From Tepidibacter aestuarii (GTDB taxonomy: Bacteria; Bacillota; Clostridia; Peptostreptococcales; Peptostreptococcaceae): 64,000 nt of DNA. The DNA lies in the NCBI RefSeq assembly GCF_934924865.1, contig NZ_OW235315.1, forward strand, positions 1,488,001 to 1,552,000, read 5' to 3'. Shown here in pieces: positions 1-64,000 of the stretch. The position numbers and the translations under genes are program-made. Within the stretch, counting starts at the first letter, position 1. Every line of letters begins with the position of its first letter. Below the pieces are notes generated by a model that did not search any database, had not been told where the DNA came from, and saw only the letters and a program-made list of their open reading frames with translations.

Positions 1-333
1 ATAGTTAATAAGCTTGTCGTAGATGGACAGATTTATGGAGGTCTTGCACAAGGAATCGGTCTTGCGCTTAGTGAAGATTTTGAGGATTTAAAGAAACATA
101 CAACTCTTACAAAGTGCGGAATTCCTAATATAAAAGATGTAACAGATAACATAGAGCTTATTTATATGGAAACAGAGAGACCATACGGTCCATATGGAGC
201 ATCTGGAGCAGGAGAAATGCCACTTTCAGCACCTCATGCTGCAATTATAAATGCAATATACAATGCATGTGGAGTTAGAATAACTAAGCTACCTGCACTT
301 CCTGAGAAGGTAAAGGCTGGACTTAGTAAATAA
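1..333 (+). CDS. molybdenum hydroxylase large subunit, C-terminal end (partial)
   Basis: The reading frame is open from the first base to TAA at 331-333, so only the last 110 residues of a longer protein are visible. The segment GASGAGEMPLSAPH carries the GxGE signature that supplies the catalytic glutamate beside the molybdenum in xanthine dehydrogenase and aldehyde oxidoreductase large subunits, and the following helix AAIINAIYNACGVRI fits the family. The protein would hydroxylate a purine, other heterocycle or aldehyde in the cytoplasm with a molybdopterin cofactor; the substrate cannot be read from this piece. The downstream cofactor-maturation genes (XdhC, MobA-like) support the assignment. 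A terminator follows 10 bases after the stop, so the next gene probably has its own promoter or depends on readthrough. Confidence 0.85.
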   Translation: MVNKLVVDGQIYGGLAQGIGLALSEDFEDLKKHTTLTKCGIPNIKDVTDNIELIYMETERPYGPYGASGAGEMPLSAPHAAIINAIYNACGVRITKLPALPEKVKAGLSK

Positions 334-342
334 GGATTTTTT

Positions 343-376
343 AAGAACCTAAAGTAATGTTACTTTAGGTTCTTTT
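343..376 (+). terminator. intrinsic terminator after the molybdenum hydroxylase gene
   Basis: A 15-bp perfect stem (343-357 with 360-374) with a very short loop is followed by a T run. It sits 10 bases after the stop codon and 28 bases before the next start. Confidence 0.85.
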
Positions 377-403
377 CAAAAATATTTAAAAGGGGATAAG
401 CTT

Positions 404-2662
404 ATGGATCTTGAAAAGCTGCTTGCAACAGAGAACCTCTGTATAAACGATAATTTAGCACCATGTATAGCCTCGTGTCCTATTCATGTTGATGTAAAGG
501 GTTTTATTGAGCAAATACAAAAAGGTGATTTTAAGAGTGCATATAAGATTCTTCAAAAAAGGATGCCTATGGCTAAAATAATAGCTAGAGTCTGTGATCA
601 TCCATGCTATGACTCTTGTGTTAGGAATAATAAAGGGGGATCAGTTTTAATAAGTGACCTTGAAAAAGCTGTTGTAGAGTATGGAGCAAATGCAAAAATA
701 AAGAAGCTACCAATTCGTGATAATTATAAAAATGTTGCAATTGTAGGTGGCGGAATTAGTGGTTTAACATGTGCAATAGACCTTAGAAGCAAGGGTTATT
801 CAGTAACTATATTTGAAAAAGATAATACATTAGGCGGAAGATTAAGAGAAAAAGATGAAGATATAATACCAAGTAGTATTCTTAAAGAGGAAATTGATAA
901 TATACAAAAATCAGGAGTACAAATAAAAAAAGGAATGATTATATCAAACGTTGACATAGATAAATTAAAATCTGATTATAAGGCTATATATATAGGAACA
1001 GGAGATTGGGATGAAAAACTAGATGTAGATAATACAACCTTTCAAACTCAAACTGAAGGAGTATTTTGTGGAGGAAGAATTGTAACAGGAAATGAATCTA
1101 TAATTTTATCTGTTTCAACAGGAAGAAGAGCAGCTATTTCTATTGATAGATATATTAATAAAAAATCTCTTGTGGCCCTTAGAGATAATGAAGTCCCATA
1201 TAAGACAAAATTAAAGGTTGATACAAAAAATATTAATGATTATAAGCAAGTAGAAATCAATACAAAGGATGATGCTATTTTAGAAGCAAAAAGATGCATA
1301 TCGTGTGAGTGTCATAAATGTTACAAGGCATGCTCACACCTTCAATATGAAAAAATAGACCCAAAGGCATATATAAGAAAGATTAATCAAAATGAAAGAG
1401 TTATACTTGGAGACCGTTACGCTAATAAGACTATAAATTCTTGTATGCTATGTGGATTATGTAAAACTGAGTGTCCAAGCAATATTGATATGAGCGAGAT
1501 AATAAGAGAAACAAGAAAAAGCATGGTTCAAAAAGAAAAGATGCCATTATCAGCTCATGACTTTGCCCTAAAGGATATGGAATTTAACAATAGTGATTAT
1601 TTTACTCTTTTAAGGCACCAACCAAATATGAATGAAAGTAAGTTTTTATTTTTCCCAGGATGCCAGCTTTGTGGATCATATCCAAAATATGTACAAAAAT
1701 CATATGATTATTTAATACAAAACCTTGATGGTGGCATAGGACTTTACCTTGGTTGCTGTGGAGCTCCTGGAGAATGGGCAGGAAGAGAAGATTTATTTGA
1801 AGAATCAATGAAAAATATTTCAAGATCATGGGAATCAATGGGTAAGCCAACTATTATAGTTGCATGCTCAACGTGCTATTACATATTAAAAAAATATCTT
1901 CCACATATAGAATTAGTTACACTATGGGAAGTTTTCAATGAAAAGGGAGTAAATGATGAGATAAAAAATCATAAAATAAAAAATTTAGTTATGCATGATT
2001 CATGTACAGCAAGAGATTATCCCAATATTCATGAAAGTGTAAGAGAAATCTTATTAAAGCTTGGCTATGGAGTTATTGAGCCAAAGTATACGAAAAAAAA
2101 TACACAATGCTGTGGTTATGGTGGGCTTTCATATTTTGCAAATAAAGAATTTAGCAACTATGCAACAGATAAACGTATTGAGGAGCATGAAGGAGATTAT
2201 ATTGCATATTGTGCTATGTGTAGAGATCTTTTTGTATCAAGAGGAAAGAATACTCTTCATATTTTAGACCTTATATTTGGAGAAAACATAGACGAATTAT
2301 CAAGTAAAAAGGGGCCAACACTTTCTCAAAGACGTGATAATAGATTGAAACTTAAAATGTCTATACTAAATATGTGGGGGGAAAAATTAGATTTACAGGA
2401 AGAGCACGGCGATATAAATCTTATAATAGATCAAAATGTTAAAGATATTATGGAGGATAGATTAATACTAGAAAGCGACATTAAAAAGGTAATAGGCATG
2501 GCACAAGAAAATAAAGATATATTTTTCAATCCAAAAACTAACCATTATCTAGCCTTTAGAAGAATTGTGAATGTAACATATTGGGTTGAATATGAAAAGA
2601 TTTGTGATGATTATAAAATTATAAAAGCATATACTCATAGAATGGATGTACAGGGGGAGTAG
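404..2662 (+). CDS. FAD/NAD(P) oxidoreductase with Fe-S and two CCG domains (dicluster-binding type)
   Basis: The 752-residue protein has four visible parts. A cysteine-rich N-terminus (about 1-100) resembles the Fe-S domain of the glutamate synthase small chain. A FAD/NAD(P)-binding fold starts at VAIVGGGISG near 111. A ferredoxin-like cluster site CMLCGLCKTECP lies near 346. Two CCG-type cysteine regions near 415-490 (GCQLCG, LGCCGAPGEW) and 529-605 (DSCTARD, QCCGYGG, CAMC) resemble HdrB/GlpC subunits. It probably passes electrons between a pyridine nucleotide and a thiol or Fe-S partner in the cytoplasm; the partner is unknown. The ATG has a good AAAGGGG site. It heads a tightly packed run of accessory genes next to the molybdenum hydroxylase, the arrangement known from Desulfovibrio. 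The domains are certain, the physiological reaction is not. Confidence 0.85.
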   Translation: MDLEKLLATENLCINDNLAPCIASCPIHVDVKGFIEQIQKGDFKSAYKILQKRMPMAKIIARVCDHPCYDSCVRNNKGGSVLISDLEKAVVEYGANAKIKKLPIRDNYKNVAIVGGGISGLTCAIDLRSKGYSVTIFEKDNTLGGRLREKDEDIIPSSILKEEIDNIQKSGVQIKKGMIISNVDIDKLKSDYKAIYIGTGDWDEKLDVDNTTFQTQTEGVFCGGRIVTGNESIILSVSTGRRAAISIDRYINKKSLVALRDNEVPYKTKLKVDTKNINDYKQVEINTKDDAILEAKRCISCECHKCYKACSHLQYEKIDPKAYIRKINQNERVILGDRYANKTINSCMLCGLCKTECPSNIDMSEIIRETRKSMVQKEKMPLSAHDFALKDMEFNNSDYFTLLRHQPNMNESKFLFFPGCQLCGSYPKYVQKSYDYLIQNLDGGIGLYLGCCGAPGEWAGREDLFEESMKNISRSWESMGKPTIIVACSTCYYILKKYLPHIELVTLWEVFNEKGVNDEIKNHKIKNLVMHDSCTARDYPNIHESVREILLKLGYGVIEPKYTKKNTQCCGYGGLSYFANKEFSNYATDKRIEEHEGDYIAYCAMCRDLFVSRGKNTLHILDLIFGENIDELSSKKGPTLSQRRDNRLKLKMSILNMWGEKLDLQEEHGDINLIIDQNVKDIMEDRLILESDIKKVIGMAQENKDIFFNPKTNHYLAFRRIVNVTYWVEYEKICDDYKIIKAYTHRMDVQGE

Positions 2663-2664
2663 TT

Positions 2665-2874
2665 ATGGATGTAAACAAAGAAAACTATGATGAAGAGTGG
2701 GTTTGTCAAAAGTGCAATTGTCCTGTTGAGGAAGGTAGTGTTAAAGCAATTTATCTATCTGGTAATTTTGAAGTTGAATTATTAAAATGTCCCATCTGTA
2801 AAAATGTATTAGTTACTGAAGATTTAGCAATTGGCAAAATGCTTGAGGTTGAAAAAGGACTAGAGGATAAATGA
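2665..2874 (+). CDS. small two-CxxC redox protein, DVU_1557-like
   Basis: This is a 69-residue protein with two zinc-ribbon-like pairs, WVCQKCNCP near residues 13-20 and LKCPICKN near 40-47, and the C-terminal helix LAIGKMLEVEKGLEDK. This layout is that of the small redox protein that accompanies the molybdenum hydroxylase accessory cluster (DVU_1557 in Desulfovibrio, recalled from family naming). The start lies 2 bases after the preceding stop with an AGGGGGAG site, and the gene overlaps the methyltransferase by 4 bases, indicating translational coupling. The cysteines probably bind a metal or cycle as thiols. No in-frame selenocysteine codon is seen. Confidence 0.75.
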   Translation: MDVNKENYDEEWVCQKCNCPVEEGSVKAIYLSGNFEVELLKCPICKNVLVTEDLAIGKMLEVEKGLEDK

Positions 2875-3584
2875 AAAAGAATAATGTGTATGAAAGTGAT
2901 GATATAAGATGTGTTACAGGAAATACTCTAAGACCTGGAGGTTTTTTATTAACTAATAGAGCAGTATTATTATGTGATATTTCAAAAGGTCAAAAGGTAT
3001 TAGATGTTGGATGCGGAATGGGAGCTACGGTAGATTTTCTTAAAAGTGAGTTCAAAATAGATGCCTATGGAATAGACCCATCTCAGAAGCTTATTGACCG
3101 CGGAAGAGAAGTTAAGAATTTACCTATTATAAAAGGAATTGGAGAAAGTATACCATATAATAATAAATCTTTTGATGTTGTATTTACTGAATGCACTCTT
3201 TCTCTTATGCAAAAATATGAAGATACGCTACAAGAAATATACAGAGTTTTAAAGCCCGGGGGATTTGTAATTATTTCTGATGTATTTGCAAAAGAACCTG
3301 ATTATATTGATGAATTAAAAAATAGTAATGTTCAAACCTGTCTAAGAGGGCTACTTGATATTGGAAAGCTTTTAATAGAAATTGAAAAGAGAGGATTTGA
3401 AGTAATAACTTTAGAAGATTGGACATCACTTTTAAAGCAACTAATGGTAGATATAATATTTAAATATGATTCTATGGATAAATTTTGGAACGTTACTACA
3501 TGTGAAAACTGTTCAGATTTTAAAACTAAATTATCTTTGTGCAAACCAGGATATTTTTTTATGATTGCAAAAAAGGGGGATTAA
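2871..3584 (+). CDS. class I SAM-dependent methyltransferase, DVU_1556-like
   Basis: The 237-residue protein has the class I methyltransferase motif I VLDVGCGMGATVDFL near residue 42 and the later motifs FDVVFTECTLSL and YRVLKPGGFVIISDVF. It should transfer a methyl group from S-adenosylmethionine to an unknown acceptor. It starts with an ATGA overlap on the small redox protein and belongs to the same accessory cluster. A cysteine pair near the C-terminus (CENC) is unusual for simple methyltransferases and could bind metal. Function within molybdenum-hydroxylase maturation is inferred only from the conserved neighbourhood. Confidence 0.8.
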   Translation: MKKNNVYESDDIRCVTGNTLRPGGFLLTNRAVLLCDISKGQKVLDVGCGMGATVDFLKSEFKIDAYGIDPSQKLIDRGREVKNLPIIKGIGESIPYNNKSFDVVFTECTLSLMQKYEDTLQEIYRVLKPGGFVIISDVFAKEPDYIDELKNSNVQTCLRGLLDIGKLLIEIEKRGFEVITLEDWTSLLKQLMVDIIFKYDSMDKFWNVTTCENCSDFKTKLSLCKPGYFFMIAKKGD

Positions 3585-3588
3585 AAAA

Positions 3589-4029
3589 ATGGAAGATGCA
3601 TTTGATATGTTCAAACTAGCTTCTCAAGGATTTTGCTGTAGCCAGATACTTATTATGATGGAGCTTAAAAAAAGAGGATGTGAAAATAAGGAACTTGTAA
3701 AATCTATGACAGGATTTTGCGGTGGAATAGGTGGAAGTGGAAAAACTTGTGGAGTAATATCGGGAGGAGCTTGTGTTTTTGGTTTTTATGCAGGCAAGGC
3801 AGATTCAACTGATGTAAAAGATGAAAATTTAAGTAAGATGATTATTGAATATATAGAGTGGTTTGAAAATGAATATGGAAGCTGTGATTGTAAAGATATA
3901 ATACAAACGGATAATCTTGAAGAGATAACATATAACAATAAGTATCCTGTAAAATGCGGGAATTTAATGACACAGTCCTATAAAAAAGTAAAGAGTATAC
4001 TTAGAGAATACGGATATATAGGAGATTAA
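3589..4029 (+). CDS. C-GCAxxG-C-C family protein, DVU_1555-like
   Basis: The protein has about 146 residues. The ATG at 3589 is chosen over an upstream TTG at 3565 because an AAGGGGGA site lies 8 bases before it. It contains GFCCSQ near the N-terminus, a glycine/cysteine-rich segment FCGGIGGSGKTCGVISGGACVFG in the middle, and a CDCKDI motif, the pattern of the C-GCAxxG-C-C family, which is thought to be redox-active. Some relatives carry selenocysteine in place of cysteine, but here all positions are cysteine. It lies between the methyltransferase and the radical SAM gene in the accessory cluster. No biochemical role is known. Confidence 0.75.
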   Translation: MEDAFDMFKLASQGFCCSQILIMMELKKRGCENKELVKSMTGFCGGIGGSGKTCGVISGGACVFGFYAGKADSTDVKDENLSKMIIEYIEWFENEYGSCDCKDIIQTDNLEEITYNNKYPVKCGNLMTQSYKKVKSILREYGYIGD

Positions 4030-4031
4030 AA

Positions 4032-5351
4032 ATGGGAGAGATTATAGGGGTTACTAAAAGTGTATGTCCTATATGTTTTAAAACATTAAAGGCATACAAA
4101 ATAAAGAAAAACAAGGATATATATATTAACAAAAAATGTAAAGAACATGGGAAATTTGAAACTATAATTTGGAGAGAATCACCAAGCTATAATTCTTGGA
4201 AAAGGCCTAAGAGTGCTGCATATCCCGAAAGTCCTTTTACCGAAACATCTAATGGATGCCCACATGACTGTGGACTTTGTGGTAATCATAGACAACATAC
4301 TTGTACTGCACTTATTGAGGTTACACAAAAGTGTAATTTAAATTGTAAATTCTGTTTTGCCAACTCAGGAAAGAATAGTGAGCCAGATATAGAAACTATA
4401 AAATATTACTATCAAAGGGTTATGAAGGCATCAGGAAATTGTAATATACAATTATCAGGTGGAGAGCCAACCTTAAGGGATGATCTTGACGAAATTATAA
4501 AGTTAGGACATGATATGGGCTTTAGCTTTATACAGCTTAATACTAATGGATTAAAGCTTAAGGATTTAGAATATGTAAAAAAACTTAAAGAAGCAGGTTT
4601 AAATTCTGTATTTTTACAATTTGATGGTATGGACGATAAGATTTATTCAACATTAAGAGGAAAAAAACTTTTAAGCTATAAAATGGCTGCAGTTGAAAAT
4701 CTTAAAAAGATGGGTATAGGAGTTATACTTGTATGTACTGTAGTTCCAGTTGTTAATGATTACAATCTTTATGAAATTGTTAAATATGGAATAGAAAATA
4801 TTCCAGCTGTAAGAGGAGTTCACTTTCAGCCTGTAAGTTATTTTGGAAGAATTCCAAATACACCAAAGGATAAAGACAGAATTACTCTACCAGAGGTTAT
4901 GAACAAATTATGCAAACAAAGTGATGGGTTAATAAATATTAAAGATTTCAATCCTCCGGGATGTGAAAATGCATTTTGTTCTTTTCATTCAAACTACATT
5001 GAAGTAGATAATAAATTAATACCTGTAAGTGGAAGCGGATGTGGATGCAAAGAAGAAAAAGGAGAAGAAGGATCAAGAAAGGCTAAGGATTTTGTTAAAA
5101 GAAACTGGACTATAAATAAAACTAAATCAAACAACAAGGGAAAATATAAATCATTTGATGAACTAGCTAGAAAAATCAAAGAAAATTTCTTTTCAATATC
5201 AGCAATGGCTTTTCAAGATGCATGGAACCTTGATATTCAAAGACTTAGGGATTGTTGTATACATGTGGTGTCAAAAGAGGGAAATCTAATACCGTTTTGT
5301 GCATACAATTTAACAAATAAAGATGGTAAGAGTCTTTATAGGGGGGATTAA
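4032..5351 (+). CDS. trsS: radical SAM protein of the TrsS type
   Basis: The 439-residue protein opens with a CPICFK pair and further cysteines (residues 12-80, including NGCPHDCGLCGNH), then has the radical SAM cluster site CNLNCKFC (CxxxCxxC) near residue 98 and the GGEPTLR SAM-binding motif near 140. A C-terminal cysteine region near 300-345 (PPGCENAFCSFHS, GSGCGC) could hold auxiliary clusters. It should cleave SAM to a 5'-deoxyadenosyl radical. I recognise it as the radical SAM (seleno)protein found with DVU_1555-1557-type genes; the Sec position of some relatives is cysteine here. It is 2 bases downstream of the C-GCAxxG-C-C gene with an AGGAGA site. Confidence 0.75.
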   Translation: MGEIIGVTKSVCPICFKTLKAYKIKKNKDIYINKKCKEHGKFETIIWRESPSYNSWKRPKSAAYPESPFTETSNGCPHDCGLCGNHRQHTCTALIEVTQKCNLNCKFCFANSGKNSEPDIETIKYYYQRVMKASGNCNIQLSGGEPTLRDDLDEIIKLGHDMGFSFIQLNTNGLKLKDLEYVKKLKEAGLNSVFLQFDGMDDKIYSTLRGKKLLSYKMAAVENLKKMGIGVILVCTVVPVVNDYNLYEIVKYGIENIPAVRGVHFQPVSYFGRIPNTPKDKDRITLPEVMNKLCKQSDGLINIKDFNPPGCENAFCSFHSNYIEVDNKLIPVSGSGCGCKEEKGEEGSRKAKDFVKRNWTINKTKSNNKGKYKSFDELARKIKENFFSISAMAFQDAWNLDIQRLRDCCIHVVSKEGNLIPFCAYNLTNKDGKSLYRGD

Positions 5352-5354
5352 TAA

Positions 5355-6389
5355 ATGAAGGAATTATATAATGAGGGATATGAATTATTGAACAAGGGGG
5401 AAAGCTTTGCACTCGCAACTCTTTATAATAGTAAAGGATCTGCTCCAAGAACTGCTGGTGCTAGAATGATAGTAAAAAATGATAATTCAATAATTGGTAC
5501 TGTCGGAGGTGGATACTTAGAAGCACTTGTTATAAAAGATGGAGGAGAAGTTTTAAAAACAAGAAAAGCTATTCAAAAGGACTATAAGCTAAGCGGTGAA
5601 GATAAAGATGGAATTGATATGGTTTGTGGTGGAGATGTTAGCGTTTTAGTTGAATATATAGATGCTAACAATTCTATTAATCTAGATATATACAAAGAAA
5701 TTATTAATTATGTTGATAAAGGAGAAAAAGGCTTTTTAGTAAAAAGATTCAACGATAAATCAAATAACATTTATAGATATTTGGTTGGTGAGGATAACAT
5801 TATATCAGAGCATAACAATAAGGAAGAATTGAAAGAGTTAATAAAAAATAATAAGACAAGAGATATTAAGGTTTTAAAAGAAGAAGACGGCACAGGAATA
5901 ATAGAGCCAATATGTAATTCTGGAATAGTTTATATATTTGGAGCAGGACATGTTTCTCAAAAGCTTGCAGATATAACATCAAAAATTGACTTTAAGACAG
6001 TCGTTATTGATGATCGTATAGAGTTTGCTAATAAAGAAAGATTTCCAATGGCAGATGAAATAAAAGTAATAAATGATTTTGATACATGCTTTGATGATTT
6101 AGATATTAATAAGGATAGTTATATAGTAATAGTTACAAGAGGACATTTACATGATCTTACCATTTTAAGACAATCATTAAGAACAGATGCTACTTACATT
6201 GGAATGATAGGAAGCAAGAGAAAAAGAAAAAATACATATAAAGCTTTAGAATTAGATGGATTTTCTAGAGATGATTTTAATAGGGTATATAATCCAATAG
6301 GACTTTCAATAAATGCAGAAACTCCTGAAGAAATTGCTGTAAGCATCGCAGCAGAACTTATAAAAGTTAGAGGAGACTTGATGAAATGA
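5355..6389 (+). CDS. xdhC: XdhC family molybdenum hydroxylase maturation factor
   Basis: The 344-residue protein has the XdhC/CoxI N-terminal domain (SFALATLYNSKGSAPRTAG and GTVGGGYLEA) and a C-terminal Rossmann domain starting VYIFGAGHVSQ near residue 191, with the family motifs VTRGHLHD, IGMIGSKRKR and NPIGLSINAETPEEIAVSI. Proteins of this family bind sulfurated molybdenum cofactor and insert it into xanthine-dehydrogenase-type enzymes. It starts 3 bases after the radical SAM gene behind a run of six G and overlaps the next gene by 4 bases, so it is cotranslated with it. Its presence ties the accessory cluster to the hydroxylase at the window start. Confidence 0.9.
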   Translation: MKELYNEGYELLNKGESFALATLYNSKGSAPRTAGARMIVKNDNSIIGTVGGGYLEALVIKDGGEVLKTRKAIQKDYKLSGEDKDGIDMVCGGDVSVLVEYIDANNSINLDIYKEIINYVDKGEKGFLVKRFNDKSNNIYRYLVGEDNIISEHNNKEELKELIKNNKTRDIKVLKEEDGTGIIEPICNSGIVYIFGAGHVSQKLADITSKIDFKTVVIDDRIEFANKERFPMADEIKVINDFDTCFDDLDINKDSYIVIVTRGHLHDLTILRQSLRTDATYIGMIGSKRKRKNTYKALELDGFSRDDFNRVYNPIGLSINAETPEEIAVSIAAELIKVRGDLMK

Positions 6390-7486
6390 AAAAATATGCA
6401 GCCATAATATTATCAGCGGGATATTCTTCACGTATGGGAGAATTTAAGCCTGTTATGGACCTGCACGGACAAACTGCGATAAATAGAGTGATAAATACTT
6501 TTAAAAAATCTGATATTGACAATATATATGTTGTATCAGGTCATAAACATGATTTGATACAACATATGGTTGATGCTAAGGTAGTACATAATAAAAACTT
6601 TGATAAGGGGATGCTAGAATCAGTAAAAACAGGGGTAGCGCAATTATCAGATGATATAGACGCTTTTTTTGTACTTCCGGTAGATATTCCTTGTATAAAG
6701 GAATGTACATTAAAAACTATTATTAATGAATATGAACAAGGAAACTATATTGTTATTCACCCTACCTTTTCTAAGATAAAAGGACACCCCCCTCTTATTT
6801 CAACTTCTATTTCTAAAAAAATACTAGACTACAATGGATCAGGAGGGTTAAAAAATATATTATCTTTTTACAAAGAGAACAGTAAAACTGTTCAGGTTGC
6901 AGATAGAGGTATTCTGCTTGATATGGATAATAAAGAAGATTATAAAGCTATATTAGACTATATCTCATACTTTCCATATCCTGATGAGCTTGAATGTAAA
7001 GAAATTATGAGAATTTGTAATGTCGATGAAAGAACTAAGCTTCATATGGAATGTGTAGCTCAACTTGCGAGGATAATAGGTTTAAAACTTAATGAAAATG
7101 GGTGCAATATAAATATAAATCTTACATATACAGGTGCTCTATTACATGATATTAAAAAAGGTGAAAAAGAACATGCTAAACAAGGAGCTATTACTATAGG
7201 TAAATTAGGTTATCCTTGCCTTTATGAAGTAATAGAGTCTCATATGGATATATCTAATATAACAAAAATAGGAGAGAGAGAAATTATACATATTTGTGAC
7301 AAATTAATAAAAGAAACTCAATTGGTTGATATAGACGAAAGACATAGTTATTCAATTGATAAATATAAAGACTGTAAAGATGCTGTTGATAGTATAAACA
7401 GAAGGTTTGACACTGCAAAAAAAATAAAAAATATGATTGAGGAGATTATAGGATGCCAAATAGAAAAGCTTCAAACCAAAGGCTAA
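6386..7486 (+). CDS. MobA-like nucleotidyltransferase fused to an HD domain, DVU_1551-like
   Basis: The 366-residue protein has an N-terminal nucleotidyltransferase fold (AAIILSAGYSSRMGEFKP, residues 4-21, and VLPVDIPCI near 96), like the MocA/MobA enzymes that add CMP or GMP to molybdopterin. The C-terminal half (about 210-320) is an HD-type hydrolase domain with an early histidine in KLHMECV and the pair LLHDIKKGEKEH near 252. The fusion suggests that a nucleotide is added to and later removed from the cofactor or an intermediate, but this is inference. It overlaps xdhC by 4 bases and the phosphatase gene by 34 bases. Confidence 0.8.
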   Translation: MKKYAAIILSAGYSSRMGEFKPVMDLHGQTAINRVINTFKKSDIDNIYVVSGHKHDLIQHMVDAKVVHNKNFDKGMLESVKTGVAQLSDDIDAFFVLPVDIPCIKECTLKTIINEYEQGNYIVIHPTFSKIKGHPPLISTSISKKILDYNGSGGLKNILSFYKENSKTVQVADRGILLDMDNKEDYKAILDYISYFPYPDELECKEIMRICNVDERTKLHMECVAQLARIIGLKLNENGCNININLTYTGALLHDIKKGEKEHAKQGAITIGKLGYPCLYEVIESHMDISNITKIGEREIIHICDKLIKETQLVDIDERHSYSIDKYKDCKDAVDSINRRFDTAKKIKNMIEEIIGCQIEKLQTKG

Positions 7487-8079
7487 TATACTTTATAAGA
7501 CATGGTCAAACAAAGTTTACTGGAGAAAAAAGATATGTAGGTCATACTGATTGTTCACTTTCAGATGAAGGAATTGAAACAATGAAAAGACTTAAAAATA
7601 TTTTTTCAGATATTCCTATTAATCATGTGTTTTGTAGTGATTTATTAAGAGCAAAGCAGAGTGCAAATATATTGTTTGAAAATACAAAAATACATTATAT
7701 GAGAGAGCTTAGAGAAATTAATATGGGTACTTGGGATGGATTAACATTTAAAAATGTAAAAACTATATATCCTGAAATGTTTGAAAAAAGAATAGATAAT
7801 ATAGCTGATTTTATTGTTCCTGATGGTGAATCTTTTAAAGAGTGTCAAACAAGAGCATTATCGACTGTAAAAGATATAATATCTAAAACAACTGGGAATG
7901 TTGCTATAGTAGGCCATGCTGGATTTTTTAGAACCTTAATTACATATGTTTTAGATATAGATATAAAGTATATCTTTAATATAAAGCAGGATTACGGATG
8001 TATCAATGTATTAAGTGTTGATGAGAAATTTAAATTAAAAGGAGTAAACCTAAAGAAAATTGTGGAGCGTAGACAATGA
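7453..8079 (+). CDS. histidine phosphatase family protein
   Basis: The 208-residue protein has the phosphoglycerate-mutase-like signature YFIRHGQT near residue 14, ELREINMGTWDG near 89, PDGESFKECQ near 130 and the second catalytic histidine in VGHAGF near 153. Such enzymes use a phospho-histidine intermediate to remove phosphate; CobC-like members act in cofactor metabolism. The start overlaps the HD fusion gene by 34 bases in another frame, with an AGGAGATTATAGG site just ahead, and the stop overlaps the next start (ATGA). The substrate is unknown; a role in cofactor or nucleotide intermediates is only suggested by context. Confidence 0.8.
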   Translation: MPNRKASNQRLIYFIRHGQTKFTGEKRYVGHTDCSLSDEGIETMKRLKNIFSDIPINHVFCSDLLRAKQSANILFENTKIHYMRELREINMGTWDGLTFKNVKTIYPEMFEKRIDNIADFIVPDGESFKECQTRALSTVKDIISKTTGNVAIVGHAGFFRTLITYVLDIDIKYIFNIKQDYGCINVLSVDEKFKLKGVNLKKIVERRQ

Positions 8080-9395
8080 AAAATACTGTATATGAAAAAT
8101 GGATAGAAAAATGTATTTTGGGTGAAGACGCTGATAAAAATATGACATTAGAGGATTTGAGAAAATATCAGCTTGATAGGGTAAGAAGGGCCATGGATTA
8201 TGCAAAGAAAAATAGTTTGTTTTATAAGAATCTGCTAAAGAATATAAATCTAAATGAAATAAATAATTTTAATGATTTTTCAAAAATTCCATTTACTTTA
8301 CCTGAAGATCTAAGGATTAGGTCACAAGATTTTTTATGCGTACCTCAACATATGATTTCTAGAATAGTTACTTTAAAAACCTCAGGTACTACAGGTAAGC
8401 AAAAACGAGTTTTTTTTACTGAAAATGATTTAGAAAAAACTATAGATTTTTTCTATAATGGAATGCAGTATCTTGTTTCAAAAGGTGATTGTGTCTTGAT
8501 TTTAATGCCTGGACAAAGTTATGGTAGTATAGGTGATTTACTTAAAAAGGCACTTGAAAGATTAGGCTGTAAGGGAATAGTCTTAGGGCCTGTGAATGAT
8601 TCATTTAAGGTACTAGAATTAATGAAAAATAAAAAAATTGACTGTATTGTAGGAATTCCAATACAAGTTTTAAACCTTGCTAAAGTTAAGATGGATAATA
8701 AAGAGTACGATAAGATAAGCTTAAAGAGTATACTACTAAGTGCAGATCATGTTCCAAATAATATTAAAGAAGCTACAAGTAAAGCTTTTAACTGTAAAGT
8801 ATTTACTCATTATGGAATGACTGAGATGGGATTTGGCGGAGGTGTTGAATGTGAACATCTTTGTGGCTATCACATGAGAGAAGCTGATTTTTATTTTGAA
8901 ATTATAGATCCCGTATCTGGTAAAGTTATGCCATTAGGAGAAGATGGAGAGGTTGTATTTACAACTCTTACACGAGAAGGTATGCCACTTATAAGGTATA
9001 GAACTGGAGATTATGCAAGGTTTATAAATGGACCTTGTAAATGTAGTGATGTTCTTCCAAGAATGGGTTATGTAACGGGAAGAATAGAGGATAAAATAAA
9101 TATTAGTGACTTAGCTATAAGTATAGAACAATTAGATGAAGCTATGTTCACTATAGAAGGGCTTCTTGATTACAAGGCTTTTATAACAGAAAAGGATACA
9201 TTAGAAATATATTCAAAATCATTAAATGAAAATAAGCTAGTAAATAAAAGAGATGTTGAAAAAGCTTTATACTCATCAAATATAGGTCGTATTTTTAAAG
9301 AAGGAAAACTGTCTTTAAGGTACTGTGGAGAGATTGAAGAAGTAGAAGTTAGTAATGGGATGGTAAAGCGTAAATTAATAGATGAAAGGAGATAG
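8076..9395 (+). CDS. AMP-dependent CoA ligase family protein, DVU_1553-like
   Basis: The 439-residue protein resembles phenylacetate-CoA ligase type adenylate-forming enzymes. The phosphate-binding loop TLKTSGTTGKQKRVFFTEND lies near residue 95, the adenine region THYGMTEMGFGGG near 247 and the YRTGDYARF hinge region near 310. CEHLCGYH may bind a metal. The family reaction activates a carboxylate with ATP and then forms a thioester. In this conserved molybdenum-hydroxylase neighbourhood the acid is unknown. It is the last gene of the run, overlapping the phosphatase by 4 bases, and its stop codon sits inside the stem of the terminator. Confidence 0.75.
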   Translation: MKNTVYEKWIEKCILGEDADKNMTLEDLRKYQLDRVRRAMDYAKKNSLFYKNLLKNINLNEINNFNDFSKIPFTLPEDLRIRSQDFLCVPQHMISRIVTLKTSGTTGKQKRVFFTENDLEKTIDFFYNGMQYLVSKGDCVLILMPGQSYGSIGDLLKKALERLGCKGIVLGPVNDSFKVLELMKNKKIDCIVGIPIQVLNLAKVKMDNKEYDKISLKSILLSADHVPNNIKEATSKAFNCKVFTHYGMTEMGFGGGVECEHLCGYHMREADFYFEIIDPVSGKVMPLGEDGEVVFTTLTREGMPLIRYRTGDYARFINGPCKCSDVLPRMGYVTGRIEDKINISDLAISIEQLDEAMFTIEGLLDYKAFITEKDTLEIYSKSLNENKLVNKRDVEKALYSSNIGRIFKEGKLSLRYCGEIEEVEVSNGMVKRKLIDERR

Positions 9396-9422
9396 ACTCA
9401 CTGAGGTTCTATCTCCTTTTTT
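9385..9422 (+). terminator. intrinsic terminator overlapping the CoA-ligase stop codon
   Basis: A 12-bp stem (9385-9396 with 9408-9419) is followed by six T. The left arm contains the TAG stop at 9393-9395, so the coding end is part of the hairpin. Confidence 0.85.
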
Positions 9423-9424
9423 GG

Positions 9425-9529
9425 TGTTTCATAGAAAAGATAAAAGAGGTTAAGGATAGTCCTAGAGTGAAAGAACTAATTGAACCCATTTCTGAGCTTA
9501 TTTGGCATCTTAAAATAATAAAAACTTAG
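9425..9529 (+). pseudogene. possible 3' remnant of an unknown gene
   Basis: A 34-codon open stretch without a start codon ends at TAG 9527-9529. It reads as an amphipathic, protein-like segment (for example KEVKDSPRVKELIEP and ISELIWHLK). It follows the terminator directly and no upstream part is present, so it may be the tail of a lost gene. I do not recognise the family. Confidence 0.25.
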
Positions 9530-9609
9530 TATTATGATATAATAAAATATTGAATATTTATATATATCAAAAAGTAAACTTAGAAAGTTTAATGAAATAG
9601 AGGTGAAAT

Positions 9610-12600
9610 ATGCTACATTTAACATTAAATGATATTTATAATATTTCTTCAAATGAGTCTACAGTAAATAAAGGGAAAAAATATTATAATGAAGGCAAAG
9701 TTAATACAATAAATTTTAACAAAAAAGCTTATGGATTTAACGCTATCGTTGTAGGTAAATATAAATATGATGTTGAAATTAAATTTAATAAAAATGGATA
9801 TCTTGATTATGCTACTTGTGAATGTATGGCATATTACCAATATGATGGTTATTGTAAACACATAGTAGCTACATTATTAAAAATTTATGAAATGAATAAT
9901 AAAAATCAATTTATAGACCTAAAAGAAGAATATATAACACAGGATGTATTAGATTTTTTTACTTATAAAGAGGTTTACAACAAGGTTTTAGTAAATCTTG
10001 AAGTAGATTATGAATTTATACATGGAAAGCATGGATTTTTAAATGATACTTATTTGAGTTTAAAAGTAGGAGATAAAAGATTATATGTGGTCAAAAATAT
10101 AAAACAATTTATAGAATCTATTATAAATGAAGAAACACTGAATTTTGGTAAAAATTTTACTTTTGATCCTAATATACACTATTTTAAAGAGGAGGATAAT
10201 CTTATTATAGATTTATTAAGGGAAATTTATGATACAGAAAAAGCATTAGATGAAATATCATTTTCTTTTAATAATACAAGCCTTTTTAAAGGAAAAAAAG
10301 TATATCTTCCTCAAAGTATAATTAAAAATTTTTTTGAAATAGTTAATCAAATACCATTTAATGCTAATATTAATGATGTAAAATATAATAATATGAAAAT
10401 AGTTAACCAAGACTTAGATATAAACTTTTTATTAACGAAAGAAAAGAGTGATTTAAAATTAGAAATAAACACAGGAAATAATATAATACCTCTTGTAAAG
10501 GATAGAGAATATATTTTTTTTAATGATAAAATTCATAAAATATCAGAATATCAAAGGAAAAATATAAAGCCATTTTATGATATGTTAGGTACTAAAAATA
10601 AAAATGTTATTAAGATTCCTAAAAAATATAATGAAAGATTTATTTCACATGTTTATCCAACAATTAAAAATATAGGAAATGTTGAAGTTAATGAGAGGGT
10701 AGAGGATAGTATATACAATCCTGGGTTAAAATCAAATATATATTTAAATAAAATAGAAGAAGGCATTAGTGCCAATATAAAGTTTGTATATGGAGATATT
10801 ACAATAGATCCTTTTAAAATTGAAAATGAAGATAATCGAAAAGATGATAGGATAATTTTAAGGGATATAGAAAAAGAAACTGAAATACTTTCTCATTTTG
10901 AAGATTTAGAATTCAAAGTAAGCAATAAATATATATATTTAGATGATGATGATAAGATATTTGATTTTATATATAATAAGATTTATTTAATAAAAGATAT
11001 TGCTCAAATATATTATTCGGAAAGTTTTAAAACTATAAAAATAAATGAAGCTTCTTCATTTTCAGGAGGCGTGAAGTTAAAAACTGAAAATAATTTATTG
11101 GAATTTAAATTTAAAATAGAAGGAATAACTAAGTCAGAATTAAATAATATATTTAATTTGATTAAGGAAAAGAAAAAATATTATAAATTGAAAAATGATT
11201 CATTTTTACCTCTTAATACTGATGAATTAAATAATTTAGGAAGATTAGTTGAATATTTAGATTTAAAGGATTTAGGAAAAGAAGATATAAACATTCCTAA
11301 ATTCAAAGCATTATATATTGATGAATATTTAAAAGAATCTAATATGAAATCTATAAAAAGAAATCTTCAATTTAAAGAATTAGTTCAAAATATAAGAGAG
11401 CCTGAGGACATTGAATATAATATTCCAGAAAATATGAATAATATTTTAAGGGAATATCAAAAATTTGGTTTTAAATGGTTAAAAACTTTATATAGATATG
11501 GATTTGGAGGAATTTTAGCTGATGATATGGGACTTGGAAAAACAATTCAAGTTTTAACATTTTTACTTTCTGAAAAGCTTGAAAATGGAAGTAGTCCTTC
11601 ACTAATAATTGCTCCAACTTCACTTGCATATAATTGGTTATCTGAAATTGGAAAATTTACTCCGAATTTAAAAACTGTTATTATATCAGGAAGTAAAGAA
11701 GAAAGAAAAAAATTAATAAATGATATAGAGGAATATGATGTTGTGATTACCTCCTATCCCCTTGTTAGAAGAGATATAGATTTATATAAGGATTTATTTT
11801 TTAGATTTTGTATATTAGATGAAGCACAGTATATAAAAAATCCTTCATCCCAAAATGCAAAAAGTGTTAAAGAAATACAAGCTCAAAGTTATTTTGCTCT
11901 TACAGGAACACCGATTGAAAATTCTTTGACTGAGCTTTGGTCAATTTTTGATTTTATAATGCCAGGATTACTATTATCGCATACTAAATTTACTAAAATA
12001 TTTGAAAGACCAATAGTTAAGGAGCAGGATAAAAAAGCTTTAAAAGAATTAAGAAGATATATAAAACCATTTATATTAAGAAGGTTGAAGAAGGAGGTTT
12101 TAAATGAACTTCCAGATAAAATTGAAAGTAAAATCATTTCTCAGCTTACAGATGATCAAAAGAAAATCTACTTAGCATATTTAAATAAAATAAAAGGAGA
12201 AATTGAAGAGGAAATAAATACAAAAGGTATTGGAAAAAGTCATATTAAGATACTTTCAGGACTAACAAGACTAAGACAAATTTGTGCACATCCGTCAATG
12301 TTTATTGAAAATTATGAAGGGGATAGTGGGAAACTTTTATTATTAGAAGAGCTTGTAAAAGAAAATATATGTAGTGGACATAGAATTTTAATATTTTCGC
12401 AATTTACATCTATGTTAAATATAATAAAGAATATGTTAGATGAAAATAGTATTGAGTATAAATATCTTGATGGTTCAACTAATATGAAAGAAAGAGGAAG
12501 TTTAGTTAATGGATTTAATGAAGGGGAAGGAAAAGTATTTCTTATTTCATTAAAAGCTGGAGGAACCGGTCTTAATTTAACTGGAGCGGATACAGTTATT

Positions 12601-12840
12601 CATTTTGATCCTTGGTGGAATCCTGCCGTTGAAGATCAAGCATCTGATAGAGCTTATAGAATTGGTCAAAAGGACTCTGTTCATGTTATGAAGCTAATAA
12701 CTAAAGATACAATTGAAGAAAAAATTTATGAACTTCAGGAAAAGAAAAAGAAATTAATTGATTCTATAATTAAGCCTGGAGAAACTATAATTTCAAAATT
12801 AACTGAAGAAGAAATAAAATATATTTTTGATTTAAATTAA
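9610..12840 (+). CDS. SNF2-family DEAD/H ATPase with SWIM zinc finger
   Basis: The 1076-residue protein has a SWIM zinc finger near residues 70-90 (CECMAYY...CKHIVATLL), a long middle region like the bacterial SNF2-associated domain (about 100-600), and a C-terminal SNF2 motor. The motor shows the Walker A segment DDMGLGKT near 637, the Walker B form LDEAQ near 736, TGTPIENS near 763 and the C-lobe motif SDRAYRIGQ near 1013. It is expected to translocate on double-stranded DNA and remodel protein-DNA complexes. It stands alone between two terminators with an AGAGGTG site before the ATG. Bacterial SNF2 proteins occur both as housekeeping genes and in defence islands; no defence partner adjoins it here. 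Confidence 0.9.
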   Translation: MLHLTLNDIYNISSNESTVNKGKKYYNEGKVNTINFNKKAYGFNAIVVGKYKYDVEIKFNKNGYLDYATCECMAYYQYDGYCKHIVATLLKIYEMNNKNQFIDLKEEYITQDVLDFFTYKEVYNKVLVNLEVDYEFIHGKHGFLNDTYLSLKVGDKRLYVVKNIKQFIESIINEETLNFGKNFTFDPNIHYFKEEDNLIIDLLREIYDTEKALDEISFSFNNTSLFKGKKVYLPQSIIKNFFEIVNQIPFNANINDVKYNNMKIVNQDLDINFLLTKEKSDLKLEINTGNNIIPLVKDREYIFFNDKIHKISEYQRKNIKPFYDMLGTKNKNVIKIPKKYNERFISHVYPTIKNIGNVEVNERVEDSIYNPGLKSNIYLNKIEEGISANIKFVYGDITIDPFKIENEDNRKDDRIILRDIEKETEILSHFEDLEFKVSNKYIYLDDDDKIFDFIYNKIYLIKDIAQIYYSESFKTIKINEASSFSGGVKLKTENNLLEFKFKIEGITKSELNNIFNLIKEKKKYYKLKNDSFLPLNTDELNNLGRLVEYLDLKDLGKEDINIPKFKALYIDEYLKESNMKSIKRNLQFKELVQNIREPEDIEYNIPENMNNILREYQKFGFKWLKTLYRYGFGGILADDMGLGKTIQVLTFLLSEKLENGSSPSLIIAPTSLAYNWLSEIGKFTPNLKTVIISGSKEERKKLINDIEEYDVVITSYPLVRRDIDLYKDLFFRFCILDEAQYIKNPSSQNAKSVKEIQAQSYFALTGTPIENSLTELWSIFDFIMPGLLLSHTKFTKIFERPIVKEQDKKALKELRRYIKPFILRRLKKEVLNELPDKIESKIISQLTDDQKKIYLAYLNKIKGEIEEEINTKGIGKSHIKILSGLTRLRQICAHPSMFIENYEGDSGKLLLLEELVKENICSGHRILIFSQFTSMLNIIKNMLDENSIEYKYLDGSTNMKERGSLVNGFNEGEGKVFLISLKAGGTGLNLTGADTVIHFDPWWNPAVEDQASDRAYRIGQKDSVHVMKLITKDTIEEKIYELQEKKKKLIDSIIKPGETIISKLTEEEIKYIFDLN

Positions 12841-12843
12841 ACA

Positions 12844-12887
12844 ATAAAACCTTCTAGAGTAAAAACTACTTCAGGAGGTTTTATTTT
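12844..12887 (+). terminator. intrinsic terminator after the SNF2 gene
   Basis: The 9-bp arms ATAAAACCT (12844-12852) and AGGTTTTAT (12876-12884) are followed by TTTT. The loop is 23 bases long and can add a small inner stem. Confidence 0.7.
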
Positions 12888-13008
12888 GCTCATCTACGAA
12901 TTTTTTATATTTCTTAAGAAATTTGTAAGAATTATAATAGTAAAATCTTAGAAACTATATGTTATTATATTTTCATAAGATATCTTAGAAAAATATAGGG
13001 GGAAACAA

Positions 13009-13698
13009 ATGTATAATATACTTGTTGTCGATGATGAGAGAGAAATAACAGATGCTATAGAAATTTACTTAACTAATCAAAATTATAAAGTATTTAAGGG
13101 CTATAATGGGAAGGAAGCTCTAGAAATATTTGATAAGGAGAATATACACTTAATAATTATGGATATTATGATGCCTGTACTTGATGGATCTTGTGCAACC
13201 ATGAAGATAAGAGAAAAAAGCACAGTACCAATTATAATGTTATCTGCAAAATCAGAGGATATGGACAAGATACTCGGACTTAACATAGGAGCAGATGATT
13301 ATGTAACAAAACCGTTTAATCCTCTTGAATTAATAGCTAGAGTTAATTCGAATATAAGAAGATATATGAGTTACTCTAGTGGGGTTAAGAAGAAAGATAA
13401 TGTAATAACAATAGGAAGTATCGAATTAAATGACGATAGCAAAGAAGTATCTATAGATGGTGAAGCTATAAAGACAACACCACTTGAATACAAGATAATT
13501 CACTTACTTATGAGTAATCCTAATAAGGTATTCTCAATACAAGAAATATATGAAAAAGTATGGGAAGAACCTGCATACAATGCGGATACAGTGACTGTCC
13601 ATATAAGAAGAATTAGAGAAAAAATAGAAATAGATACTAAGAATCCAAAATATTTGAAGGTGGTGTGGGGAATTGGATACAAATTTGAAAAACAATAA
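13009..13698 (+). CDS. OmpR-family response regulator
   Basis: The 229-residue protein has a receiver domain (VVDDERE acidic pair, phospho-acceptor aspartate in IIMDIMMP near residue 51, SAKSED switch, and conserved lysine in VTKPFNP near 101) and a C-terminal winged-helix DNA-binding domain with the EIYEKVWEEPAYNADTVTVH recognition region near 180. It should be phosphorylated by the following kinase, whose gene overlaps it by 26 bases. The closest known class is VanR-like regulators, which often answer cell-envelope signals. A GGGGGAAAC site precedes the ATG. The target genes are not evident in the window. Confidence 0.9.
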   Translation: MYNILVVDDEREITDAIEIYLTNQNYKVFKGYNGKEALEIFDKENIHLIIMDIMMPVLDGSCATMKIREKSTVPIIMLSAKSEDMDKILGLNIGADDYVTKPFNPLELIARVNSNIRRYMSYSSGVKKKDNVITIGSIELNDDSKEVSIDGEAIKTTPLEYKIIHLLMSNPNKVFSIQEIYEKVWEEPAYNADTVTVHIRRIREKIEIDTKNPKYLKVVWGIGYKFEKQ

Positions 13699-15676
13699 AT
13701 TTAAACAATCAACACTTAGTACTATTATAGTTATATTAATATTGTCTATTATTTCAGTTGGAATATATACACCTATAAAAAATAAAATGATTGGTTCTAA
13801 AAATTATGTACAAGAATATATAAAAAGTGAAGATTTCATGTATACGTTAGAAAGATTAACTGATTATTTAATATCGAGCAAACTTGGAGAACAAACAGGA
13901 TGGTATGGAAGATATGAATCTGTAGAAAATATTAAATATTATATAACTGATAATAATAAAACACTTAATATATCTAATATAGAGGATGAATCAGTACAAG
14001 ATCAAATCGAAAATAGTCAGTTTTATATAAATATAGTAACTGACGAAAATGGAAATATAGTTACAAAATATTCTTCTAACAAAGCATTTAAATTATCTGG
14101 TTTTGTTTCTAAATATAATTTAGAAAATGAAAATAAAATCAATTACGCTAATTTAGATTTCAAGTATTTTATTCCTAAAAAGTTGAATTATAATAATGAT
14201 TTACTAATAAGGAATATGAATGAATATAATGTGATTCCTTACATTAAATTGCTTATAACGATACTTTTAATAGGAATTTTATTGGTAATTATAAGAGCAT
14301 CAATTGTTCCATACTCTAAACAAAGCCAAATTGGAATTTGTAGATTATTTAATAAATCTTATTTAGAAATAAAATTACTTATGTGGTTTATATTCTTTGG
14401 AATAAGCATGGGTATAATGGCAATTGGTTTTGATCATCAGAACTCAGTATTAGATATTATGAGTGATATTATATATGCAAAACCTGAGTTTTATATTATA
14501 GGTATACCATTGACTTTTATATTATACCTACTTGTGCATTTGAGTATAGTATATGTAAAGCATATATACAATGAAGGAATTAAACAAGGATTAATAAACA
14601 AGAGTATCTTTGGCAAAACAATTCTGAAATGGAGTTATAAAATAAAAGATACAGCTGCATGTATTAGTCAGATAGATACAAGTAAACCGTATCATATGAA
14701 AGCGATAATGCTGTTTGGTGCTAATTTAATAGTTCTTTGGATAATAGCTCTATTTGGAGGACTTGGGGTCATTATAGCTATTATCTATACAACATTTATG
14801 TTTAAGTACACAATGAAATTTCTAGACTCTATCAAGAAACTCAACGAGCAAAGTAGTGAACTAGCTAATGGAAACTTTAATATAAATATAGATGATGATA
14901 TAGGAATATTATCTAGTATTGCTAAGAATTTAAACAATATAAAATCTGGATTTAAAGTGGCTGTAGATAAAGAAACTAAGAGTCAAAATATGAAGACAGA
15001 GCTTATAACTAATGTGTCTCATGATTTAAAAACTCCTTTAACTTCTATTATAAATTATGTAGATTTATTAAAGGATGAGAATATAACAGACGAGGAAACA
15101 AAGAAGTATATAGGTATACTAGATAGTAAGTCAAAGAGATTAAAGGTTTTAATAGAAGATTTATTTGAGGCTAGTAAGGCAAGCAGTGGGAATATAGAAC
15201 TGAATATAGAAACGCTTGATATAATATCTTTATTTAGACAGACACTTGGGGAAATGGATGAAAAAATTAATACAAGTACATTAGATTTTAAAATAAATAT
15301 GCCTGATTACAAGGTGTTTTGTGAACTAGATGGAAGAAGAACTTATAGAGTATTTGAAAATATTATAGGAAATATACTCAAATATTCAATGCAAAACTCA
15401 AGGGTATATATAGATATAATTGATAGTGATAATAATGTTGAATTAGTATTTAAAAATATATCATCTTATGAAATGAACTTTGATGTGTCTGAGATAACAC
15501 AAAGATTCACAAGAGGAGATAAATCCAGAAATACCAAAGGATCAGGTCTTGGGCTTAATATAGCGAAGAGTTTGGTAGATATTCAAAACGGAGATATGGA
15601 TATTGTTGTAGATGGGGATCTATTTAAGTTGACAATAAGCTTTACAAAATCTAAATATATTGAAGAAAATCAATAA
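13673..15676 (+). CDS. membrane sensor histidine kinase
   Basis: The 667-residue kinase starts at TTG 13673 behind a GGTGGTGTGGGG site inside the regulator gene. It has a first membrane helix near residues 15-33, an extracellular region to about 187, then membrane helices near 188-211, 232-254, 272-293 and 345-378, a HAMP-like linker to about 425, the HisKA box NVSHDLKTPLTSI near 447 and an ATPase domain (ENIIGNILKYSM, GSGLGLNIAKSLV near 620). It autophosphorylates on histidine and passes phosphate to the partner regulator. The multi-helix membrane core after an extracytoplasmic loop is more elaborate than in a typical two-helix sensor. The signal is unknown. Confidence 0.9.
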   Translation: MDTNLKNNKFKQSTLSTIIVILILSIISVGIYTPIKNKMIGSKNYVQEYIKSEDFMYTLERLTDYLISSKLGEQTGWYGRYESVENIKYYITDNNKTLNISNIEDESVQDQIENSQFYINIVTDENGNIVTKYSSNKAFKLSGFVSKYNLENENKINYANLDFKYFIPKKLNYNNDLLIRNMNEYNVIPYIKLLITILLIGILLVIIRASIVPYSKQSQIGICRLFNKSYLEIKLLMWFIFFGISMGIMAIGFDHQNSVLDIMSDIIYAKPEFYIIGIPLTFILYLLVHLSIVYVKHIYNEGIKQGLINKSIFGKTILKWSYKIKDTAACISQIDTSKPYHMKAIMLFGANLIVLWIIALFGGLGVIIAIIYTTFMFKYTMKFLDSIKKLNEQSSELANGNFNINIDDDIGILSSIAKNLNNIKSGFKVAVDKETKSQNMKTELITNVSHDLKTPLTSIINYVDLLKDENITDEETKKYIGILDSKSKRLKVLIEDLFEASKASSGNIELNIETLDIISLFRQTLGEMDEKINTSTLDFKINMPDYKVFCELDGRRTYRVFENIIGNILKYSMQNSRVYIDIIDSDNNVELVFKNISSYEMNFDVSEITQRFTRGDKSRNTKGSGLGLNIAKSLVDIQNGDMDIVVDGDLFKLTISFTKSKYIEENQ

Positions 15677-15685
15677 ATTAACTAA

Positions 15686-15726
15686 TGAATTAAAGGAGGG
15701 ATATTTTCCTCCTTTAATTCATTTTT
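15686..15726 (+). terminator. intrinsic terminator after the two-component operon
   Basis: A 14-bp perfect stem (15686-15699 with 15708-15721) is closed by an 8-base loop and followed by TTTTT. Confidence 0.85.
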
Positions 15727-15898
15727 AAGCTTTTTAATTATTGTCCTAAATAATAAAGCTTAGGTGTAGACTGGATAGGATAATGCTAATTTTCTGGTTT
15801 TATATTATAATATTTTTAATGGGATAGATTACCAAATGGATATTAGGGTATGAAGTATAATACGAAATATAAAAATAAAAAAAGGGGATATTTGGGAT

Positions 15899-16816
15899 AT
15901 GCTTGATTTTTTAAGGGAACATGGAGTAGAAGAAAAATTGATACAAGATGTTATTTACTTTAGAAATTATTATAAAGTTAACGAAAGTGTAAAAGATAGA
16001 ATTCCTAAGCCAAAAAACTTATTTTATGGTAAAGAGATATGGTCTATGTGTATAGCAGCTATTCTAGAAGATGAAAATATACTTCTATGTGGTCCAAAAG
16101 CAACGGGCAAAAATCTTTTAGCTGATAATCTTTGCAATGTATTTAAAAGACCTCAATGGAACGTATCATTTCATGCTAATACAGATAGTTCAACTTTAAT
16201 AGGTACAGATACATTTATAAATAATGAAGTACAAATTAGAAAAGGGGCTGTATATGAGTGCGCTATTAATGGAGGTTTTGGAATATTTGATGAAATAAAT
16301 ATGGCTAAAAATGATGCAATAGTAGTTCTACATTCGGCTCTTGATTATAGAAAAATTATAGATGTTCCAGGATATGAAAAAATACAGCTTCATGAAGCTA
16401 CAAGGTTTATAGGGACAATGAATTATGAATATGCAGGAACTAAGGATCTTAATGAAGCACTGGTTTCAAGGTTTATGGTTATAGATATACCTCAAATAAA
16501 AGAAGACACACTTATGAATATATTAAAACTAGAATTTGAAGAAGCTGATAATGAAAAATTAAGTCAATTTGCAGGAGTATTTTTAGATTTACAAACTAAA
16601 TCGCAGAATTCTGAAATATCTACTAAAGCTGTGGATTTAAGAGGTATAATATCGAGTCTTAAAACTATAAAAAGAGGATTAAAACCGATAATGGCAATAA
16701 AAATGGGTATTACAGGAAAAACATTTGATCAATATGAAAAGGAAATCGTTAACGATGTAATTAAAACTAGGATATTACAAAAGTGGGAATCAAAAGATAT
16801 TTTTCCTTCTATTTAA
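15899..16816 (+). CDS. MoxR-type AAA+ ATPase
   Basis: The 305-residue ATPase has a phosphate-binding loop LLCGPKATGKNLLADNL near residue 60, where asparagine follows the lysine instead of the usual serine or threonine, the Walker B segment FGIFDEIN near 129, sensor-1 region FIGTMNYE near 176 and the arginine-finger segment EALVSRF near 190. MoxR ATPases work with a von Willebrand A protein as chaperones that activate or insert cofactors into enzyme complexes; NorQ and CbbQ are examples. The next gene, 12 bases on, is such a partner. The target enzyme is unknown. Confidence 0.85.
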   Translation: MLDFLREHGVEEKLIQDVIYFRNYYKVNESVKDRIPKPKNLFYGKEIWSMCIAAILEDENILLCGPKATGKNLLADNLCNVFKRPQWNVSFHANTDSSTLIGTDTFINNEVQIRKGAVYECAINGGFGIFDEINMAKNDAIVVLHSALDYRKIIDVPGYEKIQLHEATRFIGTMNYEYAGTKDLNEALVSRFMVIDIPQIKEDTLMNILKLEFEEADNEKLSQFAGVFLDLQTKSQNSEISTKAVDLRGIISSLKTIKRGLKPIMAIKMGITGKTFDQYEKEIVNDVIKTRILQKWESKDIFPSI

Positions 16817-16828
16817 AGGGGTATTATT

Positions 16829-18595
16829 ATGTATAATGATTATGATTTTGAGAATAGATTAAAAAATATTATGTGGACTATATGTGGAAATTATGATCAA
16901 AATTTAGAAAGCTTTGAAGAATTCTCTAACAAATCTAAGAATATAGCTATTTATTATGCTGCTAAACTAGGTGCGAGAAGAAAATACATAGATTGGAATA
17001 TGATAAAAGCTTATATAAACCATAAGTTAAAAAATGGTGTAGATAAAGATACTATAATTCCTCTTGTAGAAATTTGTTCTGATATTATGGTTGAAGAGAA
17101 TTTACTCAATGAAAGACCGGGAATTTATGATATAAGAAAGGCTGGATTAGAAGAAATTTTTGAAAAATATTTTGAAGTAAATGCTAAAACTCTTATTGAA
17201 AAACTAAAATATACTTTAGTTTTAGAACAAATGGGAAAGTACGGAAATGTCGATATTAGAGTGAAAAAGATATTGCAAGGAATGAAAATCTGTGAGAATT
17301 CTAAGGACACATTAGAGCTTTTGAAAAATATAGAGATCCTATACAATAAGTACTTCGATGAAGATTTATCAGATATAGAATTTGTATATGAACAGGAAAT
17401 AGAAGATGAGTATAGAAAAATAGATATTGAAAAGATAAATGAAAATTTTTCATCATTTATGTATGAGGAACTCTATGAAGACGAAGAAGTAGATATTTCA
17501 AATGAGGTAGATAAAATATCATCATCTCTTCTTATACAATCAATAGGAGATTTCAAAAATAGTAGTGAATTAAAATTAGAAGATAATACAGTAATATCTA
17601 TTGATGATGACTCATTAAAAAAGATATATGAAAGAATAGAGTATTATTATGGAAAATCATTGATTTCTAAGGAAGAACTTAAGCATATACAAAACAAGAT
17701 ATGCAAAAATGTACATAGAGGGTGTAGAATCCATTTTACAGATGGGGTATTAAGATCAGATTGTAATAATTCATTTCAAATAAAATATGTAACTAAGCAA
17801 AAAGAAAAGAATATGTCCGTATTTAGGGAAAATATAAAAATATACAGAAGAAATATTTCAAGATTAAAAGACATATTAACTAAAACATTAATAGCTGAAA
17901 AGGAAATATCAAGAGTATATTCTGATAGCGGGTCATTAGCTGCAAATAAGCTTTGGAGGATTGGAAGAAGCAATAATACAAAGGTATTTACAAGGGTTGA
18001 AGATAATGAAAAAGGCGGATATGTTGTAGATATATTATTAGATGCCAGTGGATCTCAAAGCTCAAGACAAGGAAAAGTTGCAACTCAAGGATATATAATA
18101 TCTGAGGCTTTAACTCGTTCAGGAATACCAAATAGGGTTATGAGTTTTTGTAGTTTCTTAGATAATACTATTATTAGAAGATATAGAGATTATGATTCTC
18201 AGATAAGTGAGAATAACAATATATTTGAATATTATGCATCAGGAAATAATAGAGATGGACTAGCAATTAAAGCTGTAAGTGAAGGGTTATTAAATAGAAA
18301 TGAAGAAAACAAAATACTTATAATTTTAAGTGATGGAAGACCTAATGATATAAATATTAAGAAAAATAACAATATAAGAGCATCGTATAAAGGAAGAGCA
18401 GCTGTAATGGATGCAGCTTTTGAAGTTAGAAACTGTAGAAAAAATGGTATTTTAGTTCTTGGTGTATTTACAGGTAAAGAAGAAGACCTTAATGCTGAAA
18501 AACTTATATACGGAAAGGATTTTGTATATACAAGGAATATAGAAAGATTCTCCGATATAGTAGGATCTTATTTAAAGAAAATTATAAGGGATTAA
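16829..18595 (+). CDS. VWA-domain partner protein of the MoxR ATPase (NorD/CobT-like)
   Basis: The 588-residue protein has a C-terminal von Willebrand A domain with the metal-binding site DASGS near residue 404, a conserved threonine position and SDGRPND near 509. The N-terminal 380 residues are charged and helical with an acidic stretch near 185-235, as in NorD/CobT-type partners. It should bind the MoxR ATPase and tether it to a target by metal-ion-dependent adhesion. It lies 12 bases after the ATPase with an AAGGGG site and ends at a hairpin. No target enzyme gene adjoins the pair. Confidence 0.85.
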   Translation: MYNDYDFENRLKNIMWTICGNYDQNLESFEEFSNKSKNIAIYYAAKLGARRKYIDWNMIKAYINHKLKNGVDKDTIIPLVEICSDIMVEENLLNERPGIYDIRKAGLEEIFEKYFEVNAKTLIEKLKYTLVLEQMGKYGNVDIRVKKILQGMKICENSKDTLELLKNIEILYNKYFDEDLSDIEFVYEQEIEDEYRKIDIEKINENFSSFMYEELYEDEEVDISNEVDKISSSLLIQSIGDFKNSSELKLEDNTVISIDDDSLKKIYERIEYYYGKSLISKEELKHIQNKICKNVHRGCRIHFTDGVLRSDCNNSFQIKYVTKQKEKNMSVFRENIKIYRRNISRLKDILTKTLIAEKEISRVYSDSGSLAANKLWRIGRSNNTKVFTRVEDNEKGGYVVDILLDASGSQSSRQGKVATQGYIISEALTRSGIPNRVMSFCSFLDNTIIRRYRDYDSQISENNNIFEYYASGNNRDGLAIKAVSEGLLNRNEENKILIILSDGRPNDINIKKNNNIRASYKGRAAVMDAAFEVRNCRKNGILVLGVFTGKEEDLNAEKLIYGKDFVYTRNIERFSDIVGSYLKKIIRD

Positions 18596-18623
18596 GGGAA
18601 GTTCATTTTGGACTTCCCTTAAT
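18591..18623. terminator. hairpin between convergent VWA and argJ genes
   Basis: A 12-bp perfect stem (18591-18602 with 18612-18623) includes the VWA stop codon. T runs are weak on both sides, so it may be a bidirectional terminator or only a 3'-end stabilising hairpin. Confidence 0.6.
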
Positions 18624-18631
18624 GTATATCA

Positions 18632-19846
18632 TTATGATCTATAAGAAGCATTAATTTTTACATAATCAAAACTCAAATCACATCCCCAAGCAGTTGCACA
18701 ATGTTCACCATCTTTTAAGTCTATAACGATATGGATATGCTCTTGACTTAATATACTTTTTGCTAATTCTTCATTAAAAGGAACTTCTTTACCATCTTTG
18801 AAAAGCTGTATAGTTCCTGATGTGTTTTGAAAAGATACATCTATTTTTTCTGGAGAAAATTCTGCATTAGAATAACCTAAAGAACATACGATTCTTCCCC
18901 AATTGGCATCTTCTCCGAAAAATGCTGATTTTACTAAACTAGAAGATATTACAGATTTAGCACATAACTTAGCATCTTTTAAAGTCTTAGCATTATTTAA
19001 AGAAACTTCTATAAGTTTTGTAGCACCTTCTCCATCTTTTGCTATCATTTTAGCAAGTTCTTTATTTAAAAAATCTAAAGCTGTTTTGAATTTTATAAAA
19101 TTATCATCTTTTGAATTTATAGGTGTGTTATTAGCGGTTTTATTTGCCATGGCTATAACCATATCATTAGTACTAGTATCTCCATCCACCGAAATCATAT
19201 TATATGAATCATCGACACTTTCTTTTAATGCACTTGATAGCATATCTTTAGATATATTTACATTACTTACAATAAAGCTTAACATAGTAGCCATATTAGG
19301 ATGAATCATTCCAGAACCTTTAGCTATACCACTTATTAATATTTTTTCACCATCTATATTCAATTCTACAGTTAATGTTTTAGTGAAAGTATCAGTAGTC
19401 ATTATAGCTTCAGCCGCTGAATCTCCTCCAGTACATGAAATTTGAGTACATGCATCTTTAATTCCAGGAGTAATAATATCCATAGGAAGTGGAAGTCCTA
19501 TTATACCAGTAGAGGCTACTAATACTTCTTTTGAAGATAATCCTAAACAATCAGCAGTTGTTTTAGCCATTGAGTATGCATTATCTACTCCTTCATCACC
19601 AGTACAAGCATTAGCATTTCCGCTATTTATAACTATTGCTTGTGTATTATCAGATTTTATATGATCCTTACTTACAACAACTGGAGCTGCTGCGAATTTA
19701 TTTTGAGTAAAAGTACCTGCAGCAACTGCTTCTTTTTCACTATATATAATACATAAATCTTTTCTTTTTCTTTTTACTCCAGAGTGTATACCTATAGCTT
19801 TAAAATAAGGAACATCTGTAATCGTTTTATTTTCTAATATTTTCAA
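18632..19846 (-). CDS. argJ: glutamate N-acetyltransferase / ornithine acetyltransferase
   Basis: The 404-residue protein matches ArgJ, which moves the acetyl group from N-acetylornithine to glutamate and so runs the cyclic arginine pathway. The self-cleavage site is visible in GMIHPNMATMLSF, between alanine and the catalytic threonine, near residue 185, with VASTGIIGLPLP and NSGNANACTG as further family motifs. The start is TTG at 19846, 8 bases after an AAGGGTGA site. It lies 28 bases downstream of argC in one minus-strand transcript behind two T-boxes. Whether it also uses acetyl-CoA cannot be read from sequence. Confidence 0.95.
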   Translation of the reverse strand: MKILENKTITDVPYFKAIGIHSGVKRKRKDLCIIYSEKEAVAAGTFTQNKFAAAPVVVSKDHIKSDNTQAIVINSGNANACTGDEGVDNAYSMAKTTADCLGLSSKEVLVASTGIIGLPLPMDIITPGIKDACTQISCTGGDSAAEAIMTTDTFTKTLTVELNIDGEKILISGIAKGSGMIHPNMATMLSFIVSNVNISKDMLSSALKESVDDSYNMISVDGDTSTNDMVIAMANKTANNTPINSKDDNFIKFKTALDFLNKELAKMIAKDGEGATKLIEVSLNNAKTLKDAKLCAKSVISSSLVKSAFFGEDANWGRIVCSLGYSNAEFSPEKIDVSFQNTSGTIQLFKDGKEVPFNEELAKSILSQEHIHIVIDLKDGEHCATAWGCDLSFDYVKINASYRS

Positions 19847-19874
19847 TTAAATCACCCTTTCTTTATTTTTTAAT

Positions 19875-20912
19875 CTATGGAAACATTGACAGTAAATCTA
19901 ATCCTTTATTTTCATCTAAATTAAACATAATGTTCATATTTTGAACTGCTTGTCCTGCAGCTCCTTTTATTAGATTATCTATTGCTGATATTATTATTAC
20001 TTTTTTTGTTCTTTCATCAACTCTTATAGCAATATCACATATATTAGAGCCTTTAACCCATTTTGTTTCTGGAATTTCTTCAATTATTCTTACGAAGGAT
20101 TCATTTTTATAAAACGAGCTGTATATTTCATATAATTCTTCTTGAGAAATATCTTTTAGTAAATTACCGTAACATGTTGCTAGTATTCCTCTATTCATTG
20201 GAACTAAATGAGGAGTAAATAATAAAGAAATATCCTTATAATTTGCATTGGATAAAACCTGTTCTATTTCAGGAGTATGTCTGTGTGATGATACAGAATA
20301 AGCCTTTATTGACTCATTACATTCTCCATAAAGAACGGATGTATTTAAAGATCTACCTGCACCTGATACTCCTGATTTAGCATCTATAATTATTGAAGAT
20401 GAATCAATAATATTAAATTTTAAAAGAGGAGTTAAAGCTAGTATACTTGCAGTCGGATAACATCCAGGATTTGCTATTAAATTAGATTCTTTTATGATAT
20501 TTCTGTTTAGTTCAGGTAAACCATATACAGATTTGGGTAATAAATTAATAGCTTGATGATCTAGTCCATACCACTTTTTATAAACGTTATGATCTTTTAG
20601 CCTGAAATCTGCTCCTAAATCTATAACTTTTACGCCTAAACTTAAAGCTTTTTTTACTAAATCGAATGACTTACCATGGGGTAGGGCAATAAAAAGAATA
20701 TCTATTTCACTAAGTTTATTTTCTGCTTCTTTTATGTCTACACATATAGATTCTAGGTTTTTACTATAGTTCCCATATATTTTAGAAAAAGAAACACCAC
20801 TGTAGCTGTGAGAAGATAAAAAATTAATTTTAACATCAGGATGATTATTTAAAAACCAAACTAACTGCTGGCCAGCATATCCTGTTGAGCCTATTACACC
20901 TGCTTTTATCAC
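19875..20912 (-). CDS. argC: N-acetyl-gamma-glutamyl-phosphate reductase
   Basis: The 345-residue protein has the NADP-binding start [13 protein letters not shown], the catalytic cysteine in [12 protein letters not shown] near residue 148, and the histidine segment [11 protein letters not shown] near 207. It reduces N-acetylglutamyl phosphate to the semialdehyde in arginine synthesis. The start is GTG at 20912, 7 bases after an AAGGTGA site. It is the first gene of the minus-strand argC-argJ transcript, whose long leader carries two T-boxes read from 21447 down. Confidence 0.95.
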
Positions 20913-20941
20913 AATATCACCTTCTTTAATGAATTTTTGTA

Positions 20942-21190
20942 TAAAAAAATCTCATCTCTTGATATATCAAGAGACGAGAGAATATTCCCGTGTTACCACT
21001 CTAATTGACATGAAAAAAATTCATATCCACTCATTGCCCATTAACGGTGGGGCCGTATTTTCCTACTGCTATTTCGGAAAATATCCTCCATGGCTCTTTT
21101 GGGTATAACTATGCTGCTGGACTTCCACCAACTCCAACTCGCTGAAACAATCATTATACTTACTCTCCACTTCATAAGATTTTTTACTAT
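20942..21190 (-). promoter_or_regulatory. T-box riboswitch 2 of argCJ (Arg, proximal to argC)
   Basis: On the minus strand this has a Stem I with the AGAGTA loop-E strand, a predicted specifier AGA followed by G directly before the basal helix, the conserved AGAGTGGTAACACGG T-box, and a terminator stem (20950-20962 with 20967-20979) followed by seven T. The AGA triplet points to uncharged tRNA-Arg as the ligand, which fits the gene. It is a near copy of the upstream unit, offset by 261 bases. Confidence 0.9.
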
Positions 21191-21202
21191 TAAATTTTAA
21201 TA

Positions 21203-21447
21203 TAAAAAAACTCTCATCTCTTAAATACCAAGAGACGAGAGAATATTCCCGTGTTACCACTCTAATTGATATGAAAAAAATTCATATCCACTCATTGCCC
21301 ATTAACGGTGGGGCCGTATTTTCCTACTGCTATTTCAGAAAATATCCTCCGTGGCTCTTTTGGGTATAACTGTGTTATTGGACTCACACCAACTCCAACT
21401 CGCTGAAACAATTATTATACTTACTCTCCACTTCATAGGATTTTTTG
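21203..21447 (-). promoter_or_regulatory. T-box riboswitch 1 of argCJ (Arg, promoter-proximal)
   Basis: This is the first T-box met by polymerase from the minus-strand promoter. It has Stem I with AGAGTA, upper helix GTATAA/TTATAC, predicted specifier AGA, the GAGTGGTAACACGG box and a terminator (21211-21222 with 21230-21241) followed by seven T. It is nearly identical to unit 2 apart from a few base changes. Both must antiterminate for argC to be transcribed. Confidence 0.9.
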
Positions 21448-21479
21448 TTTGAAATTAAATTGATGTTGCGTTGAAATCC

Positions 21480-21508
21480 ATTATAGATACTTTTTACTCT
21501 AAAGTCAA
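21480..21508 (-). promoter_or_regulatory. sigma-A promoter of argCJ
   Basis: On the minus strand TTGACT (21503-21508) and TATAAT (21480-21485) are separated by exactly 17 bases, 33 bases before the first T-box. Confidence 0.85.
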
Positions 21509-21567
21509 CTATAAAAATAAATTTTTTTATATAATGTTATTTAAAAAAAGCTTGAAAAAAATTCATG

Positions 21568-21596
21568 TTGACTATTATTTGTAAAATATATATAAT
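21568..21596 (+). promoter_or_regulatory. upstream promoter P1 of the argB operon
   Basis: TTGACT (21568-21573) and TATAAT (21591-21596) are 17 bases apart. It lies 74 bases upstream of a second consensus promoter in the same direction. Confidence 0.65.
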
Positions 21597-21641
21597 CTAT
21601 TTCAACAACATAGTGAAAAAAAATAATATTCAAAATATTTG

Positions 21642-21670
21642 TTGACAAATCTAAAATAACAAATTATAAT
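21642..21670 (+). promoter_or_regulatory. promoter P2 of the argB operon
   Basis: TTGACA (21642-21647) and TATAAT (21665-21670) with a 17-base spacer form a full consensus sigma-A promoter about 45 bases before the first forward T-box. A small inverted repeat ATTCGAAATCGAAT follows at about 21685-21698. Confidence 0.85.
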
Positions 21671-21714
21671 TGATTTTAAAAATAATTCGAAATCGAATTG
21701 ACTATAAAAAAATA

Positions 21715-21957
21715 TTAAATCCTGTGAAAGGAAGAGTAGATATGGTGATTGTTCCAGCGAGCTAGAGTAGGTGTGAGTCTAGTAACATAACTGTATTGAA
21801 GAGAGTCCTGGAGGAGATTTTCTGAAGTAATAGTACGAAAATACGGTGATTCCGTTAAAATCAGATGAGTGAACATAAAATCTTATTTTATGTTAACAAG
21901 AGTGGTAACGCGGGTAAGTTCTCGTCTCTTAAATTATAAGAGATGAGAACTTTTTTA
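21715..21957 (+). promoter_or_regulatory. T-box riboswitch 1 of the argB operon (Arg)
   Basis: Stem I begins with the basal AGGA strand, the AGAGTA loop-E strand and helix GATAT/GTATT. The opposite strand GAAGAGAG carries AGA followed by G before the closing TCCT, read as an arginine specifier. The box AGAGTGGTAACGCGGG is followed by the terminator at 21918-21957 with six T. It has the typical size and layout for T-box control of amino-acid biosynthesis by uncharged tRNA. Confidence 0.9.
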
Positions 21958-21973
21958 TTTATACAAAAAAATA

Positions 21974-22226
21974 TTAAATCCTGTGAAAGGAAGAGTAGAT
22001 ATGGTGATTGTTCCAGCGAGCTAGAGTAGGTGTGAGTCTAGTAACATAACTGTATTGAAGAGAGTCCTAGAGGAGATTTTCTGAAGTAATAGTACGAAAA
22101 TACGGTGATTCCGTTAAAATCATACGAGTGGGCATAAAGCGAAACTTAAATACGTTTATGTCAACAAGAGTGGTAACACGGGGTAACTCTCGTCTCTTAA
22201 TTATTTAAGAGATGAGAGTTTTTTTA
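21974..22226 (+). promoter_or_regulatory. T-box riboswitch 2 of the argB operon (Arg)
   Basis: This unit repeats the first at an offset of 259 bases, with the first 160 bases almost identical (one change near the GTCCTGGAG segment) and the antiterminator part diverged. It has the same AGA specifier, the box AGAGTGGTAACACGG and a terminator at 22186-22226 with seven T. It ends 60 bases before argB. Confidence 0.9.
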
Positions 22227-22286
22227 TTCAGTTATTGCAATTTTAAAACACAGAATATTCTGAAATGAAGAAGGGGGAGGTAAAAA

Positions 22287-23171
22287 ATGAATGAAAAAAA
22301 AGCAGCCTTGCTTATGGAGGCACTGCCTTATATTAAAAAATTTAAAGGTAAAACCTTCGTAATAAAATATGGTGGAAGCATAATGGAAAATGAAAATTCT
22401 AAAAAAGCATTTATAGAAGATGTGGCCTTAATGAATCTTGTTGGAATTAACGTGATAATCGTACATGGTGGAGGACCTTACATCTCTAAATTTTTAAATA
22501 AGTTAGATGTTGAAAGTAATTTTATAGATGGACTAAGAGTTACAAATAAAGAAACTGTGGAATTAGTTGAAATGATTCTATCATCAAAAATAAATAAGGA
22601 AATAGCTTCGAAGTTATGTGCTCATGATATTAGTGCTGTTGGAATTAGTGGAAGAGATTCAAGTTTAATCAAAGCAAAGAAAAAATATATATTTAAAAAT
22701 AACAAAAAAGTAGATATTGGTCATGTTGGAGAAGTTGTAAGTATCAATGAAAAGCTATTATTAGATTTAATTGAAAATAATCACTTACCAGTAATATCTC
22801 CTATTGGATGTGATTTAGAAGGAAATATATATAACGTTAATGCAGATTATGCAGCATCTTCAATAAGCTCTTGTTTAAAAGCTGAAAAACTAATTCTTTT
22901 AACAGATGTAAAAGGAATATATAAAGATTTAAATGATGAATCAACTTTTATATCCAGTATAAATACTGAGAAGATAAAAGAATATATAAAATCAGGAATA
23001 ATTAAAGGAGGGATGATTCCTAAGCTTGAGTGCTGTATTGATGCTCTTGAAAGTGGAACAAAGAATATTCATCTTATAGATGGAAGACGAGAACACAGTC
23101 TACTATTAGAAATATTTACAAACGAAGGAATGGGAACAATGATAGAAGGGGGAAATAAAGATGGCAATTAA
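22287..23171 (+). CDS. argB: acetylglutamate kinase
   Basis: The 294-residue protein has the amino-acid-kinase motifs [10 protein letters not shown] near residue 25, [13 protein letters not shown] near 60, GLRVT near 81, [11 protein letters not shown] near 207 and [14 protein letters not shown] near 238. It phosphorylates N-acetylglutamate with ATP, the second arginine step and usual feedback point. AAGGGGGAGG precedes the ATG. It is the first gene of a plus-strand operon behind tandem T-boxes and overlaps argF by 11 bases. Confidence 0.95.
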
Positions 23172-24159
23172 TTTAAAGGGAAGAAGTTTTTTAACATTAA
23201 AGGATTTTACACAAAGCGAGATAAAATATCTTTTGAATTTAGCGGGAGATTTAAAGTCTAAGAAAAGATCAGGAATAAAAGGAAATTTATTAGATGGAAA
23301 AAATATAGTATTATTATTTGAAAAAACTTCTACTAGAACGAGATGCTCATTTGAAGTTGCAGCATTTGATGAAGGAGGTCATGTTACTTTTTTAGGAGCT
23401 AATGACAGTCAAATGGGCAAAAAAGAATCAATAGAAGATACAGCTAAAGTCTTAGGAAGATTTTATGATGGGATAGAATTTAGAGGATTTAAACAGGAAT
23501 CAGTTGAGATTTTAGCAAAGAACGCTGGTATTCCAGTATGGAATGGACTTACTGATATGTATCATCCAACTCAGATATTAGCTGATTTTTTAACAGTTAA
23601 GGAAAATGTAAATAAGCCACTTAATAAAGTTAAATTCATTTATGTCGGAGATGCTAGAAACAATATGGGAAATTCTTTATTAATAGGTGCGGTTAAAATG
23701 GGAATGGATTTTGTAGCCCTTGCTCCGAAAAAATTGTGGCCGTGTGAAGAGTTAGTTGATGAAATGAAAGAAATTGCAAAGGAAAATGGCGGAAGTATTA
23801 CTCTTACAGAGGATGTAAATGAAGTCAAATATGCAGATGTAATATATACAGATGTTTGGGTATCAATGGGAGAAGAAGATCAATTTGAAGAAAGAATCAA
23901 ACTATTAAAGCCGTATCAAGTTAACATGGATATGATTAATAAAACTGAAAATAAAGATGTGATATTTATGCATTGTTTACCAGCATTTCATGATTTAAAT
24001 ACGAAGGTTGGTAACGAAATATACGAAAAATTTGGATTAAAAGAAATGGAAGTTACAGATGAAGTATTTAGATCAAAACATTCAGTTGTATTTGATGAAG
24101 CTGAAAATAGAATGCATACTATTAAAGCTGTAATGGTTGCAACTATAGGAAATATTTAA
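23161..24159 (+). CDS. argF: ornithine carbamoyltransferase
   Basis: The 332-residue protein shows the carbamoyl-phosphate site [13 protein letters not shown] near residue 54, the HPTQI segment near 136, and the ornithine-loop cysteine in MHCLPAFHD near 276. It joins ornithine and carbamoyl phosphate to citrulline. The start lies inside the end of argB behind a GGGGGAAATAAAG site. It sits between argB and argD with carAB downstream, so the enzyme and its carbamoyl-phosphate source are produced together. The anabolic role is preferred from the operon; catabolic OTCs look similar in sequence. Confidence 0.95.
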
Positions 24160-24181
24160 ATAAGATATGGGGGATTAAGTA

Positions 24182-25354
24182 ATGAGCAAAAACAATATAA
24201 TGAATACTTACTCAAGAGTTGATGTAACCTTTGAAAAAGGGTTAGGTAGTAAGGTCTATGACATAAATGGAAAAGAATATATAGATTTTGTTTCGGGAGT
24301 TGCGGTAAATTGTTTGGGACATTCTCATCCAGCTATAATAAAAGCCTTAAATGATCAAAGTAACAACCTTATTCATATCTCAAATTTATATTGGAACAAT
24401 AAACAATTAAATCTTGCAAAAAAACTATGTGATTATAGCGATCATGATAAAGTATTTTTCTGCAACAGTGGAACAGAAGCAGTAGAAACAGCTATTAAGC
24501 TAGCTAGAAAATACGGAATAAATAATGGAACGAGTAAAAAAAATGAAATAATATTCATGGAAAATTCTTTTCATGGAAGAACAATGGGAGCTCTTGCTAT
24601 AACAGGACAAGAAAAATATCAAAAAGATTTTATGCCTCTTATGAGTGGAGTAAAGAGTAGTAAGTTTAATGATATAGATAGTTTAAAAAATAAAATAGAT
24701 GAAAATACCTGTGCAGTTATAATTGAACCTATCCAAGGAGAAGGAGGTATAATATCTGTCCAAATAGATTTTTTAAAAGAAGTAAAAAATTTATGTGAAA
24801 AATATAATGCTCTCTTAATATTTGATGAAATACAGTGTGGGATAGGTAGAACAGGAAGTTTGTTTGCATATAAGAAATTTGAAGTAATACCTGATGTTAT
24901 ATGCATGGCAAAGGGGTTAGGTGGAGGCTTTCCAATTGGAGCTGTACTTGCAACTCAAAAATCAGCCGATGCATTTGTTCCTGGAGATCATGGAAGTACT
25001 TTTGGTGGAAATCCTCTAGGGTGTTCAGTATCATTAGCAGTATTAAATGAACTAATTGATAATGGTGTATTAGACAAAGTAGATGAAAAAAGTGAGTATA
25101 TCACTAATAAACTTTCAAAATTAAAAGAAAAATATCAAGCTGTAGATAAAATTCAGGGAATGGGATTAATGCTTGGAATAAAGCTAAATATTGATAAAAG
25201 CAAATTAATTAGTAAGTGTTTTGAAAAAGGACTTTTATTAGTAGGAGCAGGAGAAAATGTAGTAAGAATACTACCTCCTTTAAATGTTTCTAAAGAAGAT
25301 ATAGATAAATTTTTAGATATATTAGATGAAGCCTTAAATGAACTATGCAATTAA
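24182..25354 (+). CDS. argD: acetylornithine aminotransferase
   Basis: The 390-residue class III PLP enzyme has CNSGTEAVETAIKLARKYG near residue 97, EPIQGEGGI near 182, LIFDEIQCGIGRTG near 211 and the PLP lysine in CMAKGLGGGFPIG near 243. It converts N-acetylglutamate semialdehyde to N-acetylornithine, the substrate of ArgJ. A GGGGGATTAAGT site precedes the ATG. It lies between argF and carA; no argG or argH is present, so citrulline to arginine is encoded elsewhere. Confidence 0.95.
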   Translation: MSKNNIMNTYSRVDVTFEKGLGSKVYDINGKEYIDFVSGVAVNCLGHSHPAIIKALNDQSNNLIHISNLYWNNKQLNLAKKLCDYSDHDKVFFCNSGTEAVETAIKLARKYGINNGTSKKNEIIFMENSFHGRTMGALAITGQEKYQKDFMPLMSGVKSSKFNDIDSLKNKIDENTCAVIIEPIQGEGGIISVQIDFLKEVKNLCEKYNALLIFDEIQCGIGRTGSLFAYKKFEVIPDVICMAKGLGGGFPIGAVLATQKSADAFVPGDHGSTFGGNPLGCSVSLAVLNELIDNGVLDKVDEKSEYITNKLSKLKEKYQAVDKIQGMGLMLGIKLNIDKSKLISKCFEKGLLLVGAGENVVRILPPLNVSKEDIDKFLDILDEALNELCN

Positions 25355-25373
25355 TATTAAGTGGGGTGATAAA

Positions 25374-26444
25374 ATGAATGCTATTTTATATTTAGAAGAT
25401 GGAAGTATATATGAAGGTAAAGCATTTGGGAAAATAGGAACTACTGTCGGAGAACTTGTTTTCAATACTTCTATGACAGGGTATCAGGAGATACTAACTG
25501 ATCCTTCTTATGCAGGTCAAATAATAAATATGACATATCCTTTAATAGGTAATTACGGAGTTAATAATATTGAGAACGAATCATTAAAAATACATGCAAA
25601 AGGATTTATCGTTAAAAATATTTCTAATAATCCTTCAAATTATATGAGTGAAAAAAGTATAGGTGAGATGCTTAAAAGCATGGATATTGTAGGGATTTAC
25701 GGAGTTGATACAAGAAGTATAACTAAAAAGATAAGAAATTCTGGAGTTTTAAAGTGTGTAATATCTAGTGAGAATTTATCAATTGATGATATAAAAGATA
25801 TTTTAAATAATACTGAAATCAAAGATGATTGGATGAAAAAGGTGAGTACTAAAGAAATTATTAATATAAAGGGAGATGGTTATAAGGTTGCTGTAGTTGA
25901 TTTTGGAGTAAAGCAAAATATTATAAATAACTTAAAGCAAAGAGGTTGTGATATAACTATATTTCCATACAACGTATCTTTTGAAGAAGTAATGAGTATA
26001 GATCCAGATGGAGTACTTTTAAGCAACGGACCTGGAGATCCTAAAGAGGTTAAAGATGCAATAGAGATGACTAAAGAATTAATGAAAAATATACCTACAT
26101 TGGGGATATGCCTAGGACATCAGATAATAGCACTAGCAGTTGGTGGAAATACTTATAAAATGAAGTACGGACATAGAGGAGGAAACCATGGGGTATATGA
26201 TATAGAGAGAGATAAATCATATATAACATCTCAAAACCACGGCTATGCAGTAGACAAAAATAGTATAGAAGATAAAGAGATGATAGTAACTCATATAAAT
26301 CTAAACGACAATACAGTAGAAGGAATGAAACATAAAAATTATCCAGTATTTTCAGTTCAATATCATCCAGAAGGTTCTCCTGGACCACAGGATTCTTCAT
26401 ATATATTTGATAAATTCATATCTGTATTAGGAGGGGGTAAGTAA
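25374..26444 (+). CDS. carA: carbamoyl-phosphate synthase small subunit
   Basis: The 356-residue glutaminase subunit starts best at ATG 25374, behind GTGGGGTGAT; an earlier in-frame ATG at 25338 lies inside argD and would add an unusual N-terminus. It has [18 protein letters not shown] near residue 37, the nucleophile cysteine in GICLGHQ near 245 and the catalytic histidine and glutamate in YHPEGSPGP near 328. It hydrolyses glutamine and feeds ammonia to CarB. The stop overlaps the carB start by one base (TAATG). Confidence 0.95.
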
Positions 26445-29400
26445 TGGGGTTAGATAAGAGTATAAAAAAAGTAATTATTATAGGTTCTGGACCCATAGTT
26501 ATAGGTCAAGCAGCAGAATTTGACTATTCAGGGACTCAAGCTTGTAAAGCTATAAAGGAAGAAGGAATAAGAACAGTTCTTGTTAACTCTAATCCTGCAA
26601 CTATAATGACCGATATGGATATAGCTGATAAGGTATATATAGAACCTCTTAATATAGAAAGCTTAGAAAATATAATTCAAAAGGAAAAGCCAGATGGAAT
26701 ATTAGCAGGGTTTGGAGGCCAAACAGCTCTCAATATTGCTATGCAGTTACAGGAAAAAGGAATACTTAATAAATATAATGTAAAGTTTTTAGGAACAGAT
26801 AGTGATACTATAAAAAAAGCAGAAGATAGAGAAGAATTCAAAAAGCTAATGATAGATATAAACCAACCAGTTCCTATGAGTATAATAGCTAATAATATAA
26901 AAGAGTGTGAAGAATTCGTTAAAGAATACGGATATCCTGTAATAATAAGACCAGCTTACACACTAGGCGGAACTGGTGGTGGTATTGCTAACAATTACGA
27001 AGAACTAATTAATACTTGTGAAAATGGATTAAAAAGCAGTCCAATAAATCAAATACTATTAGAACAAAGTGTAGCTGGATGGAAGGAAATAGAGTATGAA
27101 GTAATAAGAGATAAAAAAGATAACTGTATTATTATATGCAACATGGAAAATATAGATCCAGTAGGAGTTCATACAGGAGACAGCATAGTTATAGCTCCAT
27201 CTCAAACACTAAGAGATAAAGAATATCAAATGTTAAGAACAGCTTCTATAGATATAATAAGAAGTTTAAAAATAGAAGGTGGATGCAATGTACAATTTGC
27301 ATTAGATCCAGAAAGCTCTAAATATATAGTAATAGAAGTAAACCCTAGAGTAAGTAGATCAAGTGCTCTAGCATCAAAAGCTGCAGGTTATCCAATAGCA
27401 AAAATAGCAGCTAAAATTGCAATAGGATATAGTCTTGATGAACTTAAAAATTATGCAACTAAAAATTCTAGTGCATTCTTTGAGCCAAGCCTTGATTATG
27501 TAGTAGTTAAAATACCTAAATGGCCATTTGATAAATTTAATAAAGCTGATAAAAAACTTGGAACTCAAATGAAAGCAACAGGAGAAGTTATGGCTATAAG
27601 TAGAAGTTTTGAAAATGCTTTATTAAAAGCAGTAAGCTGTCTTGAAGCAAAGTTTACAGGACTTAGAATACCTCATATTATTGATATGAATAAAGATGAG
27701 ATAATTGAAAAAATAAAAATGAGTGACGATGAAAGAATATTTGCTATAGCTCAAGCATTAAGAATAGGAATAGATATAGAATCTATTTTTGAATTGACAA
27801 AAATAGATAAATGGTTCTTATATGGAATTAATAATATAGTTGAAATAGAAAATAAACTAAAACAAGAAACTATAGATGGAAATGTAATTTATGATGCTCA
27901 GGCCATGGGATTTACAGATGAAGAAATCTGCGAAATATCAGGAATAAATTTTGAAACTTTAAAGAAAATCAGAAAAGACAACAATATATATCCTGTATAT
28001 AAAATGGTAGATACCTGTAGTGGAGAATTTGAGTCAACGACTCCATATTACTATTCTTGTTATGATAAAGAAGATGAAAACGAAGTATCTAATAACAAAA
28101 AGATAATAGTGTTAGGTTCTGGGCCTATAAGAATAGGTCAGGGTATAGAATTTGATTACTGTTGTGTTCATGGAGTTTGGTCAATAAAAGAAAAAGGATA
28201 CGAATCTATAATTATAAATAATAATCCCGAAACTGTAAGTACAGATTTTGATATATCAGATAAGCTTTATTTTGAACCTTTATATATAGATGATGTAATG
28301 AATGTTATAAATAAAGAAAAACCAGATGGAGTTATAGTTCAGTTTGGAGGGCAGACATCCATAAACTTAACTAAACAACTATCTGAGAAAAAAGTAAATA
28401 TACTTGGAACTTCATTTGAATCTATAGACTTAGCAGAAGACAGAGGTAAGCTAAGTGATATATTAAAAGATCTAAGTATCCCAACTCCTAAAGGATATGC
28501 AGTAACTAATTTAGAAGATGCTTTTAATACAGCAAATAAATTAGGGTATCCTGTAATAGTTAGACCTTCATATGTTATAGGTGGGCGTGCTATGCAGGTA
28601 GTTTATGATGATAAGACACTTGAAAATTATATGAATGAAGCTGTAAGTTTAAGTAGTGAACATACAGTATTAATAGATAAGTATGTAAAGGGAACTGAAA
28701 TTGAAGTAGATGCAATATCTGATGGAGAAGACATATTAATACCTGGAATAATGGAGCATGTTGAAAAAACAGGAGTACACTCAGGAGATAGTATAACTGT
28801 ATATCCTACTGTAAGTTTATGTGACGAGACTATAGATAAGCTAGTCACTTATACTAAGAAAATAGTTAAAGAACTTAAAATAGTAGGACTTGTTAATATT
28901 CAGTATGTATACGATGGAAATGAAGTATATGTTATAGAAGTAAATCCAAGAGCTTCAAGAACAGTACCAATACTTAGTAAGGTAACACAAGTTCCTATGG
29001 TAAAATTAGCAGTTGAATCTATGCTTGGAAGTAAGCTAAAAGAACTAGGATATGGAACTGGGCTTTTAGAGAATAAACAATTATATGCAGTGAAAATACC
29101 TGTTTTCTCTAGTGAAAAGCTAGCTAATGTTGACGTATATTTAAGTCCTGAAATGAAATCAACTGGAGAGGTATTAGGGGTAGATAAGGATTTGGATAAA
29201 GCTGTATATAAAGGATTTAGAGCAGTAAATATAGATATTCCAACTAACGGAGGAATATATGTATCATTAAGTGATGTTAATAAAAAAGAAGCACTTGAAG
29301 TTATAAAAAAATACTATAAGCTTGGATTTAAACTATATGCTTCAAAGGGAACTAGCGAGTTTCTTAATAATAACCAAATTTCATGTGAACAAGTAGATTT

Positions 29401-29632
29401 GGATAAATTAAATGATCTTATATCAAAAGGAGATATAAATATAGTTATAAATACTCCTACAAGCGGAAATAGTCTTGAAAGTGAAGGCTTTAAGCTTAGA
29501 AAAAAAGCAACAGAAAGAAAAATACCGATATTTACATCTTTAGATACAGCTAATCTATTTTTAAAAGCTATTAATATAAAGAAAAATGATGAAGAAATAG
29601 AGTACGTTTCTTTAGATAATTATTTTGTTTAG
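26444..29632 (+). CDS. carB: carbamoyl-phosphate synthase large subunit
   Basis: The 1062-residue subunit has the duplicated ATP-grasp structure of the family: [17 protein letters not shown] near residue 13 and [16 protein letters not shown] near 550, with [16 protein letters not shown] and [15 protein letters not shown] in each half and a C-terminal MGS-like allosteric domain from about 930. It makes carbamoyl phosphate from bicarbonate, ammonia and two ATP. It ends the arginine operon at a hairpin. Its location suggests the arginine-dedicated copy; a separate pyrimidine copy may exist. Confidence 0.95.
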
Positions 29633-29646
29633 TTAAGAAGAATGAC

Positions 29647-29678
29647 AAACGACAATATTTATACAAATATTGTCGTTT
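29647..29678 (+). terminator. terminator hairpin after carB
   Basis: A 14-bp perfect stem (29647-29660 with 29665-29678) with a 4-base loop follows the carB stop by 14 bases. The tail ATTGTGTT is only partly T-rich. Confidence 0.75.
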
Positions 29679-29764
29679 ATTGTGTTAATTAATATTAATA
29701 AAGTAGATAAGAAGAAAGAAGGCTGATATAATATTTTTAGAATATTTATATGAGGAGTTAAGAA

Positions 29765-30724
29765 ATGAAATACTATTTAGCACCAATGGAAGGAATTACC
29801 GGATACATATATAGAAATTCGTATGAAAAAATTTTTCATAATATTGATAAATACTTTACACCTTTTATTCCTACAAATGAAAGTAAAAGTCTTAAAACTA
29901 AAGAATTAAGAGATGTTTTGCCTGAAAACAATAAAGATATGAATATAGTACCTCAAATAATTACTAATGATTCAGAAGGTTTTGTTAATTTATCTAGAAA
30001 ATTACAAAGATTAGGCTATAGCGAAGTTAATTTAAATTTAGGATGTCCTGTTGGAACGGTTGTTTCAAAAAATAGAGGTTCGGGATTTCTGGCTAAAAGA
30101 GAAGAACTTGATATATTTTTAGATGAAATATTTAAAATAGATGATATGAAAATTTCTATAAAAACTAGAATAGGAAAGAATGGTCAAGAAGAATTTTATG
30201 AGCTAATAAAAATTTATAATAAATATCCTATAGAAGAATTAATTATTCACCCTAGAACACAAAAAGATTTTTATGGAAATAAGCCTAATTTAGAAGTATT
30301 TAAAGATGCATTGTCTTTAAGTACCAATCCAGTATGTTATAATGGTGATATTTTCACTGTTGATGATTATAATAAATTAACAAAAGCTTTCCCACAAGTA
30401 AAAACAGTAATGCTTGGAAGAGGAATACTAGCCAATCCAGGATTAATTAATGAAATTAAAAATAATACTTTTATAGATAAAGAAGTATTAAAATATTTTC
30501 ATGATGAAATTTTAAATAGATATATAGAATTATTTAATGAAGATAAAAATGCAATATTTAAAATGAAAGAATTATGGAGATATATGATTTATATATTTTC
30601 AAATAATAAAAAATATGCTGAAAAAATAAAGAAGTCACAAAAGTTAAGTGATTATAAAGAAGCAGTTTCAAGCTTATTTATGGAGCAGGAAATCATAGAA
30701 GGGGCAGGGTTATTTAATAAGTAA
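29765..30724 (+). CDS. tRNA-dihydrouridine synthase family protein
   Basis: The 319-residue flavoprotein has the Dus N-terminus YYLAPMEGITG, the RNA-binding catalytic motif NLNLGCPVGTVVSKNRGSGFL near residue 95 with its active cysteine, IHPRTQKDFYG near 162 and MLGRGILANPGL near 220. It reduces uridine in the tRNA D-loop using FMN and NADPH. It is monocistronic with a GAGGAG site, between the arginine operon and rnpB. The subfamily cannot be fixed, but the layout is DusB/DusC-like. Confidence 0.88.
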   Translation: MKYYLAPMEGITGYIYRNSYEKIFHNIDKYFTPFIPTNESKSLKTKELRDVLPENNKDMNIVPQIITNDSEGFVNLSRKLQRLGYSEVNLNLGCPVGTVVSKNRGSGFLAKREELDIFLDEIFKIDDMKISIKTRIGKNGQEEFYELIKIYNKYPIEELIIHPRTQKDFYGNKPNLEVFKDALSLSTNPVCYNGDIFTVDDYNKLTKAFPQVKTVMLGRGILANPGLINEIKNNTFIDKEVLKYFHDEILNRYIELFNEDKNAIFKMKELWRYMIYIFSNNKKYAEKIKKSQKLSDYKEAVSSLFMEQEIIEGAGLFNK

Positions 30725-30853
30725 TATTAACTTTGTTTTATAAGTTGTATACCTAATCATATACTTTTAAGATTAAGCTTAGTTACATAAATTTACAGTT
30801 GATTCTCTTATGATAAGATGATATCATATGATTTATCGACGAAAAAATTAAAT

Positions 30854-31202
30854 AATGAGTAAGTCGGATAGTCGCGGATGCCTTTATAGGTAGACGAGGA
30901 AAGTCCGAGCTCCATAGAGCAAGGTGCTGGGTAATACCCAGTGGAGGCGACTCTAAGGATAGTGCAACAGAAATAAACCGCCACAATTATCTGTGGTAAG
31001 GATGGAAAGGTGAGGTAAGAGCTCACCAGCAGCTAGGTGACTAGTTGGCTATGTAAACCCCACCTGGAGCAAGACCAAGTAGGAACATGAAAAGAGGGCT
31101 GCTCGCTCTCGTTCCGTTGGTAGGTCGCTTGAGCCTACTGGCAACAGTAGGCCTAGACAGATGACTATTTAATACAAAACTCGGCTTATAGATTTACTCA
31201 TT
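30854..31202 (+). ncRNA. rnpB: RNase P RNA
   Basis: The conserved core GAGGAAAGTCCGAGCTC near 30895, ACAGAAATAAACCGCC near 30967, GGTAAGGATGGAAAGGTG near 30996 and the 3' core AGACAGATGACTATT near 31155 with ACAAAACTCGGCTTATAG near 31173 match bacterial RNase P RNA. The ends pair as P1 (30854-30865 with 31191-31202). It processes the 5' ends of tRNA precursors. Confidence 0.95.
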
Positions 31203-31229
31203 ATATTTAAAAATTATTAAAATAACCTC

Positions 31230-31578
31230 GGGGGCGTAATGGTCTCGACGGGGGTTTGGAACTTAAAGTAGCGAGTCGTGTTTTACTGGTTCACGTAAAA
31301 ATCAGTACTTAAATATAAACGCAAACGATAATTACGCACTAGCAGCTTAATTAATGCTGCTCGTTCTACTAAGATCACCCGCAATCTTAAGTAGAGCGCC
31401 ATTTAAGCGGGGAACTGTCTTTAGGATGTCTTGACTGAAGATAGAATAATTAAGACTAGTCTTTTTAAAGCCTGCTGTTAGGCGTTAAAAAAGATGATAT
31501 AAAAATTAGCAGCTACACTCGTAGAAGCTTTAGGGAAAAAACTTCCGGACAGGGGTTCAATTCCCCTCGTCTCCACCA
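31230..31578 (+). ncRNA. ssrA: tmRNA
   Basis: The 5' end GGGGGCGTAATGGTCTCGAC pairs with the 3' end CGTCTCC followed by ACCA as a tRNA-like acceptor stem, and GGGGTTCAATTCCCC forms the T arm. The resume frame at 31321-31350 encodes ANDNYALAA and a stop, a typical tag ending in ALAA. It rescues stalled ribosomes. The gene begins 28 bases after rnpB and encodes its own CCA. Confidence 0.96.
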
Positions 31579-31630
31579 GTTAATTTACTTTCCAGATTTG
31601 GAGAGTTAAGTATATATTTTAAAATTAAGG

Positions 31631-31657
31631 TCTATCCTATCAGGATAGATTTTTATT
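31631..31657 (+). terminator. intrinsic terminator after ssrA
   Basis: The 7-bp stem TCTATCC (31631-31637) and GGATAGA (31643-31649) is followed by TTTTTATTTT, 53 bases after the tmRNA 3' end. Confidence 0.8.
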
Positions 31658-31838
31658 TTGTCTACAAATGTCTCTATACCACTTTTCTTTTAAGTATATT
31701 ATCGCTAGAAAGTAGATCTTTTTTAATTTTAAAATATACTTTATAAATTTTTCCTCATCAAGCCAATCACAGAGTTAAACAAACCTAACTCACTATCTTT
31801 TAGCATTTGCAAAAATTTAAGGCTATTATCAGTTATAG

Positions 31839-32147
31839 AAGATCTATCTGTATGTCAACAATAGTAATGAATTTACTGAATTAGCATGTCAGGGACTAGA
31901 ACTTAATTATCCAGTTGCAGTATTTAGTGGAGATTATATGATTAAAGATAATAAGTGGGAGATTAATAGCAGTTTAATAATAGAAGCTATAAAAGGAAAT
32001 AGAAAGTATAAAAAGGTATTGAGTTATGAGAATAAAGATCAGATATTTAAGAATATATACAGGGTTTTATTAACTAGAGGTAGAAATGGATTGATAATAT
32101 GTATACCTAACTATAGAAGCTTAGATGGAACGTATGAATTTTTTTAA
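31839..32147 (+). pseudogene. C-terminal remnant of a DUF2075-like helicase
   Basis: The frame is open from 31839, after a TAG, to 32147 and encodes about 102 residues. The segments ELACQGLELNYPVAVFSGD and YRVLLTRGRNGLIICIP match the end of DUF2075 (superfamily 1 helicase-like) proteins, where a similar ACQGLE and VLLTRGR occur. No upstream helicase motifs are present and no ribosome site is seen, so this is the tail of a gene whose first part was lost. It lies just downstream of tmRNA, a frequent integration locus, which hints at past island turnover. Confidence 0.6.
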
Positions 32148-32173
32148 AATATTGGAATTAAAGAAGTATAAGA

Positions 32174-32199
32174 ATAAGGACTAGTGATATAGTCCTTAT
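32174..32199. terminator. hairpin between convergent remnant and Nudix gene
   Basis: The arms ATAAGGACT (32174-32182) and AGTCCTTAT (32191-32199) form a 9-bp stem that overlaps the Nudix stop codon. T runs on both sides are weak to moderate. Confidence 0.55.
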
Positions 32200-32594
32200 T
32201 GTATGTTTTTGATTAGTTGGTTTACTGCTGGTATATCAGCAGGCGCCCAATTTAAAGAAGATAGGTTTTCACGCTTTAACCATATAAGCTTTGAATGTTC
32301 ACTAGCTGTAGGAATACCTTGTTTTATGTTACATTTTATACATATAAGGTTTATTATGAAAGCATCGTATTCATGAGTAATATCATTAAATATATCTAAA
32401 GCTTCAATAGTACAATCAAGTTCTTCTTTAATTTCTCTTTCTATTGCACTTTTTAAACCTTCATTTGCTTCTACTTTTCCTCCAGGAAATTCCCAAAGAT
32501 TAGGTAAAGTCATTTTAGGAGATCTTAAAGCACATAAAATTTCGCCATTATCATTTTCTATTATTGCAGCTACAACTTTAACTTGTTTTTTCAT
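32196..32594 (-). CDS. Nudix hydrolase, MutT-like
   Basis: The protein has about 132 residues. ATG at 32594 is preferred to GTG at 32603 because an AGAGG site lies 8 bases before it. The Nudix box is complete: GGKVEANEGLKSAIEREIKEEL near residues 36-57, preceded by LWEFPGG. The substrate pattern PNLWEFPGGK and length are those of MutT-type 8-oxo-dGTP pyrophosphatases, which clean oxidised nucleotides from the pool, although Nudix substrates are hard to predict. It is monocistronic. Confidence 0.85.
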   Translation of the reverse strand: MKKQVKVVAAIIENDNGEILCALRSPKMTLPNLWEFPGGKVEANEGLKSAIEREIKEELDCTIEALDIFNDITHEYDAFIINLICIKCNIKQGIPTASEHSKLIWLKRENLSSLNWAPADIPAVNQLIKNIQ

Positions 32595-32805
32595 CTTATT
32601 CACCTCTAAATAAGATTAACATAAATGATATTAAATATAAAGTTTATATGATTATTTAAAATGATTTATATAGAAATACTTGATTTAAAACTATCATAAA
32701 TTTCTTTTTTCTATACATTAAATATAGTATAATCATTAATGGAAGTATATAACCTTATAGAGGATATAGAAAATAATACTTATACATTAGTAGGGAGATT
32801 ACAAT

Positions 32806-33663
32806 ATGAGCAAATATTTTTCAATAGGAGAGATGTCAAAACTTCATAAAATAAGTGTAAAGACTCTTAGATATTATGATGAGATTGATTTGTTTAAACC
32901 TATTTATGTAGATGGAAAAAGTAATTATAGATATTATTCAATAGAACAATTTTCTAAATTAGATGTTGTAAAATATTTAAAGTATTTAGGTATGCCATTG
33001 AAAGAAATCAAAGATAAATTAGAAGAAAGCAATGAAGAAATATTAAAACTATTAAATAACAAAATTGATGTAGTTGATTCAAAAATTAAAGAATTAGAGT
33101 TAATTAAAAAAGTTTTAAATACAAAAAAGGAAACAATAGAAACAGGATTAAAAGTAGATGATATAGGAAAAATATTTAAAAAACATATACCAAGAAGAAG
33201 TATATTATCTATGGAATATGAAGAGGGTTTTAGCATAGAGGAAAAAATGGAACTGTGTAGAAGAAAAATAGCTAATATATTGGAAGAAAATATATCTGTT
33301 TTTTATGGTGGTGTAGGAGGATTAGTATCTATAGAAAAAGTTAGATTAAATCAAAAGGTTATTTATGAAAATAGTTTTGTAACAATAGAAAGAGCTTTAT
33401 TTAATGAAGAGAATCAAAAATCTATTAAAACTATTCCTGCTGGAGATTTTATATGCATAAAATATAAAGGACCATATAGTGAAAACTACAAATATTTCAA
33501 ACAAATAATAGACTATATAGAGTATAAACGAATACAAGTAGAAAATTTTATATATGAAATACCTATAATAGATCCATTATCTACAAATAATAAAGATGAA
33601 CTTATTACTGAAATACAAATTTTAGTAAAGAAAAGAGAAATAGATTTAAGATGTTTAGTTTAA
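32806..33663 (+). CDS. MerR-family regulator with GyrI-like effector domain
   Basis: The 285-residue regulator has a MerR winged helix (YFSIGEMSKLHKISVKTLRYYDEIDLF, residues 4-30, then YRYYS near 46), a coiled dimer helix near 75-125 and a C-terminal domain of about 150 residues of the GyrI/BmrR ligand-binding type (GDFICIKYKGPY near 217). Proteins of this class sense small molecules and twist promoters with long spacers. Such a promoter lies 79 bases downstream, before the PLP-lyase gene. A GTAGGGAG site precedes the ATG. Confidence 0.9.
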   Translation: MSKYFSIGEMSKLHKISVKTLRYYDEIDLFKPIYVDGKSNYRYYSIEQFSKLDVVKYLKYLGMPLKEIKDKLEESNEEILKLLNNKIDVVDSKIKELELIKKVLNTKKETIETGLKVDDIGKIFKKHIPRRSILSMEYEEGFSIEEKMELCRRKIANILEENISVFYGGVGGLVSIEKVRLNQKVIYENSFVTIERALFNEENQKSIKTIPAGDFICIKYKGPYSENYKYFKQIIDYIEYKRIQVENFIYEIPIIDPLSTNNKDELITEIQILVKKREIDLRCLV

Positions 33664-33692
33664 AAATACCGAAGTTCATCGGTATTTTTTTT
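33662..33692 (+). terminator. intrinsic terminator after the MerR gene
   Basis: The arms AAAAATACCGA (33662-33672) and TCGGTATTTTT (33679-33689) form an 11-bp stem followed by further T. Confidence 0.85.
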
Positions 33693-33741
33693 ATGGGAAA
33701 TTATAATATTTTTAAAGATCATATAAAATTCCAAAAAAACA

Positions 33742-33772
33742 TTGACTCTCCAGTTGCTGGAGACTTTATAAT
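33742..33772 (+). promoter_or_regulatory. MerR-type promoter and operator for the PLP-lyase/MFS operon
   Basis: TTGACT (33742-33747) and TATAAT (33767-33772) are separated by 19 bases, the over-long spacer typical of MerR-activated promoters. A dyad ACTCTCCAG-TTG-CTGGAGACT (33745-33765, eight of nine pairs) fills the spacer and resembles BmrR/TipA-type operators. The MerR gene lies just upstream. Confidence 0.85.
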
Positions 33773-33840
33773 TATAAATGTGAAAGAAATGGCAATTATT
33801 AAAAAATATAAATCATTTCATATTCAGAAGGAGGCATAGG

Positions 33841-34995
33841 GTGAACAATAATATAAATCACGATTTAGAAACTAAAATAATTCATTGGGGTCATGCTAGT
33901 GATAAATCAACAGGAGCTCTTGCAACACCAATATATCAAACTGCTACATTTGCGGCTGAAACAGTTGAACACTTTGAACAGTTATGTAGGGATTTTGGAT
34001 ATGTGTATACTAGAGAGTGTAATCCAAATTTAAATGAATTAGAATTAAAGCTTGCTATGCTTGAAGAAGGGGAAAACGCTATAGTAAGTGCTTCTGGAAT
34101 GGGAGCTATAACTTCAACGATATTAGCTTTAGTAAAAAGTGGAGATCATATAGTAAGTTCTGATGGAATATTTTCTCATACTAAAATGTTTATGAGTGAA
34201 TTATTATTGAAATTTGGCGTTGAAGTTACATTTGTAGATGCTAAAAACCCATGTAATATAAAAGATGCTTTAAAAACAAATACAAAATTAGTATATATAG
34301 AAAGTCCTTTAAATCCATCTTTAGATTTAGTTGATATAAAAACTATTGCACAAATAGCTCATGAAAACAAAAGTCTACTTATAGTAGACAGTACTTTTGC
34401 TACACCTATAGTACAAAAGCCTATAACTTTAGGAGCAGATATAGTAATTCACAGTTTAACGAAATTTATAAATGGGCATGGAGATACATTAGGTGGAGTG
34501 GCAATAGGATCAAAAGAACTAATAGATTTAGTTAAATGGCCAAGTTTACCATGTTTCACAGGAGCTTCATTACCACCTATGAATGCATGGATGATATTAA
34601 GAGGAATAAAAACTTTAGATATGAGAATGAAAAAACACTGTGAAAATGCTTTAGCAGTAGCAGCTTTTTTAGATGAAGAAGAATATATAGAAGAAGTAAA
34701 ATATCCAGGATTAGAATCTTACCCTCAACATGAATTATGCAAAACACAAATGAATGGACTAGGTGGGGGTGTACTATCTTTCAAATTAAAAGATGGAATA
34801 AATGGATTGAGTAGAGATGAGGCTAGTAGAACATTAATAAATTCATTACAATTATGCACAATAGCTACTAGTTTAGGAGAAGAACACACTTTAGTTCAAA
34901 TGAATGGTGAAAATCTTATAAGAATAGCTGTAGGACTAGAATCTTCAACAGATATAATAAATGATCTTAAGCAAGCAATGGACAAATTAAAATAA
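33841..34995 (+). CDS. Cys/Met-metabolism PLP enzyme (methionine gamma-lyase or cystathionine lyase type)
   Basis: The 384-residue protein has the trans-sulfuration family layout: GALATPIYQTATFA near residue 25, YTRECNPNLNELE near 60, VSASGMGAITS near 82 and the PLP lysine in IHSLTKFINGHGDTLGG near 207, with the C-terminal RIAVGLES. It probably cleaves or replaces a sulfur-linked group on methionine, cystathionine or homoserine esters in the cytoplasm. The start is GTG at 33841 behind AAGGAGGCATAGG. It is cotranscribed with an MFS transporter under a MerR-type promoter, suggesting uptake or export of a sulfur amino acid or product. Which reaction dominates is not readable from sequence. Confidence 0.85.
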   Translation: MNNNINHDLETKIIHWGHASDKSTGALATPIYQTATFAAETVEHFEQLCRDFGYVYTRECNPNLNELELKLAMLEEGENAIVSASGMGAITSTILALVKSGDHIVSSDGIFSHTKMFMSELLLKFGVEVTFVDAKNPCNIKDALKTNTKLVYIESPLNPSLDLVDIKTIAQIAHENKSLLIVDSTFATPIVQKPITLGADIVIHSLTKFINGHGDTLGGVAIGSKELIDLVKWPSLPCFTGASLPPMNAWMILRGIKTLDMRMKKHCENALAVAAFLDEEEYIEEVKYPGLESYPQHELCKTQMNGLGGGVLSFKLKDGINGLSRDEASRTLINSLQLCTIATSLGEEHTLVQMNGENLIRIAVGLESSTDIINDLKQAMDKLK

Positions 34996-35046
34996 TTTAT
35001 TAATTGAAAAATATCACATAGATTGATAATAGGTGGAGGTAAAGAA

Positions 35047-36321
35047 ATGGATAAGAATAATAAATTTAAAAGATATTTAATAATATTCATATTAGCATTT
35101 GGAACTACAGCAATGTACAGCTTACCGTATATGAAATCATCATTTTATGATCCTATGCAACAAGCATTAGGATTAAGTCATACTCAAATAGGAAATTTAC
35201 TGAGCTTATATGGAATGATAGGTATGCTTGCATATTTTGTAGGAGGAATGATTGCAGATAAATTCTCTATAAAAAAATTAATATCATTTTCATTGATATC
35301 ATCTGGATTAATAGGATTTTATTTTTCTACATTTCCATCATATAACATGCTGTTATTAATATTTGTAGCATGGGGAGCAACAACGATATTAACTTATTGG
35401 TCTGCTTCAATAAAAGTTGTTAGAATGCAAGGAAGTGAATCTGAACAAGGAAGAATATTTGGGTTTTATGAAGGATTATCAGGAATTTCAGGTACATTAG
35501 TATCATTTATAGGATTATATTTATTTGGAAAATTTACTGAAATAACTGTAGGATTTAAGTATGTTGTTTGGTTATACTCAACAGCTTCTATAATATGTGG
35601 TATATTATTATATATGTTAATAAAAGAAAATAAGTCAGAAGAAGAATCTTCGGGTGGAGATTTAAGTTTTAAAGCAGTGTCAAATATAATAAAAATGCCA
35701 AAGGCATGGTTAATAGGACTTATAGTATTTTCAACTTATTTAGTATTCTCAAGCTTAACATATCTAAGTCCATATTTATCAGAAGTTTATTTAATGCCTA
35801 TGACATTAGTTACTTCATTATCTATAGTAAGAACATATGTTATAAAGATGGGAGCATCTCCTGCAGCGGGGATAATAAGTGATAAAGTGGGATCTCCTAT
35901 AAAGGTGATGTTTATAGGATTTATATTAATGGCAGTAAGTACAGGTGCATATTTAGTAATACCTAAGAGTGTAAGTTTCTTATGGATAGCTGTTACAAAT
36001 ATGATAATACTGAGCATTATATTATTTGGATTTAGAGGTATATATTTTGCTTCTGTTTCAGAATCAAATATACCATTAGAAAAGACAGGAGCAGTAGTGG
36101 GTTTTGCTTCGCTTATAGGTTTTTCACCAGATGCATTCTATTATACTCTTGCTGGCAATTGGCTAGATACTTATGGTCAAACTGGATATACATATATATT
36201 CATATTTTCATTGATATGTGCTTTAATAGGTATATTTGCTACTTTTGCACTAAATAAATTAAATAAAAAAGAACCAGAACAAGAATCCAATAAGATAAAA
36301 AAAGAAGAACAGTTAGTATAA
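35047..36321 (+). CDS. major facilitator superfamily transporter
   Basis: The protein has about 424 residues from ATG 35047, which follows an AGGTGGAGG site; a TTG at 35023 would place that site inside the gene. It shows about 12 membrane helices, the loop 2-3 motif GGMIADKFSIKKL near residue 68 and a second repeat after a central charged loop (about 195-205, NKSEEESSGGD). It resembles oxalate/formate-antiporter-like MFS carriers. The substrate is unknown; the MerR-controlled pairing with a sulfur-amino-acid lyase suggests an amino acid or keto acid. A terminator follows. Confidence 0.88.
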   Translation: MDKNNKFKRYLIIFILAFGTTAMYSLPYMKSSFYDPMQQALGLSHTQIGNLLSLYGMIGMLAYFVGGMIADKFSIKKLISFSLISSGLIGFYFSTFPSYNMLLLIFVAWGATTILTYWSASIKVVRMQGSESEQGRIFGFYEGLSGISGTLVSFIGLYLFGKFTEITVGFKYVVWLYSTASIICGILLYMLIKENKSEEESSGGDLSFKAVSNIIKMPKAWLIGLIVFSTYLVFSSLTYLSPYLSEVYLMPMTLVTSLSIVRTYVIKMGASPAAGIISDKVGSPIKVMFIGFILMAVSTGAYLVIPKSVSFLWIAVTNMIILSIILFGFRGIYFASVSESNIPLEKTGAVVGFASLIGFSPDAFYYTLAGNWLDTYGQTGYTYIFIFSLICALIGIFATFALNKLNKKEPEQESNKIKKEEQLV

Positions 36322-36333
36322 TGATATAAATAT

Positions 36334-36376
36334 AAAAACTCTACTCATTAAAAAATATAAAATGGGTAGAGTTTTT
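36334..36376 (+). terminator. intrinsic terminator after the MFS gene
   Basis: Arms AAAACTCTACTCATT and AATGGGTAGAGTTTTT (about 36335-36349 with 36361-36376) pair with one G-T pair around an 11-base loop, and the right arm ends in a T run. Confidence 0.8.
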
Positions 36377-36408
36377 GTGGTTTATAAATATAAATCGGAG
36401 GACATAAT

Positions 36409-36743
36409 ATGCTTAAATTGTGGGAAAATGGATTAATAATAATATGTGCACTTATATTTGTAGGGATAGGATATTATTTTTCGAAAAACATAAAAGATAT
36501 GGAAAGTTATTACTTAGGAAATCGTAGTTTACCTTGGTCTTTAATAATGGGAACACTTTAGTTGCATCATGGTATGGTGGAGTTGGAACAGTAGGTATGG
36601 TATTTCTGCATGGGCAGTATGGTCTATAGCTGCACATATAGGAAGAATGCCACTTTGCTTTATGGGTAGAATACCAGAAATAAAAATAGAAAGCATATTT
36701 AGACCGTACTGGGTAGTATTTATTTATACAGAGGGTTTTAGAT
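36409..36743 (+). pseudogene. sodium/solute symporter, broken remnant
   Basis: An ATG at 36409 with a CGGAGGA site opens a frame with a first membrane helix and ESYYLGNRSLPWSLIMGTL, typical of the sodium:solute symporter family, but it stops at TAG 36559. The reading continues in other frames as LVASWYGGVGTVG and AWAVWSIAAHIGRMP, so at least one frameshift and a large internal deletion have occurred; an intact member has about 450-550 residues. It ends at TGA 36741-36743. The promoter side and ribosome site are intact, so the loss may be recent. The neighbouring MerR operon and sigma-54 operon both move amino-acid-like substrates. Confidence 0.8.
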
Positions 36744-36941
36744 GAAAAGAAAGTAGATAAAGTACATTTGTCAAAGTATAACGTACATAGTAAAATGAAA
36801 AATTCTAAATTGTTATGATTTCTTTTTCCTAATAATAAAATAGATATAAAGACTTTTATTATGTTACGAAATGTTATAAACTTAGGAAAAAAATATGTTT
36901 AAATAAAAATAATGAATATGAATCACGAAGAGGGGGATTTA

Positions 36942-38702
36942 ATGAACAATAGTACAATTATAGAATGTTTATATTCATTACTTATAAACAAAAATGTTGA
37001 AGTTCAAAATAGAAATTATATTGATGTAATTAAAGATTGTTTTTATATGGAAGCTGAGCGTATTGAACAACAATGCTGTATATTTTTAATGGATATTAAT
37101 AAAACAATTATTGCTGCTTATGATTATAATAAAAGATTAGAGCACTGTGTAAATAAAAGCATTGATTTACAGTTTGATGAAACATTACGGAAGACAAAAT
37201 TAACAAAAACATTTAATTTAGGGAATCAAGAGCAAAGCATATATTTGTATTTATATAAAACATCTAACTTCAACAATTCATATTACTATTTGTGTACATT
37301 AACACAGAATGAAGATTATGCAAAATATAATAAATTACTAGAGAAGATTAACATCTATATGGGTAAGTCTATACAATTGGTTAATAAGCATAGCAATTAC
37401 AATGATTTGTTAATGAGAGCATTAGATGCAGTAAATGATGGAATATCTTTGTGCGATAAAGATGGATATATAAAGTATGCTAATAATGCATGTTATAATA
37501 TCGCAGGAGTTGACAAGGAGAATCTACTTAACAAATATATAGGTAATATTTCAAAGGAAAAACCTATGCTTCTTCAGATTATTGAAAATAAAAAAAGTAT
37601 TATTGATGTAGAGTATTATTTAATTATTAAAGAACAAACAAAACACCTAATTAATTCAGGATATCCTATATTCAATGAAAAAGGAGATTTTATTGGAGCT
37701 ATTGATATTTTTAGAGGTATTGAACGAAGTAAAAAACTTGCCAATACAATTGCTGGTTATCAAGCGTATTTCACATTTGATAATATTATAGGAAAGAGCA
37801 AAAAAATAGAAGAAAATATAAACTTAGCAAAGGTTTTTGCTGAGACTAATGAAAATATTTTAATACTTGGAGAAAGTGGAACAGGAAAAGAATTATTTGC
37901 CCAATCTATACATAATCACAGTAATAGAAGAGAAAAACCTTTTATTGCATTAAATTGTGCAAATTTCCCCAATGAGTTAATAGATAGTGAATTATTTGGA
38001 TATGAGGAAGGAGCTTTTACTGGAGCAAGAAAGGGTGGCAAGATTGGGAAATTTGAGGTGGCAAATGGAGGAACATTATTTCTTGATGAATTAGGAGAAA
38101 TGGAGATTCATCTTCAAGCAAAGCTTTTGCGTGTTCTTGAGACAATGTGCGTAAATAGAATTGGTGCAAACAAACCAATTAGTGTTGATGTGAGGATTAT
38201 TGCAGCTACTAATAGAAATTTAGAAAAACTGGTGAAAGAGGGGAGGTTTAGGAAAGATTTATACTATAGATTGAAGGTTCTTTGTCTAGAAATACCTTCT
38301 TTAAGGGAAAGAGGTGATGATGTTTTATTACTTTCAGACTATTTCATAAAAAATTCTCAGAATAAAATAAATAGATATATAAAAGGCATTAGTAATGAAG
38401 CAAAAGAAATGTTGAGAAAACATACTTGGCCAGGAAATATAAGAGAACTTGAAAATACTATATCAAGATCATTATATATTTGTAATACTGATTATATAAC
38501 ATCAAATACTCTAAAAATGGCTGGTTTAAAAGAATTAGAATCTGTCCAAATTATAAGAAAAGATTCAGTTAAGATTAATAAGGAGATTATACTAGATACT
38601 TTAAAATCAACAAATGGAAATAAAAAAAGAGCATCAGAAATATTAAGTATTTCTAGACCTACTTTGTATAAACTACTAAAAAAATATGAATTAAATCAAT
38701 AA
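36942..38702 (+). CDS. sigma-54-dependent transcriptional activator with PAS domain
   Basis: The 586-residue activator starts at ATG 36942, six bases after AGAGGGGG; an earlier ATG at 36912 lies before that site. It has an N-terminal sensory region to about 150, a PAS domain near 155-250 (GISLCDKDGYIKYANNAC), and the AAA+ core with Walker A GESGTGKE near 309, the sigma-54-contact loop GAFTGA near 356 and LFLDELGEM near 380. A Fis-type helix-turn-helix lies at the end (KKRASEILSISRPTLYKLL). It remodels sigma-54 RNA polymerase. Three matching dyads and a -24/-12 promoter follow the gene, so the next operon is its likely target. Confidence 0.93.
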   Translation: MNNSTIIECLYSLLINKNVEVQNRNYIDVIKDCFYMEAERIEQQCCIFLMDINKTIIAAYDYNKRLEHCVNKSIDLQFDETLRKTKLTKTFNLGNQEQSIYLYLYKTSNFNNSYYYLCTLTQNEDYAKYNKLLEKINIYMGKSIQLVNKHSNYNDLLMRALDAVNDGISLCDKDGYIKYANNACYNIAGVDKENLLNKYIGNISKEKPMLLQIIENKKSIIDVEYYLIIKEQTKHLINSGYPIFNEKGDFIGAIDIFRGIERSKKLANTIAGYQAYFTFDNIIGKSKKIEENINLAKVFAETNENILILGESGTGKELFAQSIHNHSNRREKPFIALNCANFPNELIDSELFGYEEGAFTGARKGGKIGKFEVANGGTLFLDELGEMEIHLQAKLLRVLETMCVNRIGANKPISVDVRIIAATNRNLEKLVKEGRFRKDLYYRLKVLCLEIPSLRERGDDVLLLSDYFIKNSQNKINRYIKGISNEAKEMLRKHTWPGNIRELENTISRSLYICNTDYITSNTLKMAGLKELESVQIIRKDSVKINKEIILDTLKSTNGNKKRASEILSISRPTLYKLLKKYELNQ

Positions 38703-38703
38703 G

Positions 38704-38735
38704 TGTAAATTGGTTTACATGTAAAACTATTTACA
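38704..38735 (+). promoter_or_regulatory. two adjacent activator sites TGTAAA-N4-TTTACA
   Basis: TGTAAATTGGTTTACA (38704-38719) and TGTAAAACTATTTACA (38720-38735) are perfect 6+6 dyads placed end to end, starting one base after the activator stop codon. A third copy lies at 38848-38863. This is the form expected for upstream activating sequences of a Fis-type sigma-54 activator, about 200 bases before the promoter. Confidence 0.8.
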
Positions 38736-38823
38736 CTTAAGCTGTAATAAATAACGATAGTCTTGTTTACGTGAGCAATTAAAGTATATTTAGAAAAGAA
38801 AATTTTATAAAAAAGAATAGGAA

Positions 38824-38887
38824 TTTAAATATAAAAAAGGGTTAGAGTGTAAATTAATTTACACTCTAACCCTTTTTTATATTTAAA
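38824..38887. terminator. 64-bp perfect palindrome: terminator containing a third activator site
   Basis: The 32-base arms 38824-38855 and 38856-38887 are perfectly complementary with no spacer. It contains AAAAAAGGGTTAGAGTG and its mirror, giving a strong hairpin with a T run in either direction. Its centre, TGTAAATTAATTTACA (38848-38863), is the third TGTAAA-N4-TTTACA site. Confidence 0.8.
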
Positions 38888-38938
38888 GAAAATCTATAGA
38901 AGCTCTCTAAAATACACATTTTTCTGAAAAATTTGAAA

Positions 38939-38955
38939 TTGGCATAAGTCTTGCT
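38939..38955 (+). promoter_or_regulatory. sigma-54 promoter of the aminotransferase/YkvI operon
   Basis: TTGGCATAAGTCTTGCT matches the -24/-12 consensus, with GG and GC separated by exactly 10 bases. It lies 76 bases after the third activator site and 56 bases before the aminotransferase start. Confidence 0.92.
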
Positions 38956-39010
38956 AATAATTAAGAGTAATAAAACTGAAAAGCAATTATATAAAAAAAG
39001 AGGTGTTTTT

Positions 39011-40363
39011 ATGGAAAGAAAGATTAATAATTGTGTTGAAGTTGTAAATGAAGATAATAAAGTAATTTCAGCTGCATCACGTGTACCATATTACCCGTTA
39101 GTTATAAAAAAGGGATATGGTAGTACAATTGAAGATATTGATGGAAACAAGTATATAGACTTGTTATCTAGTGCAGGAGCAATAAACACCGGTCATTCTC
39201 ATCCTAAAGTAGTGGAAGCAATTAAAAATCAAATAGATGACTTTATTCATTATACTCCAGCGTATATGTATCATAAGCCAATAGTAGAACTTGCTAATAA
39301 ACTTATAGAAATAACTCCTGGCGATTTTCCAAAACAAGTAGCTTTTGGTTTATCAGGATCTGATGCAAATGATGGGATGATTAAGCTTGTAAGAGCATAC
39401 ACAGGTAGAAGTAAAGTTATATCATTTATTAAAGCATATCATGGGTCTACTTATGGATCACTTTCTTTAAGTGCTATTAGTCTAAATATGAGAAAAAAAA
39501 TAGGACCTTTACTTCCAGATATCCATCATATTCCATACCCTGATTGCTATAGATGTCCATTTGGTCAGAACAAAGAGAGTTGTAGTATGGAATGTATAGA
39601 GTATTTAAATACAGCATTTAAACACTATATACCTGCACAAGAAGTTGCAGCTGTTGTAATGGAGCCTATTGCAGGGGATGCCGGATTAATTGTTCCACCT
39701 CAAGAATATATAAAAAAATTATATGATTTGTGTAAAGAAAATGGAATACTTTTTGTTAGTGAAGAGGTGCAACAAGGATTTGGAAGAACTGGAAAATGGT
39801 TTGGAATAGAAAACTTTAAAATTATCCCTGATGTTATTGTAATAGGTAAAGCAGCTGCATCAGGATTACCATTAAGTGCAATTGTAGCAAAAGAAGAAAT
39901 TATGAAGTCATTAGAAGCACCAGCTCATTTATTTACAATGGGAGGAAATCCTGTTTGTTGTAGTGCAGCACTTGCAACTATAGATGTAATAGTTCAGGAA
40001 AATTTATTAGAACATGTTGAAAAGTTAGGTATGCACGCAAAAGAGAGATTTAATGAAATGAAGAAACGATATGAAATTATAGGAGATGTTCGTGGAATTG
40101 GATTATCAATAGGGGTAGACTTAGTAGATGACAGGATAACAAAAGAAAAAGCACAAGAAGCTGCTGCTAAAATATGTTATAGATGTTGGGAAAAAGGATT
40201 GATACTTGCATTTTTCAGCAATAGTGTTCTTAGAATTCAACCACCACTTGTAATAACTACAGAGGAAATGGATAAAGCAATAGATATTATTGAAGAAGCA
40301 ATTCAGGAATATATAGGAGGACAAATTCCAGATGAGGTATTAAATGTAACAAAAGGATGGTAG
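39011..40363 (+). CDS. class III PLP aminotransferase or amino-acid racemase
   Basis: The protein has 450 residues from ATG 39011, behind AAGAGGTG; upstream in-frame codons fall in the leader. It has FGLSGSDANDGMIKLVRAYTG near residue 114, AYHGSTYGSLSLSAISLNMR near 142, a cysteine group CYRCPFGQNKESCSMEC near 178, EEVQQGFGRTG near 251 and the PLP lysine in VIGKAAASGLP near 278. The GABA-aminotransferase fold is clear. The segments around SDANDGMIK and LSAISLNMRK also recall the isoleucine 2-epimerase of lactobacilli, so racemisation is possible. It is cotranscribed with a YkvI-like transporter from a sigma-54 promoter, indicating amino-acid use. Confidence 0.85.
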   Translation: MERKINNCVEVVNEDNKVISAASRVPYYPLVIKKGYGSTIEDIDGNKYIDLLSSAGAINTGHSHPKVVEAIKNQIDDFIHYTPAYMYHKPIVELANKLIEITPGDFPKQVAFGLSGSDANDGMIKLVRAYTGRSKVISFIKAYHGSTYGSLSLSAISLNMRKKIGPLLPDIHHIPYPDCYRCPFGQNKESCSMECIEYLNTAFKHYIPAQEVAAVVMEPIAGDAGLIVPPQEYIKKLYDLCKENGILFVSEEVQQGFGRTGKWFGIENFKIIPDVIVIGKAAASGLPLSAIVAKEEIMKSLEAPAHLFTMGGNPVCCSAALATIDVIVQENLLEHVEKLGMHAKERFNEMKKRYEIIGDVRGIGLSIGVDLVDDRITKEKAQEAAAKICYRCWEKGLILAFFSNSVLRIQPPLVITTEEMDKAIDIIEEAIQEYIGGQIPDEVLNVTKGW

Positions 40364-40407
40364 TAGAAAAAATTAGGTAGAGGGAATTAAATAAAAGGAG
40401 GGGTAGT

Positions 40408-41544
40408 ATGAGTAATATAAAAAAGCAAAGTTTCTTTGATGGTGCTTTTGGAAAATATATTCTGCCAGGTATCGTATTACAATCTGTTCTTATAGGTGGA
40501 GGGTATGCAACAGGACGTGAAATTGTTGCATTTGGAGCTAAATTTGGAGCTTTAGGATGGCTTGGAGGAATAGGAATTTTTATAGGATTTACAATTATGA
40601 GTATTTTGACTTTCGAGATTGCACGAATTTATAAAGTTTACGATTATAAATCTGTTGTAAAGCAATTTGCAGGAAAATTTGCATTATTATATGACATAAT
40701 ATATATACTTCTTTCTATTCTTATAATAGCCGTTATGGCCTCTGCGACAGGTGAAATTGTACAGCAAACTCTAGGTCTTTCCTATTGGATTGGAGTAACT
40801 GGAGTAGTCATAATCGTTGGTATACTTAATTTTTATGGTAGCTGGTTAATTGAAAGATTTGAAACTTATGGAACAATTGCTTTATATATAGGATATATAA
40901 TATTTAGTATTTTAGTAATATCTAAAACTTGGGGAAATGCACAGCAAGTATTTGCAAATGGTGATACTAGTTATATTAAAGGATCGATTGGAGTAGGTAC
41001 TGTTTTATGGGCTGGTATAATTTATGTAGGATATAATCTAGCAGTTTATCCTGCTGCATTGTTTACACTAAAAAGACAAAGTACAAGAAAAGAGACAATT
41101 ATTGCAGGTATACTATCAGGATTTTTTATGACAATTCCATGGTTTTTAACCTATTTTTCTATAATGGGATTTTATCCATCAAAAGTAGTATTAGAAGCAT
41201 CTGTTCCATGGCTGCAAATGCTAAATGGATTAGGTGGTACATGGGTAATTGTATTATTTGGTATTGTTATTGGATGGACTTTAATTGAAACATCTACAGG
41301 TATGATTCATGCCTTTGTTGAGAGAGTAAATACAGGATTAAAAGAAATAGGAAAAAATCCTTTAACAGATAAACAAAATGCTCTTTTGACGATTACAGTC
41401 TTAATCATTGCTATGGGTTTATCTAAGATAGGAATTATTGATCTTATAGCAAAAGGATATACAATGATGGCTTATGGAATGATTGCAGTATATGCTATAC
41501 CTCTTGTAACGATAGGATTATATAAAATAGTAAAATCAAAATAA
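40408..41544 (+). CDS. YkvI-like membrane transporter (APC superfamily)
   Basis: The 378-residue protein has about ten or eleven membrane helices. The first carries VLIGGGYATGREIVAFGAKFG near residue 24, the signature of the YkvI family, which belongs to the amino-acid/polyamine/cation superfamily. It is expected to import a solute with an ion. An AAAGGAGGGG site lies before the ATG, 44 bases after the aminotransferase. Its substrate is probably the amino acid handled by that enzyme; no direct evidence exists. Confidence 0.8.
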   Translation: MSNIKKQSFFDGAFGKYILPGIVLQSVLIGGGYATGREIVAFGAKFGALGWLGGIGIFIGFTIMSILTFEIARIYKVYDYKSVVKQFAGKFALLYDIIYILLSILIIAVMASATGEIVQQTLGLSYWIGVTGVVIIVGILNFYGSWLIERFETYGTIALYIGYIIFSILVISKTWGNAQQVFANGDTSYIKGSIGVGTVLWAGIIYVGYNLAVYPAALFTLKRQSTRKETIIAGILSGFFMTIPWFLTYFSIMGFYPSKVVLEASVPWLQMLNGLGGTWVIVLFGIVIGWTLIETSTGMIHAFVERVNTGLKEIGKNPLTDKQNALLTITVLIIAMGLSKIGIIDLIAKGYTMMAYGMIAVYAIPLVTIGLYKIVKSK

Positions 41545-41576
41545 ATAAGTAAAATTATTGTATTTGAAAATAGATA

Positions 41577-41601
41577 ATGCCATGGCAAAAGTCATGGCAT
41601 T
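41577..41601. terminator. hairpin after the YkvI-like gene
   Basis: The 9-bp arms AATGCCATG (41577-41585) and CATGGCATT (41593-41601) surround a 7-base loop. There is no strong T run on the plus side, so termination is only probable. Confidence 0.5.
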
Positions 41602-41664
41602 TGATCATACTATTAATAATTTAATAAATGCTGACACTTTTAGATCCACCTTGAATAAAAAAAA

Positions 41665-41971
41665 TTAATATACTTTGGTTAATATAATATTTTTATCAAA
41701 TCCTCCATTGGATTCTTTTTTTTGAAGTCTTTTATTTAATAAGTCTTGTTCTGAATATCCCATTTTTTTGCTAATGAAAAGATAACTTCCATTATATCTG
41801 CAAGCTCTTCTAAGTTGTTATCTTCATGAAATTCTTTTACTTCTTCGTCTAATTTAGTATCTAGATAAGATATAGCTTCTTCATCACTTACTATGTGAAT
41901 ATCAAACTTTTTACCTGCATTATCTATTATTTGTGGAATTTTATCTCTGACGATTTTATATATGTTTTCAT
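41665..41971 (-). pseudogene. MazG-like nucleotide pyrophosphohydrolase, frameshifted
   Basis: On the minus strand, in pieces, the frame reads IYKIVRDKIPQIID, then YLDTKLDEEVKEFHEDNNLEELADIMEVIFSLAKK, then after a slip in a run of seven A, MGYSEQDLLNKRLQKK and GGFDKNIILTKVY. This is a MazG/phosphoribosyl-ATP pyrophosphohydrolase-like protein of about 100 residues that would normally hydrolyse nucleoside triphosphates. The only start with a good AGGAG site (ATG at 41971) is in the wrong frame as well, so two frameshifts are needed. It is probably inactive, unless sequencing errors in the homopolymers are the cause. Confidence 0.7.
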
Positions 41972-42804
41972 ATTCTTATCTCCTTTATGATGATTTATAA
42001 AAACATTTTAACTTTTTATTAGAATTAAATCAAAGTGATTTATAGTGTATAATATAAATGGTAAAATTGAACAAAATACCTATCTTGAGAAGAAATGACT
42101 ATTGTAGATAATTTAAAGTTTCAATTATTATAAAAATACTTTTGAAAATTTGTTTTACAACAACTATATAATAGTTAATGAAATGTAACTTTAAAAATAT
42201 GAAAAAATCAAGAATAAACAATTATATTACAATAGTGATAGAAATTGGAAAAAAAGCTCGTATTATGTTAAACTATAAAGTATATAAAAATGCATCATTA
42301 GAAAATAATCACTATACAGTTTTTTTATGAAAGATTCCACTATGTTTTTTCTTGGAAAGCCATTAAATAATACTCCTTACAAATGTGCATTTTAAAAATC
42401 AATAATAGAACATGTTTATGGTATGAATATATAACGAAAAGTTTTATTGACCTATATTTTGCTAGTTTGTAATATAGATTTTAATCACTTTATTCTATGG
42501 CCTTTTATTAAGAATGATAGGATATGGAATTTAGAAAACTCTTGAACATTATGTAATTTAAGAAAACATCATAAACTTACTAAGAAATATATTTTTATAG
42601 AAATGAAAAATTATTATTTAGAAATAAATTAATAATAAGGAATGATTTTAATAGATATAGCAAAGACAGACTAATAAATTATTATAAATCTGCAGAGTTT
42701 TGTGATTTGAAAAATGAAATTTATTAGAACAAAAGAAATTGTAGTATAAAAAATATTTACATAATTTTTATAATTTTCATAAAATAAAATGAGGAGTTTG
42801 ATTT
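41972..42804. other. gene-free AT-rich stretch before the defence island
   Basis: About 830 bases hold no open frame of convincing composition, no tRNA and no clear repeat. The dptF ribosome site GAGGAG lies at its end. It marks the left edge of the island. Confidence 0.6.
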
Positions 42805-44592
42805 ATGGATAATACAAATTGCTTAATAAGTATATTAAATAAGCTAAAGACTTCCTCTAAGGAAGCAGTTGAAGGAATAGATAATTTTAGTGATTTTAAA
42901 GAGTATATGCATGTTAATAGGAAAGTTGAAACTGAGTTTAAGGAACTAGTTTATCAAGCAAATAATATTGAGAAACCTCAATTGATATTGCTGTGTGGTA
43001 GTGTTGGAGATGGAAAATCACATTTAATATCCTATTTCAAAAAGAATAAATATGAAATTATTAATAATTTTGACATTCATAATGATGCTACTGAAAGTTT
43101 AGATCCTAAGAAAACATCTATTCAAACTTTAAATGACGTATTAAGAGATTTTTCAGACGAGAATATTGGTAATAACACTAAGAAACTTATACTAGCAATA
43201 AATTTGGGCACTCTAACAAATTTCATTGATTCTGAATATGGGAATAGATTTACAAGGCTTAAAAAGTATATAGAAAATCAAAAGATACTTGAACAAGATA
43301 TAACGGATAATAAGTTTAATAAAGATAGCTATTTTCAATGTATAAACTTTACAGATTTTCACATGTATACTTTAACTAGTGAAGGACCTAAATCAAAGTA
43401 TATAAGAGATATTTTTGATAGAGTTTTTAGTAAAGAAGCTAATAACCCTTTCTATAATAAATATAAAGATGCTTGTTGTTCGGAATGCATAAACTATTCA
43501 AGGTGTCCTATAAAGGAAAACTATGAGAATTTATTAAGAGATGTTTTAAAAGAAAATATTATACAGAAATTAATTGAAACTATTGTTAAAAATAAAGTAA
43601 TTATTTCCACTAGATCATTATTAAATTTTATGTATGATATTGTAGTGGATTCTTCTTTAGATAATATAACAGAAGAAAAATTATTTAAGAAAATAATGAA
43701 ATATGATTTTATTGACTATTTGAAATCGCTTACAGCAAATATTATTTATGATAATAAAGATACTTCAAATATAATAGCTTCAATGAATGCTATTGATCCA
43801 TTAAATATTAGAAATGAAGAGTTGGATCAACTTTTAGTAAATCTAAATAATACTGAAAGAATTTGTGATTACTTTAAAAAATACGTAGATAATAATGAAA
43901 AACATTATTATTATAAGATTTTAGTTATAGATGAAAATTTGGAAGTTGTAAAAAGTGAGAAACTAAAAAAAGACCAAGCAGAGCTTAAACAAGCTATTAT
44001 AAAATTCTTTTTTAGAACAACATCAATTATGGGTAAGAATAATTTTAATATTTTTAATGATAAAGTATATAACAAATATATGAAATATCTATATAACTCT
44101 AATAGATTAGATAGACATGAAATGAAGGAACTATTGACATTTGTAAAAGAAGTTGTTTATAAATGGAATGGGACTAAATTGAAAAATGGACAAATACATC
44201 TTTCAATAGGTAAGAATCAAAGCAAATTTAAAGTTTATGAGCATTTAGAGTTTGATGGAAGAATTGAGGGTATTTCTAGAGAAGAAACAAATTTAAATAG
44301 GTTTATCAATACAATAAATCTTACTTACAAAACAAAAAATATCTTGGGGAAACTTGTAACTATTAATATAGATTACTTATTATTTGATCTAATGAGTAAG
44401 GTTAAAGGCGGATATAGACCAAATAAAAATGATAAGAATAACTTTATTAACTTTAATGATTTTGTTAAGAAACTACAAGAATATGGATCAAACAAGGAAA
44501 AAATATTATTTGATAGAAAAATAGGTGATAAAGTTCGTAAATTTGAATTTAAAATTGATGAATACGGCGATTATTGCTTAGTGGAGATATAA
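42805..44592 (+). CDS. dptF: phosphorothioate-dependent restriction protein DptF
   Basis: The 595-residue protein begins with a short leader and then the ATPase loop LILLCGSVGDGKSHLISYF near residue 61, followed by INFTDFHMYTL near 190 and a zinc-like cysteine group CCSECINYSRCP near 227-238, as in DptF. With DptG and DptH it forms the restriction arm that attacks DNA lacking phosphorothioate marks. It is the first of three tightly linked genes with a GAGGAG site; dptG begins two bases after its stop. The modification genes lie 10-18 kb downstream on the other strand. Confidence 0.9.
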   Translation: MDNTNCLISILNKLKTSSKEAVEGIDNFSDFKEYMHVNRKVETEFKELVYQANNIEKPQLILLCGSVGDGKSHLISYFKKNKYEIINNFDIHNDATESLDPKKTSIQTLNDVLRDFSDENIGNNTKKLILAINLGTLTNFIDSEYGNRFTRLKKYIENQKILEQDITDNKFNKDSYFQCINFTDFHMYTLTSEGPKSKYIRDIFDRVFSKEANNPFYNKYKDACCSECINYSRCPIKENYENLLRDVLKENIIQKLIETIVKNKVIISTRSLLNFMYDIVVDSSLDNITEEKLFKKIMKYDFIDYLKSLTANIIYDNKDTSNIIASMNAIDPLNIRNEELDQLLVNLNNTERICDYFKKYVDNNEKHYYYKILVIDENLEVVKSEKLKKDQAELKQAIIKFFFRTTSIMGKNNFNIFNDKVYNKYMKYLYNSNRLDRHEMKELLTFVKEVVYKWNGTKLKNGQIHLSIGKNQSKFKVYEHLEFDGRIEGISREETNLNRFINTINLTYKTKNILGKLVTINIDYLLFDLMSKVKGGYRPNKNDKNNFINFNDFVKKLQEYGSNKEKILFDRKIGDKVRKFEFKIDEYGDYCLVEI

Positions 44593-44594
44593 TT

Positions 44595-45983
44595 ATGAGA
44601 TATGAGATAAAAATTGATGATATTGAAAAGAATTATGTTAAAAAAGGTTCTTTTAAACATAATGCTGAAACTAAACCGTGGATGTTACCGTCTACTACAC
44701 AATATAAGGAAAGTCAAAAACCAGAAATAATAAATTTTACAGCGGCAGTGGGAGCGTTTTCAAGAAATTTAACAAAGAAAAAGGAATATACTAATTTTTG
44801 TATAGAAAAATATTACAATGATATTATTAGTCAAATTAGTATAGATAAGAAAAATAAATCTATACTTATTGATTTAATAACAGAATTATTTTTTCAAGGT
44901 GAAAATTTGATTATTTTTCATCCTAAAACCTTAAATTATATTGAGTCCACACATTTTAATAATAAATTGGGACAATTTTTATTTGATGTTTTATATAAAG
45001 AAGACCACGATATATTTAATTTGATAGCACAAGCCTACGGTAAGAATTCGAATAATATACTTATAAATTTAATGACAAAAAATCTCCCTCAACTTGATGA
45101 AAATCAAAATATTATAAATAAATATAAAAATTTCAACCCATACATAAGCAAAATCTTCATGGCGGATTTTAAATACTTACTTGAAAATAGTGATATGTTA
45201 ATAGATAATTTAGAAAAAATTTTAAAATTTTACTATATGTTTTATGTATCTCAATCTGCAATGATACTTAATAAAACATTTGAAGCAGATATTGAAAAAC
45301 CTATGAACGTATATTTTGGATTAGATTGGGAAAATACAGGGAAAGGGAGATTAAATACTGAGCTTGGTTGGAAAGTGGTAGAATCAAATGTTTTGAGACT
45401 ATTTTCTCACGCAAATGCATTACATTTAATAAATCATAATAATGAGAATAAAAAGTATTCATATGTAGAGTTAAAAGATAGAATTGATAGTATGAGTATT
45501 GAGGAAAAAATAGATTTTGTTAATGATGTAAATAATCTAATAGATTTTTATAAAGGATATATAATAGATGTGGAATGGGATAATTTTAAATATACTCCAA
45601 AATTTGAGAATGAATGTTATGATGCAGTATATAAGTTATTTAAAATTATAAACTATCAATTTGATAATTCGGGTAGAAAAAAGAGACAAAAGGATTATGG
45701 AACCAGATTTGTAGAGTTCTGCAAGGCGAATTTTCTAAGACAAAGAGGAAGGTATGGCTATATTTTTAACCTAACTGAAGAATATACTATTTTTTTAACT
45801 AAAATCTGTATAAAGGATAACGAAAAGATTAAATTAAAAGATTTATTTGTTGAGTTTAAAAAAAGAGGTATTTCATTAGATAATGATTCTAAGGTAAAAT
45901 TAATACAACTTTATGAAAAACTAAATATTTTAGAAAAGAAAAGTGATAGTGGGGATGCGCAATATGTCAAAAGAATTTTATAA
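44595..45983 (+). CDS. dptG: phosphorothioate-dependent restriction protein DptG
   Basis: The 462-residue protein starts best at ATG 44595 behind GTGGAG; a TTG at 44574 lies inside dptF. It has no common catalytic motif. I identify it by position between DptF and DptH and by matching DptG style and length, with conserved-looking segments such as YFGLDWENTGKGR near residue 241 and KKRQKDYGTRFVEFCKANFLRQRGRYGY near 360. It is a needed part of the restriction complex, but its molecular role is unclear. It overlaps dptH by 20 bases. Confidence 0.85.
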   Translation: MRYEIKIDDIEKNYVKKGSFKHNAETKPWMLPSTTQYKESQKPEIINFTAAVGAFSRNLTKKKEYTNFCIEKYYNDIISQISIDKKNKSILIDLITELFFQGENLIIFHPKTLNYIESTHFNNKLGQFLFDVLYKEDHDIFNLIAQAYGKNSNNILINLMTKNLPQLDENQNIINKYKNFNPYISKIFMADFKYLLENSDMLIDNLEKILKFYYMFYVSQSAMILNKTFEADIEKPMNVYFGLDWENTGKGRLNTELGWKVVESNVLRLFSHANALHLINHNNENKKYSYVELKDRIDSMSIEEKIDFVNDVNNLIDFYKGYIIDVEWDNFKYTPKFENECYDAVYKLFKIINYQFDNSGRKKRQKDYGTRFVEFCKANFLRQRGRYGYIFNLTEEYTIFLTKICIKDNEKIKLKDLFVEFKKRGISLDNDSKVKLIQLYEKLNILEKKSDSGDAQYVKRIL

Positions 45984-48900
45984 TTATTTAGCTAAAAAGG
46001 TAATACAGTATTTTAACTTAGTAGGGGTTAAAAATGGAGAGAGATTTGATATACAATTTGAAAGAGAAGATGAAGTTAGAGCATTATATGATGAGATAAA
46101 AATTGTTGGAGAAACTAATATTTTTAGTTATAAGGCGGCAGAAGATGTTGAAGAATACAAAACCATTAGTTTCAAAGTGTCAGATATTGATATCATAGTT
46201 GCTGCTACTATTGATGGAATTCAACCTGATTATCTAACCAAACTTAGAAATGAAGTTAGTTCTAATGAAGATGATAAATTTAGAAATACTGCCATTATAT
46301 TTATTCATAATACTACATTAGATAGTATTATTGGTGGGGCAACTAGCTTTAGAAAAGAAGGAATGCCATTTCACATAGTATCAATTACAAATGATATAAA
46401 AAAAGATTTGGAGAAAAGTGAATTAACATCTGGTCAAAAAAATATAGTTAATTTTGAATTGGAAAAGAATAATTCTTCAAATGATGAAGTGACGTCCTTA
46501 TTGCAATTCGAGGAATTATTGAAAGTAATAAATAAAGGCTTTATAGATAAAGCAGAGTATAAAAACTTTGGTCTTTTTTTTGATAATCAATTAGAGAATT
46601 TTAGCGGAAATGAAGTTGAAACTAGAATAAAACAAAATGCTGAAATTTTTAGTAAGGTTGACTCTATACATAAGTTTCAAGGGGATGCTCCAACAGCTTT
46701 AGAAAAATTTTTGGATGAAAAGGGTGTAGATTTACTAAGTGATCCAAAAACATGGGAAGATCTAGATTTTTCTACAATAAAGGCATCTATTGAAAATAAA
46801 AAGAAAACTAAAAAGGTTCAGTTTGAAGGATATGATCTTTTTAATATTGAACAAGAAAATTTTTGGGATAAGCCTAATAGAGAAACTGTTGCAGGAAATA
46901 GAAAGAGAAGGATAATTATATTTAATCCTAATAATGAAACGAAATTGCAGTTTTCGATTAAATTTGACGAAAGAATATCTCAAAAGGAAATTTCTGTAGA
47001 TAAAAATCAAGAGGCCACAGTTAAAGCTTCTGGAAAAAAAATAATAGTAGAAATAGAACATGAAATTGGTAAAGTCTCTTTTAATACTATAAAATTAAAG
47101 GCCAGTGAAAACTATGAATTTAAGATAGTTATTATAGACTTAATAAATAATATCTTTAAAGATACTGAAATACAAACAGCTTTTAACATAGGTAAGGTAG
47201 ATAAGGAGAATGTAATTACTTTAAATACTAAGAGTGATGTATTAACTCTTAATACATATGAAGTTTCCATAGAAAACTATGAAATTAAAGAAAATAGAGA
47301 AGATATATACATTGAATCACTTGAGTCAAAAATAGTTATTTTAAATGACGTAGATATAGATGAAAATACGGATTTTATTAGAGTAAATGTAAATATTCAA
47401 GGAGTATGTATTCCACTTGCAATCAAGGATGAAGGACATGTCACTGTTCCTATTGGGGGATATAATGTATGGATTCAAAAAAGGGAAGAAAGAAAAGATT
47501 TTAAATATATTGATAGTAAACTAGTTCAAGGTAGTAGGACTTATTATCCTAAAGAGGATTTAAAGGTTAATTTAAAAAGAGAAGAACAATTTATTAATGA
47601 GGGCTCATTATTTTTTGTTGAGAAAAATAGTGAATTGTATGGAGAAAACTTGGAAGTTCCAGGCTCATTAAAAGAAGCATATGCATCTTTAATTAATTAC
47701 TATAAAGTAAATAGATTGCTTCCAAGCTTAGCTTATTATAATGAAGAATTATCGCAATTAGCATTTGAATATGTCAATGAATATTTAAATACTATAGATA
47801 AACTAGAAGAAGGCGGGGATGTAAAAAGCATCCATAGGGATTTGGTTAAAGTAGGAACTATAAAAGTAGAAAATGGAGAAAATCAAATTTTACTTACACC
47901 GTTACATCCTATAAATGTAATGTATCAAATAGAAATACAGAAGCAAATTGGTAGTGAAAGATTACATGAAAGGTTGGCAAAAAAATTAGAGTCATTATAT
48001 TTATTACCGTATATTGCAGAATATAAAACACTTTATAAACCTATAGAACAAAATCATTCAAAAGAATGGAAGTATTACGTCAAAAATGATACCTTAAAAT
48101 ATAAAAGCTCAAGAAAATTTGTAGCAAAGTTAGTTAAAGAAAAAATTGAAGAATTCGTTCAACATTTTTCATATTTGTTTGAATTTTCTTCTAAATCACC
48201 TATTAAAATAAATCTAATAAATACTGGTGATTCAAAAGAGGTTCTTCAAGGGATTATTGCTTATTATATTTCTGAACTTAAAAAAAATATTAAAATTAAT
48301 GACCTAAAGGAAATATGTATTAATATCTATTCAGAGGAAGATACAAATGTATTTGAAGAGTTATCTTTTTTTCAGACCGTTGATGAAGTTGAAAATAATC
48401 TGAAATTAAATTTAGAACCATTAGGAATTGGCAAGAACTATTTAAAAGAAGATATATTATCGATTTGTAGAGAAAAAATAAAGTTCTATAGAAAAGACAT
48501 TAATAGTGATAGGTATGAATATTGCCATATTACATTTTATGAAATGGACCAAAATTTAGATGAAAAAGATAGCAAAATGAATGCTATGATTACAGGAGTA
48601 TCATTAAACGGGATTATTTCAGGTGTTCCATCTAAGTTTATAAATGATACATATAGAACTGGTTTTGGGAATAGATATATGGATAACTCAGAAAAAAATT
48701 TACTTTTAAGGGTAGCCACTGGTTTAAATTCTTTGTATAGAACTGTTCAAAATGAAGTCTCTTATACAAAACTTGAGTGTAGGACAACTATTATCTCTGA
48801 ACAAGATAATGAAAAGCTAGATAAAATATATAACTCATCTAATTGGGTAACTTTTATAGAGCCGAAGGTAGACTTAAAATTCTTTAAAGACAATGCTGTA

Positions 48901-51201
48901 GACAAAGGCTTACTTATTATACATTATAGTGATCAATATACAAGTTCAAGTGGATACGATTCTATAACAGTTACAAGAAAATCTGAGCAATATGAATTAA
49001 TTATAAAAGAATTTCTGGAAGATAAAGAAGTTAATATTACGCAGGATTCTGTAGTTGACGTAATTAATTGTTTCAATGCTGTCAATGGGGATTGGTTACT
49101 AAGATTAATATCAAGTAATGGACAATTTCCAAAAGAAAAGATAAGTATTATTTCAGCTATAAAACTAAGCATGGCATATTTCTATCATAAAGATATAATA
49201 TGGATTCCTATTTCACTTGAAGAGGTTCTAAGAGTATCTAAAGGCGCAGGACTGAGTGGATCAGATGGGTTATTTTCTGTTAAAAATTTAAAAGGCGAAG
49301 GACAATATTCTGATGACTTACTGTTAATAGGTATTGAAGTGTGCAATGAAAATTTAAAAGTGCATTATTATCCTATAGAAGTAAAGATAGGGGATAATTC
49401 AAGTACTGTAATTAAAAAGGCTAAAAAGCAAGCCTATAAGACTAGAAATTATCTTGAAAAACATCTTATCGAAGTAGATGATGAAGACGAGACTAGAAGG
49501 TTTGGTAAAAAGATGTATAGGAATTTTATGATGCAGTTAGCTATAGTAAGTGCAGAAAAAATGAAGCTTTATAATATATGGGAAGAACAAAATTGGAATT
49601 TAATAATTGATTCAGATACAAGAAAAAAATTACTCAATGATGACTATAAAATTGTTAATGATTTAGATGAACTAATAGGTAGAGGTGCTGTTATGTCCTT
49701 TAAAAAAGGAATAACATTTAATGATGAAGCGAAAGAAATTGAAGTAACTAAAGAAGAGCTAGGGGCAGAATATGATGAAGAAGAATTTGCAAAGGGAAAT
49801 AAATTTTTGGAAATTATTTTCGGGGAATCACAAGGCTATAATAATATAATTAGACCTATGGAGAGTATTAAACAGGATTTTGTAAATGGACAAAGTGATT
49901 TTGAAAAAGAAAAATTGTTGGCATATAAATATTACAGGCCTACTAGTAAAGAAGATATTAGAAATGAAGATGTTGAAGTTGAAGAAGAAGAGATTACTGA
50001 TTTTAGTAATGCAATTACAGGTGGTATTAAAGAAGAGGTTGCAGCAGTTATTGAAAATCAATTTGAAATTAGTAGACCAGAAGAAGAAAGTATAAGAGTA
50101 TTACTAGGATCTAGTAAAGGTAAAGATATTTATTGGGAGTTTGGAAATAAGGGTTTAGGAAATAGGCATTTATTGATATCTGGGAAATCGGGCCAAGGTA
50201 AAACTTATTTTATTCAATGTTTATTGTTAGAATTATCACGAAAAGGAGTTCCAAGTATAATATTTGACTATACTGATGGGTTTAAAAGTTCTAAGTTAGA
50301 GCCTGAATTTAAAGAAATTATGGGAGATAATTTGAAACAATTTATAGTTGCCAAAGATAAGTTTCCGATCAATCCATTTAAGAAAAACCAGAAAGAGCTA
50401 GATGAAGATCTTTATATTGATGAAGATAGCATTGATATAGCAGAAAGAATAAAATCTGTATTAGGATCAGTATATAAACAATTAGGAATACAACAATTAA
50501 ATGCTATATATCAAGCAACAATTAGTGGTTTATATAAACATGGGGATAAAATGAATTTTATATCTCTTAGAGATGAATTAGAAGAAGATAATAGTGGGTC
50601 TTCTAAATCAGCAATAGGTCAGCTAAATCCTTTAATAGATAAAAATCCTTTTGATAATACAAAAGAATTTAATTGGAAAGATATATTAGATAGTGATGGA
50701 AAAGTATTTATAATTCAACTAACAGGTTTTACAAGAGATGTTCAATTAATTATAACTGAATTAATTTTATGGGATCTATGGTATTTTACTGTTCAAAATG
50801 GAAGTAAGGATAAGCCATTCTCGGTAATCCTAGATGAAGCACAAAATTTGGATTTTGGAGATAATTCACCATATACTAGGATTTTAACAGAAGGAAGAAA
50901 ATTTGGATGGTCAGGATGGTTTGCAACTCAATTTATTAAAGGACAAATGAGTACTAGTGAAATTAATAGATTACAAAATGCTGCACATAAAATATATTTT
51001 GCACCACCTGATGAAGAAATATCTAGTATTGCAAATACGTTATCAACCAATGCTGATGAAAAGAAAGATTTAGAACGAGGGCTTATGAGATTGCAAAAGG
51101 GAGAATGTATATCGTATGGCCCATGCAAAACTTTAAATAGTACATTAAGAAATTCTATAGAAAAGGTAAAAATTTCATCGTTGAAAGATAGGACATTATA
51201 A
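45964..51201 (+). CDS. dptH: phosphorothioate-dependent restriction protein DptH, HerA-like ATPase
   Basis: The protein has about 1745 residues. ATG 45964 is chosen because GTGGGG lies about 10 bases before it; GTG 45943 and ATG 45955 are in frame but worse placed. Most of the length is a large region without recognised motifs. The C-terminal 350 residues are a HerA/FtsK-type ATPase: Walker A ISGKSGQGKTYF near 1406, Walker B FSVILDEAQNLDFG near 1620 and ATQFIKGQM near 1655. It is expected to move on or act at DNA as the motor of DptFGH restriction. It overlaps dptG by 20 bases and ends at a weak hairpin. At more than 1700 residues it is the largest gene in the window. Confidence 0.92.
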   Translation: MSKEFYNYLAKKVIQYFNLVGVKNGERFDIQFEREDEVRALYDEIKIVGETNIFSYKAAEDVEEYKTISFKVSDIDIIVAATIDGIQPDYLTKLRNEVSSNEDDKFRNTAIIFIHNTTLDSIIGGATSFRKEGMPFHIVSITNDIKKDLEKSELTSGQKNIVNFELEKNNSSNDEVTSLLQFEELLKVINKGFIDKAEYKNFGLFFDNQLENFSGNEVETRIKQNAEIFSKVDSIHKFQGDAPTALEKFLDEKGVDLLSDPKTWEDLDFSTIKASIENKKKTKKVQFEGYDLFNIEQENFWDKPNRETVAGNRKRRIIIFNPNNETKLQFSIKFDERISQKEISVDKNQEATVKASGKKIIVEIEHEIGKVSFNTIKLKASENYEFKIVIIDLINNIFKDTEIQTAFNIGKVDKENVITLNTKSDVLTLNTYEVSIENYEIKENREDIYIESLESKIVILNDVDIDENTDFIRVNVNIQGVCIPLAIKDEGHVTVPIGGYNVWIQKREERKDFKYIDSKLVQGSRTYYPKEDLKVNLKREEQFINEGSLFFVEKNSELYGENLEVPGSLKEAYASLINYYKVNRLLPSLAYYNEELSQLAFEYVNEYLNTIDKLEEGGDVKSIHRDLVKVGTIKVENGENQILLTPLHPINVMYQIEIQKQIGSERLHERLAKKLESLYLLPYIAEYKTLYKPIEQNHSKEWKYYVKNDTLKYKSSRKFVAKLVKEKIEEFVQHFSYLFEFSSKSPIKINLINTGDSKEVLQGIIAYYISELKKNIKINDLKEICINIYSEEDTNVFEELSFFQTVDEVENNLKLNLEPLGIGKNYLKEDILSICREKIKFYRKDINSDRYEYCHITFYEMDQNLDEKDSKMNAMITGVSLNGIISGVPSKFINDTYRTGFGNRYMDNSEKNLLLRVATGLNSLYRTVQNEVSYTKLECRTTIISEQDNEKLDKIYNSSNWVTFIEPKVDLKFFKDNAVDKGLLIIHYSDQYTSSSGYDSITVTRKSEQYELIIKEFLEDKEVNITQDSVVDVINCFNAVNGDWLLRLISSNGQFPKEKISIISAIKLSMAYFYHKDIIWIPISLEEVLRVSKGAGLSGSDGLFSVKNLKGEGQYSDDLLLIGIEVCNENLKVHYYPIEVKIGDNSSTVIKKAKKQAYKTRNYLEKHLIEVDDEDETRRFGKKMYRNFMMQLAIVSAEKMKLYNIWEEQNWNLIIDSDTRKKLLNDDYKIVNDLDELIGRGAVMSFKKGITFNDEAKEIEVTKEELGAEYDEEEFAKGNKFLEIIFGESQGYNNIIRPMESIKQDFVNGQSDFEKEKLLAYKYYRPTSKEDIRNEDVEVEEEEITDFSNAITGGIKEEVAAVIENQFEISRPEEESIRVLLGSSKGKDIYWEFGNKGLGNRHLLISGKSGQGKTYFIQCLLLELSRKGVPSIIFDYTDGFKSSKLEPEFKEIMGDNLKQFIVAKDKFPINPFKKNQKELDEDLYIDEDSIDIAERIKSVLGSVYKQLGIQQLNAIYQATISGLYKHGDKMNFISLRDELEEDNSGSSKSAIGQLNPLIDKNPFDNTKEFNWKDILDSDGKVFIIQLTGFTRDVQLIITELILWDLWYFTVQNGSKDKPFSVILDEAQNLDFGDNSPYTRILTEGRKFGWSGWFATQFIKGQMSTSEINRLQNAAHKIYFAPPDEEISSIANTLSTNADEKKDLERGLMRLQKGECISYGPCKTLNSTLRNSIEKVKISSLKDRTL

Positions 51202-51629
51202 TTTATTTTAATTCACTATCGTCATTAAAACAGGTAACTAACTGCATCATAATGGTAGTGAATTTTTGGATTAGGACAATACTATCACTCAATTACTTAG
51301 AAATTTTTCAACTGGATAAAATAATTATGCAAATTATATTTCAACTTGGGTAATTCATAATATTGATGATTTTAGTAATAAGGTTGTAAGTATATATTTA
51401 ATACTTAAAGTAAACAAGACGATGATAATTTGCTTAATAAGATAAAGCGCTTGAGCATTATAGCTTGGTCAAAATGAGATAATAATAGGGATATTGAAAA
51501 CTTTAAATGTTGACGACCTTATTATATTTATTAAAGAATAATTATGAAATATTCTTAAGTATATAAAAATAGTATAAGTATGGAATTTTAATTAAAAATA
51601 TATATAATAATGTAGCAGGAGGACGTTAT
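51202..51629 (+). other. 428-bp spacer after dptH with a weak hairpin
   Basis: The 9-bp arms AATTCACTA (51210-51218) and TAGTGAATT (51256-51264) with a 37-base loop are followed by TTT, perhaps a weak terminator. The rest shows no gene. The AGGAGG-type site at its end belongs to the next gene. Confidence 0.5.
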
Positions 51630-52589
51630 ATGAAGATTACTGTAATAAAAGATGAATGGAATAATAAAGCATGTTATGTAGGTTTCATACAATTTGAGGA
51701 CATTGGTAAGATTATTGATGCAACTCAAGATCAGGCAATGAATAGATTAGTAAAGGAAAAAAGAGTAGATAATATTTCTACATACATACAAAAAGAAAAG
51801 AAAAAATGCTTTTTTCCACCAGTGGTGCTAAACTGTAGAAAAAGATTAGTCTTTAAAGAAATTAATAATAATGTATGTGAAATCGATATAGAAAAAAAAT
51901 CATTAACTATTATAGATGGACAACATAGAATAAATGCTATTAACAAAGCTATGGGGACTTGTAATGAAATTAAGAATAATAATTTGCCATTTATATTAAT
52001 TGAAAATATAGAAGAACAAGAACATAGAAATTTGTTTAATTTAATAAATGAAAACTCAGTAAATGTAGAATCAACCGTTTCAGCTCGATTCGATATAAGT
52101 AAAGAAAATTTATTTGGATTAAGATTTGTTCATGAAGAAATGGAACATGGGCAAATAAATATAAAAGATTTGATTGAATGGGAAGCCAAACAATCAACGG
52201 ATAAGGTATGTTATTTATTTATAACTCAAGTTAATAAAAAATTTATAAATCATATGCACACTACTGATGATGAAGAAATTTACAGCATATTAAAGTTGTT
52301 TTGGATTACATATTTTAATAAAATTATTAATTTAACAGGATGTGCAAAAAAGTTTTATGTTAAAAAAGTTACTTTAATGGCTATATGCAAACATATTTTA
52401 GATAATTCTACCTTAATGGAAGAATTAGAAGAAAAGATAACAAAAGCAATAGAAGAGTTAATATTAGATGAATTTAAGAACGAATATAAAGACGGATATA
52501 CTCAATCTAATAACACATATAATAATATTATTGAATTTTTAAAGAATGAAAAAGAATGTATAAGCGATAAAGAAAAAATAGCAATTTAG
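51630..52589 (+). CDS. second DGQHR-domain protein (DndB-like paralogue)
   Basis: The 319-residue protein has the DGQHR motif in LTIIDGQHRINAINKA near residue 96, with FFPPVVLNC upstream and HRNLFNLINENSVNVES downstream as in DGQHR proteins of the DndB group. It is distinct in sequence from the dndB product at 60184-61278. DndB proteins are nonessential partners or regulators of phosphorothioation. An AGCAGGAGGACG site precedes the ATG. It lies 428 bases after dptH and 53 bases before the HEPN-like gene, so the two probably form their own unit. Confidence 0.8.
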   Translation: MKITVIKDEWNNKACYVGFIQFEDIGKIIDATQDQAMNRLVKEKRVDNISTYIQKEKKKCFFPPVVLNCRKRLVFKEINNNVCEIDIEKKSLTIIDGQHRINAINKAMGTCNEIKNNNLPFILIENIEEQEHRNLFNLINENSVNVESTVSARFDISKENLFGLRFVHEEMEHGQINIKDLIEWEAKQSTDKVCYLFITQVNKKFINHMHTTDDEEIYSILKLFWITYFNKIINLTGCAKKFYVKKVTLMAICKHILDNSTLMEELEEKITKAIEELILDEFKNEYKDGYTQSNNTYNNIIEFLKNEKECISDKEKIAI

Positions 52590-52642
52590 CAGAAAAAAAT
52601 TGCTATGATTTAAAAATAAAATGAATAATATAGGGAGGGCGT

Positions 52643-53866
52643 ATGAAAGAGTTTTGTCATTTAATTGTAAAATTTAAGAATAAAATTGATTTGGAAATAA
52701 GGGAAGAATTATATAGTCAAATTAATATTTATAAAGCGGAGTATAATAATTTATATTTAATAACATTAGAAGAAAAAATAGAAGGGAGCAAAGGATTTGA
52801 ACATATCAGAGAAGAATATATAAGTGTACTAACTAACTTAAATGCGTATGTTTCAATATTATATGATAGCATTTCTGTTAAAAGACATAAAGATATTTCT
52901 AACACAATATATGAATTAGAAAGAAGCCTAAGAAACTTAATAGAGATAGTATTTTTAGATAACCGAGGAATTGATTGGTTTAAAATAGCTGAGTATCAGA
53001 ATAATGATAAAAGAGACAGGCGTAAAAATAGAGCTGAATTTGTTACATTGTTAGAAAATCCATTAGATGATTTGGATTTTAAGCAATTAAATAAGTTTTT
53101 AACAGATACAATTGCTGTAGATAATGAAAAAACTATGGTTAAGAGATTAGATGAATTAATAAATAAAGTTGATAATTTATCTGAAATGAATATTAAAAAT
53201 ATTGAAAGTTTAAATGAATGTGTAGAAGAAATAAGAAATTTAAAAGATATAATTACTAATAAAAAGAAGAAATCATTTAAAGCTGATGAAATATTTTTAC
53301 ATATAAATGAAAAAATCAATAGTGAATGGAAGACATTGTACAATGTTAGAAATTTATGGGCTCATAATAATTGTATTATTACTAAAGATGAATTTGATGC
53401 TTATAAAATTTTATCAAAATCGGTACTGAATAAAATTGATACGGAGATAACACTATTAATTTTCTTTAATGAAAATGATACTAATATTTTGTTAGATGAT
53501 AATTCTAGAAAGATAATAATGAGAAGATACCCATTTGAAGGAATAGAGGAATGTAAATTTGAATTTATAATAAAAGATGGAGAAAAAAGTCTAATTATAG
53601 TTAAAGAAAATTTTAATTATAAGTTTTTTGATGCTATTATTGATGAAGTATGTGCTGATCAATTAAGTTCATTAAAGAATAATCCGTTTATATTATATAA
53701 AAATAAAAGTATTTTAGAAATATTTATTAATAAATTAAAGGATTTTGATATCGATGAGATTAAAGACATTTTTAAAAAATCTGATATATTTGAGGTTAAG
53801 GAAGAGGAGGGAGATTTATTATTAATATCTAAGGAAATAGATAATTATTTGAATAAAATATTTTAA
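52643..53866 (+). CDS. unrecognised protein with HEPN-like Rx4H motif
   Basis: I do not recognise this 407-residue protein as a named family. It has YELERSLRNLIEIVFLDNRGIDW near residue 92, like the first helices of Swt1-type HEPN domains, a helical, lysine-rich linker (about 155-215) and VRNLWAHNN near 234, where RNLWAH fits the Rx4-6H motif of HEPN ribonucleases. The C-terminal third (about 260-407) is mixed and acidic. The site AGGGAGGGCG precedes the ATG. It is paired with a DGQHR protein inside a phosphorothioate island, which suggests an accessory effector, perhaps an RNase. Activity is inferred from one motif. Confidence 0.65.
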   Translation: MKEFCHLIVKFKNKIDLEIREELYSQINIYKAEYNNLYLITLEEKIEGSKGFEHIREEYISVLTNLNAYVSILYDSISVKRHKDISNTIYELERSLRNLIEIVFLDNRGIDWFKIAEYQNNDKRDRRKNRAEFVTLLENPLDDLDFKQLNKFLTDTIAVDNEKTMVKRLDELINKVDNLSEMNIKNIESLNECVEEIRNLKDIITNKKKKSFKADEIFLHINEKINSEWKTLYNVRNLWAHNNCIITKDEFDAYKILSKSVLNKIDTEITLLIFFNENDTNILLDDNSRKIIMRRYPFEGIEECKFEFIIKDGEKSLIIVKENFNYKFFDAIIDEVCADQLSSLKNNPFILYKNKSILEIFINKLKDFDIDEIKDIFKKSDIFEVKEEEGDLLLISKEIDNYLNKIF

Positions 53867-54169
53867 AAGGATGATAAAGTAAATAGGAAATAATAATAAA
53901 TTTACATTAAATATAAATAAAATAATAGAGAAATTTATGTGGTTCCTGTATTATTTTAGTTATAAGTTCTTATATATAATAAAGTGTAAAATTTATTGAG
54001 TATGTAATTAAATGTGTATAAACCTAATATTTAAAATCAAAAAAATGGTGAATTGATTATATCTAGGGTTAGATTGTTCGGTGAAAACTACTTATTTTTA
54101 CTATTATTTGTATTTTAAGAAAATAATAGGATATACTTTAAGATTAATTATCTTACTTTTTTAATTTAG
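53867..54169. other. gene-free spacer after the HEPN-like gene
   Basis: About 300 AT-rich bases show no open frame or strong hairpin. The far end of the decayed insertion element may lie here, but I cannot place it. Confidence 0.5.
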
Positions 54170-54745
54170 ATAAAAAATTAAGTATTTCTTCGAAATGTAT
54201 AGTTAATTGCTCTAAAATTTGAGATTAATCTCTAATCTCTTGAGTCCATTTTTCTGATTATCCATAATTGCTAGATATAATGATTTGTTCAGTGCAAATT
54301 ATAAGTAGGAAACATCCTTTTTGATTTTGGAACCTTTCTAAGTTGTCTTTAGAATATATATTGCTAGTACTTGATTTTTAATTACAGATATATCATTTTC
54401 ATTGTTTTGGTTCATAGGCGCTATTCCTATATCTTGGTACATTTAAATTTATTTATATAAAATCATATAGGACTTTTTTTGCTTCTATATCAATTTCTAT
54501 TGTTTTTAATTTTTTATTCTTGTAGCCATATTTAGAATATCCTAAATGAACATCAAGCTCTGCTTCTAGCATTTATTGGTTTGTATTTCAAATAAATCTT
54601 TAAACATATCTAGCAGTTTTAACAAGTATTTTATTAATATTTCACTTTTGTTTAACGTAAAAAGTGTGCATCTTTTTTTAAAATGATAGTTCTATTATAC
54701 CTTATATTGTTACTATTTTTTAGAAGTTTACACACTTAAAATTAT
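54170..54745 (-). mobile_element. decayed IS256-like insertion sequence
   Basis: Minus-strand fragments resemble an IS256-family transposase in order: MLEAELDVHLGYSKYGYKNK, IEIDIEAKKVLYDF, NENDISVIKNQVLAIY and, near the end, EQLTIHFEEILNFL. They are split among frames with several stops and large losses, so no transposase can be made. The end ATTTTAAGTGTGTAAACTTC (minus strand, around 54726-54745) looks like the outer end of such elements. It lies between the HEPN-like gene and the dnd operon terminator. Confidence 0.55.
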
Positions 54746-54783
54746 GTATTCAGATAGTAGCTTATATAAAAAATGGAAATAAT

Positions 54784-54822
54784 AATATTATACCCGTAGA
54801 AGTTTTCTACGGGTATAATATT
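54784..54822 (-). terminator. terminator of the dnd operon
   Basis: An 18-bp perfect stem (54784-54801 with 54805-54822) with a 3-base loop lies 23 bases after the dndA stop, and an A/T-rich tail follows on the minus strand. Confidence 0.8.
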
Positions 54823-54845
54823 TGATAGTTGATTCGGTAATATCT

Positions 54846-56027
54846 CTAAAATATAAGATTTGATATGGAAGAATACTTAGATAAGGTCAAGCGTATAAAT
54901 TGTGAACTAACAGATTTTTTACCAATCTCATCTATAACATAAGATGGTTCACTAATTCCACAAGCAGAACCAGCAGAAATAGCTATTCTATCAGATAAAT
55001 CCTTAATAAACATCTCATTAATTATACCAGGAATAATCATACCAATAACTCCAGGAATCTTATTATTTTCATCACCTAAAAATTCAATACCAGGATATTT
55101 TTCATTAAGTAAATTTTTCACTTCAGTTTCTAAAAGAACTATTTTTTTCATATATTCGTCCATATCTCTTTTAGCTATTTCACAAGCTTTACCAAAACCA
55201 ACAATATTATGAACAGAATGAGTACCGGCTCTATATCCATATTCTTGCTGTCCACCATGGATCAAAGCGGTTATAGGATTATGTGTGTAGCTATTTTTTC
55301 GTATAAAGGTAGCACCAACACCTTTAGGACCATAAAGCTTATGGGCTGAAAAGGATAGAAAATCTACTGGTATTTCGCATACATCTATATTGATTTTACC
55401 AAGAACTTGAGTAGCATCAGAATGAAATAATATATTTTTTTCTTTTGCTATAGAACATAAATTTTCAATTGGATTTAAAGAACCTATTTCATTATTTCCC
55501 CAAACAAAAGAAGATAAAATACTTTTTTCAGTAATAGAGTTTTTAAAATCTTTTTCACTAACTTGAGCAAACTCATTCACTTTAAGGAAAGTAACATCAA
55601 AACCTCTGTCTATTTTTTTTGAAGTATTTTTTAGCTTTACAAATTTGCTTACAGCATTACTTTTACTTCTGTTATCAAATACTTCTCCATTTAAAAATTT
55701 ACAAGTTTGAAGAACAGATTTATGCTCAACAGTAGATGTTATTATATGGTTTCCTTTATTTTCATAAAATCTTTTATAATCTGCTACACCTTTAATAATA
55801 AAATTATTACTTTCTGAAGCACCTCCAGTAAATATCACTTCCTCAGGCTTCGAATTTATTAAAGCAGCAACTTTTTCACGTGCTTCTTCAACAGCTTTCT
55901 CAGCATTAACAGCTAAAGTATAATGTCTACTAGAAGGATTGCCATACTCCTCTTTTAAAAAGGGAAGCATAGCATCTAAAACTTCAGGGTCAATAGGTGT
56001 AGTAGCACTATTATCAAGATAAATCAT
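54846..56027 (-). CDS. dndA: cysteine desulfurase DndA
   Basis: The 393-residue PLP enzyme has YLDNSATTPID at the start, STVEHKSVLQ near residue 97, SFSAHKLYGPKGVG with the PLP lysine near 230 and the active-site cysteine in ISAGSACGIS near 350. It takes sulfur from cysteine and passes it to DndC. It resembles IscS/NifS, but the place at the end of dndBCDE marks it as the dedicated DndA. It overlaps dndE by 4 bases. The extra charged segment near residues 112-147 is longer than in a minimal NifS. Confidence 0.9.
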   Translation of the reverse strand: MIYLDNSATTPIDPEVLDAMLPFLKEEYGNPSSRHYTLAVNAEKAVEEAREKVAALINSKPEEVIFTGGASESNNFIIKGVADYKRFYENKGNHIITSTVEHKSVLQTCKFLNGEVFDNRSKSNAVSKFVKLKNTSKKIDRGFDVTFLKVNEFAQVSEKDFKNSITEKSILSSFVWGNNEIGSLNPIENLCSIAKEKNILFHSDATQVLGKINIDVCEIPVDFLSFSAHKLYGPKGVGATFIRKNSYTHNPITALIHGGQQEYGYRAGTHSVHNIVGFGKACEIAKRDMDEYMKKIVLLETEVKNLLNEKYPGIEFLGDENNKIPGVIGMIIPGIINEMFIKDLSDRIAISAGSACGISEPSYVIDEIGKKSVSSQFIRLTLSKYSSISNLIF

Positions 56028-56413
56028 AGGGATACATCTCCTTTAATTGCAACATGTTTTAAAAATTTCTCAAGATTTCCTCCAGAATAATCATATAGTT
56101 TAGATAGTAATTGAGCACCTTTATCTATATGTTTTTTGGTATAGACAGGATAATACTCATCATCAGTTAAATGTCTTTGTAAGTTCATTTCTATTAAAGC
56201 CTTATATATAGTGTCAAATTCACCAGTAACAGTAGATCTCTGTAGCTCTAGTCCATTTGTGTCTGTATCTTCAAAATCGTCAATAGAATTTGAATCTCTA
56301 AGAGATAATGATATAGCAATTTTGCATAGTGCAAAAGGTTTAAGTTTGCTACTAGAGCTTATTTCTTCAAAAATTTCTTTAGTATTCTTTGCTGTTTTTA
56401 ATCTAAATCCCAT
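56024..56413 (-). CDS. dndE: DNA sulfur modification protein DndE
   Basis: The 129-residue protein opens with GFRLKTAKNTKEIFEEI and contains ALCKIAISLSLRD and GELD-like basic segments consistent with DndE, and has the expected length of about 110-130 residues. DndE binds nicked DNA and is needed for phosphorothioate modification with DndC and DndD. It lies 2 bases downstream of dndD and overlaps dndA by 4 bases, so the genes are tightly coupled. Confidence 0.88.
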   Translation of the reverse strand: MGFRLKTAKNTKEIFEEISSSSKLKPFALCKIAISLSLRDSNSIDDFEDTDTNGLELQRSTVTGEFDTIYKALIEMNLQRHLTDDEYYPVYTKKHIDKGAQLLSKLYDYSGGNLEKFLKHVAIKGDVSL

Positions 56414-56415
56414 AA

Positions 56416-58575
56416 TTACACCTCAAAATATCCTTTTTTAACTTCAGTCTTTCTTTCTTCTTCATTATAAAGCAGTAAGTATTCATGACAAGTATAAGGC
56501 TTAATAATTTCATAAAGATTAGAATCAATCTCTTCATTGGTAGATAGAAGAATAACTTGCTTACTTATATTTGGAAGATAGTTAATTGTTAATGATTTTC
56601 TATGAGTTTCATCTACTCTAGCATAAGGGGTATCAATTATAAATGGTATTTCTATTTTAGAGCTTTTTATTAACGCCCAAATTAAACAAAGTATATATAT
56701 TTGTTTTTCGCCTTTAGAGAAGTCATTAACATTAACTTTTGTTCTTAAACTTATATTATCAAATGATGGGTTAATATTAAATAAATCAAAAAATTCATCG
56801 AAAGACTTAGCATTATATTTTAATAAAAGATCTTCTATAAATTTTAAACCATATTTTTTAACAATATCCTTGACCCCTAGGTTATTAATAATATTTAAAA
56901 TCTCTAATGTGCTATAATTTTTTGAAACATAAAGAGTAGATTCGAAATTAGAGTCAATAACAATACTAGATACATAATCACTTTTTCTTATTATAGTACT
57001 AAAAATTTCTATGAAATTGTTTTCTATTAACTTTAATTTATCCTTAGCTAATTTACTTAGTAAAGTATCGAGATAGTCAACTACTTTAGATGAAAGATTT
57101 AAAATATTATCATCTTGCATAGAAGAAGTATAAGTATTTTTAGCTCTGTTATATTTATAAATTGCCGTTTTTTCTTTTTCTAAATAAGAATCAAGATCAT
57201 AATTTAAAGATATTATTTCATTTTCAGTAGAATGAATTTTATCAGTTATATTGCTTATATTTTTCAAGTAATTGTTTACAAAGTCACCTGTAATTGAAGA
57301 ATTAAGCTTATCTCTTTGAGTTTTAATATCTTGAGCTATTTCTTTAAGTCTATTATAGTTATCAAGTAATTTGCTTTTTAATTCTTTTTCACCATCAATT
57401 ATGTTATTAAGAGTAGATAGCACATTATTTTGTTGTTCAGAGGATAGCATCAATAATTCTCTTACCATAGAAAGCTCCTTTGTATCGAACATGTTGTTCA
57501 GGATTGTAACTGCAAGTTCATTATACTTATTTTCATCAATTTCTGATATATTATGAGAAGAAAGTGATTTGCCGATAACATAACCTGAAAGTTTATTTTT
57601 AATGCTTTTATAAGAAGAAATAGAGTTTTCTTTTTCAATTTGGCTCATTGTATCTTTTAATAAATCAGTAATTAATAGAAAAGGTAATATTTCATTACAA
57701 TAATCCTTAATATACTGATTAATAGACGTTCTTTCGTTTTCAAGAGAGAGTATCTTAGAATTTATAGCCTTTTCTTCGTTTTCTAGTATCCCTCCAGAAG
57801 TTTTAAAATCTTTTTCTAATAAACTCTTTTCCATAATTAAGGTATTGAGACTATCTTTCTTTTTTAATATTTTTGTTTTTATGCTTTTAATGTTATATTG
57901 AATGCTGTTTAAGTTTTTTAATGTTTCATCATATTGAGTTTCAACATCAGCAAGACTACCATTTTGTTTAGTAATTTGCCTTTGAAAAGATAGAAGGTGT
58001 TTCTTTAAAACATTAAAAGTATCATAATTAAATAATTGTAATACAGATTCTTTCAAGTTATTTGATGAATTTTTACCATTGAAGAATTCACTAAGTTCTT
58101 CACCATCAAAAAAGAAAAAATCAAATAGAGAACGCGGAATATTTGATTGAAGATATTTATTAAAAAATTCAACTTCATCTTCAGTTAATAATATATCATT
58201 TTTAAAAACTTCAAAGCTCTCTACTATTTTTTTGTTAGCATATATCCAATTTCTATTAAGGATATATTTATTTGTTTTGGTTCCTTCAAAGAAAGTCAAA
58301 GTAACTGAAAGATTGCAGTCAACGGTTTCATTTTTAAAAGCATTATTATTTATATTATTCTTAATCTTATCTAAGTAGGTAGGATTAATTCCTAAGTATC
58401 CATAACTGCTAGGTCCGTAAATACAAAGCTTAATAGCTTCAAATAGAGTAGATTTACCAGAACCATTTTCTCCACCTATTAAAATAATATTTTTATTCTC
58501 CAAAGGAGTAAAAGAAAATTCAGTTTCATCTTCATAGGATCTAAAGTTTTTCATTTTTATACTATTAATTATCAT
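56416..58575 (-). CDS. dndD: DNA sulfur modification ATPase DndD
   Basis: The 719-residue SMC-like protein has Walker A ILIGGENGSGKSTLFEA near residue 31, a FFFFDGEELSEFF segment near 152 as in DndD, long coiled-coil parts (about 190-300 and 380-480), the ABC signature DFSKGEKQIYIL near 620 and Walker B PFIIDTPYARVDETHR near 648. It hydrolyses ATP and probably opens or nicks-and-holds DNA during sulfur insertion. It overlaps dndC by 11 bases and lies 2 bases before dndE. Confidence 0.93.
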   Translation of the reverse strand: MIINSIKMKNFRSYEDETEFSFTPLENKNIILIGGENGSGKSTLFEAIKLCIYGPSSYGYLGINPTYLDKIKNNINNNAFKNETVDCNLSVTLTFFEGTKTNKYILNRNWIYANKKIVESFEVFKNDILLTEDEVEFFNKYLQSNIPRSLFDFFFFDGEELSEFFNGKNSSNNLKESVLQLFNYDTFNVLKKHLLSFQRQITKQNGSLADVETQYDETLKNLNSIQYNIKSIKTKILKKKDSLNTLIMEKSLLEKDFKTSGGILENEEKAINSKILSLENERTSINQYIKDYCNEILPFLLITDLLKDTMSQIEKENSISSYKSIKNKLSGYVIGKSLSSHNISEIDENKYNELAVTILNNMFDTKELSMVRELLMLSSEQQNNVLSTLNNIIDGEKELKSKLLDNYNRLKEIAQDIKTQRDKLNSSITGDFVNNYLKNISNITDKIHSTENEIISLNYDLDSYLEKEKTAIYKYNRAKNTYTSSMQDDNILNLSSKVVDYLDTLLSKLAKDKLKLIENNFIEIFSTIIRKSDYVSSIVIDSNFESTLYVSKNYSTLEILNIINNLGVKDIVKKYGLKFIEDLLLKYNAKSFDEFFDLFNINPSFDNISLRTKVNVNDFSKGEKQIYILCLIWALIKSSKIEIPFIIDTPYARVDETHRKSLTINYLPNISKQVILLSTNEEIDSNLYEIIKPYTCHEYLLLYNEEERKTEVKKGYFEV

Positions 58576-60187
58576 TTTCTATCTCCTCAACTATACTTTT
58601 GTGTAGATGTTTTTGATTCAAGATTTTTGAAATAGATTTATCTAATACTGTTTTGTTTGTAAAATGCTTATTTTTATTAGTTTCTATAAGTAAAGTAGAT
58701 ATTAAATTATCTGGAAGATTAAACTGTTTATTTAGATCTTTTATGTTAAATAAAGTTTCATCATCAAAAATAGGTTTTTTAAAATCATGCCAAGGCAACT
58801 TTTTTCTTAAGATATTATAATAAATATCAACTAATGAACGACAAGTCAAGTCTTCTTCATCATCCCAAATTTTATCAATAACTTCAAGTTCTTGAATAGT
58901 TATCAGTGGAAAGTCAATGTATTTATCCATTTCTTTTTGAGTTTCTAATAGTTTTTGTAATATTTCTTTTCTAGCTTTAAAATTAAAAGGTCCATATCCA
59001 AGCACATTTATATAACTACCTTTATCACTTTCAAAAACTTTAGAAGGATCAATTTTATAATTATCAATTAAAGGTAATAATTCTAAATATATTTTTTCTT
59101 TATCTGAAGACTCTTTAGAGCCTTCTTGAATGTCATTAGCAGAGTTCCTCAAATCAATATATTCTTTATTTCCTTCATTAAAAATATAGTTTTTATTTAA
59201 TTCTAAGTTGTAGTTTATAGGTAAATCATCCAATAGTAACTTTTTATAATAATGGTTTCCATCTCTTCTATATTGTCTTCTATATTCATGCTTATCTCTT
59301 ATACTAAGCAACCAATTTCTGAAGTCAAGAAGAGGTTGTAGCCATTCTTCGCCATTTTTTATAAAACCAGTTAAAGACTTATCTTCCTTAACAACAGTAC
59401 AAGACCAGCAACCAAAACGAGAATTACCACAAGAAGGTGTATCTACTTGACCTTTAGCATTTTTAGTAATAGTGAAAGGACATTCTCCACCATCTGAACC
59501 CATATATAAATCTTGTAAATCGTTATTATTTGTCCCCCAAGGAGTAACACCATTGTCACTTAAAAGTATCTTCCATACCTCATCTGTTGTTAACTCTACA
59601 ATAGGATTATACACATATGTATTGTTAATAGTATTATGAGGTGTAAATAGATACCCTTCTATTTCTCTTTTTTCTATTCTATTTTTTCTTGCTATACTTT
59701 CAGTTTTTCTAACTCCAAGTAATAATACAACTTCGCCACTTTCTTTAACCTTTGTTTCAATAAAGTCATTAGAAGGTTGAATCTTTAAACGTTCAGTACA
59801 CCATCTAAATCTAATTGAAGTAGGAGTCGGTAAACCCTTTCCAATTATATTAGTCCAAAAGGTATTATTATATTTAGGGTATACCATATGTGATGAAATA
59901 GGCAAGGAAGTATCTTTTACATATTCATTTATAGCGTTATAATTAGCCTGTAGATAACCTAAAACTATTGGATTTTCTATTAATGTATCAGAAGAAACTA
60001 TATATATATGTTTATGTCTTTCCTCTTCAGGCAAGCTCTCTAACATTTTAAAAGCAAGCTGAACAACAACAGTACTGTCTTTACCACCACTATATCCAAT
60101 AATCCAAGGTCTATTATCATTTTTATATACCATTTTCATCTCTTCTAATATAAAATTTAAAGTATCTTTAAAGTCGTTTTTCATCAT
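58565..60187 (-). CDS. dndC: phosphorothioation-dependent PP-loop protein DndC
   Basis: The 540-residue protein has the PP-loop SGGKDST in WIIGYSGGKDSTVVVQLAF near residue 28, a RWCTERLKIQPS segment near 148 and the Fe-S cysteines in TPSCGNSRFGCWSC near 262, as in PAPS-reductase-like DndC. It activates the DNA backbone or sulfur with ATP and carries sulfur from DndA to DNA through an Fe-S cluster. It overlaps dndB by 4 bases and dndD by 11 bases. The start has two ATG codons in a row (60187, 60184). Confidence 0.93.
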   Translation of the reverse strand: MMKNDFKDTLNFILEEMKMVYKNDNRPWIIGYSGGKDSTVVVQLAFKMLESLPEEERHKHIYIVSSDTLIENPIVLGYLQANYNAINEYVKDTSLPISSHMVYPKYNNTFWTNIIGKGLPTPTSIRFRWCTERLKIQPSNDFIETKVKESGEVVLLLGVRKTESIARKNRIEKREIEGYLFTPHNTINNTYVYNPIVELTTDEVWKILLSDNGVTPWGTNNNDLQDLYMGSDGGECPFTITKNAKGQVDTPSCGNSRFGCWSCTVVKEDKSLTGFIKNGEEWLQPLLDFRNWLLSIRDKHEYRRQYRRDGNHYYKKLLLDDLPINYNLELNKNYIFNEGNKEYIDLRNSANDIQEGSKESSDKEKIYLELLPLIDNYKIDPSKVFESDKGSYINVLGYGPFNFKARKEILQKLLETQKEMDKYIDFPLITIQELEVIDKIWDDEEDLTCRSLVDIYYNILRKKLPWHDFKKPIFDDETLFNIKDLNKQFNLPDNLISTLLIETNKNKHFTNKTVLDKSISKILNQKHLHKSIVEEIENDN

Positions 60188-61278
60188 AGTTGCCTTCCTT
60201 TTTTCTTAATATCATTTTCAAGTTTTATTTCATCTTTTGTTAATGGCAAATCAAGTTTTTTCTTTATAAGATTATTTGTAAGTTTTATATAGTAAGCACT
60301 TTTAACAATTCTTCCATTTGCACCTATAACTCTATTTTGCCAATCATCAAGATTAGTTCTATTCCAATTGATATGCTTGATATTTTTTAAAATATCTTTC
60401 CATTCATTTGGATGATTCCTATATAGATAATTACCTACAAAGCCTAGGGCCTCCAGAACTACACCGCTTGAACTAATAAACTCTCCTCTGAACTTTGCAG
60501 GACTAAGTTCTTTAGAAAATACTAATTGCCATTCACTCATACTATCACACAAAACATCCCAAAATTCCTTAACAAAACTAACAGATTCTTTATCAGTTAA
60601 TTTTAATTTATTTAGTAACTTTTTATTAGTTTCATGTATGCTACTTAAAGCAAATAGTTTTGCTGAAAATTTGGATAAAGAAGGATTTTCTTTGTCCGTA
60701 TAGTATTTTAAATTCTTATTTGTTTCCACTAAGTCTTTAGAAATAGTCGCAATTGGATCTCTTGAATCATACAAGATTCCAATTGACTTTGAAACATTAA
60801 CAGCATGTTTATTTAAATCTGCAAATATCTGTTGGCTACGTTTCAATCCTTCATCTATAAAGATAACAACAGATATTGTTTCATTAGAAAGAGAAGGATC
60901 TGCCTTTAAAGCTTCTTCAATAGCAGCTCGTCTATGCTGTCCATCGTTAATTAGCAGTCTACTATCCATAGAAACTTTGAGGATTCCTATGTTCTCGTCT
61001 AATTGACTGTCAATTGGTGAAAAATCGAAATTTCCATCAATTGATGAAGTCAATGAAGAAAATACATAATCTTTAGGATTATCGATTATGTATTGAGCAA
61101 TCTCAGGTATACGATTTTTATTTAGAATTCTTTGAGCCCTATGTTCAGGCGGTAACTCCTCTTCATTAAATATAAATAGTTTAGATAATATTGAAAGAGG
61201 GCACATAATGACAAAAAAGTCTCTATTTGCCTGTTTTCCTTTCATTGCAGGAAATGAGTAAAAAAAATTATTATACAT
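60184..61278 (-). CDS. dndB: DGQHR-domain protein DndB
   Basis: The 364-residue protein has LLINDGQHRRAAIEEAL near residue 110, the DGQHR hallmark of DndB, with LSKLF near 30 and FADLNKHAVNVSKS near 170. DndB is not essential for modification but changes its level and site choice, and in Salmonella a homologue has been reported to repress its own operon. It is the first gene of the minus-strand dnd operon with an AAGGAG site. Two identical palindromes flank its promoter -10 box. Confidence 0.9.
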   Translation of the reverse strand: MYNNFFYSFPAMKGKQANRDFFVIMCPLSILSKLFIFNEEELPPEHRAQRILNKNRIPEIAQYIIDNPKDYVFSSLTSSIDGNFDFSPIDSQLDENIGILKVSMDSRLLINDGQHRRAAIEEALKADPSLSNETISVVIFIDEGLKRSQQIFADLNKHAVNVSKSIGILYDSRDPIATISKDLVETNKNLKYYTDKENPSLSKFSAKLFALSSIHETNKKLLNKLKLTDKESVSFVKEFWDVLCDSMSEWQLVFSKELSPAKFRGEFISSSGVVLEALGFVGNYLYRNHPNEWKDILKNIKHINWNRTNLDDWQNRVIGANGRIVKSAYYIKLTNNLIKKKLDLPLTKDEIKLENDIKKKGRQL

Positions 61279-61288
61279 TTTTATCTCC

Positions 61289-61340
61289 TTACGTACGTAA
61301 TATTACATATTTATTATAACATTTACGTACGTAATGTAAA
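61289..61340 (-). promoter_or_regulatory. dnd operon promoter with two TTACGTACGTAA operators
   Basis: On the minus strand TTTACA (61335-61340) and TATAAT (61313-61318) are 16 bases apart. The palindrome TTACGTACGTAA at 61323-61334 fills the promoter spacer, and an identical copy at 61289-61300 lies in the leader and touches the ribosome site. The centres are 34 bases apart. This is a classic arrangement for repression. Confidence 0.8.
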
Positions 61341-61350
61341 TAGGAGATTT

Positions 61351-61867
61351 CATTTCGAAATATATACGTGTAGTTTAATGTAGAAAGTAGATTTTGCTTC
61401 GTTCAATATAACCAAAATATTATATCTTCTTTCTAAGATTAACGCGTTGTGCTAGTTCAAATTTAGAAAAATAAAACTCCAACAAATGTAAAAAACTAAA
61501 CTTAATTCAAAAACGCATAGAAGATTACAAGTGCAAGCCTCAAGAAAGTATAAGTGAATATATATGTTAAAAAATATATCAAGACAAATTATGACAAGTT
61601 TTTTAAAAAATGTATGATATAATTTGGGCGAAATGAAGATAATCAGATTTTAATAAGGATTTATTCTAGTTTATAGCATAGAAATGTTTTTTATAATTAC
61701 TAATATAGATAAAATATGATTATAAAACAAAGATAATTGTGAATTTTAAAAGATTGATAATGTTATTAAATTAAAAATGGTATGTTAACAGTTGAAATGT
61801 TATAAAAATATTAAATATATTTAAAGAAAGAATTGAATGATATTAAATGTATTAAGAGGTGTTAGTA
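61351..61867. other. spacer between divergent dnd and mcr operons
   Basis: About 500 AT-rich bases carry no gene-like frame. A promoter for the plus-strand mcrB should lie here, but no pair of boxes stands out in so A/T-rich a stretch. Confidence 0.5.
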
Positions 61868-63217
61868 GTGGTGAGAAAAAATAGTTGGAATAAATGTAAT
61901 GAAAACCATAATTTAATTGGGAGTAAAAAGGTTGATTATTCAATAGTTGAAGGTGGAACACCTATACCTAAAGAGTATCAAGATGATTTTATTCTAGTAG
62001 AAGAAGGTAGAATACTGGAGATTGGTCAACGTAGGGAAGTAAAGTTTCTGATAGAAGATAAAATATTTAGGGCTACAATTAAAAAACGTAAGAGAAGCGA
62101 TTGTGAAGGATATATTTTGAGAATTAATTATAACAAAGAGTTAAATGAGTATTTCAGAAAAAAGTTTAGTTCAAGTATTAAGTATATTGAAGAGAATAGA
62201 AAAATTACGGGTAAAAGTAATATAATTGTTCCAGATGAAATAGGTGAATATATAGAGTTTTATAGAACAGAAGAAATGGATTGTTATAAATTAAAATTAG
62301 TTTTAAATGATAAAGGGAAAAAATACCAGGAATATATTGGTGAACCATTTGAAAGTGGTTTTGAAGATAAACGACAAGTAAATTTCATATATGATATTGA
62401 AAAATGTAGTAGAGATATAGGTTTATCAGAAGACAATATAAATAAATGGTTAGAAGCTATTAAGCGTAAAGGACAAGCTATAATTTATGGTCCACCAGGA
62501 ACAGGTAAAACATATACAGCTAAAAAATTAGCTAAAGTACTATTGTCAGAGGGAGATGGTTTTGTTGATTTAGTACAATTTCATCCAGCTTACGCATATG
62601 AGGATTTTATACAGGGTATAAGACCTAAAATTGATAGAGAAGGAAAATTGTCATACAACTTGGAAAAAGGAAGGTTTATTGAGATTTGCGATAAAGCTAG
62701 AAAAAGAAAAGGAAACAGTGTATTAATAATAGATGAAATAAATAGAGCAAATTTATCAAGAGTATTTGGGGAATTAATGTATTTGCTAGAATATAGAAAT
62801 AGTTCAATTAAATTGGCTAGTGGAGAAAATTTTGATATACCTAAAAATATTTATATTATTGGAACGATGAATACTGCTGATAGATCTATTGCATTAGTAG
62901 ATAATGCTATTCGAAGAAGATTTGCTTTTTTAAGTTTACAACCAAATTATAAAGTTTTAAAGAAATATCATTTAGAAAGTAGTTTTCCAATAGATAAATT
63001 AATTAGTATCTTAAAGAATATAAACAAACATATTAACGATAAACGTTATGAATTAGGAATTTCGTATTTTTTAAATAGTAATTTGGAAGAGTGTATACAA
63101 GATATTTGGGAGATGGAAATAGTACCTTATTTAGAGGAGTATTTTTTTGATCAATCAGATAAAATTAATGATTTTTCATGGAAGAACATAGAGGAGCAAT
63201 TGTATGGTGATGTCTAA
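61868..63217 (+). CDS. mcrB: McrB-type AAA+ restriction GTPase subunit
   Basis: The protein has about 449 residues. GTG 61868, behind AAGAGGTG at 61854-61861, is preferred; GTG 61871 and GTG 61859 are also in frame. The C-terminal half is McrB-like: Walker A IYGPPGTGKTYTA near residue 206, FHPAYAYEDFIQGIRP near 237, VLIIDEINRANLSRVFGEL near 284 and the MNTADRS motif with DNAIRRRFAF near 335. The N-terminal 180 residues, which would choose the target, are unlike Escherichia McrB and have a beta-rich look (for example REVKFLIEDKIFRATIKKR). With McrC it cuts modified DNA. It diverges from dndB by about 590 bases. Confidence 0.88.
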   Translation: MVRKNSWNKCNENHNLIGSKKVDYSIVEGGTPIPKEYQDDFILVEEGRILEIGQRREVKFLIEDKIFRATIKKRKRSDCEGYILRINYNKELNEYFRKKFSSSIKYIEENRKITGKSNIIVPDEIGEYIEFYRTEEMDCYKLKLVLNDKGKKYQEYIGEPFESGFEDKRQVNFIYDIEKCSRDIGLSEDNINKWLEAIKRKGQAIIYGPPGTGKTYTAKKLAKVLLSEGDGFVDLVQFHPAYAYEDFIQGIRPKIDREGKLSYNLEKGRFIEICDKARKRKGNSVLIIDEINRANLSRVFGELMYLLEYRNSSIKLASGENFDIPKNIYIIGTMNTADRSIALVDNAIRRRFAFLSLQPNYKVLKKYHLESSFPIDKLISILKNINKHINDKRYELGISYFLNSNLEECIQDIWEMEIVPYLEEYFFDQSDKINDFSWKNIEEQLYGDV

Positions 63218-64000
63218 TAAAAAAGTTATAGAACTTATAGAGTACAATCCTACAGAGTTAGATAAATCATTTTTAGATGAATCTACAGGTGAATATATAT
63301 GGAAAGAGTATAGTAAGCAAATAAATTTAGAATTTCCATCTCGAATCACTGATAATAAGTGGAGATTGACTTGTTTAGGATGGGTTGGATATATTAGGAT
63401 TAATAGAGATTTAGATATTATACTTAAACCTAAAATATTAATAAAAAATTTATTTTTAATGTGGGAGTATGCATATAGGTTAAAAAGTTTTCATATATTA
63501 GATGGATTAATAGAGTGTGAAAGTATTTTAGATTTTTATAACCAATTAGCTAAAGTATTGGTTAAAAAAGTTGTACAAAGAGGAAAAATCGGTTATTACA
63601 AAACTTATGAAAAAAGAGAAGATATTCTTACTTATGTATCAGGAAAAATAGATGTGGACTATTTGATCAGAAATCCAATAAGATCAAATATTAAATGTGA
63701 ATTTTATGAAGATACTACTGATAATGAAGAAAATCAGATAATATTATGGACAATATATACTATATTAAAAAGTAATCTATTAAAGGAGGATTTAAAGGAT
63801 ACTATTAGATCAGTGTATAGAAGTATGTCAAATTTTATTTCATTAAAACGAGTAAGTCATTATAAGTGTTCAAATAGAAGGTATACTAGTTTAAATCATG
63901 ATTATAAGACAATACATTCTTTGTGTAGGTTATTTTTAGAAAATATAGGACCAACTTACAAAATTGGAACGACAAACATGTTGCCATTTATAGTTAATAT
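63204..64000 (+). CDS. mcrC: McrC-type restriction subunit, N-terminal part (partial)
   Basis: The frame runs open from ATG 63204 to the window end, 265 residues so far. An AGAGGAG site lies 8 bases before the start, and the gene overlaps mcrB by 14 bases. The segments GWVGYIRINRDLDIILKPKI near residue 60, YEKREDILTYVSGKIDV near 134 and EDTTDNEENQIILWTIYTIL near 170 match McrC proteins, which bind McrB rings and carry a PD-(D/E)xK nuclease near the C-terminus. The nuclease part lies beyond the window, so activity cannot be judged. Confidence 0.8.
   Translation, partial: MVMSNKKVIELIEYNPTELDKSFLDESTGEYIWKEYSKQINLEFPSRITDNKWRLTCLGWVGYIRINRDLDIILKPKILIKNLFLMWEYAYRLKSFHILDGLIECESILDFYNQLAKVLVKKVVQRGKIGYYKTYEKREDILTYVSGKIDVDYLIRNPIRSNIKCEFYEDTTDNEENQIILWTIYTILKSNLLKEDLKDTIRSVYRSMSNFISLKRVSHYKCSNRRYTSLNHDYKTIHSLCRLFLENIGPTYKIGTTNMLPFIVN

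What the first reader, a model, noticed from the sequence alone, without database searches (positions are those of the whole stretch)
51630..53866. Unexplained DGQHR plus HEPN-like pair inside a Dnd/Dpt phosphorothioate island
Between dptFGH and dndBCDEA lies a two-gene unit. One gene is a second DGQHR protein (motif IDGQHRINAI), different from the operon's dndB. The other is a 407-residue unknown protein with RNLWAH, an Rx4H motif of HEPN ribonucleases, and a Swt1-like SLRNLIEI segment. Canonical DndABCDE-DptFGH systems need neither. A DGQHR sensor or inhibitor tied to a HEPN effector could act as an abortive-infection or toxin-antitoxin arm linked to the state of phosphorothioation. This is my best candidate for an undescribed component.
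Basis: partly seen in the sequence, partly recalled or inferred. Interest (0 to 1): 0.8.

Follow-up and report, generated by a model that had tools for sequence, protein, structure and literature searches.

The report
Sensor-plus-HEPN pair in DNA-sulfur defence
Two neighbouring genes, a DGQHR-type sensor-like protein and a predicted RNA-cutting HEPN protein, sit together inside a bacterial DNA-sulfur defence island, in a spot where related bacteria carry other swappable anti-virus genes, so they probably form a backup weapon of that defence.

Summary
Observation confirmed. 51630-52589 encodes a DGQHR protein that is not DndB (36 bits against 328). 52643-53866 encodes a HEPN-like protein: Rx4H and Ex3R are invariant in 17 of 17 family members, and profile comparison to Swt1-like HEPN relatives gives 98.4%; its own Pfam hit is below cut-off and no solved HEPN structure appeared among listed matches.

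The pair is a unit. dptF-G-H-DGQHR-HEPN meeting convergent dndA-E-D-C-B recurs in three Paenibacillus-order genomes, and in a fourth across a contig break. Of 785 genomes searched for both, 4 have strong HEPN matches and 33 DptH; all 4 are among the 33.

New here is the place, a swap slot: DptH proteins 87-90% identical to those of pair-bearing loci are followed by nothing, a GmrSD/DndI-like gene or other genes. It matches the dndI position of dndFGHI. DndI is a known PT-sensing ParB-type/HNH effector; this pair looks like a split analogue with an RNase. PT gating is inferred, not shown. ParB-HEPN pairings and HEPN genes beside Dnd are already in print: new variant of a known kind.

The parts
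51630..52589 (+). DGQHR-domain gene (319 aa), predicted ParB/sulfiredoxin-fold N-terminal domain plus helical C-terminal part; putative sensor/regulator
51915..51929 (+). DGQHR motif codons (residues 96-100)
   Evidence: sequence; invariant in 22 of 22 rows
52643..53866 (+). HEPN-like gene (407 aa): N-terminal ferredoxin-like domain (1-78), HEPN-like helices (about 76-274), C-terminal alpha/beta part; putative RNase effector
52919..52933 (+). Ex3R motif (E93-R97) of the HEPN domain
   Evidence: invariant in 17 of 17; Ex3[KR] described as second HEPN motif in PMC3710099 (passages)
53348..53365 (+). Rx4H motif RNLWAH (R236-H241)
   Evidence: R236, N237, W239, A240, H241 invariant in 17 of 17
42805..44592 (+). 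dptF (context)
   Evidence: TIGR03238 243.8 bits
44574..45983 (+). dptG (context)
   Evidence: TIGR03236 164.5 bits
45943..51201 (+). dptH (context); its C-terminal HerA/FtsK part belongs to another DptH type than its N-terminal part
   Evidence: TIGR03237 745.1 bits; domain-wise identities
51287..51453 (+). decayed, frameshifted remnant of a DptH C-terminal tail in the dptH-DGQHR gap
   Evidence: tblastn up to E 8e-14; frames shown
54846..61278 (-). dndA-E-D-C-B operon, convergent (context); borders the slot

Best explanation
A two-gene effector cassette sitting in the dndI position of a DptFGH restriction operon. The DGQHR protein is a ParB/sulfiredoxin-fold nucleotide-dependent DNA sensor related to DndB. 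The second protein is a Swt1-like HEPN endoribonuclease that the sensor keeps off while host DNA is properly phosphorothioated and releases when PT-free invading DNA is met or PT is lost, stopping growth as a backup to DptFGH. In effect it works like DndI, but split in two and with an RNase instead of an HNH nickase. Shown here: gene layout, conserved pair, HEPN motifs, ParB-type fold prediction, slot position, cargo swapping. Inferred: RNase activity, physical partnership, NTP use, PT gating and its direction.
For: Layout dptFGH-DGQHR-HEPN against convergent dndAEDCB in L003, L016 and L017, and across a contig break in G393 (L018 + L002). Strong HEPN-family matches (over 300 bits) in 4 of 785 genomes, DptH in 33 of 785, all 4 inside the 33 (hypergeometric 2.6e-6, relatedness ignored). 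DGQHR/HEPN distances correlate: r 0.958 over nine pairs; r 0.960, 9 of 720 permutations, over the six better-supported pairs. HEPN motifs invariant in 17 of 17; hhalign to six Swt1-like relatives 98.4%, E 8.8e-15. DGQHR model resembles PadC and ParB, and weakly SspE. The same slot holds GmrSD-type genes in 6 of 33 DptH genomes; the two that I searched (L067, L078) have DndI 9JFL as best solved relative. DndI is co-transcribed with dndFGH, ParB-like, PT-sensing, and harmful without PT (PMC11662687, passages). A DGQHR gene also accompanies a RelA/SpoT-type gene in this slot in L061. ParB-HEPN fusions and operons are described in PMC3710099 (passages).
Against: No PT-sensing residue is demonstrated: the position that I match by motif to DndI Y25 is an invariant Met37 here. 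The DGQHR protein fails the GmrSD_N cut-off (20.1 vs 33.2). No HEPN chain stood among the listed structure matches and the HEPN model is low-confidence at residues 101-170. Neighbouring slots hold AbiE, AIPR, Sir2, Mrr and RADAR-like genes, for which no PT dependence is known to me, so slot position alone does not prove PT linkage. More distant HEPN relatives (L019-L024, L006) show no dpt or dnd gene in their loci. In the window the dptH-DGQHR gap is 428 bp, so co-transcription is uncertain there. Few genomes carry the pair.
Confidence: 0.45

Rival explanations
1. An autonomous abortive-infection cassette that merely occupies a defence-gene swap slot: the DGQHR protein senses some phage cue unrelated to phosphorothioation and the HEPN RNase shuts the cell down; co-location with Dnd/Dpt reflects a recombination hotspot.
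For: The slot carries many unrelated defence-type genes (AbiE L079, AIPR L080, Sir2 L077, HATPase+methyltransferase L066, Mrr L084, RADAR-like L086). Similar DptH proteins (87-90%) have different cargo. Cargo has lower third-position GC than each flanking dpt/dnd gene measured in L003, L016 and L017. Distant HEPN relatives are found without dpt/dnd genes in their loci.
Against: Each of the 4 genomes with a strong HEPN match among the 785 searched with both queries has it at this slot, as has P. vini L003. The HEPN query P0001 found nothing in plasmids or phages, nor A1 in viral contigs. The partner belongs to the DndB/DGQHR family.
Confidence: 0.32
2. A toxin-antitoxin-like module: the DGQHR protein is a DNA-binding repressor/antitoxin (as DndB is reported to repress dnd), the HEPN protein the toxin; the pair stabilises the island.
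For: The would-be antitoxin comes first and the spacing is short (53, 27, 20 and -32 bp between the two genes); DndB described as ATP-dependent negative regulator (PMC10853773, passages).
Against: Both proteins are larger than typical type II pairs (319 and 407 aa; recalled comparison); no strong copy was found away from dnd in the genomes searched; the cargo is exchanged often, which does not suggest strong addiction (inference).
Confidence: 0.15
3. A PT-homeostasis regulator: the second DGQHR protein adjusts dnd or dpt expression like an extra DndB, and the HEPN protein trims transcripts of the operon rather than killing the cell.
For: DndB family membership by profile (PF14072 88.4 bits).
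Against: Separate clade from DndB (99/100 and 100/99); canonical dndB is present in the same locus in the window, L003, L016, L017 and L002; effector-type genes stand in its place in relatives.
Confidence: 0.05

Closest known systems
DndI (IscS-DndBCDE-DndI; PDB 9JFL; PMC11662687)
   Same: Gene in the dndFGH operon, ParB-like superfamily N-terminal domain with a DGQxR motif, associated with the PT modification genes; GmrSD-type genes occupy the same slot in 6 of 33 DptH genomes here, and the two searched are closest to DndI among solved structures
   Different: DndI is one polypeptide with an HNH nickase; here the ParB-like part and the effector are separate genes, the motif is DGQHR not DGQQR, and the effector is a predicted HEPN RNase
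DndB (TIGR03233)
   Same: DGQHR/PF14072 family
   Different: 36 bits vs cut-off 328; separate clade; a true dndB is present in addition
TIGR04172 DNA phosphorothioation-associated DGQHR protein 1 (PMC3226654, passages)
   Same: DGQHR satellite protein beside dnd genes
   Different: 23.7 bits vs cut-off 450; no HEPN partner mentioned in the passages read
Swt1-like HEPN proteins, including ParB-HEPN fusions (PMC3710099, passages incl. parts of Table 1)
   Same: Rx4H with N after R, Ex3R motif, profile similarity; pairing of ParB-type and HEPN domains is documented
   Different: separate genes with a DGQHR-type partner, at Dpt/Dnd; window protein is below the PF18731 cut-off
HEPN RNases beside or fused to Dnd components (PMC10853773, abstract, passages, sections 17 and 25)
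   Same: HEPN endoRNases reported as suicide backups at the edges of Dnd modification loci and fused to DndF
   Different: the parts I read name no DGQHR-HEPN pair and no slot after dptH; their supplementary neighbourhood lists were not seen

Membership tests
HEPN superfamily | Rx4-6H motif, polar residue after R | tested here: met
   RN-x-WAH invariant in 17 of 17; definition from PMC3710099 passages
HEPN superfamily | second acidic motif Ex3[KR] | tested here: met
   E93 and R97 invariant in 17 of 17
HEPN superfamily | homology to an accepted HEPN family by profile | tested here: met
   hhalign A4 vs six relatives: 98.4%, E 8.8e-15; of the four of those six that were scanned, one (L024) passes PF18731 (32.3 vs 27.5) and three are below it
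Pfam PF18731 HEPN_Swt1 | curated cut-off 27.5 bits for the window protein | tested here: not met
   16.4 bits; 7 of 17 family members match at E <= 0.1, best 0.00031
HEPN superfamily | all-helical HEPN fold | tested here: inconclusive
   predicted helices 76-108, 146-156, 162-179, 187-208, 223-241, 248-274, but no HEPN chain among the 50 rows listed in each; pLDDT block means 41-67 at residues 101-170
HEPN superfamily | RNase activity | not testable with these tools
   -
DGQHR domain proteins (TIGR03187) | model cut-off and DGQHR pentapeptide | tested here: met
   window protein 91.7 vs 58.85; 22 of 22 rows match at E <= 0.001; DGQHR invariant
DndB (TIGR03233) | equivalog cut-off 328 bits | tested here: not met
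   36 bits; separate clade
TIGR04172 DGQHR_dnd_1 | cut-off 450 bits | tested here: not met
   23.7 bits
DpdB (NF041060) | cut-off 300 bits | tested here: not met
   16.2 bits
DndI | DUF262/GmrSD_N domain with DGQQR | tested here: not met
   PF03235 20.1 vs 33.2; motif is DGQHR
DndI | C-terminal HNH (DUF1524/GmrSD_C) domain | tested here: not met
   no such match listed for either protein at E <= 1
DndI | position in the dndFGH operon | tested here: met
   co-directional behind dptH in the window, L003, L016, L017 and L018; co-transcription itself not testable
DndI | PT-stimulated NTPase | not testable with these tools
   -
ParB/sulfiredoxin fold | fold of the N-terminal domain | tested here: met
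Type II toxin-antitoxin | toxicity neutralised by the partner | not testable with these tools
   -

The most novel reading that the evidence does not exclude
The dptH-dndA interval is a plug-in bay of PT-based defence in Bacillota. Its ParB/sulfiredoxin-fold sensors (DndI-like or DGQHR) are re-used with interchangeable effectors: HNH nickase, HEPN RNase, RelA/SpoT-type synthetase. In this cassette the DGQHR protein reads phosphorothioation, perhaps through its invariant Met37, and gates a HEPN RNase, which would be, to my knowledge, the first PT-gated RNA-targeting effector.
Probability: 0.3. Interest if true: 0.8.

Novelty: new variant of a known kind. Interest (0 to 1): 0.58.

Why it matters
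The PT-based effectors studied in the papers I read (DndFGH, DndI, SspE) attack DNA. A PT-linked RNase cassette would add an RNA-targeting, cell-shutdown arm to backbone-sulfur immunity. A defined swap slot behind dptH gives a short list of candidate PT-linked effectors that can be tested side by side in one host: the same DptFGH backbone, with or without each cargo, with or without PT.

Tried and rejected

Results against my reading: weak HEPN relatives (L019-L024 and L006; 22 to 40 bits) show no dpt or dnd gene in their loci (L006 and L024 are only 2.5 and 3.6 kb), so the wider HEPN family is not Dnd-specific. G199 has DptH, yet its weak HEPN relative lies on another contig and its slot holds other genes. 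Genome contexts of most protein-database homologues (P0002-P0006, P0008-P0011, P0032, P0033) could not be read, nor that of P0007 beyond its locus tag.

Method limits: DptH tallies come from 392 and 393 genomes drawn from larger orders. The phylum search (398 genomes) found one strong copy, G393 again, plus one weak relative (G967), and was left out of the 785. Rows dropped before the slot count: none of 33, but G475 ends at the contig edge, G604 is cut inside its cargo gene, and G423 and G434 have no dnd genes downstream. The nine-pair correlation: four pairs were read directly, G393 across a contig break, one by consecutive locus tags (Priestia), two only by equal contig length, and one (C. 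perfringens) only by species. In the tree some long branches are unsure and the tool warns of a possible false join between the plasmid rows and the DGQHR clade.

Full report
What is there. The window carries dptF (42805-44592), dptG (44574-45983) and dptH (45943-51201) on the + strand, then the DGQHR gene (51630-52589) and the HEPN-like gene (52643-53866), then dndA-E-D-C-B on the - strand (54846-61278). Beyond dndB lies a McrB-like gene (61859-63217) and a further ORF cut by the window end (label by eye).

The HEPN-like protein. The window protein matches PF18731 HEPN_Swt1 only at E 0.012, 16.4 bits against a cut-off of 27.5, so the family model alone does not prove membership. The family does better: eleven proteins in a first search, the window's own included, two more in a second, and four from loci, make an alignment of 17 in which Y69, D75, Y90, L92-E93-R94, R97, L99-I100-E101 and W229, Y233, R236-N237, W239-A240-H241-N242 are invariant. 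This gives Rx4H with N behind R, and Ex3R, two features that the HEPN survey names (PMC3710099, passages). Seven of 17 members match HEPN_Swt1 at E <= 0.1, best 0.00031. Six distant relatives found in genome searches (one in each of L019-L024) were aligned; of the four scanned, one (L024) passes the Pfam cut-off (32.3 vs 27.5) and three stay below it. Profile-profile comparison of the two sets gives 98.4% probability, E 8.8e-15, with RNLWAHN laid on the relatives' RxxxAHN. One source names a homologue (P0032, Bacillus salitolerans) an ApeA-like HEPN protein. [quoted passage not shown] the first domain is ferredoxin-like. No solved HEPN structure was seen among the 50 rows listed in each search, so the HEPN assignment rests on sequence and not on structure comparison.

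The pair is a unit tied to Dnd/Dpt in the genomes read. Paenibacillus vini (L003), G451 (L016) and G729 (L017) repeat the layout dptF-G-H-DGQHR-HEPN followed by convergent dndA-E-D-C-B. In G393 (Paenibacillus sp. Root52) the contigs break between the two genes, with dptFGH before one (L018) and dnd after the other (L002). Priestia megaterium has the two under locus tags PME_23360 and PME_23370. In 393 + 392 genomes searched with both the HEPN alignment and the DptH model, strong HEPN matches (over 300 bits) occur in 4 and DptH in 33, and all 4 lie within the 33; hypergeometric 2.6e-6 without correction for relatedness. Distances between DGQHR proteins and between their HEPN partners correlate: r 0.958, permutation p 5e-5 for nine pairs, of which three rest on equal contig length or species only; with the six better-supported pairs r is 0.960, 9 of 720 permutations, and with the five read in genomes 0.973, 4 of 120.

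The place is a swap slot. Behind dptH in the 33 DptH genomes (layout, labels): DGQHR+HEPN 4 (window, G393, G451, G729); GmrSD-type 6 (G604 partial at a contig end, G508, G518, G246, G242, G180); RelA/SpoT-type + DGQHR with a Sir2-type gene on the other strand 1 (G589); HATPase + methyltransferase 2 (G627, and G472 with Sir2); SF2 helicase + DndD-like ATPase 2 (G699, G480; Pfam run on G699 only); AbiE 1 (G069); AIPR 1 (G183); Mrr-type + HATPase 1 (G096); adenosine-deaminase-type + 934-aa protein, RADAR-like by eye, 1 (G199); second DndD-like gene + small ORF on the dnd strand 6 (G427, G413, G731, G489, G461, G460; small ORF tested in G427 only); no cargo 5 (G659, G109, G057, G663, G483); no dnd downstream 2 (G423, G434); contig end 1 (G475). 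So a ParB/sulfiredoxin-type gene (DGQHR or GmrSD_N) stands in the slot in 11 of 33. Exchange is quick relative to the backbone: the DptH of L016 and L018 (the pair) are 87-90% identical to those of L062 (empty), L076 (GmrSD-type) and L066 (HATPase + methyltransferase), and L003 (pair) is 90% identical to L063 (GmrSD-type). In L003, L016 and L017 the pair's third-position GC (0.227-0.259) is below that of each flanking dpt/dnd gene measured in the same locus; in the window there is no clear difference.

How it may work. In Salmonella, dndI is co-transcribed with dndFGH and with iscS-dndBCDE makes a phage defence of its own; it has a ParB-like DUF262 domain and an HNH nickase, its ATPase is stimulated by PT DNA so that it leaves self DNA, and it harms cells without PT (PMC11662687, passages and sections 18, 19). 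SspE has the same fold and a DGQQR motif needed for GTP hydrolysis (PMC13251355, passages). The two GmrSD-type slot genes that I searched, of six, have DndI as best solved relative (L078 E 4.4e-13, L067 E 1.9e-10). The window's pair thus stands where a dndI-type gene can stand, with the same class of sensor fold, but with the effector as a separate HEPN RNase. I therefore favour a split, RNase-armed analogue of DndI acting as a growth-stopping backup. The main rival is that the slot simply collects defence genes and the pair does not read PT at all; AbiE, AIPR and RADAR-like occupants speak for that.

Novelty. ParB-HEPN fusions and operons are described (PMC3710099, passages). HEPN RNases at the edges of Dnd loci and fused to DndF are described as suicide backups (PMC10853773, abstract, passages, sections 17 and 25; also PMC3506569, passages). 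A DGQHR satellite family of PT systems is described (PMC3226654, passages). My searches (listings only, apart from the papers named as read) showed no paper on a DGQHR-HEPN pair or on a swap slot behind dptH, but supplementary tables were not seen. I rate it a new variant of a known kind.

A second story in the same gap. The 428 bp between dptH and the DGQHR gene hold a frameshifted remnant of a DptH tail (51287-51453; tblastn up to E 8e-14). Window DptH residues 1-1330 are 41-48% identical to DptH of L003, L016-L018, L061-L071, L075-L085 and 36% to L086, but only 32-34% to L058-L060 and L072-L074; for residues 1401-1752 this turns round, 21-27% against 48-57%. The simplest reading is that the HerA/FtsK end was replaced by recombination and the old tail was left behind: a visible scar of the HerA/FtsK capture that PMC10853773 infers (abstract, section 25).

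Noticed in passing
window 51287-51453 and 45943-51201: Decayed, frameshifted DptH tail behind dptH, and a DptH whose HerA/FtsK end belongs to another DptH type than its N-terminal 1330 residues: a scar of C-terminal domain replacement.
   Followed up: partly
L061:10139-12898: In the same slot behind dptH, a RelA/SpoT-domain gene followed by a DGQHR gene: another DGQHR partner with a different effector-type gene.
   Followed up: partly
L086:2894-9765: Adenosine-deaminase-type 984-aa gene, 934-aa gene and 368-aa gene behind dptH; looks RADAR-like by eye (A_deaminase match only).
   Followed up: no
L020:4019-7613: GmrSD_N + Schlafen AlbA_2 gene next to a Swt1-like HEPN gene, with no dpt or dnd gene in the locus: a parallel ParB-type/HEPN neighbourhood.
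   Followed up: no
L058, L059, L060, L072, L073, L074: A second DndD-like ATPase plus a small ORF (DndE-like in L058, 22.0 bits vs cut-off 25; others not tested) between dptH and dndA, on the dnd strand.
   Followed up: no
window 61859-63998: McrB-like AAA gene and a further ORF directly beyond dndB: possibly a second restriction-type system in the island (by eye).
   Followed up: no
window 31230-31578: tmRNA gene about 11 kb before dptF; no second copy of its 3' end in the window.
   Followed up: partly
L081:906-6050: dptH broken by an in-frame stop in G109, with no cargo behind it.
   Followed up: no
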